Shown: positions 1 to 64,000 of the stretch, piece after piece
How positions within the stretch are numbered: the first letter of the stretch is position 1
How the letters are laid out: every line of letters begins with the position of its first letter
Assembly (NCBI GenBank): GCA_964017235.1
Contig: OZ024931.1
Coordinates: 93,405,721 to 93,469,720 of the forward strand
DNA from: Sabellastarte sp. h YS-2021
Lineage: Eukaryota > Annelida > Polychaeta > Sabellida > Sabellidae
Direction: 5' to 3'
Length of the DNA: 64,000 bases
Notes under the pieces: generated by a model
Database searches by the model: none
What the model was told of the DNA's origin: nothing
Seen by the model: only the letters and a program-made list of their open reading frames with translations
Translations under genes and position numbers: made by a program

Positions 1-345
1 AAGTGTGAAAGCTGCTTCAAAATCATGCACATTTTGCAAACCATTTTAGTTGGAACCAAAGGGTAAAATCATGTTGAAACCAAGGGGTGAAATCATGTTG
101 AATACAATGGGTTAAATCTGGTTGAAATATGTGTGATTTTGCAAACCACTTTTAGTTGGATCCCATGTGTAAAAACTGATTGAATCCAAAGGATGAAATA
201 TGGTTGAAATACCTGTAGATTTTGCAAACCACCTATAGTTGAAGCAAGCCAATGAAATCAAGTTGAATTCAATGGGCGAAACAATGTTAAAGCATGTTTT
301 GACGTTGCAAATTATTTAGTTGGATCCAATGTTGCAATCTACAGT
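1..345. repeat. Degenerate tandem repeat, units of about 85-104 bp
   Basis: The phrase ATTTTGCAAACCA recurs near 31, 135 and 219, with a weaker GTTGCAAATTATT near 304, each followed by TTAGTTGGA or a close variant and by GTTGAA/GGGTGAAAT phrases. This gives three to four diverged units. The array runs off the left edge of the window, so its full size is unknown. No coding potential is seen. Confidence 0.75.
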
Positions 346-503
346 ACTCTAACATAGATTTATTTATATGAAATGATGGCATATATATTTTTTATTTCTC
401 ATTTAGTAGCTCAAACTATTGGTTCTCATATGGGTAACTGAATTTCATTATATATATGAAATCGTAATTTTCTATTTAATTCCTGCATATATTATGACAT
501 GTT

Positions 504-1760
504 TTGCAGTCAGCCTACAAGGTAGGCCACTCGACAGAAACTGCCTTGTTGTGCGTCAAAAATGAGATTCACTTATCTCTGTCCAAGGGCATGCCTACAG
601 CACTAGTGCTACTCGACCTGTCTGCGGCATTCGATACTATCGATCATGACACACTCCTATCCTGTCTGTCGTCTAGATTTGGTTTTGCTGGATCGGCATT
701 AAAATGGTTTAGATCCTATCTCCAGGATCGTTTTCAGTCAGTCAAGATTGGTTCTAGTCTTTCGAATTTGTTCAAATTGAAGTTTGGAGTCCCCCAAGGT
801 TCTGTCTTAGGTCCCCTTCTGTTTTCCCTCTACACAACACCTCTGAGTCAAGTCATCAGAAAATATACCGGAGTCCGTTACCACTTCTATGCGGACGACA
901 CTCAGTTGTTCATTCACTTATCCCCTGATGATAGTCTCAAGTCTTTTGACCGTCTTAAAACATGTTTGAATGATATTCAGGTCTGGATGTCTGAAAACAA
1001 ACTCAAGCTAAATCCCGATAAAACAGAATTCATAGTCTTCGGTGCCAAAGACAGACACAAATGGCTTAGTGACTCACTACCTGTCAATATCCTGGGAAAT
1101 TGTCTCTCTCCCGCAGATGTTGTACGCAATCTGGGCGTTCTGTTTGATGCAAAGTTTTGTTTCATCAATCACGTAAATTCTGTTATCAAATCCTGCTTTA
1201 TCAGCCTCAGGGACCTTCATCGTATCAGGAGGTTTCTTTCTGTGGATACATCAGTGGTGATTGCAAATGCTCTGGTCAGTAGTCGTTTGGATTATTGCAA
1301 CTCTCTTTTTCGCAGTTTGTCATCCCGAAATGCTACAAGGCTCCAATATGTTCAAAATGCGCTTGCACGGTTTGTCACTGATGCTTCAAAGTACACTCAC
1401 ATTACATCCACCCTTAGGACACTCCATTGGCTACCCGTTAGACAACGTATTATCTTCAAAACCCTAGTTTGGGTCTATAAGTACCTCACCACTGGCCAGC
1501 CTAAGTATTTTGCACCATATCTCCCCTTGTACAAATCTGCCGTGAATACAAGACGTTCCAATCCCAAAAATTTGTTCCTTCTGGTTCCCTCTTACTGTCC
1601 TTCCATCCATAAATCAAAGGTCCATTTTAACAATAGTTTCTCATATGATGCCCCTAAGTTATGGAATGATCTTCCATATGATATACGCAGTGCTCCAAAT
1701 CTCTCCAGTTTCAAAAGTCGACTCAAAACCTACCTATTTCAGAAATCATTCCCACCATAG
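504..1760 (+). CDS. LINE reverse transcriptase, C-terminal part (5'-truncated)
   Basis: 418 codons with no interruption. RT landmarks in order: HSTETALL near residue 9, the first catalytic block LLDLSAAFDTIDH near 36-48, GVPQGSVLGPLLFSLY near 94-110, and the catalytic YADDTQLF near 129. After the polymerase come the C-terminal signatures of this LINE group: SSRLDYCNSL, LHWLPVRQRI and KLWNDLPYDIR. The in-frame ATG at 504 is probably accidental, because homologues begin hundreds of residues upstream and the truncation falls right here. The protein would have copied LINE RNA into DNA at a nicked target. Without the endonuclease this copy cannot transpose on its own. Confidence 0.9.
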   Translation: MQSAYKVGHSTETALLCVKNEIHLSLSKGMPTALVLLDLSAAFDTIDHDTLLSCLSSRFGFAGSALKWFRSYLQDRFQSVKIGSSLSNLFKLKFGVPQGSVLGPLLFSLYTTPLSQVIRKYTGVRYHFYADDTQLFIHLSPDDSLKSFDRLKTCLNDIQVWMSENKLKLNPDKTEFIVFGAKDRHKWLSDSLPVNILGNCLSPADVVRNLGVLFDAKFCFINHVNSVIKSCFISLRDLHRIRRFLSVDTSVVIANALVSSRLDYCNSLFRSLSSRNATRLQYVQNALARFVTDASKYTHITSTLRTLHWLPVRQRIIFKTLVWVYKYLTTGQPKYFAPYLPLYKSAVNTRRSNPKNLFLLVPSYCPSIHKSKVHFNNSFSYDAPKLWNDLPYDIRSAPNLSSFKSRLKTYLFQKSFPP

Positions 1761-1905
1761 CTTCTTACTACCGAACACCGGACCGCCTCCCTGGCAACGA
1801 CTCGGAACATGTCTAATGTCTCATGATTTATGCCTTACAGATTGGATGGTGTGCCTTAGAATCCGTTGATACGGAGATTAAGCACCTGGACAACTGATTG
1901 ATTGA
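505..1905 (+). mobile_element. 5'-truncated LINE (CR1/L2/Rex1-like, jockey superfamily)
   Basis: The element starts abruptly inside the reverse transcriptase domain, carries the complete C-terminal part of the polyprotein, and ends after a short 3' UTR in a TGATTGATTGATG tail near 1905. Short tandem tails of this kind are typical of CR1/L2-type LINEs. The endonuclease and any first ORF are missing, as expected from incomplete target-primed reverse transcription. The reading frame is open throughout, which suggests a fairly recent insertion. I could not recognise a clear target duplication. Confidence 0.85.
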
Positions 1906-3014
1906 TGTTTATTGAGGATGGTTATGGCACTGTATCTGTACAAAATATTATATGAGCAATTTAACTTCATCGCTTTGTATATGGTTATATACTATAACCT
2001 TTTGTAGTCTACAAATAGATATCCATCATTTTATGTTCATATAATAGGAAAATCCAATTTCCATAATCTGACGAATTCTTGATGACATTTTAAACAAATT
2101 AAATATTTGTGAAAAAAGATCAATTTTCACAATTTGTATTATATATTATATTAAAATTAGCCATTGAAATTAGAGGGAAACTTTAATTATACAGCAAACT
2201 TTCATGCAAAAGCACCATACTTACAGTTGTCTCTCTTTCAAAACATTTTTTTAATATAGTTTTTAATACACACACACAAACTAAGCTATTTAAATGTCTA
2301 TAACTTCACCACATTACTGTCCCATCTTTATAAGTTTCAACTTTGACCACAAAAAAGTGGCCTTAGTGGCCAATGTGTCAAATTTTACTGCAGATAAATT
2401 TCAACTGCGCAGGGCAGTTTTTAGTTATTGAATTGCAATTTAAAAACTGATATTTCAGTTTGAGTATTATTGGGGAGGAAAACAGCTTAATTATTTGAAT
2501 TTTGAAATTATTGTTAATTGTACAATTATTCATTTTGTTTCAGTTATGATGATAATTAAAAGGCTTAAAAGAACATGTGTGAATTATACAAATCAAGATG
2601 CACAGCAAAAAGCAGATAAATGTCAGAATGTGTTTATATGTATGAATTTGTGTTGTAACAGACAAGTTTCCATACTCTGTTCAGTGTGTGTGTTATTTTA
2701 TGAGATTCCTATCCATTGCTGTCCTTCACACATATCTCAAGTTTTCAGTGTCAGTTTTAATATAGCATTCCAGTGAAGTTACATGATCATCAAAATATGT
2801 AGTGTTTATTTTAATACAATGCAGACCATGGTTCACAGGAAACAGGTCCCATAGAACTTAGGTCACATGACACATCTTATTAGGAAATGAAGTAGGATGC
2901 AAAAGTAAATTATTTAAATTTGTGTGGAACCTAGGTCATGTGACCACTACTTCCTCTCACATTCCAGAGGTTGTAATGACTGTGAGTCATCTTTGGCATT
3001 TCAATCCTTAATAT
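1906..3014. other. AT-rich sequence, nothing recognised
   Basis: Short ORFs here (for example 2495-2776) have no familiar motif and match the base composition of noncoding DNA. I see no RNA gene and no clear repeat structure. Confidence 0.5.
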
Positions 3015-3118
3015 AAAAGTAGCAGTACAAGAAGTCAAAATTCAGCAGAAGTAACAAGAAGCAGAAGTAGAAGTAACAGTAACAAGTGAGAAGTGCAAGT
3101 AGAAGAAGCAGAAAAAAG
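3015..3118 (+). repeat. Purine-rich low-complexity tract (AGAAGY / AGTAACA)
   Basis: A strand-asymmetric run dominated by AGAAG, AGTAG and AGTAACA words. It is preceded by a TATAAAAG word near 3012. Simple sequence; no function is assigned. Confidence 0.7.
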
Positions 3119-6110
3119 GGGCTGCCTAGTGCCTAGACTTGCTCACAAGTCTCTACTTTGGGGTTTTTGAGACAATGAATGAGTACATTTTATAACAGTC
3201 TGGATTTTGCACTCTCAGTGGAAGTAGAGACTTGTGTCAGAGACCCCTCTAGCTTTGCTGACCAGGTGCCAAGATTTTCTAACAGGATTAAAGTGAATCT
3301 TTTCAATACTGTTTATCCTGTCATAAACAGTGCTGGGTGCAGTCCAGAAGTGAGTTTGTTGTTAGCTGTGTCAAAACTGTTCCTTCACTCCAACATAAAT
3401 ACTCTGAGTCACACACTTGCTGGTATACACACTGAAGTGCATCTCTGTTTGGTACAGTCATAAAGTCTTTCCCCTTTGATTGTTTTCAGTCGTTGTTTTA
3501 TAACTGTTTAACTATACTACAATTATTTGATGTTCACACCAAATAGATGGATAATCAATGAGAAGTCATTTTCTCATGTTTAAATTTTAGACTTATAATA
3601 CAAACTCATACTGCACATTGCTTATTATTTGATTATTTTTTTTTTCAAAATGAAACACCACTTAGTGTTTGGACACATGCATCCCTGGACATCCGACGTC
3701 TCATTTGCAACTTTAATTTTTCAGTACTTTTCATTTATGTTCAGATGTTTACATGTGTCACACTGAAGTTTGCAGTGCACACATGGTGACATCAAATGGT
3801 AATTCTCTTGGCACTAGGATCAAGAAAATTGGGTGAAATCTAAATTATGCCTGTTTTATGCCCAATTTACTATTTCAATCATCATTGGCATAAAGCTAAT
3901 TTTCTCATATTTGGTTAATTTGGATTTAACTGAAAGGAAAATATACAAACAACTACTTTCAATAACTGTTCGTCTTGACTAGGTCTGTGTTAACCATTTG
4001 CTGCTCCATTTGTTGGTTTATGAAAGAGTGAAAAACTAAGGGAATAGGATTTATTCTTTTTGTTTAATAAGAGATTAGAGTAGTTGTAGTGTACATAAAT
4101 ATACACATACTTTGACAAATTAAAAATTTCTTGCAGTGTGTTTTATTTGAGGACATGTGATTTTGTGTACGTGTGAACACTAGTTTTGTATTTCTGATTT
4201 ACAAGTTGGCATCAGATGTTGGCAGCCTGCATACATATCCAAAAGATTTTTTATTTCAAAGACCTTCCATAATTATGGAAGAGCAGTACGCCCATCAAAA
4301 AAATTTTATACTTGAACATAGTATCTGTTTGCACCCCTTAATCCTGCTTTGTAGGCCATCAGTCACTGATTAGTGATCAAGTTTTAGTTTTGGTCACTTC
4401 TATTTCACCTCTGTGCTGTTGTGTTCAAACCCAGGTCATGATATCATGCAATATTTAGTGAGTGTCTCTTCTTATATGAAACTCTCTCTAAAAACCCAGT
4501 TTTAACCTCTGGCTCTTAACCCTGTGGGATTTAAGACTCAATTTGATTGTATTGCAGTTTTGTCTCTTAATATTTGTACAGTTTGGCCAGTTTTGTCTCT
4601 GTTTAAAATTAATAGCAATATTTAAACTCAATGTAAAATGTACAGAGCCACATTTGTACTTAACTGCCAAGTGTTTTAATTTAAATATACAGGAGTTGGA
4701 AAAGGTACCTTTACTGTGAGGCCATAAATAACAGTAAACAGAAACATTACACCCATTATGGTTTGTTTAAATTTGGGAAACTTTCACTTCTGTAAACGTT
4801 TTTTGCAATTGTTAGCTGATCTTATTTACTCATTAAAATACAGGTGAAATTAGAAAAAAGATCCTGACCAAATTTATGGCTCAGTATCTGGATTCGGTGC
4901 AATGTGAACCCACCTGTTGATTTATACCAATTAACAAATCTGTATACTAGTATATGAATTTGTTGCATTATGAATCAGCCAAAACAGAAATTGCAAGAAC
5001 TTGCTATAAATCAGGATAGTCATCTCCATTTATTGAGATATTAGGTTGACATATAGAAAAAATAATCTTTTTAGGGAAATACTCTGGAAAATATTTTTTG
5101 TGAATGTTGACTCACAGCAATTCTAAAACTCAGTATATCAATAAAGAGAAAAAAAATTAGGATGGAACTTCTACTCTTCCATACATAATGGATGAAAATG
5201 ATAGTTTCTTTATTTCTACATTTCCTTTATTGTAAAATCAAAACCATCAGAGCACCTTTATACAGATTTTTTCTCATTATCAGTGAAATCATAAAGAGAT
5301 TCAATTTGAAAAATTCCAACTTGTTTTTTATCTATCCATTTGTACTATTATGCCCGAGTACACAATATAGGGATATATGAATGAACTGCTTCTTTATAAA
5401 TCTACTACAGACTGAAAGATAAAGATCAGGTTGTAAAGCACATACCCTACTGATGTGTATTTGAACACCACAAACCAAATTTCACACTCACTCCTACAAC
5501 AGCACATTCAACCACTATGCAAGTCAGGCATATAAACCCTTTTAAGTTTGGGTGAGTTCTGGTGAGCCATACTGTTGCCATATAAACATTGTAGGGAAAG
5601 TTTGAGTTATAGGGCTGTAGAAAAACCTGAGGGTACAATAGTTCTTTTTTCCTTCATAGGTGGCTCTAGTTACTTCCAGGTGAGTGAACAAGGTCCTTCC
5701 TTCTAGAGGGAAATGCTCTCATAGAATCATAGTGCACTAAGGAAAGACCTTGCACAAGGTCTACCTAGTGCCAAAATGCTATTAAAATAGTATTCTTAAA
5801 CATCTAGCTGCAGCATGTTGCAAGAACTTTGTTATACTTTTATTGTTGATATTTTAAAATAAAAAGAAGACCCAGAAGATAGTACATTTTAATACAAACC
5901 AACCAATTAATTGTCAAACTCTCCACCTGACAGTATTATCTTCTAAGACTAGAACAGTTGAAATAAGATTTTTTTTTTTGTAAAATGTAACAATGTTTTT
6001 GTTCAACATATATGAAATTTTATGATAACTTAATAAGTAAATATATCATAGATACAGAGTAATTAACTTACTTATAAACAAGGCTGAAAAGTGTTTCAGT
6101 CTACATATGA
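3119..6110. other. AT-rich noncoding DNA
   Basis: No convincing gene. The ORFs at 3179-3463, 4173-4373 and 5192-5380 are short and lack motifs. One small perfect inverted repeat stands out at 5745-5762 (AGACCTTG, two-base centre, CAAGGTCT). It lies within a looser inverted arrangement with AACAAGGTCCTTCC near 5688. Confidence 0.5.
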
Positions 6111-6115
6111 ATGAG

Positions 6116-6605
6116 CAGAGGCAGATACAGGATTTTACAAAAGAGGGGGGGGGGGGGGAAGAGATGTCATGGGTGTAGATATTTCATACTTGGACATTTC
6201 GTAGTGGGACATATCATGCGGTACACGGACAAAATCCCAGTGGACAAAACACCAGTCAAAATTGTAATGGAGGACAAAATGTTGGCCATTTTATAGGACA
6301 GGGAGGACAAAATGCTGATCTTATCAAAACACTTAATATATCATACTGATGGGTAAGTAAACCGATAAAGCCTCTAGAAGAAAAAGCCTCTGTAAAAACC
6401 TGCAGTAGAAAATACCTCAGTATAAAAGCCCTCTAACTAAATGGTACATGACACATTTATGCAAGCACTGTCAAGTAGTATACACCATGTAACATAGGTT
6501 TGGGTATTTTTCCAATACCACTAGGGTTTTTCTACCAGGATTTTTGTTGATACACTACTTTTCTATAATAAATTTTTCTGCAGTTTTTTTTCAACTAGGG
6601 TTTTT
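6116..6605. mobile_element. MITE-like debris: G-tract end, GGACAAAAT repeats and an inverted GGTTTTTCTAC repeat field
   Basis: AGAGGCAGATACAGG at about 6117, followed by a long G run near 6143-6158, resembles the end of a small DNA transposon that also appears inverted near 11,155. Next come several GGACAAAAT words (about 6226-6320). Then AAAGCCTCTRxARAA words (about 6368-6430) are answered by inverse-oriented GGGTTTTTCTACCA words (about 6508-6605), an imperfect long inverted repeat. Family assignment is not possible by eye. Confidence 0.4.
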
Positions 6606-7094
6606 CTCTACACTCAATTGTCAGACACACACAGCAGCTTACTGTCATGAACAAAATAACATGAAACCTGAAATAAACTTAAATGAGATTTCCCATAATA
6701 AACAATTGTATAACTGTAAAAAACTGGAGAGAAACATACTTGAATTTAAATTTATTTGCCACAATGTTTCTTGTTTTCAACCTTTTCATTTTAAAATAAC
6801 AAATTCTTTCATCATTTTCTTTTAAAAACACATCAATCAATTGATTAAATTCGATGACTTTTTTCAGAACTTAACTTTCTTTTCAATTTAACCTTATCAT
6901 AGCTAATGTAGTAATATCTGAATGAAACGCAGAAGTACAATAATAAATTATTAATTGGGGTGAGTGATTCCAGTTTTGTAATTGTATATCTCATATTTAA
7001 ACAAACACTGGTAAACAAGAAAGGTTTAAAAACAAAGTTATCCAAAAAAAAAATGTAATCCCTAGTTTGTTTTAGGATGAGACCTAACTTAGTA
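6606..7094. other. AT-rich flank left of the Penelope-like element
   Basis: No motif-bearing ORF, RNA gene or repeat is recognised. The minus-strand ORF at 6845-7111 shows nothing familiar. Confidence 0.5.
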
Positions 7095-7109
7095 CACACA
7101 CAAAAGAGC
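7095..7109. repeat. Target-site duplication, left copy
   Basis: CACACACAAAAGAGC is identical base for base to 10,926-10,940. It directly abuts the Penelope-like element and fixes the element's 3' boundary at 7110. Confidence 0.9.
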
Positions 7110-7169
7110 AAACAAAGGGGGGTTTTTGGTCTCCATGAGCGTGAATAAAAGACCAGAAATGCATAATAT

Positions 7170-9113
7170 TCAAATGAATTGATTTATGCCTGTTGGGTGG
7201 ACAGCTCCAATATTCCACATCCACCACTGCTCACGCCTTCTTCTGTGGGCTGTTGATGGTGTGTTGTATTTGGGAGTGCACCACTCTAGGATTGAGAACT
7301 GCATATCCTTAATAGAGTGACTTTTTCCAGTGAAATGTTTGGAAACTGGTGTCACTCTATTATCCTTAGGTTTGTTTACTGAGAGTCTGTGTTCATATAT
7401 TCTCTGTCTGAACGCCCTCCCTGTTTCTCCAACATAATATTTACCACATTTTTTGCATGTGATTAAATATACAATATCACTGAGTTCACATGAGATTAGT
7501 TTTGGGAGGTTTTTAGGTTGGTATTTATCTCCACTGATGTTACAGGTAATTTCACTTATTTTAGTGATTAGAGGGCAGTAAGTGCATTTACCCAGCCGGG
7601 TGCAATGGGTGGGTATTAGTTTTGTCCTTACCATTTCTTTTGGTGGGTATGAAATGGAGGCTTTAGTAAGCATATCTCTTAGGTTAGGTAACCTCTTGAA
7701 GCCAATGATAGGTTTATCTGGGAATGTACTCGAGCAGTCATTACTGTGCTGGATAATGTTCCAGTTGTCATGAATGAAGCCCTTTATGTCAGGGTTCTGG
7801 GGGTTAAAGGTAGTGGTCATGACAGGGGTGGTCGTAACTTCTTTTGTTTTAACTTCTAGTAAATCATCTTGTGTGTATCTACTAGCTCTTAGCATATGTT
7901 TTTTGAGGGTTTTGAATGGGTATCCTCTTTTCATGTAATGCTCAATCATTTTCATTCCATTATCAATGAAATCTTTGTTCTTAGTACATATTCTTCGTAT
8001 TCTGAGGAATTGACCAAATGGCCCTTTCTGATGGCATGGTTTATGGTGAGCAGATTGGTAATGTAAATACAGGTGTGTGTCTGTAGGTTTTTCATACAGT
8101 GTTGTGTATATGGATCTGTCAGTGTCAACCTTGACTGTGGTGTCCAGAAAGTTAACATGTGTGTCATTTATCTCAGATGTGAATTTAATTTTGGGATGTA
8201 TACTGTTCAGGTAATTGATGAATTTATTGAGTTCATCTCGCCCATGTGTCCAGATCATAAATATATCATCTATGAACCTGAGCCATAACAGTGGTTTAAG
8301 GTGCCACTTTTCTAGGGCTTTTGTCTCAAAACGGTCCATGAATAGATTGGCGTAATTAGGGGCTACTGCTGTGCCCATTGCAGTGCCTCCTACTTGCAAG
8401 TAATGTTCTTCATTAAATGTGAAGTTCATACTGTGCAATACTAGTTCTAGTAATTTGAGGAGGAACGGGGTGATAGGATCCTTTGTTCTGTCACGCCTTA
8501 GGTGGGCTGCCACTGCTAATATCCCTTTCCTATTTGGTATGTTAGTGTAGAGAGAGGATACATCTAATGTGACTAATAGTGCACCTTCAGGCAGTTTATC
8601 TAGAGTTTTGAGTCTGCTAATAAAATGTTGTGTGTCCCTAACATATGATGCTGTCTTGGGTACGTAGTCTTTGATATGTGCATCAATAAACTTGGAGATG
8701 TTACATGTTGGATGACCAATCGAGCTGCATATTGGTCTCCCTGGTATACCTTTTTTATGTATTTTGGGTAGTAAGTAAAATCTACCTGATTTTGGATTGT
8801 CTATGTTTAGATAATTGAAGTTCTTTTCAGTGATCAAGTTAACATTTTTCATATCTGTGAGTACTTGGCATATCTTTTTGGATATGTCAATAGTAGGATC
8901 ATCTTTGAGTTTGGTGTAGAAGTTACCATCGCTAAGTTGCCTGTAACCTTCCCTTAGATAATCTGTGGTGTTCATTATCACTACTGCTGAACCTTTGTCA
9001 GCTTTTTTGATGACTATGTGGGGATTGTTCTGTAAATCCCTCATACCTGCTCTTTCGTCCTTTGTTATATTTTGTAGTGGATTTTTGTTGAACTTACATT
9101 CTAATAAGTTCAT
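7170..9113 (-). CDS. Penelope-like RT with C-terminal GIY-YIG endonuclease
   Basis: 647 codons from the first ATG; the frame is open a further 90 bases upstream, to a TAA at 9204-9206. Landmarks: KKADKGSAVVI near residue 36, FYLLPKIHKKG near 112, the first RT catalytic block LVTLDVSSLYTNIP near 180, GTAMGTAVAPNYANLF near 244, and the catalytic FIDDIF near 280. Conserved HVNFLDTTV follows near 319. The C-terminal third has a cysteine-bearing linker (CTYC near 510) and a GIY-YIG nuclease core: DIVYLITCKKCGKYYVGETG, then RQRIYEHR near residues 546-576. The nuclease nicks the target and the RT extends from the nick. All main catalytic blocks look intact. Product identity is secure; present activity is not. 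Confidence 0.93.
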   Translation of the reverse strand: MNLLECKFNKNPLQNITKDERAGMRDLQNNPHIVIKKADKGSAVVIMNTTDYLREGYRQLSDGNFYTKLKDDPTIDISKKICQVLTDMKNVNLITEKNFNYLNIDNPKSGRFYLLPKIHKKGIPGRPICSSIGHPTCNISKFIDAHIKDYVPKTASYVRDTQHFISRLKTLDKLPEGALLVTLDVSSLYTNIPNRKGILAVAAHLRRDRTKDPITPFLLKLLELVLHSMNFTFNEEHYLQVGGTAMGTAVAPNYANLFMDRFETKALEKWHLKPLLWLRFIDDIFMIWTHGRDELNKFINYLNSIHPKIKFTSEINDTHVNFLDTTVKVDTDRSIYTTLYEKPTDTHLYLHYQSAHHKPCHQKGPFGQFLRIRRICTKNKDFIDNGMKMIEHYMKRGYPFKTLKKHMLRASRYTQDDLLEVKTKEVTTTPVMTTTFNPQNPDIKGFIHDNWNIIQHSNDCSSTFPDKPIIGFKRLPNLRDMLTKASISYPPKEMVRTKLIPTHCTRLGKCTYCPLITKISEITCNISGDKYQPKNLPKLISCELSDIVYLITCKKCGKYYVGETGRAFRQRIYEHRLSVNKPKDNRVTPVSKHFTGKSHSIKDMQFSILEWCTPKYNTPSTAHRRRREQWWMWNIGAVHPTGINQFI

Positions 9114-9203
9114 CTTGAATGCTCTTTTGAAAGTATCCAGTGTTTTGTTAGGTGGATTTGGTTTCCAGCTTGATTTATTTTTGAATTTTTGGTGGATTTC
9201 ATT

Positions 9204-9566
9204 TTAAGGGTTATTGACTGTTATGTCCTCATATTCGTCCTCAGCATTTTTGTTCATAAAATCAATAATGCTTTGTGTGATTTCAAGGTCAATATTTTCA
9301 TTTGTTGGTTTGAAAAACTGTGCTAATTCCAACCTTCTGTGGAATTCCTTGAAGTCATTCCAGATTTCTGACTTGTCTGGTCTAGGCGGTGTAGGGCAGA
9401 AAGTCAGTCCTTTTTCCAACACTTTAAGTTGGTGTTCATTGAGTTCATAATTAGAGATATTGATGACATTGTGACCTATATAACTTTCAAATTTAGTATT
9501 AGGTGGTAGAATGCCTGGTGGGGCATTCATGGCTGCTAGTTCTAAGTCTGCCTTAGATTGAGCCAT
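9204..9566 (-). CDS. N-terminal segment of the Penelope-like polyprotein, separated by an in-frame stop
   Basis: 120 codons in the same frame as the RT ORF, ending at TAA 9206-9204; the RT frame resumes directly after it. The segment contains ISNYELNEHQLKVLEKGL followed by FCPTPP, the usual N-terminal block of Penelope-like proteins. It is therefore the true N-terminus of the same protein and not a separate gene. Its ATG at 9566 is a plausible original start, because the stretch from there to ORF1 (about 200 bp) is not open. The stop may be a mutation or a read-through point; I favour mutation. Confidence 0.8.
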   Translation of the reverse strand: MAQSKADLELAAMNAPPGILPPNTKFESYIGHNVINISNYELNEHQLKVLEKGLTFCPTPPRPDKSEIWNDFKEFHRRLELAQFFKPTNENIDLEITQSIIDFMNKNAEDEYEDITVNNP

Positions 9567-9773
9567 GGTGACAAATCAGGTTAGTAGGGGTTGTGCGGTG
9601 TCCCCTAAGGTACTAAATGAGATGTGCAAATGCGCCTGTTTCATAACATATAGCATTTATTTTATCAATAAAGTATATAAGGTTAAGGTGCAATTAATGA
9701 GTTGACACAGGTGGAAATGTGGAATGTGTAAATAACATATACAGTATTTACTTCAAATTACGAAATGTCAAGA

Positions 9774-10205
9774 TTATTGTAACATTTTCTTTAATTGTTT
9801 GACAAAACTTTGGAGTTCTTGCTCATTGGTTTGCTTCCTTGGTCTTTGCTGCCCTTGCTTCCTGTACTTGGGTGCAATGAACTTCCTGTTCCTTTGGTTG
9901 GATGGTTTTGGAGGTTCATATTGGCGTTTGGTTCTATGTTCCAACACCGGTGCCATCCCCACATCTCGCTTTCTTAAGGAGTCCTTTATTTCCTTGATCT
10001 GGTCTTCATTAAGGATTAATGCTAACTGGTCATAATCCCTACTGATCTGATCCTTAAGGGTGCTGTATTTGGTGAACATGTCATTCAAAAGGGCTTTGGT
10101 CATCTTTTCTTTACATTCCCTTATGGTCTGGTCCCAGGCTTTCCTAACAGCTTCACCTTGTGCTGTTAATGTTGAACTTAAACTGGACACAGGTAGGGAA
10201 GACAC
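9774..10205 (-). CDS. Penelope-like element upstream ORF (ORF1), 3' part
   Basis: 143 codons, rich in lysine, arginine and glutamine. The C-terminal half is strongly basic (RTKRQYEPPKPSNQRNRKF) and the end looks helical (ELQSFVKQLKKML). No known enzyme motif is seen. Basic composition and position fit a nucleic-acid-binding accessory protein, an inference only. Its 5' end overlaps the next ORF by about 50 bases in another frame, and the two probably form one original ORF broken by a frameshift near 10,200. Confidence 0.55.
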   Translation of the reverse strand: MSSLPVSSLSSTLTAQGEAVRKAWDQTIRECKEKMTKALLNDMFTKYSTLKDQISRDYDQLALILNEDQIKEIKDSLRKRDVGMAPVLEHRTKRQYEPPKPSNQRNRKFIAPKYRKQGQQRPRKQTNEQELQSFVKQLKKMLQ

Positions 10206-10599
10206 CTTTCAGCAGCTCGCTGTGCATTCTATTTATGACACTGGCAAGACTGATTTTCTTTCTCTGATTTGTCTTTAATCTTAAGTAGATTGGCTTAGAT
10301 TCCACAGGGTAGTTATCTCTGTCTGGCGCCACACTTGTGGAGGGTGCATCTTGGCCTAGCTTCTTCCTTTTCTTACTCTTGGGTTGAGCAGGAGCTGGAT
10401 TATCTGTGAGCTTGGCTCTAGCTTCACTAAGGAGTTGCATTGTCTCCTCAGAGATTCTCTCTCTTGGCATAGGTGTGTCTGCAGCTCTGATATCTAATCC
10501 GTCACTCTGTATGTTCCAATTAGATACGGCAGAAACCAGGGTAGAGTGGCTAACACTTTCAGATATCACACTCATGATTAAGAAATAAAATAACAGCAA
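10153..10599 (-). CDS. Penelope-like element upstream ORF (ORF1), 5' part
   Basis: 148 codons, or 140 from the internal MSVISES start. The middle is low complexity with a basic cluster KSKKRKKLG that could act as a nuclear localisation signal. The ORF starts at the inner edge of the inverted terminal structure, which therefore serves as its 5' leader. Not every Penelope-like lineage has an upstream ORF. I do not recognise its domain. Confidence 0.5.
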   Translation of the reverse strand: MLLFYFLIMSVISESVSHSTLVSAVSNWNIQSDGLDIRAADTPMPRERISEETMQLLSEARAKLTDNPAPAQPKSKKRKKLGQDAPSTSVAPDRDNYPVESKPIYLRLKTNQRKKISLASVINRMHSELLKGVFPTCVQFKFNINSTR

Positions 10600-10733
10600 G
10601 AAAATTAAAGTGTTATAATGTCACTCAAGTAAATGTTCACAATAGATATTGTAGAAGTGCCTTACACAATATCTTTTAAACTATAGGTATTATGTTTCGA
10701 AAGCTATATTTTATTGAACTTTCTCATCAGAGG
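10588..10733. repeat. Inverted repeat arm, left (Penelope-like terminal structure)
   Basis: 146 bases whose reverse complement is 10,780-10,925 with a single mismatch noticed (near 10,606). The arms are separated by a 46-bp unit at 10,734-10,779 that duplicates the inner end of the right arm. Inverted pseudo-LTR arrangements are known for Penelope-like elements. Confidence 0.9.
10695..10730 (-). ncRNA. Hammerhead-ribozyme-like core, element sense strand
   Basis: Read on the minus strand: CTGATGA (10,730-10,724), stem II 5' arm GAAAG, a loop of about 15 nt, stem II 3' arm CTTTC, then GAAA (10,698-10,695). These are the invariant core blocks of a hammerhead in the right order with a perfect 5-bp stem II. 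Stems I and III would be short and I could not settle the cleavage site. Hammerheads are established in Penelope-like terminal repeats, which supports the call. Confidence 0.6.
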
Positions 10734-10736
10734 CCT

Positions 10737-10818
10737 CTGATGAGAAAGTTCAATAAAATATAGCTTTCGAAACATAATACCTCTGATGAGAAAGTTCAAT
10801 AAAATATAGCTTTCGAAA
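10737..10818 (+). ncRNA. Tandem pair of hammerhead-like cores, opposite strand
   Basis: CTGATGA at 10,737-10,743 and again at 10,783-10,789, exactly 46 nt apart. Each is followed by GAAAG, a loop, CTTTC and GAAA (10,769-10,772 and 10,815-10,818). The 46-nt step suggests one unit was duplicated when the inverted end formed, as in dimeric hammerhead arrangements. Self-cleavage is inferred, not shown. Confidence 0.55.
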
Positions 10819-10925
10819 CATAATACCTATAGTTTAAAAGATATTGTGTAAGGCACTTCTACAATATCTATTGTGAACATTTACTTGAGTGACATTATAA
10901 CACTTCAATTTTCTTGCTGTTATTT
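10780..10925. repeat. Inverted repeat arm, right (Penelope-like terminal structure)
   Basis: Mirror of 10,588-10,733. It ends exactly at the target-site duplication (10,926), so it is the 5' terminus of the minus-strand element. A transcript across both arms would fold into a hairpin of about 146 bp. Confidence 0.9.
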
Positions 10926-10940
10926 CACACACAAAAGAGC
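10926..10940. repeat. Target-site duplication, right copy
   Basis: CACACACAAAAGAGC, identical to 7095-7109. It marks the 5' boundary of the Penelope-like element. Confidence 0.9.
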
Positions 10941-11022
10941 CTAATCCTCTTTGATATTGGGACAGTTTGACAATGACTCAGGTATAATTACTGTCACTTT
11001 AAACAGGTATATCACCATAGCA

Positions 11023-11155
11023 GTAGCAGGTCTAGAGGTGGGGGATTGGAGGGGGCGTGGACAGGCCATAAAAAGCCCCATGACAAGGGTTTCAAACTCT
11101 GGAAGGGGGGGGGGGGGTCGTGCTCCCCCCCCCCCAGATCTGCCTCTGATGAGCT
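11023..11155. mobile_element. Small MITE-like element with G/C-tract ends
   Basis: The left end reads GCAGGTCTAGAGGTGGGGG. The right end, read on the minus strand, is AGAGGCAGATCTGGGGGG, an imperfect inverted repeat. Near the right end a G13 run and a C11 run face each other across a few bases (about 11,105-11,143) and could form a strong hairpin. The same end motif occurs once more near 6117. Length about 130 bp, no coding capacity. Confidence 0.5.
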
Positions 11156-11164
11156 GCAAATGGG

Positions 11165-11700
11165 TAGTGCACTAGACTTTGTGGAAGTCTGGCAATAAAA
11201 ACAAATTCTTAGTCGGATCCATCCAACATCTGTCTGTCCTACAACTCAGATGGTCACCCATCCAACTACTTAAGTTGCCCATTGCCGCTGAACTTCAATG
11301 ATGAGCTTGTACTAATCACACCACACCAATTCCCATGAAAGTTTGGTGACAAAAAATGACAAAGATGAAAAAGTGATCTATAAAAGCACAAGCGTCATTA
11401 GACCTTGCACTTAAAAATGTTCCTTGAGGTAAACCTCGCAAATTCAAAAAAGAATATTTTAGAAGGATGAATCAAAAATGTTTATCTATGTCAGAAAATC
11501 ACCACTTTCGAAAGATAAACAAATAACATACTCATGTCATACATTTTCCCAAATTCAACATGTTTTGTTCCAAAATATGACCTATTTTTATGATTAAAGT
11601 TGTAATATGTAAGTGAATAGACTCCTGCCTTATAATCTCTCTCTATGATTGATTATTTCGAATACTGTTATTTCATATTCTCATCAGAGGCAATAATTTA
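11165..11700 (+). repeat. Interspersed repeat copy, related to 22,786-23,200
   Basis: Shared, diverged phrases with the second copy occur in the same order: a GCAATAAAAAC/AACAATAAAAG word, AAGTGATC followed by AARYRCMAGCSTCATTAGA, and ATTYCATATTCT near the end. The 5S-like segment at 11,240-11,325 lies inside this copy. Family unknown. Confidence 0.4.
11240..11325 (-). pseudogene. 5S rRNA-like fragment
   Basis: The plus strand reads GGTCACCCATCCAACTACTTA, then a TTGCTGAACTTC-like block, and ends CACACCACACC. This is the antisense pattern of 5S rRNA (internal promoter region on the minus strand), with several mismatches and small gaps. It is more likely a degenerate 5S pseudogene or the head of a 5S-derived SINE than a working gene. 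Confidence 0.45.
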
Positions 11701-13189
11701 AAAGAGTCAGAATTTCCCCCCCTGAGGTGGAAAAATTTACTCCCATTGGCTCCGGCGGATCAGGGGAGCTGCTCCTGTGCTCCTGCAGAGCAGAGGATCC
11801 AGTTAGGGATTCTAAATACAAGACTTCCCCAAAAAATGAAAGGAGTAGATTAGTATCACTTTAATAGTATTCTAATGGCTAAAAATGTGTTTATTAGTGC
11901 CATTGTTGCACTCTTCAAGTTCCTGTATTGAGAGATTAAAATTATAGTAACTGATATGTTAGTGAAAATACATTAATATGTCTAATGCATTTGTGGGCAC
12001 TCTATTTTGGCTGTATAAAATATATTTTCTATTTGTTAAAAAATATATATACATCAAGTTATTTTATATTATTAAAATAATGATAAAAAACAATAAAGTG
12101 AAACTGATTTGTTTATTTATTAATGATTCTGGGTATCAACAAAATCACAGATAGTGAACCTGAGTCATAGCTACTCTTTAAGCACTTGAGACTTCATGCA
12201 AATACATTTTCAGCTTGAGTAGGGCTGATATTGATCTTATTTTGCTATATCTATTAGAAAATCCAAAATAAAAATTTCAGTATGTTCCATGTTGCCATGT
12301 AATAGTGACAGCAGTGAGACTAGATGAGGTATGGAGAGAGATCAATAGGAGCCTCAACTGCAGCATTCTATCAACAAATATATGGCTCAAAGTTTGGATT
12401 ATGGGAGCAGCTGTATGAATATAGTCCTGTTTCACGCTCTTAAATCATGGATAGTAGGAAAATATATATATTGGATAGTGTCATCAGATAAGTGTGATTT
12501 ATGTGGCTCCTGTCAATCCAAATAGTGTGATTTTCAATTGGATTGAGGAGAATAATAGTTGTGAGGTATAGTGTCATCTTATTGCGCCCCTAACCCAGGT
12601 GCCACCTATCCCTTATTGACCTCTTTTTATGTCAGAAATCATAGATTTAGTGTTGGTTGTTCTTGTGAAACATGACTTATTTTTCTTGTTGGTAATCTAA
12701 ATTAGATTCAGAGTTGAAAATAGTACATATATTTTAGGGTCAAGTTTCAACACTAAATCAACATGTTTTCAAAGGTCTATGCCTGCTGGGATAGCTTAAG
12801 CATTAAAATGTGCTATTAAGTATAAAGTGGTCTGTAAATGTTGTGAAAAAAAGAACCCAATGCATGAGTGAAATTAATATGTATCACTTAAAAGGTGGTA
12901 TAAGGGATTTACATTAATATTGGATCAATGCTGAAAATATTTATGGATGCTTGGCAACATGATGTGACGTAAGAAGAAAAGTGTAGGATCTCTATTCTAA
13001 GTTTGAAGTAAATATCATATGCAGCAAATGTCCTGTCAGTACATTTTTGTTTTTGAATGTTTATCGTTTTTATATGCTAAAATTCTAAGGTGCAGCAAGA
13101 AAATAAAAGGTAGTAGCTAAATCAGAAATTGGTGGGTAGAAAAGCTGTCATCAGAAAGCATTAGCACAGCTAGATGAGGGACACTATGG
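11701..13189. other. AT-rich noncoding DNA
   Basis: No ORF with recognisable content, no RNA gene. Short AT-rich runs only. Confidence 0.5.
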
Positions 13190-13530
13190 ATAATAGGTTT
13201 CATGAAAGAGGTGAGCCTTAAGCTCATGCCTGAGGGTGACTGTGTGGGGTAGATCATACAGCAAGTAGGAGACTGTTCCAAAGTCTGGATCAGTCATTAG
13301 CAAAACAGCTACCAAAGTGAGTTTTAGACTTATGAATCTGAGAAGTAAAGGTAGGAACAGCTAGGTATATCATTGTAGAATATGTTGTAGAATATGTTGT
13401 AGAATATGTAATAATTTATGTAATCATGGATGTAGTGCAGCAGACCAGAATCCAAGCATTTGTAAATGAGGGTTGCAGTTTTGAAAGAAAATCTTTGTTT
13501 AACAGGGAGCCAATGCAGTGACTTCATTAC
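13190..13530 (-). pseudogene. Degenerate LINE tail (CR1/L2-like C-terminus)
   Basis: On the minus strand, from 13,527, LHWLPVKQRFSFKTATLIYKC matches the conserved block after the RT domain of jockey-superfamily LINEs. Further on, a second frame gives YDLPHTVTLRHELKAHLF, the typical LPxxVRxxxxLxxFKxxLKTHLF-like end. Between them lies a short expansion of GTAGAATATGTT (about 13,375-13,405). The frames do not connect, so this is an old, broken fragment of a different copy from the one at 504-1760. Confidence 0.75.
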
Positions 13531-14425
13531 CAGTATGACTAGGGTCCACTTACAAGAACCTGTAACAACTCATGCCAACGCATAACTACATTGGTATAAT
13601 ATTCTGGGGGATAGGTGTTAGAGAGTTTTCAAAAGTGTCAATCAGAACATTATTTGTTTACACAAGATTTTTTGTGCTTGTTGTTATTTGTGGAATTTGT
13701 AAATTCACTTATGTTGTGTTAGTTGGATTTAATTGTTGAATTGATCCAATCTGTTGCTTTGCATGTGCAATATCTTCTCCATGCCGATGAAATCAGTGTA
13801 CAAAATTAAAACAAAAAAGTATCAAAAAGTGGTAATCAAGGGTATTCTAGGTCAATAAATCCGTGGGTGTGAATGAGAGGAGGATACTAAGTGTGAAAGC
13901 TTGAGTTCAAGAGTTGAGTTTAATAAATTTACTGAGAGACTGGTTCTTGTATGACAAGGAAGAGCTAGAGTTCCAAAAAGTCGATGGATGATAACAGAAT
14001 GACTAGAAAAATTGTTTGCAGGATTTCTGAACTTTATAGTCAAAAGGAGTTGAAGGAACTTAAACTTTCTCCAACTGTGTCTGGTAGTTTTCAGCAGAGT
14101 GTAAGCATCGAGTTTTGTCACTATATGGTATATTGCTTGATTGAGATTCTGTTAAATAAATTCAGGGTTATGTTATTTTTTCAAGATCATAGTTTGAAAT
14201 TATGGATATACTTTAACTTAAAGATAATAATCATGTACTCGTGTTTTCCTCAAGTTTTAATTATCATTATTACCTAGAATCCGGAACATTGAAAACTTAT
14301 TTTAGAAGAGTCATACTTTTTCGGGAAATTCGTATGTTTGTGGATGTTTCGAGGACCTTCGCCCCAACGTTAACCTTCTTGTCAAAAGTTTTTAAAAATT
14401 ACAATGTCTGAAGGGGAAGGTCCAC
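13531..14425. other. AT-rich noncoding DNA
   Basis: ORFs here (13,852-14,121; 13,984-14,277) are short, overlap on opposite strands and lack motifs. Confidence 0.5.
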
Positions 14426-14512
14426 CTAAAAGATTATTACATAAATTATTTGATGCATATATAAGCATATTTGATGGCCCTGTGACGTTTTATAAAGGTA
14501 AACTGAAGTACT

Positions 14513-14616
14513 TACTATCAAATTGAGGTTGAAGACCCATTTATCGCCCATTGGGAACAGTACGGTTGTGGTGTACTGCTTCCCTGCATAAGTTGGCCGC
14601 GGCTCATCTACAGGCT
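14513..14616 (-). CDS. Exon-like open segment, product unknown
   Basis: On the minus strand a stretch encoding EPRPTYAGKQYTTTVLF and then GDKWVFNLNLI is more GC-rich than its surroundings. A good donor GTAAGT follows it (near 14,515-14,510), and a pyrimidine-rich tract ending in TAG lies upstream (near 14,610). I do not recognise the peptide. Against a real exon, part of it (14,568-14,594) is repeated in inverse orientation at 14,759-14,788, so it may belong to a repeat. Confidence 0.25.
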
Positions 14617-14788
14617 CCAGAAAGACAAATAGGTTATTGTACACCAATAAAAACTGTTGCATATAATACGATTAACAATAATACATGGTTTCAGACTGTA
14701 GTAGGCCACCCATGTTAAAGCCCTGTGAAGCTGTGGTGAGGGCGGCCAACTTATGACTGCGGCCAACTTATGCAGCGAAGCAGTAACT
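14568..14788. repeat. Inverted repeat, arms of about 27 bp
   Basis: 14,568-14,594 and 14,759-14,788 are inverted copies built around GCGGCCAACTTATGCAG, with one or two mismatches. A third partial copy (GCGGCCAACTTATG) lies at about 14,743. The spacer is about 165 bp. Confidence 0.65.
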
Positions 14789-15817
14789 GGAGTTTTTTTG
14801 TTTTTGGTTCGTGATGATTACTTCTATTCAACACAGAGTCATGTGACTACACTTGTATACAATAATTTTTGACAAGATGTGTTTTTGGTCATGCCTTGCT
14901 ACGTATCAGTTGTGGCCGGTATCGTCGTCTTATGTAACTTCGACGTATATACAACTTCGACGTAATACATATATCATCGTTTTTGAAGTGTTTTCAAGGG
15001 TTTTTAAGATCAATTACAGATTTAATTATTTGGACAATAATTGCATATTTTGCTTGTTTATTATTAGTTTAAAAGCCAGATATTTTAACAACTTTTTGAA
15101 ACTCCCTCCCCACGAACGTACATTTTCTTCCTGTTGATGGATCCCCCAAAACCAGTACCGAGTGCAAAAATGCCATGCTAAACCCCAGATAAGAAGTAAG
15201 TGTTGGCCAATTGTGTTAATTCATTAGGTTCATTTAAAAACGTAAATTTGGCATGACATATTGGTGTAAATATGTTTCAGGTTATGTCATAGTATTGTGG
15301 TAAACATCTGTTCTCCCATTTTGTATGTTTATATCTAAGTTAGGAAGAGTCTTATTCCACAACAACTCTTACATAAGGTCTACTTTTTTTACTAAATCAT
15401 CTACTTTGTTAAAAATGGTGAAAAAGTTCATTTTCTTGAGGAAAAATGCTGTTTTTAATATTGTGGCGCAGTTTATTATCAATAAAACACAAGATTCCCT
15501 GCAATAAATGCATATTTTAAAAACATTCTATCATCTAAGGTACCTCAACAGATCACTTGAAATCTAAGTAGAGGTCTAAGGTGACCTTAGAGTTAGGAAT
15601 GTTGATGAATACCATTTTGTTTCCAAGTTAGTAAAAGTTTGAGAAAAACTTAGAATCCAAGTTAGAAACAGTCCGAGTATTGTTGAAGAATATGGCCCCA
15701 GATCAGGACCAAGGAAAATATTCCAATCACTTCATTAAATTTGCCATGCCACAAAATGACAAACATTTGCTTTTGCTGTATAATAGTTCCTCCACACATT
15801 TCACTGCTGAACTAATT
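14789..15817. other. Mixed-composition DNA, no gene recognised
   Basis: The part at 14,880-14,970 is richer in CpG and holds a direct repeat of ACTTCGACGTA about 21 bp apart. Open frames are short. I looked for the missing NDUFB10 first exon here and did not find it. Confidence 0.4.
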
Positions 15818-16146
15818 GTATCCGAAAGTCGGGGATACTTAGGATTCAGTACGGTCATGCTGCCGCCGCAGAGATTTCCTTTTGGACGCGATAACTTTAA
15901 AAATATTTTAGTTAGAACTTTCAAATTTGGTATGTGGGTATATATGGGCAATGCCACGAACGCTATTGTTTTGTGACCTTGACCTTCAATCTCAAGGTCA
16001 CTGGTGGCCTCTTAAAGGTCAGATTTTGGCCATTTTTTTTACTTTTTGGCCCAGTTCTCCTATACAGAAAGTCAGATCATCCTATGGCTGGTATATATAA
16101 TACACATATATGTCCTCTGTAAGCATGCAGAAATTTGACCTTGAAG

Positions 16147-16560
16147 CTCTTCATTGAAGGTCATCCACTGACCGCCAAAGTACCTGACCGAGGGTCATTT
16201 TTGGCCTTTTTGGAGATATTTTCACACTTAATGCTGACTATATAGCATGGAAACTATTGAAAATGGCTTTGGAGGTTGAGTACTTGATGGACTTCTACCA
16301 TCCAGGCTTACTGGTTACAGATCTTCATTTAAGGTCATCCACTGACCGACAAAGTACCTGACCAAGGGTCATTTTTGGCAAATTTGGAGATATTTTCACA
16401 CTTAATGCCGACTATATTGCATGGAAACTATTGAAAATGGCTTTGGAGATTGAGTACATGATGGAGTACCAGCATCCAGGCTTACCGGTTACAGATCTTC
16501 ATTTAAGGTCATCCACTGACCGCCAAAGTACCTGACCAAGGGTCATTTTTGGCCCTCTAT
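16147..16560 (+). repeat. Tandem repeat, about 175-bp unit, 2.4 copies
   Basis: TCTTCATTTAAGGTCATCC (first copy slightly different) starts near 16,147, 16,322 and 16,496. The units share GGGTCATTTTTGG and GGAGATATTTTCACAC and are about 90% alike by eye. Confidence 0.85.
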
Positions 16561-16574
16561 TTGTTTGTTTGTTT

Positions 16575-18420
16575 GTGAACAAGATAACTCAAAAACTGAC
16601 AGATGGATTTTGATAAAATTTTCAGGATATGTCCAAAATGGTAAAAGGAAGATATGATTAAATTTTGGGAGTGATCCGGATCACTGTCTGGATCTTCTGG
16701 ATCCATGAAATTTAATTTTTAAAGACAGATAACTCAAAAACTTATGGGTGCATTTTGATAAAATTTTCAGGAAAAGTCCTTAATGGGATGAGGAACAAGT
16801 GATTATATTTTGGGAGTGATCTGGATCACTGTCTGGATCATCCGGATCCAGGCTGCCAGATGTGTTTGTGTACAATATAGCTCAAAAACTTATGGATGGA
16901 TTTTGATGAAATTTTCAGGATATGTCTGAAAAGGTAAAAGGATGAAATGGTTGAATTTTGGAAGTGATCCGGATCAGTATATGGATCTTCTGGATCCATG
17001 AAATGTAATTTTTAAAGACAGATACCTCAAAAAGTTATGGATGGATTTTGATGACATTTTCAGCAAATGACCTAAATGGTACAAGGAACAAGTGATTACA
17101 TTTTTGGAGTGATCTGGATCACTGTCTGGATCATCTGGATCCAGGCTGCAACATAATTTTAGGATGAATTTTGATGATATTTTTAGGATATGTTACAAAT
17201 GGTAAAAGGAAGAAGTGGTAAAAGGAAGAAATGGTTCAAATTTGTGAGTGATCTGGACCACTATCTGGATCTTCTGGATCCATGAAATATAATTTTTAAA
17301 GACAAATAGCTCAAAAAGTCATGGGTGGATTTTGATGAAATTTTCTGGAAAAGTCCTAAATGGGACAAGGAACAAGTGATTAGATTTTGGGAGTGATCTG
17401 GATCATGTGGATCCAGGCTGCCAGATGTGTTTGTGTACAAGATAAATCAAAAATTTATGGACGGATTTTGATGAAATTTTCAGGATATGTCTGAAAAGGT
17501 AATAGGATGAAATGATTGAATTTTGGAAGTGATCCGGATCACTATATGGATCTTCTGGATCCATGAAATGTAATTTTTAAAGACAGATACCTCAAAAAGT
17601 TATGCATGGATTGTGATGACATTTTCAGCAAATGACCTAAATGGTGCGAGGAACAAGTGATTAGATTTTGGGAGTGATCTGGATCACTGTCTGGATCATC
17701 TGGATCCAGGCTGCCAGATGTGTTTGTGTACAATGTAGTTGAAAAACGTATGGACGGATTTTGATGAAATTTTCGGGATATGTCTGAAAAGATAAAAGGA
17801 TGAAATGGCTGAATTTTGGAAGTGATGTGGATCACTATATGGATCTTCTGGATCCATGAAATGTAATTTTTAAAGACAGATACCTCAAAAAGTTATGGAT
17901 GGATTGTGATGACATTTTCAACAAATGACCTAAATGGTACAAGGAACAAGTGATTACATTTTTGGAGTGATCTGGATCATCTGGATCCAGGCTGCAACAG
18001 AATTTTAGGATGAATTTTGATGATATTTTTAGGATATGTTACAAATGGTAAAAGGAAGAAGTGGTAAAAGGAAGAAATGATTCAATTTTGCGATTGATCT
18101 GGACCACTATCTGGATCTTCTGGATCCAAGAAATGTAATTTTTAAAGACAAATAGCTCAAAAAGTCATGGATGGATTTTTATGAAATTTTCAGGATATGT
18201 CTTAAATGGGACAAAGAACAAGTGATTAGTTTTTGGGAGTAATCTGGATCACTGTCTGGATCATGTGGATTCAGGCTGCCAGATGTGTTTGTGTACAAGA
18301 TAACTAAAAACTTATGGACGGATTTTGATGAAATTTTTAGAATATGTCTGAAAAGGTAAAAGGAAGACAGATATAAGTGAAAGAACTAGTGATTAGCTTT
18401 TGGGAGTAATCAGGCTCAAG
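16575..18420 (+). repeat. Tandem array of two alternating monomers, about 300-bp dimer
   Basis: Two related half-units alternate. One ends in GGATCCATGAAATnTAATTTTTAAAGACA. The other ends in GGATCCAGGCTGCCAGATGTG or a shortened GGATCCAGGCTGCAACA. Both share a TGGATTTTGATGAAATTTTCAGG core. About six dimers are present, with start points of the AAAGACAGATA half near 16,724, 17,015, 17,297, 17,578, 17,872 and 18,145. BamHI-type GGATCC words recur throughout. Confidence 0.85.
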
Positions 18421-18486
18421 ACCGACATATTCACGCCTTAACTATGTCCTGTCCGGGGATACACTGCGTCATGACGCAATCTCTAG

Positions 18487-18642
18487 TTAATATTGCACCA
18501 TTTATTTTAGTTTTGTGTTGCATAAAAAACACTTCAAATCCATTTAACTCTTTGTGTAAAGTTTTCCATTTCTGTATATTCAGTAGATATGTGTAATACA
18601 TTGTAAATAGTTTACTAAATTTTACATAAATATGGCTTAATT
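18487..18642. other. Spacer between two Helentron-like elements
   Basis: 156 bp of AT-rich sequence with no repeat or coding signal. It starts with the TT flank of element A and ends with the TT flank of element B. Confidence 0.6.
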
Positions 18643-21600
18643 GTATCCACCGGAAGCAACCGGTGGATACTTTGGTTTAGCGTTCGCTACGCCGCCGCCG
18701 CGCGTAGAGAGATTTTCGGCATTAACGCTCTAAGAGGAAAACAACAGCAGCTAGGTTCACCAAATTTGCAGGATATCTTCATTGGGGGGTAAGCTTCTCT
18801 GGGAAGGAAAATAGCCTCATTCTGAAAAACAAGATGGCCGCCACGGGCATTTCTTTGAAAATAATCTACATTTTTCTACTGGCTGTTGCTCATAGGTAGA
18901 AAGTTGAATCTCTTCATAGGTGATATGTATGACACATATACATGTCCTCTACAACCTTGCACACATTTGACCTTGAAGCTCCTAACTCAAGGTCATCCAC
19001 GGAGTGCCGAAGTAACCCACATAGAGGACTTTAAAAGTGCCTATATCCCTTATTATTGGTCCTAGAGGTTTGCAATGTGAAGCCAACCTATGGGAAATCA
19101 TGTGCTGCGAATCTTCTGATGTAGTCAGATTTGACCTTGGACCCCTCCTTCAAGGTCAAACAAGGATAGCCAAACTTAAAAGTACTTATAAGTCACTTAT
19201 TATCGATCCTAGAGGTTTGGGATGGTAAACCAACATATAGGAAATCATGTGCTACGAATCTTCTGATGTGGTCAGATTTGACCTTGGACCCCTCCTTCTA
19301 GGTCAAACGAGGATAGCCAAACTTAAAAGTGCTTATAACTCGCTTATTATCGATCCTAGAGGTTTGGGATGGTAAACCAACATATAGGAAATCATGGGCT
19401 CGGAATCTTCTGGCGTGGTCGGATTTGACCTTGGGCCCCTCCTTCAAGGTCAAACGAGGATAGCCAAACTTAAAAGTGCTTATAACTCGCTTATTATTGG
19501 TCCTAGAGGTTTGGGATGGTAAACCAACCTATAGGAAAGCATGGGCTGGGAATCTTCTGGCGTGGTCGGATTTGACCTTGGGCCCCTCCTTCAAGGTCAA
19601 ACGAGGACAGCCAAACTTAAAAGTGCTTATAACTCACTTAGTATTGGTCCTAGAGGTTTGGGATGGTAAACCAGCATATAGGAAATCATGGGCTGGGAAT
19701 CTTTTGGTGTGGTCGGATTTGACCTTGGGCCCCTCCTTCAAGGTCAAACGAAGATAGCCAAAGGTAAAAGTGCCTATAACTCACTTATTATTGGTCCTAG
19801 AGGTTTGGGATGGTAAACCAACATATAGAAAATCATGGGCTGGGAATCTTCTGGTGTGGTCGGATTTGACCTTGGGCCGCTCATTCAAGGTCAAACGAGG
19901 ACAGCCAAACTTAAAAGTGCATATAACTCGCTTATTATTGGTCCTAGATGTTTGGGATGGTAAACCAACATATAGAAATCATGCACTGGGAATCTTCTGG
20001 TGTGGTCGGATTTGACCTTGGGCCCCTCCTTCAAGGTCAAATGAGGACAGGCAAACTTAAAAGTGCTTATTACTCGCTTATTATTCGTTCTAGAGGTTTG
20101 GGATGGTAAACCAACCTATAGGAAATCATGGGCTGGGAATCTTCTGGCGTGGTCGGATTTGACCTTGGGCCCCTCCTTCGAGGTCAAACGAGGATAGCCA
20201 AACTTAAAAGTGCTTATAGCTCGCTTATTATTGATCCCAGTGGTTTGGGATGGTAAACCAACATACAGGAAATCATGGGCGGGGAATCTTCTGGCATGGT
20301 CGGATTTGACCTTGGGCCCCTCCTTCAAGGTCAAGTGAGGACAGCCAAACTTAAAAGTGCTTATAACTCGCTTATTATTGGTCCCAGAGGTTTGGGATGG
20401 TAAACCAACATATAGAAAATCATGGGCGGGGAATCTTCTGGCATGGTCGGATTTGACCTTGGGCCCCTCCTTCAAGCTCAAGTGAGGACAGCCAAACTTA
20501 AAAGTGCTTATAACTCGCTTATTATTGGTCCTAGAGGTTTGGGATGGTAAACCAACATATAGAAAATCATGGGCTGGGAATCTTCTGGTGTGGTCGGATT
20601 TGACCTTGGGCCCCTCCTTGAAGGTCAAATGAGGACAGCCAAACTTAAAAGTGCTTATAACTCGCTTATTATTGGTCCTAGAGGTTTGGGATGGTAAGCA
20701 AACATATAGGAAATCATGGGCTGGGAATCTTCTGGTGTGGTCGGATTTGACCTTGGGCCCCTCCTTGAAGGTCAAATGAGGACAGCCAAACTTAAAAGTG
20801 CTTATAACTCGCTTATTATTGGTCCTAGATGTTTGGGATGGTAAACCAACATATAGGAAATCATGGGCTGGGAATCTTCTGGCGTGGTTGGATTTGACCT
20901 TGGGCCCCTCCTTGAAGGTCAAATGAGGACAGCCAAACTTAAAAGTGCTTATAACTCGCTTATTATTGGTCCTAGATGTTTGGGATGGTAAACCAGCATA
21001 TAGAAAATCATGGGCTGGGAATCTTCTGGTGTGGTCGGATTTGACCTTGGGCCCCTCCTTGAAGGTCAAATGAGGATAGCCAAAGGTAAAAGTGCTTATA
21101 ACTCGCTTATTATTGGTCCTAGAGGTTTGGGATGGTAAACCAACCTATAGGAAATCATGGGCTGGGAATCTTCTGGTGTGGTCGGATTTGACCTTGGGCC
21201 CCTCGTTCAAGGTCAAGTGAGGACAGCCAAACTTAAAAGTGCTTATAACTTGCTTATTATTGGACTTAGAGGTTTGGGATAGTAAACCAACATATAGGAA
21301 ATCATGGGCTAGGAATCTTCTGGCGTGGTCGGATTTGACCTTGGGCCCCTCCTTCAAGGTCAGACGAGGACAGCCAAAGGTAAAAGTGCCTATAACTCGC
21401 TTATAATTGGTCCTAGAGGTTTGGGATGGTAAACCAACATATAGAAAATCATGGGCTGGGAATCTTCTGATGTGGTCGGATTTGACCTTGGGCCCCTCCT
21501 TCAAGGTCAAATGAGGACAGCCAAACTTAAAAGCACTTATAACTTGCTTATTATTGATCCTAGAGGTTTGGGATGGTAAACCAACATATAGGAAAGCATG

Positions 21601-22217
21601 GGCTGGGAATCTTCTGGCGTGGTTGGATTTGACCTTGGGCCCCTCCTTCAAGGTCAAACGAGGACAGCCAAACTTAAAAGTGCTTATAACTCACTTAGTA
21701 TTGGTCCTAGAGGTTTGGGATGGTAAACCAGCATATAGGAAATCATGGGCTGGGAATCTTTTGGTGTGGTCGGATTTGACCTTGGGCCCCTCCTTCAAGG
21801 TCAAACGAAGATAGCCAAAGGTAAAAGTGCCTATAACTCACTTATCATTGGTCCTAGAGGTTTGGGATGGTAAACCAACATATAGAAAATCATGGGCTGG
21901 GAATCTTCTGGTGTGGTCGGATTTGACCTTGGGCCCCTCCTTCAAGGTCAAATGAGGACAGCCAAACTTAAAAGCACTTATAACTTGCTTATTATTGGTC
22001 CTAGAGGTTTGGGATGGTAAACCAACGTATAGAAAATCATGGGCTGGGAATCTTCTGGTGTGGTTGGATTTGACCTTGGGCCCCTCCTTGAAGGTCAAAT
22101 GAGGACAGCCAAACTTAAAAGTGCTTATAACTTGCTTATTATTGGTCCTAGAGGTTTTGGTGTATTGTCTTTACGGTGGATACAATTTGCATCGGTTTTC
22201 CGATGCGCTAGGTCTAG
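18643..22217 (+). mobile_element. Helentron-like non-autonomous element B, complete
   Basis: Starts after TT with an 11-bp perfect hairpin: GTATCCACCGG (18,643-18,653), six-base loop, CCGGTGGATAC (18,660-18,670). A CGCCGCCGCCG tract follows. At the 3' end CGGTGGATAC (22,174-22,183) is the exact inverse of the first ten bases. Then comes the hairpin GCATCGG TTTT CCGATGC (22,189-22,206) and the end GCTAGGTCTAG just before TT. This is the clearest example of the family in the window. Most of its 3.6 kb is a 147-bp tandem array, and there is no transposase gene. Confidence 0.85.
19030..22156 (+). repeat. 147-bp tandem array, about 21 copies
   Basis: The start of GCTTATAACTCGCTTATTATTGG steps by 147 bp (19,331; 19,478; 19,625 and so on to about 22,123). 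The first two copies are more diverged. Each unit has TTTGACCTTGG and, 12-15 bases later, AAGGTCAAA, i.e. two AAGGTCA half-sites in inverted orientation. Because 147 is divisible by three, long minus-strand frames stay open across many units (20,116-21,069; 21,145-21,657) as a 49-residue peptide repeat. I do not regard these as genes. Confidence 0.95.
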
Positions 22218-22785
22218 TTATAAATTTGCAACCACTCAGCAACTTTATTTTAAATGTTAGAACTACCTGGACATAGATTTTGCACCCAGGACTAAACTTT
22301 TGAAAGAAGGCTTCTGATACGTCGAAGTTATAAAGTTCCTGTTTACAACATGGCTGATGGACATGTGATAAGAAATGTGCAAGATTTTTTCTAATTCTGC
22401 ATATCACTGCTAGTATTAAGCACATATGTGGCTGAAAACACTTGCAGGGGTATGTATTGATGTTTTTATTTATATATTGTCATTATTGTGTACACATTGT
22501 GTGTTATGCGTTGTTTTACTGTTATTACGTCAAAGTTACATCGGAACACGCTACCAATTATCGCCAGACAGAATATGTGGCTTTCTGCCAGTAAATGACC
22601 ATGGATGCTTTAGAAAATTTAAAATTTATAATATATAAGAAGGTTTGGGTGAAATTCTTCTTCAGCCAAATTATCAAATGGCATACAATATAATTAATGT
22701 TTCGATTATGCTGTTCCCTATTTCTTTGAAAGTGTTATATTTTGACAATATATCTCTACAGGTCGGCCAGTGAATTTTGTCACAG
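22218..22785. other. Noncoding DNA upstream of an NDUFB10 exon
   Basis: No recognisable exon or repeat. It is either intron 1 of NDUFB10 or upstream sequence; the first exon could not be located. Confidence 0.4.
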
Positions 22786-23200
22786 TGAAGGCGTAGGGTA
22801 CGACCCTGATATTGCCCAACAATAAAAGTGGTCCTTTTGTTTGTCAGCTTACATTAGTGCATCAATCTGTGATGTCCGTGTGAACAACTTCTCCTCCAAA
22901 AGTACAAGGTCCAGGGACATGCTGTTTTTTTTTTCAGTGGAGAGACGGGCATTCATCATGCTATGCCACAATTCATTAAAGTGCAGATACAGAAAAAAAA
23001 AAATGATCCCTAGAAGTGCCAGCCTCATTAGAGCTTGTGCTTTAAAAAGTGATGTTTACCAAGTGTGAGCCTTGGGGAGAGCTTCTACTTAAAATGTGAA
23101 ATGCAGGACTTTGCTATGAACTTATGATGCTGTTTTATAATTTTTAGTTAAATTTAACACTGTTCAAGAATGCTGGTACTCGTTATTCCATATTCTGGGC
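22786..23200 (+). repeat. Interspersed repeat copy, related to 11,165-11,700
   Basis: AATGATCCCTAGAAGTGCCAG followed by CCTCATTAGAGCTTGTGCTTT matches the corresponding part of the 11.2-kb copy in order and spacing, and ATTCCATATTCTGGGCA matches its distal end. Diverged, family unknown. Confidence 0.4.
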
Positions 23201-23258
23201 AAGGGCTTGTTGTGGTATTACTTTGTTGTTGCTTTATGCCATTGTGCTTGCTCTTCAG

Positions 23259-23400
23259 AGAAAATAGCTGATCCCCTCAGAGAGAAAAACAAAGTATACT
23301 ATTACCACAGAAAGTTGAGAAGAGTACCCACAATTGATGAATGTTACAGTTTGGACAGTGTATGCATTCATGAGGCAAATGAGCAGTACAGGAGAGACCG
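23259..23400 (+). CDS. NDUFB10: NDUFB10 internal exon (complex I subunit PDSW)
   Basis: 142-nt exon between acceptor CTCTTCAG (ending 23,258) and donor GTGAGT (23,401). The frame begins with two bases of a split codon and ends with two (CG). The peptide contains KVYYYHRKLRRVPTIDECY and later HEANEQYRRDR. This matches the conserved YYYHRQ-RRVP-ECxxxxxxC-EAxxQxxRD core of NDUFB10, an accessory subunit of mitochondrial NADH dehydrogenase on the intermembrane-space side. The first conserved cysteine pair, with six residues between, is present and in known homologues forms a disulfide. Sequence N-terminal to this exon (about 35-45 residues in homologues) lies in an exon I could not find. A Helentron-like fragment begins only 52 bp after the donor. 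Confidence 0.93.
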
Positions 23401-23452
23401 GTGAGTTGTTTTGAGAAGAATGTGTTGGTGAGGGATTTGGTAATACTGTATT

Positions 23453-23648
23453 ATATCCCCAGAGAAAAGTCAGGAGATACTGGATTCAGGTCCTTGCCCA
23501 GCTTCTGTAGAAATTTCCTTGTGTATGTGATAACTCCAAAACACATTGATCTTTTCTTATCAAATGTGGTACACGTGTTAAAAGATTTTCTAAGGAAGAT
23601 ATCTATTTTCAGGCGACCCTTAAATTGTCTGTATTAAAGAAGTTACAG
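23453..23648 (+). mobile_element. Helentron-like 5' fragment, split by later insertions
   Basis: Starts ATATCCCC after TT. It aligns with the head of the element at 24,143 through GGATTCAGGTCC, GTAGAAATTTCCTTGTG, GATAACTC and GGAAGAT. The alignment breaks at 23,648 where the SINE begins and resumes at 60,602 (CCACCTT after AAGAAGTTACAG, compare AAGAACTTATGGCCACCTT at about 24,337). It is therefore the oldest layer of the stack. Confidence 0.75.
23634..23648. repeat. SINE target-site duplication, left copy
   Basis: TTAAAGAAGTTACAG, identical to 60,587-60,601. The two copies now lie 37 kb apart because later elements landed inside the SINE tail. Confidence 0.8.
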
Positions 23649-23890
23649 GGGGCTCGGTGGTGTAGCGGTTAAAGTGCTCGCCTCCAACCTCTGAGGCCGC
23701 CCGTTCGAATCTCGGGCTGGGCGCTTCATTTTGGAAAGTTGGTAGTTACTTGCCGATGCCCGGTGGTTTACAGTGCAGAATCTTGACCAACTAGTATGCA
23801 CTGGTTCCTCCACCCGTAAAACTACCCGTCGCAATATGACCCTGGCTGTTGAACGCGACGTAAAACAACAAATAAGTCTAATTTTATTGC
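23649..23890 (+). mobile_element. tRNA-derived SINE, main part
   Basis: The head is tRNA-like: TGGTGTAGCGG at about 23,658 fits a pol III A box, and CGTTCGAATCT at about 23,702 fits a B box, 44 bases later. The body continues to GACGTAAAACAACAAATAA near 23,877, a tail style common in molluscan SINEs (possibly of the V-domain type, not certain). The distal tail lies beyond the DIRS insertion at about 60,549-60,586, followed by the second target duplication. Confidence 0.8.
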
Positions 23891-24041
23891 GCTACAATAG
23901 CTTACCATGTGGGACTGAATGCTTTACTGGTTGCCGCGAGGCACCATGACCAACGTCTAAGAAAAAAAGACGTTTATACTTGGCCGTAGCCTCAGGTTGT
24001 CGTCACGTGATCTGCCCCTTATGTTACAACTTTTCTCGTTG
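23891..24041 (+). repeat. DIRS inverted terminal repeat, left
   Basis: GCTTACCATGTGGGACTGA and the following sequence through TTACAACTTTTC are the inverse of about 60,398-60,548. Just inside (24,045-24,055) lies GCCGCCATCTT, on the minus strand AAGATGGCGGC, a perfect YY1-type site. Such sites are common near start sites of retroelement promoters. Confidence 0.85.
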
Positions 24042-24354
24042 GTCGCCGCCATCTTACAATCTTTGGGAAGTATTTACTGCCATTTTCTATCTATATCTCA
24101 GTGCAGTGTTATTGTTATACGTCCCTTTTTATATATTTCATTATATCCCCAGACGAAAGTCGGGGATATATTGGATTCAGGTCCGTCGCGCCGCCGCCGC
24201 CGCCGCCGCCGTAGAAATTTCCTTGTGGACGCGATAACTCAAAAACAAATTAATATTTTTTTTTCAAACTTGGTACACATGTTAAGGGTGCCCAAAGGAA
24301 GATCCCTATTTTAAGGTGACCTTAAACTCCCAGTAAAAAAGAACTTATGGCCAC

Positions 24355-26190
24355 CTTAAGGTCAGAAATTGGACTTTTGGCCACTTAGAGCCCTGTAGGT
24401 CACAAACTATGATGCTCAGCTGGCTGAAATTTTACCTGACAACACATTAATATGTTCTTAGTACATGTGCCGAAAATCACGACTTTAAGTTGAGGAGAAA
24501 ATTGTCTTTGAGGCCCATAAATACCCCCACTTAGGGATTTTTTGCTATACTTTTCACATATTTTGCCCTATAATTTGGATGTGGTAATTCTGATGAGTCT
24601 CAAACTGTGCTAGGTATAACTTTGATATGTAATCCTTGTCTGTAGAAAATTTTAGGGCTGTAGGTTTACCCAAAGGGGTCGACTTAAGGTCTCAAAAGTG
24701 CCCACAGAGACCCAATTTATGCACTTTTTGCCACTTTCAAGCACTGTAGCTTTCAAACTATGTCTCTCATCTAAGTTAAATATCATCAGGGAATATATCT
24801 ATGTGTTTTCTTATGTGTGCCCCAACATTTAGGCCTTTAATAGACAGTTAACCTGTGTAACAGGACCATAAACACCCACCCGAGTGACCCTTATAAGACA
24901 TTTTTCACATCTTTTTCCCTGTAACTTGGAAATGGTAAGTCTGAGAAGTTTCAAACTGTATTAGATATATATTCTGTGTGTAATCTTAGTATGTAACAGA
25001 TTTTAAGTCTGAAGCTTTAATTTTGAAGGTCAAATTGAGGTCTCTAAAAGGCTCCCAAAGACCCAATATTTGGACTTTTTGCTACTTTTAAGCCCTGTGA
25101 CTGTCAAACTATGTGACTGATAGAGCTCAAATCCTATCTGGGAAGATATTAGTATGTTATTTATATATGTGCCAAAAATTAAGGCTTTAAGAAGACATTT
25201 AACCTGTGTATGAGGACCATAAATCCCCACCCGAGTGACCATTTTTAGACATTTTTCACATATTTTGCCCTGTAACTTGGAAATGGTAAGTCTAAGAAGT
25301 TTCAAACTGTATTAGATGCATATTCTATGTGTAATCTTAGTATGTGACAAATTTTAAGTCTGAAGCTTTAATTTGAAGGCCACATTTAGGTCTCTAGAAG
25401 GCCCCATAAAGACCCAGTATTTGGACTTTTTGTCAATTTTAAGGTCTGTGACTGTTAAACTATGTGACTGATAGAGCTGAAATCTCATCTGGGAATACAT
25501 TATTATGTTCTTTTTACATGTGCCAAAAATCAAGGCTTCAAGTAGACATTTAACCTGTGTATGAGGACCTTAAACACCCACCTGAGTGACCCTTTTAAGA
25601 CATTTTTCACATATTTTGCTCTGTAACTTGGAAATGGTAAGTCTGAGAAGTTTCAAACTTTATTAGATACATATTCTATGTGTAATCTTAGTATGTAACA
25701 AATTTTAAGTCTGAAGCTTTAATTTGAAAGCCACATCGAGATCTCTAAAAGGCCCACAGAGACCCAATATTTGGACTTTTTGCCACCTTTAAGCCCTGTG
25801 ACTGTTAAACTATGTGATTGATGGAGCTGAAATCCCATCTGGGAATGCATTATTATGTCCTTTTTACATATGGCGAAAATCAAGGTTTTTAGTAGACATT
25901 TAACCTGTGTATGAGGGCCATAGACACTCGCCCAAGTGCCTTTTTGGACATTTTTTCCGTATTTTGCCCTGTTATTTGGAAATGCTTAGTGTGACAAGTC
26001 TTAAACTGTATTATATATAATTTTTGTTTGTTATGTATGTCCCCCAAAAAGTTTTAGATCTGTAGTTTAATTGCTAAGGTCTCTTTAACAATTGTAAAAT
26101 GCCCACAGAAACCCAATTTATGGACATTATGCCACTTTAAAGCCCAGTAACTGTCAAACTATGTTGGTTATAGAGCTGAAATCTTTGAAT
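24355..26190 (+). repeat. 350-bp tandem array, about 5 copies
   Basis: The landmark TGCCCTGTAACTTGGAAATGG recurs with starts of its GTAACTTGG part at about 24,571, 24,921, 25,272, 25,623 and 25,971 (steps 350, 351, 351, 348). The middle copies are most alike; the first and last are diverged. Confidence 0.92.
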
Positions 26191-26378
26191 TTTTAAAAGG
26201 AAATACCTGTCTATTTAAATTTTGAATATTAATAATGTTATGGCTATCTTAGTCTTTTAAGAACTTATTTTTGTGTGTTATACCTCTGCTTGCTGAGTTT
26301 TTAACTTTTTAAAATGAAACTGGTTAAACGCCGGTTAAACATATTCAAGTAGACAAAATGGACACTTTAAGTGAGCTT

Positions 26379-26388
26379 TAAGTCCCAA
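26379..26388. repeat. LINE target-site duplication, left copy
   Basis: TAAGTCCCAA, identical to 54,033-54,042. Confidence 0.6.
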
Positions 26389-26599
26389 TATTAATGAAAT
26401 TATATCCGTATGTAGTAAAACTAGGGGATTTTTAACCCTCAACTAGCCCAGTTTTATTCAACTTGCCTCAGTTAATTTTGACACAGCTCCTACAGTTATG
26501 AACTCATTTCAGTTGATAATCACATACTTAAAATTCTCAATTCTTTTTGTATTTGAGTACCCCTTTTATATAGGTTGTTTGTTTACCATTTATGCTGTA

Positions 26600-26845
26600 G
26601 CACTCCATCTCTTTGAGAGAACATGTAAACTGTGTAAAAAAGATGTAGAAGATGAGATACATTTTGTTTGTGTTTGTCCAGCTTTAGAGCTGATTCGTAT
26701 GAAATATTTCAAAATTTTAAATATAGATAAATCTGAATTATTAATAGATCAATTATCAAGGGTATTAACTCATATGAGTGTCAATATGGTTATTAATTTT
26801 ATTTCTGATTTGTGGCAAGAAAGAAAAAGTAAATTATATTGTTAA
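26600..26845 (+). pseudogene. LINE C-terminal CCHC segment
   Basis: The frame ending at the stop 26,843-26,845 reads ERTCKLCKKDVEDEIHFVC followed by CPALELIRMKY. This is the CxxC...H....C zinc-knuckle tail found after the RT domain in many jockey-superfamily LINEs, where it helps bind nucleic acid. Upstream, the frame continues open to an ATG at 26,498 but does not resemble the expected protein. Only the last 80 or so residues are recognisable. Confidence 0.75.
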
Positions 26846-26922
26846 TTTTTATGTATTGAATTGCTGTCTTTATTATGTCCACCCCCCTGGGGGGTGGATA
26901 TATTATTTTTGCTTTTTTCGCC

Positions 26923-26995
26923 GTCCGATGTCCGATGTCCGATGTCCGATGTCCGATGTCCGGCGTCCGGCGTCCGGCGTCCGATGTCCGGCGTC
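26923..26995 (+). repeat. 7-bp minisatellite (TCCGATG / TCCGGCG)
   Basis: About ten tandem copies of GTCCGATG-type words, with a block changed to GTCCGGCG. It lies directly behind the hairpin head of element D, where elements A-C carry CGCC tracts. Confidence 0.9.
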
Positions 26996-27001
26996 ACGCA
27001 T

Positions 27002-27318
27002 GGTTTCCGCTCATTTAAAGGAAAAGTATTAGAGCTATTGTCACCAAATTTGGTATGCAGGCTTATTGGGTCAGTAGCTTGCTTGGGATTGCTTTTGGCT
27101 GTTGTACCTCTTTTGCTTACTGAGTAATACTTAAGTACAGCTATTTTCAGTACCCATTGGTTTCCGTGCATTTAAGCCAAAATAATTAAAGATATTTTAC
27201 TACAATTTTGAATACAAGATTGTTATGTCCATAGCTCGCTTGGTATTGCATTTGGGACTGATAGCTTTGTCAGTACATGAGTAATAGCCATTTAGGTACT
27301 TCATTGTGTATTTTCAGT
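27002..27318 (+). repeat. Two diverged 157-bp units
   Basis: GGTTTCCGCTCATTTAA at about 27,002 and GGTTTCCGTGCATTTAAG at about 27,160 start two units sharing AGCTYGCTTGGKATTGC, GAGTAATA and TATTTTCAGTAC. They lie between the minisatellite and the 169-bp array. Confidence 0.7.
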
Positions 27319-27336
27319 ACTACTTTTGAGTAATTT

Positions 27337-30300
27337 GCTTCTATCTCCTTAACCGTGCGAGATAGAGCGATTTCGGCAAAATTTTCGACCCGCAGGGTAT
27401 CTGAAGAGTGTACTCTTTGCAATTTTCAAAAAATTTTCCCCTCCCCAAAAATGGCGGCCATTTTGAATTTTCGAATTTTTGCCAAAAATGGCAAAACACA
27501 AATTTGCTTCTATCTCCTTAACCGTGCGAGATAGAGCGATTTCGTCGAAATTTTCGACCCACAGGGTATCTAAGGAATGTAATATTTGCAATTTTCCAAA
27601 AATTTTCCCCTCCCCAAAAATGGCGGCCATTTTGAATTTTCGAATTTTTGCCAAAAATGGCAAAACACAAATTTGCTTCTATCTCCTTAACCGTGCGAGA
27701 TAGAGCGATTTCGTCGAAATTTTCGACCCACAGGGTATCTAAGGAATGTAATATTTGCAATTTTCAAAAAAATTTCCCCTCCCCAAAAATGGCGGCCATT
27801 TTGAATTTTCGAATTTTTGCCAAAAATGGCAAAACACAAATTGGCTTCTATCTCCTTAACCGTGCGAGATAGAGCGATTTCGTCGAAATTTTCGACCCAC
27901 AGGGTATCTAAGGAATGCAATCTTTGCAATTTTCAAAAAATTTTCCCCTCCCCAAAAATGGCGGCCATTTTGAATTTTCGAATTTTTGCCAAAAATGGCA
28001 AAACACAAATTTGCTTCTATCTCCTTAACCGTGCGAGATAGAGCGATTTCGGCAAAATTTTCGACCCACAGGGGATCTAAGGAATGCAATCTTTGCAATT
28101 TTCCAAAAATTTTCCCCTCCCCAAAAATGGCGGCCATTTTGAATTTTCGAATTTTTGCCAAAAATGGCAAAACACAAATTTGCTTCTATCTCCTTAACCG
28201 TGCGAGATAGAGCGATTTCAGCAAAATTTTCGACCCACAGGGTATCTAAGGAATGTAATATTTGCAATTTTCAAAAAATTTTCCCTCCCCAAAAATGGCG
28301 GCCATTTTGAATTTTTGAATTTTTGCCAAAAATGGCAAAACACAAATTTGCTTCTATCTCCTTAACCGTGCGAGATAGAGCGATTTCGGCAAAATTTTCG
28401 ACCCGCAGGGTATCTGAAGAGTGTACTCTTTGCAATTTTCAAAAAATTTTCCCCTCCCCAAAAATGGCGGCCATTTTGAATTTTCGAATTTTTGCCAAAA
28501 ATGGCAAAACACAAATTTGCTTCTATCTCCTTAACCGTGCGAGATAGAGCGATTTCGTCGAAATTTTCGACCCACAGGGTATCTAAGGAATGTAATATTT
28601 GCAATTTTCCAAAAATTTTCCCCTCCCCAAAAATGGCGGCCATTTTGAATTTTCGAATTTTTGCCAAAAATGGCAAAACACAAATTTGCTTCTATCTCCT
28701 TAACCGTGCGAGATAGAGCGATTTCGTCGAAATTTTCGACCCACAGGGTATCTAAGGAATGTAATATTTGCAATTTTCAAAAAAATTTCCCCTCCGCAAA
28801 AATGGCGGCCATTTTGAATTTTCGAATTTTTGCCAAAAATGGCAAAACACAAATTGGCTTCTATCTCCTTAACCGTGCGAGATAGAGCGATTTCGTCGAA
28901 ATTTTCGACCCACAGGGTATCTAAGGAATGCAATCTTTGCAATTTTCAAAAAATTTTCCCCTCCCCAAAAATGGCGGCCATTTTGAATTTTCGAATTTTT
29001 GCCAAAAATGGCAAAACACAAATTTGCTTCTATCTCCTTAACCGTGCGAGATAGAGCGATTTCGGCAAAATTTTCGACCCACAGGGGATCTAAGGAATGC
29101 AATCTTTGCAATTTTCCAAAAATTTTCCCCTCCCCAAAAATGGCGGCCATTTTGAATTTTCGAATTTTTGCCAAAAATGGCAAAACACAAATTTGCTTCT
29201 ATCTCCTTAACCGTGCGAGATAGAGCGATTTCAGCAAAATTTTCGACCCACAGGGTATCTAAGGAATGTAATATTTGCAATTTTCAAAAAATTTTCCCTC
29301 CCCAAAAATGGCGGCCATTTTGAATTTTTGAATTTTTGCCAAAAATGGCAAAACACAAATTTGCTTCTATCTCCTTAACCGTGCGAGATAGAGCGATTTC
29401 GTCGAAATTTTCGACCCACAGGGTATCTAAGGAATGCAATCTTTGCAATTTTCCAAAAATTTTCCCCTCCCCAAAAATGGCGGCCATTTTGAATTTTCGA
29501 ATTTTTGCCAAAAATGGCAAAACACAAATTTGCTTCTATCTCCTTAACCGTGCGAGATAGAGCGATTTCGTCGAAATTTTCGACCCACAGGGTATCTAAG
29601 GAATGTAATATTTGCAATTTTCAAAAAAATTTCCCCTCCCCAAAAATGGCGGCCATTTTGAATTTTCGAATTTTTGCCAAAAATGGCAAAACACAAATTT
29701 GCTTCTATCTCCTTAACCGTGCGAGATAGAGCGATTTCGGCAAAATTTTCGACCCACAGGGGATCTAAGGAATGCAATCTTTGCAATTTTCCAAAAATTT
29801 TCCCCTCCCCAAAAATGGCGGCCATTTTGAATTTTCGAATTTTTGCCAAAAATGGCAAAACACTAATTTGCTTCTATCTCCTTAACCGTGCGAGATAGAG
29901 CGATTTCGGCAAAATTTTCGACACACAGGGTATCTAAGCAATGCAATCTTTGCAATTTTCAAAATATTTTCCCCTCCCCAAAAATGGCGGCCATTTTGAA
30001 TTTTTGCCAAAAATGGCAAAACACAAATTTGCTTCTATCTCCTTAACCGTGCGAGATAGAGCGATTTCGTCGAAATTTTCGACCCACAGGGTATCTAAGG
30101 AATGCAATCTTTGCAATTTTCCAAAAATTTTCCCCTCCCCAAAAATGGCGGCCATTTTGAATTTTCGAATTTTTGCCAAAAATGGCAAAACACAAATTTG
30201 CTTCTATCTCCTTAACCGTGCGAGATAGAGCGATTTCGTCGAAATTTTCGACCCACAGGGTATCTAAGGAATGTAATATTTGCAATTTTCAAAAAAATTT

Positions 30301-33300
30301 CCCCTCCCCAAAAATGGCGGCCATTTTGAATTTTCGAATTTTTGCCAAAAATGGCAAAACACAAATTTGCTTCTATCTCCTTAACCGTGCGAGATAGAGC
30401 GATTTCGGCAAAATTTTCGACCCACAGGGGATCTAAGGAATGCAATCTTTGCAATTTTCCAAAAATTTTCCCCTCCCCAAAAATGGCGGCCATTTTGAAT
30501 TTTCGAATTTTTGCCAAAAATGGCAAAACACAAATTTGCTTCTATCTCCTTAACCGTGCGAGATAGAGCGATTTCGGCAAAATTTTCGACCCACAGGGGA
30601 TCTAAGGAATGCAATCTTTGCAATTTTCCAAAAATTTTCCCCTCCCCAAAAATGGCGGCCATTTTGAATTTTCGAATTTTTGCCAAAAATGGCAAAACAC
30701 AAATTTGCTTCTATCTCCTTAACCGTGCGAGATAGAGCGATTTCGTCGAAATTTTCGACCCACAGGGTATCTAAGGAATGTAATATTTGCAATTTTCAAA
30801 AAAATTTCCCCTCCCCAAAAATGGCGGCCATTTTGAATTTTCGAATTTTTGCCAAAAATGGCAAAACACAAATTTGCTTCTATCTCCTTAACCGTGCGAG
30901 ATAGAGCGATTTCGGCAAAATTTTCGACCCACAGGGGATCTAAGGAATGCAATCTTTGCAATTTTCCAAAAATTTTCCCCTCCCCAAAAATGGCGGCCAT
31001 TTTGAATTTTCGAATTTTTGCCAAAAATGGCAAAACACTAATTTGCTTCTATCTCCTTAACCGTGCGAGAGAGCGATTTCGGCAAAATTTTCGACACACA
31101 GGGTATCTAAGCAATGCAATCTTTGCAATTTTCAAAATATTTTCCCCTCCCCAAAAATGGCGGCCATTTTGAATTTTTGCCAAAAATGGCAAAACACAAA
31201 TTTGCTTCTATCTCCTTAACCGTGCGAGATAGAGCGATTTCGTCGAAATTTTCGACCCACAGGGTATCTAAGGAATGTAATATTTGCAATTTTCAAAAAA
31301 TTTTCCCCTCCCCAAAAATGGCGGCCATTTTGAATTTTCGAATTTTTGCCAAAAATGGCAAAACACAAATTTGCTTCTATCTCCTTAACCGTGCGAGATA
31401 GAGCGATTTCGTCGAAATTTTCGACCCACAGGGTATCTAAGGAATGCAATCTTTGCAATTTTCCAAAAATTTTCCCCTCCCCAAAAATGGCGGCCATTTT
31501 GAATTTTCGAATTTTTGCCAAAAATGGCAAAACACAAATTTGCTTCTATCTCCTTAACCGTGCGAGATAGAGCGATTTCGTCGAAATTTTCGACCCACAG
31601 GGTATCTAAGGAATGTAATATTTGCAATTTTCAAAAAAATTTCCCCTCCCCAAAAATGGCGGCCATTTTGAATTTTCGAATTTTTGCCAAAAATGGCAAA
31701 ACACAAATTTGCTTCTATCTCCTTAACCGTGCGAGATAGAGCGATTTCGGCAAAATTTTCGACCCACAGGGGATCTAAGGAATGCAATCTTTGCAATTTT
31801 CCAAAAATTTTCCCCTCCCCAAAAATGGCGGCCATTTTGAATTTTCGAATTTTTGCCAAAAATGGCAAAACACTAATTTGCTTCTATCTCCTTAACCGTG
31901 CGAGATAGAGCGATTTCGGCAAAATTTTCGACACACAGGGTATCTAAGCAATGCAATCTTTGCAATTTTCAAAATATTTTCCCCTCCCCAAAAATGGCGG
32001 CCATTTTGAATTTTTGCCAAAAATGGCAAAACACAAATTTGCTTCTATCTCCTTAACCGTGCGAGATAGAGCGATTTCGTCGAAATTTTCGACCCACAGG
32101 GTATCTAAGGAATGCAATCTTTGCAATTTTCCAAAAATTTTCCCCTCCCCAAAAATGGCGGCCATTTTGAATTTTCGAATTTTTGCCAAAAATGGCAAAA
32201 CACAAATTTGCTTCTATCTCCTTAACCGTGCGAGATAGAGCGATTTCGTCGAAATTTTCGACCCACAGGGTATCTAAGGAATGTAATATTTGCAATTTTC
32301 AAAAAAATTTCCCCTCCCCAAAAATGGCGGCCATTTTGAATTTTCGAATTTTTGCCAAAAATGGCAAAACACAAATTTGCTTCTATCTCCTTAACCGTGC
32401 GAGATAGAGCGATTTCGGCAAAATTTTCGACCCACAGGGGATCTAAGGAATGCAATCTTTGCAATTTTCCAAAAATTTTCCCCTCCCCAAAAATGGCGGC
32501 CATTTTGAATTTTCGAATTTTTGCCAAAAATGGCAAAACACAAATTTGCTTCTATCTCCTTAACCGTGCGAGATAGAGCGATTTCGGCAAAATTTTCGAC
32601 CCACAGGGGATCTAAGGAATGCAATCTTTGCAATTTTCCAAAAATTTTCCCCTCCCCAAAAATGGCGGCCATTTTGAATTTTCGAATTTTTGCCAAAAAT
32701 GGCAAAACACAAATTTGCTTCTATCTCCTTAACCGTGCGAGATAGAGCGATTTCGTCGAAATTTTCGACCCACAGGGTATCTAAGGAATGTAATATTTGC
32801 AATTTTCAAAAAAATTTCCCCTCCCCAAAAATGGCGGCCATTTTGAATTTTCGAATTTTTGCCAAAAATGGCAAAACACAAATTTGCTTCTATCTCCTTA
32901 ACCGTGCGAGATAGAGCGATTTCGGCAAAATTTTCGACCCACAGGGGATCTAAGGAATGCAATCTTTGCAATTTTCCAAAAATTTTCCCCTCCCCAAAAA
33001 TGGCGGCCATTTTGAATTTTCGAATTTTTGCCAAAAATGGCAAAACACTAATTTGCTTCTATCTCCTTAACCGTGCGAGATAGAGCGATTTCGGCAAAAT
33101 TTTCGACACACAGGGTATCTAAGCAATGCAATCTTTGCAATTTTCAAAATATTTTCCCCTCCCCAAAAATGGCGGCCATTTTGAATTTTTGCCAAAAATG
33201 GCAAAACACAAATTTGCTTCTATCTCCTTAACCGTGCGAGATAGAGCGATTTCGTCGAAATTTTCGACCCACAGGGTATCTAAGGAATGTAATATTTGCA

Positions 33301-36300
33301 ATTTTCAAAAAATTTTCCCCTCCCCAAAAATGGCGGCCATTTTGAATTTTCGAATTTTTGCCAAAAATGGCAAAACACAAATTTGCTTCTATCTCCTTAA
33401 CCGTGCGAGATAGAGCGATTTCGTCGAAATTTTCGACCCACAGGGTATCTAAGGAATGCAATCTTTGCAATTTTCCAAAAATTTTCCCCTCCCCAAAAAT
33501 GGCGGCCATTTTGAATTTTCGAATTTTTGCCAAAAATGGCAAAACACAAATTTGCTTCTATCTCCTTAACCGTGCGAGATAGAGCGATTTCGTCGAAATT
33601 TTCGACCCACAGGGTATCTAAGGAATGTAATATTTGCAATTTTCAAAAAAATTTCCCCTCCCCAAAAATGGCGGCCATTTTGAATTTTCGAATTTTTGCC
33701 AAAAATGGCAAAACACAAATTTGCTTCTATCTCCTTAACCGTGCGAGATAGAGCGATTTCGGCAAAATTTTCGACCCACAGGGGATCTAAGGAATGCAAT
33801 CTTTGCAATTTTCCAAAAATTTTCCCCTCCCCAAAAATGGCGGCCATTTTGAATTTTCGAATTTTTGCCAAAAATGGCAAAACACAAATTTGCTTCTATC
33901 TCCTTAACCGTGCAAGATAGAGCGATTTCGGCAAAATTTTCGACCCACAGGGGATCTAAGGAATGCAATCTTTGCAATTTTCCAAAAATTTTCCCCTCCC
34001 CAAAAATGGCGGCCATTTTGAATTTTCGAATTTTTGCCAAAAATGGCAAAACACAAATTTGCTTCTATCTCCTTAACCGTGCGAGATAGAGCGATTTCGG
34101 CAAAATTTTCGACCCACAGTATCTAAGGAAATGCAATCTTTGCAATTTTCCAAAAATTTTCCCCTCCCCAAAAAATGGCGGCCATTTTGAATTTTCGAAT
34201 TTTTGCCAAAAATGGCAAAACACAAATTTGCTTCTATCTCCTTAACCGTGCGAGATAGATCGATTTCGTCGAAATTTTCGACCCACAGGGTATCTAAGGA
34301 ATGTAATATTTGCAATTTTCAAAAAAATTTCCCCTCCCCAAAAATGGCGGCCATTTTGAATTTTCGAATTTTTGCCAAAAATGGCAAAACACAAATTTGC
34401 TTCTATCTCCTTAACCGTGCGAGATAGAGCGATTTCGGCAAAATTTTCGACCCACAGGGGATCTAAGGAATGCAATCTTTGCAATTTTCCAAAAAATTTT
34501 CCCCTCCCCAAAAATGGCGGCCATTTTGAATTTTCGAATTTTTGCCAAAAATGGCAAAACACAAATTTGCTTCTATCTCCTTAACCGTGCGAGATAGAGC
34601 GATTTCGTCGAAATTTTCGACCCACAGGGTATCTAAGGAATGTAATATTTGCAATTTTCAAAAAAATTTCCCCTCCCCAAAAATGGCGGCCATTTTGAAT
34701 TTTCGAATTTTTGCCAAAAATGGCAAAACACAAATTTGCTTCTATCTCCTTAACCGTGCGAGATAGAGCGATTTCGGCGAAATTTTCGACCCACAGGGGA
34801 TCTAAGGAATGCAATCTTTGCAATTTTCCAAAAATTTTCCCCTCCCCAAAAATGGCGGCCATTTTGAATTTTCGAATTTTTGCCAAAAATGGCAAAACAC
34901 AAATTTGCTTCTATCTCCTTAACCGTGCGAGATAGAGCGATTTCGGCAAAATTTTCGACCCACAGGGGATCTAAGGAATGCAATCTTTGCAATTTTCCAA
35001 AAATTTTCCCCTCCCCAAAAATGGCGGCCATTTTGAATTTTCGAATTTTTGCCAAAAATGGCAAAACACAAATTTGCTTCTATCTCCTTAACCGTGCGAG
35101 ATAGAGCGATTTCGGCAAAATTTTCGACCCACAGGGTATCTAAGGAATGCAATCTTTGCAATTTTCCAAAAATTTTCCCCTCCCCAAAAATGGCGGCCAT
35201 TTTGAATTTTCGAATTTTTGCCAAAAATGGCAAAACACAAATTTGCTTCTATCTCCTTAACCGTGCGAGATAGAGCGATTTCGTCGAAATTTTCGACCCA
35301 CAGGGTATCTAAGGAATGTAATATTTGCAATTTTCAAAAAAATTTCCCCTCCCCAAAAATGGCGGCCATTTTGAATTTTCGAATTTTTGCCAAAAATGGC
35401 AAAACACAAATTTGCTTCTATCTCCTTAACCGTGCGAGATAGAGCGATTTCGGCAAAATTTTCGACCCACAGGGTATCTAAGGAATGTAATATTTGCAAT
35501 TTTCAAAAAAATTTCCCCTCCCCAAAAATGGCGGCCATTTTGAATTTTCGAATTTTTGCCAAAAATGGCAAAACACAAATTTGCTTCTATCTCCTTAACC
35601 GTGCGAGATAGAGCGATTTCGGCGAAATTTTCCATCCACAGGGGATCTAAGGAATGCAATCTTTGCAATTTTCCAAAAATTTTCCCCTCCCCAAAAATGG
35701 CGGCCATTTTGAATTTTCGAATTTTTGCCAAAAATGGCAAAACACTAATTTGCTTCTATCTCCTTAACCGTGCGAGATAGAGCGATTTCGGCAAAATTTT
35801 CGACACACAGGGTATCTAAGCAATGCAATCTTTGCAATTTTCAAAATATTTTCCCCTCCCCAAAAATGGCGGCCATTTTGAATTTTTGCCAAAAATGGCA
35901 AAACACAAATTTGCTTCTATCTCCTTAACCGTGCGAGATAGAGCGATTTCGTCGAAATTTTCGACCCACAGGGTATCTAAGGAATGTAATATTTGCAATT
36001 TTCAAAAAATTTTCCCCTCCCCAAAAATGGCGGCCATTTTGAATTTTCGAATTTTTGCCAAAAATGGCAAAACACAAATTTGCTTCTATCTCCTTAACCG
36101 TGCGAGATAGAGCGATTTCGTCGAAATTTTCGACCCACAGGGTATCTAAGGAATGCAATCTTTGCAATTTTCCAAAAATTTTCCCCTCCCCAAAAATGGC
36201 GGCCATTTTGAATTTTCGAATTTTTGCCAAAAATGGCAAAACACAAATTTGCTTCTATCTCCTTAACCGTGCGAGATAGAGCGATTTCGTCGAAATTTTC

Positions 36301-39300
36301 GACCCACAGGGTATCTAAGGAATGTAATATTTGCAATTTTCAAAAAAATTTCCCCTCCCCAAAAATGGCGGCCATTTTGAATTTTCGAATTTTTGCCAAA
36401 AATGGCAAAACACAAATTTGCTTCTATCTCCTTAACCGTGCGAGATAGAGCGATTTCGGCAAAATTTTCGACCCACAGGGGATCTAAGGAATGCAATCTT
36501 TGCAATTTTCCAAAAATTTTCCCCTCCCCAAAAATGGCGGCCATTTTGAATTTTCGAATTTTTGCCAAAAATGGCAAAACACAAATTTGCTTCTATCTCC
36601 TTAACCATGCAAGATAGAGCGATTTCGGCAAAATTTTCGACCCACAGGGGATCTAAGGAATGCAATCTTTGCAATTTTCCAAAAATTTTCCCCTCCCCAA
36701 AAATGGCGGCCATTTTGAATTTTCGAATTTTTGCCAAAAATGGCAAAACACAAATTTGCTTCTATCTCCTTAACCGTGCGAGATAGAGCGATTTCGGCAA
36801 AATTTTCGACCCACAGGGTATCTAAGGAATGCAATCTTTGCAATTTTCCAAAAATTTTCCCCTCCCCAAAAATGGCGGCCATTTTGAATTTTCGAATTTT
36901 TGCCAAAAATGGCAAAACACAAATTTGCTTCTATCTCCTTAACCGTGCGAGATAGAGCGATTTCGTCGAAATTTTCGACCCACAGGGTATCTAAGGAATG
37001 TAATATTTGCAATTTTCAAAAAAATTTCCCCTCCCCAAAAATGGCGGCCATTTTGAATTTTCGAATTTTTGCCAAAAATGGCAAAACACAAATTTGCTTC
37101 TATCTCCTTAACCGTGCGAGATAGAGCGATTTCGGCAAAATTTTCGACCCACAGGGGATCTAAGGAATGCAATCTTTGCAATTTTCCAAAAATTTTCCCC
37201 TCCCCAAAAATGGCGGCCATTTTGAATTTTCGAATTTTTGCCAAAAATGGCAAAACACAAATTTGCTTCTATCTCCTTAACCGTGCGAGATAGAGCGATT
37301 TCGTCGAAATTTTCGACCCACAGGGTATCTAAGGAATGTAATATTTGCAATTTTCAAAAAAATTTCCCCTCCCCAAAAATGGCGGCCATTTTGAATTTTC
37401 GAATTTTTGCCAAAAATGGCAAAACACAAATTTGCTTCTATCTCCTTAACCGTGCGAGATAGAGCGATTTCGGCAAAATTTTCGACCCACAGGGGATCTA
37501 AGAAATGCAATCTTTGCAATTTTCCAAAAATTTTCCCCTCCCCAAAAATGGCGGCCATTTTGAATTTTCGAATTTTTGCCAAAAATGGCAAAACACAAAT
37601 TTGCTTCTATCTCCTTAACCGTGCGAGATAGAGCGATTTCGGCAAAATTTTCGACCCACAGGGGATCTAAGGAATGCAATCTTTGCAATTTTCCAAAAAT
37701 TTTCCCCTCCCCAAAAATGGCGGCCATTTTGAATTTTCGAATTTTTGCCAAAAATGGCAAAACACAAATTTGCTTCTATCTCCTTAACCGTGCGAGATAG
37801 AGCGATTTCGGCAAAATTTTCGACCCACAGGGTATCTAAGGAATGCAATCTTTGCAATTTTCCAAAAATTTTCCCCTCCCCAAAAATGGCGGCCATTTTG
37901 AATTTTCGAATTTTTGCCAAAAATGGCAAAACACAAATTTGCTTCTATCTCCTTAACCGTGCGAGATAGAGCGATTTCGTCGAAATTTTCGACCCACAGG
38001 GTATCTAAGGAATGTAATATTTGCAATTTTCAAAAAAATTTCCCCTCCCCAAAAATGGCGGCCATTTTGAATTTTCGAATTTTTGCCAAAAATGGCAAAA
38101 CACAAATTTGCTTCTATCTCCTTAACCGTGCGAGATAGAGCGATTTCGGCAAAATTTTCGACCCACAGGGTATCTAAGGAATGTAATATTTGCAATTTTC
38201 AAAAAAATTTCCCCTCCCCAAAAATGGCGGCCATTTTGAATTTTCGAATTTTTGCCAAAAATGGCAAAACACAAATTTGCTTCTATCTCCTTAACCGTGC
38301 GAGATAGAGCGATTTCGGCAAAATTTTCGACCCACAGGGGATCTAAGGAATGCAATCTTTGCAATTTTCCAAAAATTTTCCCCTCCCCAAAAATGGCGGC
38401 CATTTTGAATTTTCGAATTTTTGCCAAAAATGGCAAAACACTAATTTGCTTCTATCTCCTTAACCGTGCGAGATAGAGCGATTTCGGCAAAATTTTCGAC
38501 ACACAGGGTATCTAAGCAATGCAATCTTTGCAATTTTCAAAATATTTTCCCCTCCCCAAAAATGGCGGCCATTTTGAATTTTTGCCAAAAATGGCAAAAC
38601 ACAAATTTGCTTCTATCTCCTTAACCGTGCGAGATAGAGCGATTTCGTCGAAATTTTCGACCCACAGGGTATCTAAGGAATGCAATCTTTGCAATTTTCC
38701 AAAAATTTTCCCCTCCCCAAAAATGGCGGCCATTTTGAATTTTCGAATTTTTGCCAAAAATGGCAAAACACAAATTTGCTTCTATCTCCTTAACCGTGCG
38801 AGATAGAGCGATTTCGTCGAAATTTTCGACCCACAGGGTATCTAAGGAATGTAATATTTGCAATTTTCAAAAAAATTTCCCCTCCCCAAAAATGGCGGCC
38901 ATTTTGAATTTTCGAATTTTTGCCAAAAATGGCAAAACACAAATTTGCTTCTATCTCCTTAACCGTGCGAGATAGAGCGATTTCGGCAAAATTTTCGACC
39001 CACAGGGGATCTAAGGAATGCAATCTTTGCAATTTTCCAAAAATTTTCCCCTCCCCAAAAATGGCGGCCATTTTGAATTTTCGAATTTTTGCCAAAAATG
39101 GCAAAACACAAATTTGCTTCTATCTCCTTAACCGTGCGAGATAGAGCGATTTCGGCAAAATTTTCGACCCACAGGGGATCTAAGGAATGCAATCTTTGCA
39201 ATTTTCCAAAAATTTTCCCCTCCCCAAAAATGGCGGCCATTTTGAATTTTCGAATTTTTGCCAAAAATGGCAAAACACAAATTTGCTTCTATCTCCTTAA

Positions 39301-42300
39301 CCGTGCGAGATAGAGCGATTTCGTCGAAATTTTCGACCCACAGGGTATCTAAGGAATGTAATATTTGCAATTTTCAAAAAAATTTCCCCTCCCCAAAAAT
39401 GGCGGCCATTTTGAATTTTCGAATTTTTGCCAAAAATGGCAAAACACAAATTTGCTTCTATCTCCTTAACCGTGCGAGATAGAGCGATTTCGGCAAAATT
39501 TTCGACCCACAGGGGATCTAAGGAATGCAATCTTTGCAATTTTCCAAAAATTTTCCCCTCCCCAAAAATGGCGGCCATTTTGAATTTTCGAATTTTTGCC
39601 AAAAATGGCAAAACACTAATTTGCTTCTATCTCCTTAACCGTGCGAGATAGAGCGATTTCGGCAAAATTTTCGACACACAGGGTATCTAAGCAATGCAAT
39701 CTTTGCAATTTTCAAAATATTTTCCCCTCCCCAAAAATGGCGGCCATTTTGAATTTTTGCCAAAAATGGCAAAACACAAATTTGCTTCTATCTCCTTAAC
39801 CGTGCGAGATAGAGCGATTTCGTCGAAATTTTCGACCCACAGGGTATCTAAGGAATGTAATATTTGCAATTTTCAAAAAATTTTCCCCTCCCCAAAAATG
39901 GCGGCCATTTTGAATTTTCGAATTTTTGCCAAAAATGGCAAAACACAAATTTGCTTCTATCTCCTTAACCGTGCGAGATAGAGCGATTTCGTCGAAATTT
40001 TCGACCCACAGGGTATCTAAGGAATGCAATCTTTGCAATTTTCCAAAAATTTTCCCCTCCCCAAAAATGGCGGCCATTTTGAATTTTCGAATTTTTGCCA
40101 AAAATGGCAAAACACAAATTTGCTTCTATCTCCTTAACCGTGCGAGATAGAGCGATTTCGTCGAAATTTTCGACCCACAGGGTATCTAAGGAATGTAATA
40201 TTTGCAATTTTCAAAAAAATTTCCCCTCCCCAAAAATGGCGGCCATTTTGAATTTTCGAATTTTTGCCAAAAATGGCAAAACACAAATTTGCTTCTATCT
40301 CCTTAACCGTGCGAGATAGAGCGATTTCGGCAAAATTTTCGACCCACAGGGGATCTAAGGAATGCAATCTTTGCAATTTTCCAAAAATTTTCCCCTCCCC
40401 AAAAATGGCGGCCATTTTGAATTTTCGAATTTTTGCCAAAAATGGCAAAACACAAATTTGCTTCTATCTCCTTAACCGTGCAAGATAGAGCGATTTCGGC
40501 AAAATTTTCGACCCACAGGGGATCTAAGGAATGCAATCTTTGCAATTTTCCAAAAATTTTCCCCTCCCCAAAAATGGCGGCCATTTTGAATTTTCGAATT
40601 TTTGCCAAAAATGGCAAAACACAAATTTGCTTCTATCTCCTTAACCGTGCGAGATAGAGCGATTTCGGCAAAATTTTCGACCCACAGGGTATCTAAGGAA
40701 TGCAATCTTTGCAATTTTCCAAAAATTTTCCCCTCCCCAAAAATGGCGGCCATTTTGAATTTTCGAATTTTTGCCAAAAATGGCAAAACACAAATTTGCT
40801 TCTATCTCCTTAACCGTGCGAGATAGATCGATTTCGTCGAAATTTTCGACCCACAGGGTATCTAAGGAATGTAATATTTGCAATTTTCAAAAAAATTTCC
40901 CCTCCCCAAAAATGGCGGCCATTTTGAATTTTCGAATTTTTGCCAAAAATGGCAAAACACAAATTTGCTTCTATCTCCTTAACCGTGCGAGATAGAGCGA
41001 TTTCGGCAAAATTTTCGACCCACAGGGGATCTAAGGAATGCAATCTTTGCAATTTTCCAAAAATTTTCCCCTCCCCAAAAATGGCGGCCATTTTGAATTT
41101 TCGAATTTTTGCCAAAAGTGGCAAAACACAAATTTGCTTCTATCTCCTTAACCGTGCGAGATAGAGCGATTTCGTCGAAATTTTCGACCCACAGGGTATC
41201 TAAGGAATGTAATATTTGCAATTTTCAAAAAAATTTCCCCTCCCCAAAAATGGCGGCCATTTTGAATTTTCGAATTTTTGCCAAAAATGGCAAAACACAA
41301 ATTTGCTTCTATCTCCTTAACCGTGCGAGATAGAGCGATTTCGGCGAAATTTTCGACCCACAGGGGATCTAAGGAATGCAATCTTTGCAATTTTCCAAAA
41401 ATTTTCCCCTCCCCAAAAATGGCGGCCATTTTGAATTTTCGAATTTTTGCCAAAAATGGCAAAACACAAATTTGCTTCTATCTCCTTAACCGTGCGAGAT
41501 AGAGCGATTTCGGCAAAATTTTCGACCCACAGGGGATCTAAGGAATGCAATCTTTGCAATTTTCCAAAAATTTTCCCCTCCCCAAAAATGGCGGCCATTT
41601 TGAATTTTCGAATTTTTGCCAAAAATGGCAAAACACAAATTTGCTTCTATCTCCTTAACCGTGCGAGATAGAGCGATTTCGGCAAAATTTTCGACCCACA
41701 GGGTATCTAAGGAATGCAATCTTTGCAATTTTCCAAAAATTTTCCCCTCCCCAAAAATGGCGGCCATTTTGAATTTTCGAATTTTTGCCAAAAATGGCAA
41801 AACACAAATTTGCTTCTATCTCCTTAACCGTGCGAGATAGAGCGATTTCGTCGAAATTTTCGACCCACAGGGTATCTAAGGAATGTAATATTTGCAATTT
41901 TCAAAAAAATTTCCCCTCCCCAAAAATGGCGGCCATTTTGAATTTTCGAATTTTTGCCAAAAATGGCAAAACACAAATTTGCTTCTATCTCCTTAACCGT
42001 GCGAGATAGAGCGATTTCGGCAAAATTTTCGACCCACAGGGGATCTAAGGAATGCAATCTTTGCAATTTTCCAAAAATTTTCCCCTCCCCAAAAATGGCG
42101 GCCATTTTGAATTTTCGAATTTTTGCCAAAAATGGCAAAACACAAATTTGCTTCTATCTCCTTAACCGTGCGAGATAGAGCGATTTCGGCGAAATTTTCC
42201 ATCCACAGGGGATCTAAGGAATGCAATCTTTGCAATTTTCCAAAAATTTTCCCCTCCCCAAAAATGGCGGCCATTTTGAATTTTCGAATTTTTGCCAAAA

Positions 42301-45300
42301 ATGGCAAAACACTAATTTGCTTCTATCTCCTTAACCGTGCGAGATAGAGCGATTTCGGCAAAATTTTCGACACACAGGGTATCTAAGCAATGCAATCTTT
42401 GCAATTTTCAAAATATTTTCCCCTCCCCAAAAATGGCGGCCATTTTGAATTTTTGCCAAAAATGGCAAAACACAAATTTGCTTCTATCTCCTTAACCGTG
42501 CGAGATAGAGCGATTTCGTCGAAATTTTCGACCCACAGGGTATCTAAGGAATGTAATATTTGCAATTTTCAAAAAATTTTCCCCTCCCCAAAAATGGCGG
42601 CCATTTTGAATTTTCGAATTTTTGCCAAAAATGGCAAAACACAAATTTGCTTCTATCTCCTTAACCGTGCGAGATAGAGCGATTTCGTCGAAATTTTCGA
42701 CCCACAGGGTATCTAAGGAATGCAATCTTTGCAATTTTCCAAAAATTTTCCCCTCCCCAAAAATGGCGGCCATTTTGAATTTTCGAATTTTTGCCAAAAA
42801 TGGCAAAACACAAATTTGCTTCTATCTCCTTAACCGTGCGAGATAGAGCGATTTCGTCGAAATTTTCGACCCACAGGGTATCTAAGGAATGTAATATTTG
42901 CAATTTTCAAAAAAATTTCCCCTCCCCAAAAATGGCGGCCATTTTGAATTTTCGAATTTTTGCCAAAAATGGCAAAACACAAATTTGCTTCTATCTCCTT
43001 AACCGTGCGAGATAGAGCGATTTCGGCAAAATTTTCGACCCACAGGGGATCTAAGGAATGCAATCTTTGCAATTTTCCAAAAATTTTCCCCTCCCCAAAA
43101 ATGGCGGCCATTTTGAATTTTCGAATTTTTGCCAAAAATGGCAAAACACAAATTTGCTTCTATCTCCTTAACCATGCAAGATAGAGCGATTTCGGCAAAA
43201 TTTTCGACCCACAGGGGATCTAAGGAATGCAATCTTTGCAATTTTCCAAAAATTTTCCCCTCCCCAAAAATGGCGGCCATTTTGAATTTTCGAATTTTTG
43301 CCAAAAATGGCAAAACACAAATTTGCTTCTATCTCCTTAACCGTGCGAGATAGAGCGATTTCGGCAAAATTTTCGACCCACAGGGTATCTAAGGAATGCA
43401 ATCTTTGCAATTTTCCAAAAATTTTCCCCTCCCCAAAAATGGCGGCCATTTTGAATTTTCGAATTTTTGCCAAAAATGGCAAAACACAAATTTGCTTCTA
43501 TCTCCTTAACCGTGCGAGATAGAGCGATTTCGTCGAAATTTTCGACCCACAGGGTATCTAAGGAATGTAATATTTGCAATTTTCAAAAAAATTTCCCCTC
43601 CCCAAAAATGGCGGCCATTTTGAATTTTCGAATTTTTGCCAAAAATGGCAAAACACAAATTTGCTTCTATCTCCTTAACCGTGCGAGATAGAGCGATTTC
43701 GGCAAAATTTTCGACCCACAGGGGATCTAAGGAATGCAATCTTTGCAATTTTCCAAAAATTTTCCCCTCCCCAAAAATGGCGGCCATTTTGAATTTTCGA
43801 ATTTTTGCCAAAAATGGCAAAACACAAATTTGCTTCTATCTCCTTAACCGTGCGAGATAGAGCGATTTCGTCGAAATTTTCGACCCACAGGGTATCTAAG
43901 GAATGTAATATTTGCAATTTTCAAAAAAATTTCCCCTCCCCAAAAATGGCGGCCATTTTGAATTTTCGAATTTTTGCCAAAAATGGCAAAACACAAATTT
44001 GCTTCTATCTCCTTAACCGTGCGAGATAGAGCGATTTCGGCAAAATTTTCGACCCACAGGGGATCTAAGAAATGCAATCTTTGCAATTTTCCAAAAATTT
44101 TCCCCTCCCCAAAAATGGCGGCCATTTTGAATTTTCGAATTTTTGCCAAAAATGGCAAAACACAAATTTGCTTCTATCTCCTTAACCGTGCGAGATAGAG
44201 CGATTTCGGCAAAATTTTCGACCCACAGGGGATCTAAGGAATGCAATCTTTGCAATTTTCCAAAAATTTTCCCCTCCCCAAAAATGGCGGCCATTTTGAA
44301 TTTTCGAATTTTTGCCAAAAATGGCAAAACACAAATTTGCTTCTATCTCCTTAACCGTGCGAGATAGAGCGATTTCGGCAAAATTTTCGACCCACAGGGT
44401 ATCTAAGGAATGCAATCTTTGCAATTTTCCAAAAATTTTCCCCTCCCCAAAAATGGCGGCCATTTTGAATTTTCGAATTTTTGCCAAAAATGGCAAAACA
44501 CAAATTTGCTTCTATCTCCTTAACCGTGCGAGATAGAGCGATTTCGTCGAAATTTTCGACCCACAGGGTATCTAAGGAATGTAATATTTGCAATTTTCAA
44601 AAAAATTTCCCCTCCCCAAAAATGGCGGCCATTTTGAATTTTCGAATTTTTGCCAAAAATGGCAAAACACAAATTTGCTTCTATCTCCTTAACCGTGCGA
44701 GATAGAGCGATTTCGGCAAAATTTTCGACCCACAGGGTATCTAAGGAATGTAATATTTGCAATTTTCAAAAAAATTTCCCCTCCCCAAAAATGGCGGCCA
44801 TTTTGAATTTTCGAATTTTTGCCAAAAATGGCAAAACACAAATTTGCTTCTATCTCCTTAACCGTGCGAGATAGAGCGATTTCGGCGAAATTTTCCATCC
44901 ACAGGGGATCTAAGGAATGCAATCTTTGCAATTTTCCAAAAATTTTCCCCTCCCCAAAAATGGCGGCCATTTTGAATTTTCGAATTTTTGCCAAAAATGG
45001 CAAAACACTAATTTGCTTCTATCTCCTTAACCGTGCGAGATAGAGCGATTTCGGCAAAATTTTCGACACACAGGGTATCTAAGCAATGCAATCTTTGCAA
45101 TTTTCAAAATATTTTCCCCTCCCCAAAAATGGCGGCCATTTTGAATTTTTGCCAAAAATGGCAAAACACAAATTTGCTTCTATCTCCTTAACCGTGCGAG
45201 ATAGAGCGATTTCGTCGAAATTTTCGACCCACAGGGTATCTAAGGAATGTAATATTTGCAATTTTCAAAAAATTTTCCCCTCCCCAAAAATGGCGGCCAT

Positions 45301-48300
45301 TTTGAATTTTCGAATTTTTGCCAAAAATGGCAAAACACAAATTTGCTTCTATCTCCTTAACCGTGCGAGATAGAGCGATTTCGTCGAAATTTTCGACCCA
45401 CAGGGTATCTAAGGAATGCAATCTTTGCAATTTTCCAAAAATTTTCCCCTCCCCAAAAATGGCGGCCATTTTGAATTTTCGAATTTTTGCCAAAAATGGC
45501 AAAACACAAATTTGCTTCTATCTCCTTAACCGTGCGAGATAGAGCGATTTCGGCAAAATTTTCGACCCACAGGGGATCTAAGGAATGCAATCTTTGCAAT
45601 TTTCCAAAAATTTTCCCCTCCCCAAAAATGGCGGCCATTTTGAATTTTCGAATTTTTGCCAAAAATGGCAAAACACAAATTTGCTTCTATCTCCTTAACC
45701 GTGCGAGATAGAGCGATTTCGGCAAAATTTTCGACCCACAGGGGATCTAAGGAATGCAATCTTTGCAATTTTCCAAAAATTTTCCCCTCCCCAAAAATGG
45801 CGGCCATTTTGAATTTTCGAATTTTTGCCAAAAATGGCAAAACACAAATTTGCTTCTATCTCCTTAACCGTGCGAGATAGAGCGATTTCGTCGAAATTTT
45901 CGACCCACAGGGTATCTAAGGAATGTAATATTTGCAATTTTCAAAAAAATTTCCCCTCCCCAAAAATGGCGGCCATTTTGAATTTTCGAATTTTTGCCAA
46001 AAATGGCAAAACACAAATTTGCTTCTATCTCCTTAACCGTGCGAGATAGAGCGATTTCGGCAAAATTTTCGACCCACAGGGGATCTAAGGAATGCAATCT
46101 TTGCAATTTTCCAAAAATTTTCCCCTCCCCAAAAATGGCGGCCATTTTGAATTTTCGAATTTTTGCCAAAAATGGCAAAACACTAATTTGCTTCTATCTC
46201 CTTAACCGTGCGAGATAGAGCGATTTCGGCAAAATTTTAGACGCACAGGGTATCTAAGCAATGCAATCTTTGCAATTTTCAAAATATTTTCCCCTCCCCA
46301 AAAATGGCGGCCATTTTGAATTTTCGAATTTTTGCCAAAAATGGCAAAACACAAATTTGCTTCTATCTCCTTAACCGTGCGAGATAGAGCGATTTCGTCG
46401 AAATTTTCGACCCACAGGGTATCTAAGGAATGTAATATTTGCAATTTTCAAAAAAATTTCCCCTCCCCAAAAATGGCGGCCATTTTGAATTTTCGAATTT
46501 TTGCCAAAAATGGCAAAACACAAATTTGCTTCTATCTCCTTAACCGTGCGAGATAGAGCGATTTCGGCAAAATTTTCGACCCACAGGGGATCTAAGGAAT
46601 GCAATCTTTGCAATTTTCCAAAAATTTTCCCCTCCCCAAAAATGGCGGCCATTTTGAATTTTCGAATTTTTGCCAAAAATGGCAAAACACAAATTTGCTT
46701 CTATCTCCTTAACCGTGCGAGATAGAGCGATTTCGTCGAAATTTTCGACCCACAGGGTATCTAAGGAATGTAATATTTGCAATTTTCAAAAAAATTTCCC
46801 CTCCCCAAAAATGGCGGCCATTTTGAATTTTCGAATTTTTGCCAAAAATGGCAAAACACAAATTTGCTTCTATCTCCTTAACCGTGCGAGATAGAGCGAT
46901 TTCGGCAAAATTTTCGACCCACAGGGGATCTAAGAAATGCAATCTTTGCAATTTTCCAAAAATTTTCCCCTCCCCAAAAATGGCGGCCATTTTGAATTTT
47001 CGAATTTTTGCCAAAAATGGCAAAACACAAATTTGCTTCTATCTCCTTAACCGTGCGAGATAGAGCGATTTCGGCAAAATTTTCGACCCACAGGGGATCT
47101 AAGGAATGCAATCTTTGCAATTTTCCAAAAATTTTCCCCTCCCCAAAAATGGCGGCCATTTTGAATTTTCGAATTTTTGCCAAAAATGGCAAAACACAAA
47201 TTTGCTTCTATCTCCTTAACCGTGCGAGATAGAGCGATTTCGGCAAAATTTTCGACCCACAGGGTATCTAAGGAATGCAATCTTTGCAATTTTCCAAAAA
47301 TTTTCCCCTCCCCAAAAATGGCGGCCATTTTGAATTTTCGAATTTTTGCCAAAAATGGCAAAACACAAATTTGCTTCTATCTCCTTAACCGTGCGAGATA
47401 GAGCGATTTCGTCGAAATTTTCGACCCACAGGGTATCTAAGGAATGTAATATTTGCAATTTTCAAAAAAATTTCCCCTCCCCAAAAATGGCGGCCATTTT
47501 GAATTTTCGAATTTTTGCCAAAAATGGCAAAACACAAATTTGCTTCTATCTCCTTAACCGTGCGAGATAGAGCGATTTCGGCAAAATTTTCGACCCACAG
47601 GGTATCTAAGGAATGTAATATTTGCAATTTTCAAAAAAATTTCCCCTCCCCAAAAATGGCGGCCATTTTGAATTTTCGAATTTTTGCCAAAAATGGCAAA
47701 ACACAAATTTGCTTCTATCTCCTTAACCGTGCGAGATAGAGCGATTTCGGCGAAATTTTCCATCCACAGGGGATCTAAGGAATGCAATCTTTGCAATTTT
47801 CCAAAAATTTTCCCCTCCCCAAAAATGGCGGCCATTTTGAATTTTCGAATTTTTGCCAAAAATGGCAAAACACTAATTTGCTTCTATCTCCTTAACCGTG
47901 CGAGATAGAGCGATTTCGGCAAAATTTTCGACACACAGGGTATCTAAGCAATGCAATCTTTGCAATTTTCAAAATATTTTCCCCTCCCCAAAAATGGCGG
48001 CCATTTTGAATTTTTGCCAAAAATGGCAAAACACAAATTTGCTTCTATCTCCTTAACCGTGCGAGATAGAGCGATTTCGTCGAAATTTTCGACCCACAGG
48101 GTATCTAAGGAATGTAATATTTGCAATTTTCAAAAAATTTTCCCCTCCCCAAAAATGGCGGCCATTTTGAATTTTCGAATTTTTGCCAAAAATGGCAAAA
48201 CACAAATTTGCTTCTATCTCCTTAACCGTGCGAGATAGAGCGATTTCGTCGAAATTTTCGACCCACAGGGTATCTAAGGAATGCAATCTTTGCAATTTTC

Positions 48301-51300
48301 CAAAAATTTTCCCCTCCCCAAAAATGGCGGCCATTTTGAATTTTCGAATTTTTGCCAAAAATGGCAAAACACAAATTTGCTTCTATCTCCTTAACCGTGC
48401 GAGATAGAGCGATTTCGGCAAAATTTTCGACCCACAGGGGATCTAAGGAATGCAATCTTTGCAATTTTCCAAAAATTTTCCCCTCCCCAAAAATGGCGGC
48501 CATTTTGAATTTTCGAATTTTTGCCAAAAATGGCAAAACACAAATTTGCTTCTATCTCCTTAACCGTGCGAGATAGAGCGATTTCGGCAAAATTTTCGAC
48601 CCACAGGGGATCTAAGGAATGCAATCTTTGCAATTTTCCAAAAATTTTCCCCTCCCCAAAAATGGCGGCCATTTTGAATTTTCGAATTTTTGCCAAAAAT
48701 GGCAAAACACAAATTTGCTTCTATCTCCTTAACCGTGCGAGATAGAGCGATTTCGTCGAAATTTTCGACCCACAGGGTATCTAAGGAATGTAATATTTGC
48801 AATTTTCAAAAAAATTTCCCCTCCCCAAAAATGGCGGCCATTTTGAATTTTCGAATTTTTGCCAAAAATGGCAAAACACAAATTTGCTTCTATCTCCTTA
48901 ACCGTGCGAGATAGAGCGATTTCGGCAAAATTTTCGACCCACAGGGGATCTAAGGAATGCAATCTTTGCAATTTTCCAAAAATTTTCCCCTCCCCAAAAA
49001 TGGCGGCCATTTTGAATTTTCGAATTTTTGCCAAAAATGGCAAAACACTAATTTGCTTCTATCTCCTTAACCGTGCGAGATAGAGCGATTTCGGCAAAAT
49101 TTTAGACGCACAGGGTATCTAAGCAATGCAATCTTTGCAATTTTCAAAATATTTTCCCCTCCCCAAAAATGGCGGCCATTTTGAATTTTCGAATTTTTGC
49201 CAAAAATGGCAAAACACAAATTTGCTTCTATCTCCTTAACCGTGCGAGATAGAGCGATTTCAGCAAAATTTTCGACCCACAGGGTATCTAAGGAATGTAA
49301 TATTTGCAATTTTCAAAAAATTTTCCCTCCCCAAAAATGGCGGCCATTTTGAATTTTCGAATTTTTGCCAAAAATGGCAAAACACAAATTTGCTTCTATC
49401 TCCTTAACCGTGCGAGATAGAGCGATTTCGTCGAAATTTTCGACCCACAGGGTATCTAAGGAATGCAATCTTTGCAATTTTCCAAAAATTTTCCCCTCCC
49501 CAAAAATGGCGGCCATTTTGAATTTTCGAATTTTTGCCAAAAATGGCAAAACACAAATTTGCTTCTATCTCCTTAACCGTGCGAGATAGAGCGATTTCGG
49601 CAAAATTTTCGACCCACAGGGGATCTAAGGAATGCAATCTTTGCAATTTTCCAAAAATTTTCCCCTCCCCAAAAATGGCGGCCATTTTGAATTTTCGAAT
49701 TTTTGCCAAAAATGGCAAAACACAAATTTGCTTCTATCTCCTTAACCGTGCGAGATAGAGCGATTTCGTCGAAATTTTCGACCCACAGGGTATCTAAGGA
49801 ATGTAATATTTGCAATTTTCAAAAAAATTTCCCCTCCCCAAAAATGGCGGCCATTTTGAATTTTCGAATTTTTGCCAAAAATGGCAAAACACAAATTTGC
49901 TTCTATCTCCTTAACCGTGCGAGATAGAGCGATTTCGGCAAAATTTTCGACCCACAGGGGATCTAAGGAATGCAATCTTTGCAATTTTCCAAAAATTTTC
50001 CCCTCCCCAAAAATGGCGGCCATTTTGAATTTTCGAATTTTTGCCAAAAATGGCAAAACACTAATTTGCTTCTATCTCCTTAACCGTGCGAGATAGAGCG
50101 ATTTCGGCAAAATTTTCGACACACAGGGTATCTAAGCAATGCAATCTTTGCAATTTTCAAAATATTTTCCCCTCCCCAAAAATGGCGGCCATTTTGAATT
50201 TTTGCCAAAAATGGCAAAACACAAATTTGCTTCTATCTCCTTAACCGTGCGAGATAGAGCGATTTCGTCGAAATTTTCGACCCACAGGGTATCTAAGGAA
50301 TGTAATATTTGCAATTTTCAAAAAATTTTCCCCTCCCCAAAAATGGCGGCCATTTTGAATTTTCGAATTTTTGCCAAAAATGGCAAAACACAAATTTGCT
50401 TCTATCTCCTTAACCGTGCGAGATAGAGCGATTTCGTCGAAATTTTCGACCCACAGGGTATCTAAGGAATGCAATCTTTGCAATTTTCCAAAAATTTTCC
50501 CCTCCCCAAAAATGGCGGCCATTTTGAATTTTCGAATTTTTGCCAAAAATGGCAAAACACAAATTTGCTTCTATCTCCTTAACCGTGCGAGATAGAGCGA
50601 TTTCGGCAAAATTTTCGATCCACAGGGGATCTAAGGAATGCAATCTTTGCAATTTTCCAAAAATTTTCCCCTCCCCAAAAATGGCGGCCATTTTGAATTT
50701 TCGAATTTTTGCCAAAAATGGCAAAACACAAATTTGCTTCTATCTCCTTAACCGTGCGAGATAGAGCGATTTCGTCGAAATTTTCGACCCACAGGGTATC
50801 TAAGGAATGTAATATTTGCAATTTTCAAAAAAATTTCCCCTCCCCAAAAATGGCGGCCATTTTGAATTTTCGAATTTTTGCCAAAAATGGCAAAACACAA
50901 ATTTGCTTCTATCTCCTTAACCGTGCGAGATAGAGCGATTTCGGCAAAATTTTCGACCCACAGGGGATCTAAGGAATGCAATCTTTGCAATTTTCCAAAA
51001 ATTTTCCCCTCCCCAAAAATGGCGGCCATTTTGAATTTTCGAATTTTTGCCAAAAATGGCAAAACACTAATTTGCTTCTATCTCCTTAACCGTGCGAGAT
51101 AGAGCGATTTCGGCAAAATTTTAGACGCACAGGGTATCTAAGCAATGCAATCTTTGCAATTTTCAAAATATTTTCCCCTCCCCAAAAATGGCGGCCATTT
51201 TGAATTTTCGAATTTTTGCCAAAAATGGCAAAACACAAATTTGCTTCTATCTCCTTAACCGTGCGAGATAGAGCGATTTCGTCGAAATTTTCGACCCACA

Positions 51301-53657
51301 GGGTATCTAAGGAATGCAATCTTTGCAATTTTCAAAAAATTTTCCCCTCCCCAAAAATGGCGGCCATTTTGAATTTTCGAATTTTTGCCAAAAATGGCAA
51401 AACACAAATTTGCTTCTATCTCCTTAACCGTGCGAGATAGAGCGATTTCGTCGAAATTTTCGACCCACAGGGTATCTAAGGAATGCAATCTTTGCAATTT
51501 TCCAAAAATTTTCCCCTCCCCAAAAATGGCGGCCATTTTGAATTTTCGAATTTTTGCCAAAAATGGCAAAACACAAATTTGCTTCTATCTCCTTAACCGT
51601 GCGAGATAGAGCGATTTCAGCAAAATTTTCGACCCACAGGGTATCTAAGGAATGTAATATTTGCAATTTTCAAAAAATTTTCCCTCCCCAAAAATGGCGG
51701 CCATTTTGAATTTTCGAATTTTTGCCAAAAATGGCAAAACACAAATTTGCTTCTATCTCCTTAACCGTGCGAGATAGAGCGATTTCGTCGAAATTTTCGA
51801 CCCACAGGGTATCTAAGGAATGCAATCTTTGCAATTTTCCAAAAATTTTCCCCTCCCCAAAAATGGCGGCCATTTTGAATTTTCGAATTTTTGCCAAAAA
51901 TGGCAAAACACAAATTTGCTTCTATCTCCTTAACCGTGCGAGATAGAGCGATTTCGTCGAAATTTTCGACCCACAGGGTATCTAAGGAATGTAATATTTG
52001 CAATTTTCAAAAAAATTTCCCCTCCCCAAAAATGGCGGCCATTTTGAATTTTCGAATTTTTGCCAAAAATGGCAAAACACAAATTTGCTTCTATCTCCTT
52101 AACCGTGCGAGATAGAGCGATTTCGGCAAAATTTTCGACCCACAGGGGATCTAAGGAATGCAATCTTTGCAATTTTCCAAAAATTTTCCCCTCCCCAAAA
52201 ATGGCGGCCATTTTGAATTTTCGAATTTTTGCCAAAAATGGCAAAACACTAATTTGCTTCTATCTCCTTAACCGTGCGAGATAGAGCGATTTCGGCAAAA
52301 TTTTCGACGCACAGGGTATCTAAGCAATGCAATCTTTGCAATTTTCAAAATATTTTCCCCTTCCCAAAAATGGCGGCCATTTTGAATTTTCGAATTTTTG
52401 CCAAAAATGGCAAAACACAAATTTGCTTCTATCTCCTTAACCGTGCGAGATAGAGCGATTTCGTCGAAATTTTCGACCCACAGGGTATCTAAGGAATGTA
52501 ATCTTTGCAATTTTCAAAAAATTTTCCCCTCCCCAAAAATGGCGGCCATTTTGAATTTTCGAATTTTTGCCAAAAATTGCAAAACACAAATTTGCTTCTA
52601 TCTCCTTAACCGTGCGAGATAGAGCGATTTCGTCGAAATTTTCGACCCACAGGGTATCTAAGGAATGCAATCTTTGCAATTTTCCAAAAATTTTCCCCTC
52701 CCCAAAAATGGCGGCCATTTTGAATTTTCGAATTTTTGCCAAAAATGGCAAAACACAAATTTGCTTCTATCTCCTTAACCGTGCGAGATAGAGCGATTTC
52801 ATCGAAATTTTCGACCCACAGGGTATCTAAGGAATGTAATATTTGCAATTTTCAAAAAATTTTCCCCTCCCCAAAAATGGCGGCCATTTTGAATTTTCGA
52901 ATTTTTGCCAAAAATGGCAAAACACAAATTTGCTTCTATCTCCTTAACCGTGCGAGATAGAGCGATTTCGTCGAAATTTTCGACCCACAGGGTATCTAAG
53001 GAATGCAATCTTTGCAATTTTCCAAAAATTTTCCCCTCCCCAAAAATGGCGGCCATTTTGAATTTTCGAATTTTTGCCAAAAATGGCAAAACACAAATTT
53101 GCTTCTATCTCCTTAACCGTGCCAGATAGAGTGATTTCGTCAAAATTTTCGACCCACAGGGTATCTGAGCATTGTACTCTTGGTAATTTCTAAAAAATTT
53201 TCCCCTCCCCTAAAATGGCGGCCATTTTGAATTTTCAAATTTTTGCCAAAAATGGCAAAACACAAATTTGCTTCTATCTCCTTAACCATGTGAGATAGAG
53301 CGATTTCGTCGAAATTTTCAACCCACAGGGTATCTAAGCAATGTATTCTTTGCAATTTTCAAAAAATTTTCCCCTCCCCAAAAATGGCAGCCATTTTGAA
53401 TTTTCGAATTTTTGCCCAAAATGGAAAAACACAAACTGGCCTTAACCGTGCAAAATAGAGTTATTTTGTTGAAATTTTCGACCCATAGGGTATCTAAGAA
53501 ATGTACTCTTGGCAATTTTCAAAAAAATTTCCTTTTCCCAATAATGGCGGCCATTTGGAATTTTCAAATTTTTGCCAAAAATAGAAAAACAGGAATTGGC
53601 TTCTATCTTCTTAACCGTGCAAGATAGAGTGATTTCGTCAAAATTTTCAACCCAACC
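27337..53657 (+). repeat. 169-bp satellite array, about 155 copies (26.3 kb)
   Basis: GCTTCTATCTCCTTAACCG recurs every 169 bp from 27,337 to about 53,600. A variant shorter by 8 bp (GAATTTTTGCC in place of GAATTTTCGAATTTTTGCC) is scattered through it. Monomers fall into a few types: GTCGAAATT versus GGCAAAATT, GGGTATC versus GGGGATC, TGTAATATTTG versus TGCAATCTTTG. Their order repeats in blocks, giving higher-order structure. The last four to five monomers (53,110-53,657) are diverged. Each unit has AAAATGGC G GCCATTTT, a perfect inverted repeat containing a YY1-type ATGGCGGC word. The many 60-107-codon frames on both strands are by-products of the repeat, not genes. Copy number could be affected by assembly. 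Confidence 0.97.
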
Positions 53658-53784
53658 AATGCAAAAAGGCATGAAGCTGAAATAAATTACATCTACACTA
53701 TCAAATATTTAAGCATCATTGATATATTTTACAAATGAAACAGGGTCTTGTAAGACTACTGTACAATTTGGGCAAAAGGTTCAT
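53658..53784 (+). other. 3' segment of element D after the array
   Basis: Unique AT-rich sequence between the degenerate array edge and the subterminal inverted repeat. No other signal. Confidence 0.5.
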
Positions 53785-54032
53785 GGGTGGACATTACACA
53801 TGATAATGTGTGTTCTTCTATGCTATCCTGTTTCTATTCGCATCTACTATCAACAGGGCGGCCTATTTCTAGTTTACTGTATCTTACCTCAAAATATGTT
53901 TGCTCTGTTTGTTATTAACTCTCTATTTAAAGTGACTTATAAGCCCATATAGGGCTGGGTATTACTTCAATAGTTTTTGTATAATCCTTGTCAACATAAT
54001 ACATGTCACTATAATAAACTAATAAACTAAAC

Positions 54033-54042
54033 TAAGTCCCAA
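54033..54042. repeat. LINE target-site duplication, right copy
   Basis: TAAGTCCCAA, identical to 26,379-26,388, directly after the LINE tail. Confidence 0.6.
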
Positions 54043-54394
54043 CCCACATCCCCCACCCGGATTCCCCCCACCCACCTCTGGGACCTCCAGCTATATTGAG
54101 TGACACTAAATAAACAAAGGTATTTAATGATATCAGATGAGAAACAAAGACCTCAATGGGGTTGCAGATCTTGTGTAATAGTGAGAGAGGTGTGGAGAAG
54201 GGGAGAGGGGTGGGGGTGGGAGGTGGTGGGCTTCATTACATATAACACAAAGGGGAGTCTGAACTGAGATTGTGTCACATATTTAGGTTGCATATATATG
54301 GACCACATATATAGGTATAGAGGAAATGAATAACTGAAAACAATTTGCAAATTCTAAAAATAATATAATAAAATAATAATATAAATAATTTTTT
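54043..54394. other. Right part of element C: C-rich then AT-rich sequence
   Basis: Begins CCCACATCCCCCACCCGG with a C-rich strand bias, followed by G-rich words (GGGAGAGGGGTGGGGG near 54,200). No coding signal. Confidence 0.5.
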
Positions 54395-54680
54395 TTTAAA
54401 TAATATTTTATTTGTGAACAAATATAGAAACAGATATGCGCTTTTGGGATTATGAATTTTAGAATGGACATTGAATCATCAATCATTTAAATACTTTGAA
54501 GGAAGATTGAAAAGTATGATGAGTTGAGTTAAAAATAATATTTTATTTGTCAACAAATATAGAAACAGATATGCTCTTTTGGGATTATTATTTTAGAATT
54601 GACATTCAATCATCAATCATTTAAATACTTTGAAAATAGGTTTAGAGTTATCATTGCAGGAAGATTGAAAATATAATTTG
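54395..54680 (+). repeat. Tandem duplication, about 135-150 bp, two copies
   Basis: AATAATATTTTATTTGTGAAC (54,400) and its near-identical copy (54,535) share AAATATAGAAACAGATATG, TTTTGGGATTAT, CATCAATCATTTAAATACT and a GAAGATTGAAAA end. The second copy has an internal insertion of about 22 bp. Confidence 0.88.
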
Positions 54681-54695
54681 AGTTATGTATTCGGC

Positions 54696-54736
54696 GTCTG
54701 GGGATACACCATCTTCCTTGGAAGATATAAACAGAG
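54696..54736 (+). mobile_element. Extra Helentron-like 3' terminus
   Basis: GTCTGGGGATA (54,696-54,706) followed by the perfect hairpin ATCTTCC TT GGAAGAT (54,711-54,726) and ATAAACAGAG before T. It has the same build as the end at 54,824 but a different hairpin, and its first eleven bases match the same 5' terminus. Either element C gained a second 3' end, or a related element lost its 5' part here. Confidence 0.65.
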
Positions 54737-54861
54737 TAGATTGATGTGCTGAAGTTCATATAATAATGGGTAATTATGTTTTTAAAAATTCCCGATCAAA
54801 ACCTGTGGCGTGAGTGATGACCTGTCTGGGGATATGTTGGCGCCGAGTTGGCCCAATCTAG

Positions 54862-57800
54862 TTTATTATTGTATGAAGCACATTCTGGCCAATTTTCAGC
54901 ACTTCCGCTCTTGTAAATTGTCCTTATTTTTAAGTTTTATGAACTCGCCTCGACTGGCTTTTCTTCTGCGAGTTGTTGACTCGAGGTCTACTCGCGTTTG
55001 TTTTATTGCGTTAAAGCATGTCTTCTCATCAAACTTGTAATAAAAATACCTACAGCAAACGCATTTATTTCTTTCCTACCTGCAGAGAGGCAGGTAAGGT
55101 CGATGATCCGTGTGTCACAGTTAATCTCGAGAAATCTTTGTCTTCTCGCGGCGACATACATATATTGGAGGCGTTCTATCATTTTCGTGAAGATTTTCAG
55201 AAATCTTTACAAAAGCAAAGGGAGGTGGATCAGACCTCTTCTTCTGCTCACAAAACGAATGCACCCTCCAAGATCTGGACAGATCCTCGAATCCAGTAGT
55301 GCTATCGAGTCACTGGAGGTGGAGTTCGCCCCAGAACTCAACAAATTTCTCGCCTCGACTCGTATTCTATTCGCCTCATAGACGACTCGGGTCAAGTTCG
55401 TAGTTCGGCCGAGGATCCCTCGAAGGTTGCCTCGACCAGTCCAAAACAATATTCACACTCTTCTAGACAATATAGGAAGGGGTAAGACTGCTGAGTGCAT
55501 TACAGTCAAGATGATAGCTATAAATATTCATACAAATTGGTTGATGCCAATTGGGGCTAGAGAGTGCAATTTGAAAATTTTGAAAATGTTCTAGACAACA
55601 TGCTGTAGATCCGAGCTCACTCGGACCACTACTTGGACTATTCTAATGACCCTCAACCAGCCCCTAGTAGGCCCAAAGCACTCTGATAAGCCAACACAAG
55701 TCGAGGGCCAGATCCGTACCCTCATCTTCAGAGGAGGATCAGTACCCTGAACATATACATAGGTTCCCTAAACCCTCCAGGAAGTCATACCCTGATCAGG
55801 ACCACTTAATTCACAGTTGGTGAAGGAAACACCAACATGACCCCTACCCTCCTTATTATAGGGAAGTAGCATTGGCTGACATCCCATTCCAATATGCTGA
55901 GGAGGTGGATACGTTTTGACGCATCCTCAAGTTGCCTGAACCTAGGGAATCCTTACCTAGATCTTCAACTGCGGTCATGTGCCTTGATGATGAGAAAGAC
56001 AGGCAAAACTTAGACCAAGAGGTCCTTCCTCCATGTTGCCTCTCAATTCAATCATTAAGAATGCCTTTGATAATTTGATCAGGACTTCCAAGCAACAAAT
56101 TTACCTGAGGGTAAGTACATCCAACCACCTCCTTCCACTGTCAAGTGGTACCAGCCAGACCAGTCTTGTTATGAGGACAAATACAAGAGCTGAATACAGA
56201 CTTTGCCAAGATTTGTATTTCTCCTAAGTCATCTGGGCTCCTATGGTCAAGGTTCCTCTTCCAATTCTTAAAAACAATTGGAACATCAGGCAAGACAGAA
56301 TTTTCCACTCTCAATTTCGCTACTACCTTGTCCAAGTCTTCCTCTTTCTGTCATGTCACTTTGGAGAAGTGTCAATATAGCCTGAAACACCTTTTAAAAC
56401 AGGTCAAGTCTCAGATCAGGAAAGGTGCCGACCCTGATAAAGTAGCGAAACGTGGTTATGAGGAAGCCTGCGAGTCTCTGGATCTGTGGAATAAGACCAT
56501 CCTGATCCAACACAGGGCCTTGACTTGCCTTAGTAGTCCTTGTCCCATATTCTCCAGAGAAAATTATACTCAATGGGCAATACTGGCTTGATTAGGCTCG
56601 AAGCCGTAATGACCCTATTACAACCACACTTAGGAGAAACCAGGCGCCAAGAACTAGTTGGTGAAGGAAGACGAGGACTTCCTTCTTAAAAAAGGCACCT
56701 CAAAAAGGTTCTCAGGGTTTCGGACCCTACCAGAATAAGCCCTTTAAGAACTCCGGAAGGCGTCTTTCTGGCCGTCTTCCTTGTTTAAATCATAGTTGGT
56801 GAAGGAAGGCAAGGACTTCCTTCCTAAAAAGGCACCTCAAAGATTCTCAGGGTTTCGGACCCTACCAGAATAAGCCCTTTCGTGCTCCCCACAAGAAAAG
56901 AGGCTCCTACAGGAAACTCCCCTATGGGGGCAATTCCTCACAAAGCAGTAACCAGTCGTTTTTTCTTCCAACAGGGGAAAACAGAACTTCAGAGGCTCCA
57001 GGGGTCGTTTTTTCGACCCCACAACAGGGGAAGAGGGCGTGGATCCCTCTTCCCAATGACTCCTTTGAAACCTGAAGCAGTCCACCAGTAGGAGGTCGCC
57101 TCCGTTCTTTCAGCAGAGACTGGCAAACAAACAATTGTTCATCCAACGTATTAAACCTTATCACCAATGGCTACGTACTGCCATTCCTCTCAAAGCCCAA
57201 CTTGGTTAGTTTTTCTCTGATAATATCAGAATACAAGGCCCTCCCAAAGGACCAAGCCTTGGCCCATTGCATCCAGTCTCTACTGTCAAAGAACGTTATC
57301 GAAAGGGTGGAAAATGTAAAATCTCTCGGGTTTTACAGTCGCCTGTTTCTAGTACCCAAGCCTCACCAAAGGTGGAGGCCAGTTATAGACTTAAGCAGGC
57401 TCAACACTTTTCTACATGTAGAAAAGTTCTAGATGGAAACTCCAGAGTCCGTCAGGACCCCCCTGATTCCAGGGGAATGGGTATCGTCGATAGATCTATC
57501 GGACGCCTACCTTCACATCCCCATCCATCCTCACTCAAAGAAATACCTAAGATTTTACAACAGGTCTCAGGTGTTCCAGTTCACCTCCCTACCTTTCACA
57601 CTAGCCACAGCACCCTAGGTCTTTACCATGATCGTAAAGGAGGTGAAGCTCATGGCCCTCTCCAGGTCTCAGACTCCACCAATACCTGGTCGACTGGCTG
57701 ATCAGGTCTCAGTCGTGGGAGGAAGCCCTAGTGAACACTCAGGCAGTGGTAGATCTAACCCAGTCCTTGGGATGGATCATCAATCAATGAAATCAACTGA

Positions 57801-60310
57801 ATCCCACTCAGGTGTTTTCGTTCGTGGGTTACAAGTTCCACCTGGATTCAGTCCTTGTAAAACCCACTCAAGAGAGATGGCTCAATCTCCAGGATTTTAT
57901 CCTACACCTCAAGTCAAAACATGTTTTTGACTGCAAGATGTTTGATGTCTCTAATTGGGTCGCTAGCCTCAACGGAGAAAATGGTCCCAGAGAGACGACT
58001 TCACATGAGAACCTTTCAGTTTCACCTCAAGGAGCACTGGAAATTTCCTCAACCTCCTTCCTTGGACAGAAGCCATCTCTGCACACCTGGTTGGTGGCAG
58101 AATCCTGCAAACGTGATGAAAGACTCACACCTTCATCCCAAAGACCACAGTATCCAACTCTTTACAGACGCCTCAAACGAAGCTTGGGGTGCTCACTTAG
58201 AACCAAGTTCTACACCAGGTCTGTGGTCTCCCCAGGAAAAAGGGCTTCACATAAACGTCCTAGAATTAAAAGCTGTCTTTCTGGCCCTGAGACGCTTCAA
58301 AGACCAGTGTCAGGACCAAACCGTGCTAGTTGCTACGGACAACTCAACTGTGGTGGCTTACATAAACAAACAAGGGGTAACACACTCAGCGGAGATGTGT
58401 GCACTCCTGTGGAGAATCATGACCTGGTGCCATCATTCTCACATCACATTGAAAGCCAGGCACATTCCAGGGTGTCTGAATGTGATGGCCGACCTACTTT
58501 CCAGGTCGAATCAGGTACAGTCGACCAAATGGTCACTACATCCACAGGTGTTCAAACAGATCTACCCAAGGTGGTTCACTCCCCACGTGGACCTATTCGC
58601 CACTTACAAGCTTCCACTGTACGTGTCTCCTATCCCAGACCCGAAGGCCTGGGACATAGATGCTCTAAACATAAACTGGACGGATCTCACTGCCTATGCT
58701 TACCCTCCAACGGCTCTCCTTCACAGGGTGATCCAATAAAATCAGGCAATGCAATTGTCTGATCATACTAATAGCCCCAGGCTGCCCAGGGATGCCCTGG
58801 TTTTGGGACCTAGTGCAGCTCTCAACAGAGATCCCACTGCAGCTCCCGGTGTCGACAACACTCCTCAAGCAGTCCCACAACTATGTGTTCCACAGCAACC
58901 CGCAGCACCTCAACCTCCACGCCTGGTGTCTAGGAGTGGACAACGCCAAGAACAAGGCCTCTCTGTGGAAGTGGCAGAGAGAATTGCTGCACCTCAGCGG
59001 TCATCAACAAGGACCATCTACAAATCAAAGTGGGCCCTATTTGAAAAATGGTGCAGAGAAAATTCGGTGGATTTCTCCACTCCATCTGAAACAAATCTCA
59101 GATTTCTTCATCTATCTGTACCAAGACCTAAACAGGCGCCCCTCCACTATTGATGGTTACAGGACTGCCATTGTTGACACCTTGGGCCCATCGGGCCAAC
59201 ATATTGCTCATAATGAGGACCTTCATAGGTTGCTCTCCAGTTTCCACAGGGATCGCCCCAAAAGTTCCAGAAATCTCCCCAAATGGAACCTTTCTGTTGT
59301 TCTCAATGAGCTCACAAAAGCACCCTTTGAGCCTATGAAAGACACAGACCTCAAACATCGCACTCTCAAAACTGCTTTCTTGCTAGCTTTGGCCTCCTGC
59401 AAGCGCCACAGCGAAATCCATGCCTGGGTTGCAAACAAAGTATCTAATCAAGGCCACTGGGAAAAGGTCTCCTTGTTCCCTTCTTCTGACTTCATAGCCA
59501 AAAACCAACTAGCAAGAGAAGATTCTCAAAGTGTGTCTCCGGTGACTATCCCTGCTTTGACTACCATTGTGGATAGACAGTTCAAGAAGACAGGACCCTG
59601 TGTCCGGTGTGGGCCCTGAGGTACTATCTGGACCGAACCAAGGACCTAAGAGGTTCCCGGTCCCACCTTTTCATTTCCTTCAAGAAAGGACATACATCAG
59701 TCATCAGACCTGCTACTCTCTCTTCTTGGTTGAAACAAACCATCCTACTTTGTTATAAACAAGCAGACCAGCAAGCCTTGGATTTAGTCCAAGTCAAGGC
59801 GCATGACATTCGGGCCTTCGCAGCCCCTAAGGCGTTTTATGGTGGGGTATCGGTGGACCAGATCATGCAAGCCTGTCACTGGAAAGCTCACATCACTTTT
59901 ACCAATTTTTATCTAAAAGACCTTACTTGGTCGGACAATGACAACAATCCGTATCTGGGACCAGTAGTAGCGGCACAACAGGTCCTAGACCCTTCTCCTC
60001 AGTCCAGTCATCCTCGGAAAGAAAGGAGGGGGGGGGGGGGGGGGGGGAGGACATCCGCTACAACCAAGTCTTCAGGAGTCTAAGCCCAGGGTCTAGGTAT
60101 ACGTCTACCTCTCAGGGTGTATCCGGTAAGGTCTATCTAATCTTTAAATCATTATAATTGTACATTATATTAAGGACCTTAAGGTTGTCATTTTAGTCAG
60201 TACCCGAGCCTTAAGCTCAGGTTTTTCCGTGATCGTCCTTGGAACTGACCCCGTCTGTGTATCTAGGGTACACATCTCCTTCTCGTCAAACACCCTGACA
60301 GTTTTTTTTG
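54862..60310 (+). mobile_element. DIRS body: gag-like, RT, RNase H and tyrosine recombinase regions (fossil)
   Basis: Approximate parts: gag-like region 55.0-57.1 kb; reverse transcriptase about 57.2-57.9 kb, recognisable by LFLVPKPHQRWRPVIDLSRL and SSIDLSDAYLHIPIHP; RNase H about 58.1-58.5 kb (IQLFTDASNEAWGAHL and a later VATDNSTVVAYIN); tyrosine recombinase about 58.8-60.0 kb (VKAHDIRAFAA and WKAHITFTNFYLKDL near its C-terminus). The order and the recombinase in place of an integrase define DIRS. The RT and RNase H are read in more than one frame and the element is broken overall. A G tract lies at 60,027-60,048. Confidence 0.85.
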
Positions 60311-60548
60311 TATAAGCTACAAGCTTACCATATGGGACTGAGGAAAGTCCCACTCTGCCTCCCCGCTGTATTACAGCTGAGGGGTATGGGTTTAAATCTC
60401 AACAAGAAAAGTTGTAACATAAGGGGCAGATCACGTGACGACAACCTGAGGCTACGGCCAAGTATAAACGTCTTTTTTTCTTAGACGTTGGTCGTGGTGC
60501 CTCGCGGGAACCAGTAAAGCATTCAGTCCCACATGGTAAGCTTGTAGC
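60311..60548. repeat. DIRS internal complementary region and right inverted terminal repeat
   Basis: The segment opens with GCTACAAGCTTACCATATGGG and closes with the inverse CCCACATGGTAAGCTTGTAGC (60,528-60,548). The right terminal repeat (about 60,398-60,548) is the inverse of 23,891-24,041. A short copy of the terminus next to the repeat is how DIRS elements template their circular intermediates. Confidence 0.75.
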
Positions 60549-60586
60549 TTATAAAAGCTACATTTAAGTAATTAAAATTTTCAAAT

Positions 60587-60601
60587 TTAAAGAAGTTACA
60601 G
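60587..60601. repeat. SINE target-site duplication, right copy
   Basis: TTAAAGAAGTTACAG, identical to 23,634-23,648. The following CCACCTT resumes the Helentron-like fragment interrupted at 23,648. Confidence 0.8.
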
Positions 60602-61455
60602 CCACCTTTCTTCTTCAACCCAGCCCCCACATTTATCTATGTATAATGAATAGCCATGTCTTTTTTGCTTCTCTCTTTCTCTGTCATATGTCCATCTGTG
60701 TTTCATGACTGATAAGCTTTTACATGTATCTAGTGTAACCAGATATAATGATTTCTAGTCTAATTTGTCTAAAAATATTCAATTTCAGCTGAAGATGATG
60801 TTTTTTTCGCAAAGAGGGGAACCAAAATTATCTTTCAGTTACAGACATATTTTCCAGAGAATTTTCCATTGATTTTTGCATTGTGTGCGGTGTCATAAAC
60901 TGCTTCTGTAGAAAATCAGAAAAGTTAGACTTTGAGTTGGTTGTTGATGTTTGCTCTCGCCAACATATTGCTAATGAGGATAAGTTAAGCATTTAACTTA
61001 CAGAAAGTTAAAATACAATAAAATTTTTATAATCTGAATTAATCCTTCAAATACTGAAAATAATAATACTGAAAAATGTGTGACACAGTTTATATATTAC
61101 TAATGAATTTGCTGCATGGCAGTTATTGAGAATCAGTTGTTAAAATATTGTTGCCAGACTGGGATGGGGTCTATTACATGCTGTCTATAACTATTACTAT
61201 TACAGTGCCATCTATTACTATTACATTTCAAATTTTCAATCTATTACTATTACATGTTCATCTATTACTTTCAATTACTTTGTATCGGCTAGTAAGTATA
61301 AATAAAGTTTGATAATCTGGCAATGCCAGTTGATGCCTATGTGTGCAATTACCAACGATTGCTTCAATATTCATAGCATTGTCCAGTCATGATCACGTGA
61401 CAGTTACTTTGTGTTTCCGGATGATCAAGTAACAGTTGTTTTGTACTTCATTTAG
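60602..61455. other. Distal part of the giant NDUFB10 intron
   Basis: The first few bases continue the old Helentron-like fragment. The rest is AT-rich intron sequence with a small CTATTACTATTACA minisatellite at about 61,165-61,272. It ends in the acceptor at 61,455. Confidence 0.55.
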
Positions 61456-61595
61456 AGAAGTGGAGAGAAACATCCTGAAGATACTGAGGAAACGCTGGCA
61501 TGACTGTGAGATGTACCACTACGATGACATGGAAAAACAATGCCGTATTCCCAAAAAGGATTTTCATGATGCCGAGACTAACTATTTCATCAAAT
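61456..61595 (+). CDS. NDUFB10: NDUFB10 penultimate coding exon
   Basis: 140-nt exon between acceptor TTTAG and donor GTAAGC. The first base completes the codon split at 23,400 (R), and the last base (T) is carried to the final exon. The peptide starts EVERNILKILRKRWHDCEM and includes DDMEKQCRIPKKDF. It aligns with the KVDQEIINIMQDRLKAC...C segment of vertebrate NDUFB10. The second conserved cysteine pair has eleven residues between, as in homologues. With the pair in the upstream exon, all four structural cysteines are retained, which argues for a functional gene. Confidence 0.93.
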
Positions 61596-62891
61596 GTAAG
61601 CCATAGTATTTTTCCTCTCAATGAAGCCTGCATATGAATGTGTACTGCAGAATACACTGACAGAAAATAAACATTCATTAAAAAAGAATATTCCTTCTAA
61701 AGTCTTGTTTTTTCATTGTGAAGCAATGGCAGAATGAGCTTCCTTAATGTCCTACAATATACAAGTGTATGTGTATTCATTGACAGTGAAAAACAATTGT
61801 TTCTGAGCATAAACTGGATTTTTGACCTTTCACCCAAGATGAAAATTAAAATTTTTTCCTTCAGTGATGCCCCTATATATTGTAAATTTGAAATTGTCCA
61901 TTAAATTGTCTTGTCTCTGCTGGGAGTGGATGGCAGTGCCTTTGCACTATATACAGAAATAAATACATGTCTGACTTTTCAGCTACCTTATTACCTCATT
62001 AATAATCCAAAATCAGAACTGTCTTGCATTGGTGACCTCCGGATGTGCACAATTTTGATACTGACCCATCCCTACTGTTTAGACATTTATAAAAATATAT
62101 ATTAATCAGCGATGATGATGGAGAAGTCATTCGCATAAATGTGGAGGATGTTATTTTGTAGGGACATTTTAGGGGGCAAGGTGTGTAACTTCATGGTGTG
62201 ACTTGATTGTTGAACTTGCCTTAGTAACCTTTACCTTTAAAATCTGGCTGTATGTTGCAAACTGTAAGGCAGTTGTTACTTCATGGAAATATTGGTTTGG
62301 TGGTGCAGGTGTGCAATTTCATAGGGTGACCTTGATTTGATCTTTGAGCTTGTCTTAGTGATGTTGACTTTTAAAACCTTGTATAGGCTATAAATTAAAA
62401 ACCGTAAGTTGTAGGAAGTTGATACGTGATAGGGATAGTTGTTTTGGGGTGTAACTGTTCAAAGTCATGGTGTGACCTTGATTTGACCTCTGATCTTTGA
62501 AATTGATGTAGTAACCCTGAGCATTAAAATTTTGTCTCCGCTATATCTTGGAAACAGTAGGCTATAGGAAGTTAATGTTGGCATGGATATTGGTTTGAGG
62601 TGTTGGTGTGCAGGGTCATTGTGTGACCTTGGTTTTACATTTATACCTTGCCATAGTAACCTTGAGCTTTAAAATCTTATCTGGAGTGTTTCTCAGAAAC
62701 CACAAGGTGTAAGAATTTATTACTTGATAGTGGCTTTTTGGTGTGACCTTTGACCTTGGCTTTGCTAGAATGTTTCTACTCTCATATTTCTGCCAAAACA
62801 TTGCCTCAATTTTGTAGCATGGCTCCATGCTTTAACCAGTGGTTGACTACCTTGTAATCCCTGCGGGTGAATGGTTATTTGTTGTGTTCAG
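61596..62891 (+). other. Last NDUFB10 intron (1,296 bp)
   Basis: Donor GTAAGC at 61,596 and acceptor TTCAG at 62,887-62,891. The middle holds a degenerate tandem repeat; the remainder is AT-rich with nothing else recognised. Confidence 0.85.
62150..62765 (+). repeat. Degenerate tandem repeat, about 150-bp unit, four copies
   Basis: GGTGTGACCTTGATTTGA-like words recur near 62,199, 62,324, 62,472 and 62,618. Each is followed by CTTGCCWTAGTAACCTTGAGCTTTAAAATC and later by an AAACCRYAAGKTGTAGGAAGTT-like block. Copies are well diverged. The TGACCTTG words recall those in the 147-bp array of element B. Confidence 0.8.
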
Positions 62892-63019
62892 ATGGAGACT
62901 TGGGGTACCACTCCACTGTGGTAGACTCGTACATGAAGCAGAAGCACCGGCTCATCTGGGAGAGAAGACACGGGGATGTGGGCTCAGGCATGAAGACAAC
63001 TCCCATCTCAGCAGAATAG
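62892..63019 (+). CDS. NDUFB10: NDUFB10 final coding exon
   Basis: The exon begins AT, completing a tyrosine codon with the T carried from 61,595. It reads GDLGYHSTVVDSYMKQKHR and then IWERRHGDVGSGMK before the stop TAG at 63,017-63,019. The junction (IK-Y-GDLG) matches the conserved RYxDLGxxxxxxxxxxKQRxxxxERR C-terminus of NDUFB10. The charged C-terminus is typical. The three exons give about 136 residues; homologues are about 160-175, so only the N-terminal 30 or so residues are missing from view. Confidence 0.93.
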
Positions 63020-63224
63020 ACTCGTGTAGTGCTGGAACTGTTTTGTACTGCCAGTTGTATCTATGGCAGTCAAATCCTATGATGTTGTCATGGACTTGTG
63101 TTGGTATTGAAATACAAGTTTAGTATCGATATCAGAATTTAATTTGGCTTTCAGTATTGATTTTCCAATATTGTTTCTCACAGTAAAATAGATAATTGAC
63201 CAATGTGTTAACCTTATTTTGTGT

Positions 63225-63230
63225 AATAAA
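63225..63230 (+). terminator. Candidate poly(A) signal AATAAA (proximal)
   Basis: AATAAA 206 bp after the stop codon, in GTGTAATAAATTTAGC. No clear GU-rich element was judged downstream. Confidence 0.35.
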
Positions 63231-63509
63231 TTTAGCAGTCATCTCCCCTTTCATAGAAGGTTGCAATACTGCTTCTAAAATGTCAAATTATGTCTCAAAA
63301 CAAATAATGCAAGCTCTACAGTTAAAATTTAAATGTTCAGTAGAAATAAATTATGGAACAGTGTTAACATATTTCTAGGAATTGATATTGAACTGGCATT
63401 TTAAAAATTGATATTGAAAGTCAAAACCATTATCAATTGATATTGAAATATTGATATATGATACCAGCACAATGTGACCTGTTAAGATAATGTTTGACTA
63501 ATATTTATG

Positions 63510-63515
63510 AATAAA
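63510..63515 (+). terminator. Candidate poly(A) signal AATAAA (distal)
   Basis: AATAAA in TTATGAATAAAGTGAAC, followed about 15 bases later by TGTTTTTGTG, a GU-rich stretch fitting a cleavage-stimulating element. This is the better of the candidates by context. Confidence 0.45.
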
Positions 63516-64000
63516 GTGAACACCTGTTTTTGTGATTCCTGTATTATCTCAACTCGTATATAACTTCCATAAGACTTTTATATTGTTACAAGACAGATTC
63601 TGTTCTTGTAACAAAGATATTGGGATCTTTTGTATTTAGCCCTGGTCATGTTAATTGAAAGCTCACAGATCTTTCATATTTTGGCACAAATATAAGACTA
63701 AGGTCATTAAAAAAAGATATTCTGACACGTTTCCTCACAAATATCACACAAATGGGTAATCCGTAGCTGCTATTTGGTTTTTATAACTTAAGCCCATAAA
63801 TTTCTATGATCTTCTGAGTATTCTCTAAGTTGATATTTTGTCTGGTTGTGTTTGGCCATTCTGCGAAATGGGTAAAAAAAACCTTACAAAACTCTGGAGT
63901 AAACTGGGTTATCACTCCTTTACTATAACATATATACTTATGGGTGTCATGTGTATTCGCACATTCCTGGTACAGAGCACTGAGAGGGAAGTCACTCGTT
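63516..64000. other. Downstream DNA, nothing recognised
   Basis: No ORF with motifs, no RNA gene, no clear repeat. Confidence 0.45.

Follow-up and report, generated by a model that had tools for sequence, protein, structure and literature searches.

The 64,000-nucleotide stretch of DNA analysed here (the window; C5:93405721-93469720 of a 1.786-Gb assembly) carries a Helentron-type element (HINE) whose central satellite array has probably grown to 157 monomers by block duplications after a recent insertion of the element into an intron of the NDUFB10 gene. All coordinates given without a contig name are positions in the window, and all features lie on the + strand.

The host gene is defined by three exons, assigned by protein match and splice sites, that encode NDUFB10 (PDSW; E 7.1e-42 to PDB chain 8esw_BL). 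These are an exon at 23255-23400, with an approximate start and the donor GTGAG, an exon at 61456-61595 (acceptor TTTAG, donor GTAAG) and the last exon with the stop at 62892-63019. The reading frame continues across the GT-AG splice sites. The NDUFB10 peptide gave three matches in the assembly, all of them at this locus; the gene is single-copy. The first-pass annotation had placed the array in one intron of a housekeeping gene, which is identified here as the NDUFB10 intron at 23401-61455 (38,055 bp), 71% of which is filled by the element. The same intron holds retroelement fragments at ~55-60 kb with an RNase H-like domain (Pfam); a reverse transcriptase and a recombinase-like ORF are presumed by eye, as is the assignment of the fragments to DIRS-like elements.

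The whole HINE-like element occupies 26873-53872 (~27.0 kb, with terminal T bases of uncertain assignment), as delimited by the boundaries of other copies and by a paralogous empty site. Judged from the sequence of its ends, it is a predicted non-autonomous Helentron-type transposon. The 5' subTIR TATGTCCACCC lies at 26874-26897 with an inverted repeat complementary to it (CCACCCCCC-T-GGGGGGTGG), followed by a (GTCCGAT)n microsatellite of the left flank (26923-26990, Tandem Repeats Finder). On the right, the 3' subTIR GGGTGGACATTA at 53785-53796 matches the 5' subTIR as reverse complement, TTATGTCCACCC and GGGTGGACATTA pairing at 11/12 positions, and the palindrome ACACATGATAATGTGT (53796-53811) comes directly after it. 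The left boundary is highly constant, with TATGTCCACCCCCC present in 33 of the 33 boundaries printed (in L013 with one extra C) and in 10/10 of a second sample, whose rows were searched by its first ten bases. In a sample collected with a pattern farther inside the left flank, the left end reads T|TATGTCC. The right end reads CTAG before T, and only CTAG|T is fixed there in the copies L011 and C5:83.98 Mb. The end motifs CTTTATTATG and TTTAC were rejected as a selection bias, because the best-scoring hits are those whose match to the query runs on into the flank.

Insertion is T-rich and occurs without a clear target duplication, as seen at one empty site and in ten two-ended copies. Among 11 such pairs 10 were found, the left flank ends in T in 10/10 of these and at most one T is unassignable; the right-hand search pattern itself required TTTA, so that T-richness on the right side is biased, and the pair L084/L085, located in a repetitive flank, is ambiguous. 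For one copy on C1 (L074/L075), which sits in a repeat, paralogous comparison identifies an empty version of the target site in the window at 25145-25173 (...GTATGTTA|TTTATATATG...), with no target duplication beyond one unassignable T. Outside the array the element holds only short ORFs. Of ten ORFs that were scanned, seven had no Pfam match above the cut-off, and two of these seven had no PDB match either. The genome contains 24 Helitron Rep-domain matches.

The sequences on both sides of the array, 26860-27331 as the left query and the first 218 bp beyond the array on the right, are dispersed repeats. At two mismatches or fewer, 4493 left junctions and 5348 right ends were counted in the 1.79-Gb genome, in line with the earlier proposal that the array lies inside one transposon. 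The same monomer adjoins the end in 30/30 left-end and 30/30 right-end loci fetched among the 40 left and 41 right matches listed (window included in each). By nearest window monomer type, 24/30 left loci start L-like and 30/30 right loci finish g-like. Furthermore, both edges are retained in short copies such as L048 (near-L M A e near-f g). Among 17 exact right ends on C1 below 104.1 Mb, 11 could be matched to an exact left junction, at distances of 2.3-8.8 kb, or ~14-52 monomers if all of this is array (distance divided by 169), in a small sample restricted to exactly matching ends. The corresponding left-right junction distance in the window is 26,536 bp, equal to 157 monomers. A locus at C4:62.46-62.50 Mb, noticed through a variant termed Q, also has 169-bp monomers, with 0/22 exact window matches in the 4 kb read.

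This context bears on whether the array could be a satellite of centromeres or of classical heterochromatin. Its monomer size and higher-order repeats do resemble those of centromeric arrays. However, element ends flank the 26.3-kb array on both sides, thousands of dispersed copies have the same ends, and the locus lies inside a single-copy gene, in an intron, at 93.4 of the 155 Mb of the contig. The centromeric reading was rejected on these grounds and is considered extremely improbable.

The array was called by Tandem Repeats Finder at 27332-53654 with a period of 169, 156.4 copies and 95% matches, and monomer segmentation of the same interval resolves 157 head-to-tail monomers of 34 distinct sequences, close to the ~155 monomers in ~26 kb first estimated. 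The spacing is exactly 169 bp in 139 of 156 cases and 161 bp in 10. With one letter for each distinct monomer sequence, the array reads LMANBOLMUNBOCADECABBADVF...TCADbcCdCefg; in coded form it has 156 monomers, two degenerate terminal units being merged into one. Random pairs of interior monomers are already 97.3% identical, and the identity of block copies exceeds this background by only ~2 points. Runs of identical monomers are therefore stronger evidence of duplication than base identity. The longest run comprises 17 monomers (43489 = 46354, lag 17, offset 2865), followed by runs of 16 and 14 at lag 39 (offsets 6567/6568) and of 10 at lag 12 (2010), whereas the longest run in 200 shuffles was 6. 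Likewise, 38% of the 8-monomer words in the array recur, compared to 0% in 200 shuffles.

Four blocks are delimited by monomer runs or monomer comparison combined with base-level limits, the latter set by 500-bp windows at ≥99% identity for each offset. Limits obtained with a lax penalty were set aside as padded, interior monomers being 97.3% alike anyway. The first block, of six monomers (LMANBO/LMUNBO), is repeated with a step of 1013 bp in ~2.1 copies at 27332-29433 (99.45% identity over 27332-28420) and is imperfect, its copies differing in one monomer (A/U). A 12-monomer block with a step of 2010 bp and ~1.9 copies follows at 29281-33089 (99.44% over 29281-31079). The largest unit, of 39 monomers, has a step of 6567/6568 bp and ~2.3 copies at 31448-46328, with 99.1-99.6% identity over 31448-34126 and 34483-39761, which is longer than the at least 5.4 kb initially given; its third copy is only partial (31471-33193 against +13135 bp). 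A 17-monomer block, absent from the first-pass annotation, extends over 43320-49328 with a step of 2865 bp and ~2.1 copies (99.68% over 43320-46463, of which 2976 bp exact). At the 2696-bp offset (16 monomers), identity is 99.3-99.4% over 34484-36003 and 39364-42908 and three successive short variants appear in two places, and this is the least clean period, with no identical run of more than five monomers at that lag.

The layered repeats reported at first at 1,013, 2,010, 2,696 and 6,567 bp are thus real. The four diagnostic words were recovered within 0-2 bp of their reported places: GTGCAAGATAG at 33910/40478, GATAGATCG at 34254/40822, CCATGCAAGA at 36605/43172 and TAAGAAATGC at 37499/44066. 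Two of them have one further, previously unlisted copy, GTGCAAGATAG at 53617 and TAAGAAATGC at 46931. The claim that the 8-bp-short variant recurs at 2,696-bp steps holds only in part: 4 of the 10 steps have this length (2696/2697), while the others measure 1175 (three), 835, 2865 and 2188.

Near-exact multi-kilobase repeats are places where assemblies fail, and the block duplications could be artefacts of this kind, with a true array that is shorter or in other order. Over 2-5 kb the repeats are almost exact, and indels are the only differences in some private monomers: the singletons V, W and X depart from their parent types in this way, with an additional A among the changes in W and X, and look like the product of residual (long-read) base errors. 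However, the copies of the 39-monomer block differ at three monomers, partly by substitutions (H/B; a private substitution in Y), the edges of the array agree with three independent loci, and other loci assemble to different lengths. An assembly artefact is accordingly judged unlikely.

The three loci, at C14, C18 and C5:83.98 Mb, carry further copies with shared edges and private interiors. The array comprises 147 monomers in the stretch fetched from C14, ~100 in C18 and 32 at C5:83.98 Mb (near-L MANBOCADEFCABBADEF ... ADbcCdCe near-f g), and 124/147, 92/101 and 28/32 monomers, respectively, are exact window types. A 5' edge order, (L M) A N B/R O C A D E, is common to all three, apart from single monomers that are altered or absent, and none has the doubled six-monomer block of the window; the 3' edge, D b c C d C e f g, is common as well, with 7-10 consecutive exact monomers. 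Left flanks differ from that of the window by 1/463 mismatches (C14), 0/388 (C5:83.98 Mb) and 0 mismatches with one 7-bp gap in 459 (C18), and right flanks by 0/218 in each. Since the flanks are almost identical, the insertions at these loci and in the window appear recent, and at least medium-long arrays would seem to move. The interiors differ: none of the 27 repeated 8-monomer words of the window occurs in C14 or C18 (0/27), the repeated 8-monomer words of C14 (1) and C18 (5) are absent from the window, and seven types repeated in the window array are absent from the three loci. Words of 4 monomers are partly common to the window (10/33 for C14 and 9/33 for C18).

These comparisons also bear on a different origin, in which rolling-circle replication, during transposition or on an extrachromosomal circle, had lengthened the array before it was inserted. 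Two sources attribute the movement of Helentron-type elements to rolling-circle replication (PMC8268682, PMC4067079), the long copies at C14, C18 and in the window have near-identical flanks, and as many as three short variants follow one another at the 16-monomer period. However, rolling-circle amplification should produce many identical head-to-tail units, whereas no block exceeds ~2.3 copies (windows of ≥99% identity), even the 39-monomer block having its partial third copy only, and the 8-monomer block words of the window are missing from C14 and C18. This origin is therefore regarded as improbable, to about the same degree as an assembly artefact. Because the blocks reach ~2.3 copies at most, single unequal exchanges or slippage would fit better than rolling-circle bursts. 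Of the two growth mechanisms first put forward, unequal exchange is thus supported, while rolling-circle amplification is weakened by the low copy number of the blocks and by the lack of long head-to-tail runs.

Growth within the intron is suggested by the private variants. With a 57-base context, the variants S and P occur in the whole assembly only here, twice each, 6567 or 6568 bp apart, which points to a mutation and a later duplication of its block within this lineage, the intron being the simplest place for both. The variants J and Q, searched with shorter context, gave 20 hits (3 here) and 66 hits (2 here); being present elsewhere they are non-discriminating, and only half of the private-variant test (2/4) supports an in-situ origin. 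The private types may instead stem from an unsampled or lost donor copy, three other long-edged copies having been compared, and growth may have preceded insertion in an unsampled donor.

In the preferred reading, that of growth by block duplication after insertion, the starting point would be an element with a medium-long array and edge monomers like those of the C5 (32 monomers), C14 and C18 copies, recently inserted into a T-rich site of the NDUFB10 intron. Point variants would then have arisen in the array and been copied by successive duplications of 6-, 12-, 39- and 17-monomer blocks, presumably when monomers paired out of register in unequal exchange or replication slippage. With its edges unchanged, the array would have been rebuilt in its interior.

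Satellite arrays in Helentron/Helitron elements are an established pattern in oyster, some of them in non-coding gene parts (PMC7492417), and transposons carrying satellite repeats have been described in molluscs (PMC7492417, PMC8268682). The element resembles Cg_HINE of Crassostrea gigas, as portrayed in the accessible part of PMC7492417, by structural features rather than by sequence comparison: a left flank with subTIR, inverted repeat and GTCC-like microsatellite, central tandem repeats (140-180 bp there), a right flank with subTIR and palindrome, T-rich insertion without target duplication, and copies in non-coding gene parts. The cluster averages given there reach up to ~5 monomers, the longest being 29.3 in that assembly, in contrast to 157 monomers and nested blocks here. 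The Helitron-associated CgiSat01 of C. gigas is similarly a 164-166 bp satellite with Helitron ends and a distribution dispersed across chromosomes, but its longest element-associated array in the available text has 89 monomers; its longest standalone array comprises 232 monomers (~40 kb, with a gap), and the term higher-order is absent from the main text of that source (PMC8268682). DINE-1 and the mite HINEs, as far as PMC4067079 describes them in its accessible sections, share the subTIRs, 3' palindrome and T-rich target, and DINE-1 also the inverted repeat and microsatellite. Unlike in the mite elements, the subTIR lies 76 bp from the 3' end (38-60 there) and the palindrome 61 bp (8-35 bp there) (PMC4067079).

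The surprise implied by the first-pass annotation was consequently overstated, such arrays being known in oyster (PMC7492417, PMC8268682), and this assembly having further long arrays of the same satellite family at C14 and C18. What is new is the length of the array (157 against 89 monomers in the element-associated oyster array) and its layered structure. No description of higher-order repeats within a Helentron array was found among the titles and opening abstract lines of the papers listed in searches of the open-licence literature.

In higher-order repeats of the alpha-satellite type, multi-monomer blocks are duplicated as units in centromeres, with hundreds of copies per unit. The array described here shares the duplication of multi-monomer blocks as units, but with about two copies of several units, and inside a transposon. 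The same edge-defined element is found at four sites with 32, ~100, ~147 (fetched part) and 157 monomers. A more tentative reading, held with somewhat less than even confidence, is that transposons may seed new satellites in which higher-order repeats then form along the same lineage, in this case within a gene. The start of higher-order repeats is usually hidden in old, huge centromeres; if this reading is true, their birth would be readable stepwise outside any centromere, young arrays with known insertion sites, fixed edges and private interiors making the steps and their rate measurable. In addition, elements with arrays far longer than believed mobile would then move, and a 27-kb element bears on the inverse relation of array length and mobility proposed in work cited in the accessible text of PMC7492417. 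It is a mitochondrial complex I gene that bears such a load in one intron.

The NDUFB10 exon at 23.3 kb lies among several further tandem repeats. Two tandem regions are located 5' of it, one with units of 174 and 145/293 bp (window 16148-18365) and one of 21 units of 147 bp (19031-22157). A third, consisting of four 351-bp units (24551-26017), shares the NDUFB10 intron with the HINE-like element and is preceded by a hairpin and a GCC microsatellite; this region may be a second HINE. The same intron also carries a repeat of about 140 bp near each end, with the copies in opposite orientations (23900-24039, plus strand, near the 5' end; 60401-60541, minus strand, near the 3' end).

Retroelement sequences are present as well. 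Fragments at 55000-60100, inside the intron, contain an RNase H-like domain by Pfam, and reverse transcriptase and recombinase-like ORFs recognised by eye only; we take the fragments to be DIRS-like, a name likewise assigned by eye. On the minus strand, Pfam identifies reverse transcriptase and GIY-YIG domains in a Penelope-like ORF (7170-9203). The plus strand has an ORF for a LINE-like reverse transcriptase at 498-1760.

A further long array of 169-bp units is found on contig C4 (62461262-62497259). In its segment L095 (62470001-62474000), 22 monomers were read and none is an exact window type. The marker word of variant Q recurs in this array, for the most part at spacings of 845/855 and 1521 bp.

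At two other loci, L046 and L057, the ends of the element adjoin interior portions of other same-family copies, as if one family copy had been inserted into another. At 83.98 Mb on contig C5 (L004/L094), a 32-monomer copy with the long-type edges is directly followed by further family monomers, an arrangement which suggests nesting, or exchange between arrays.
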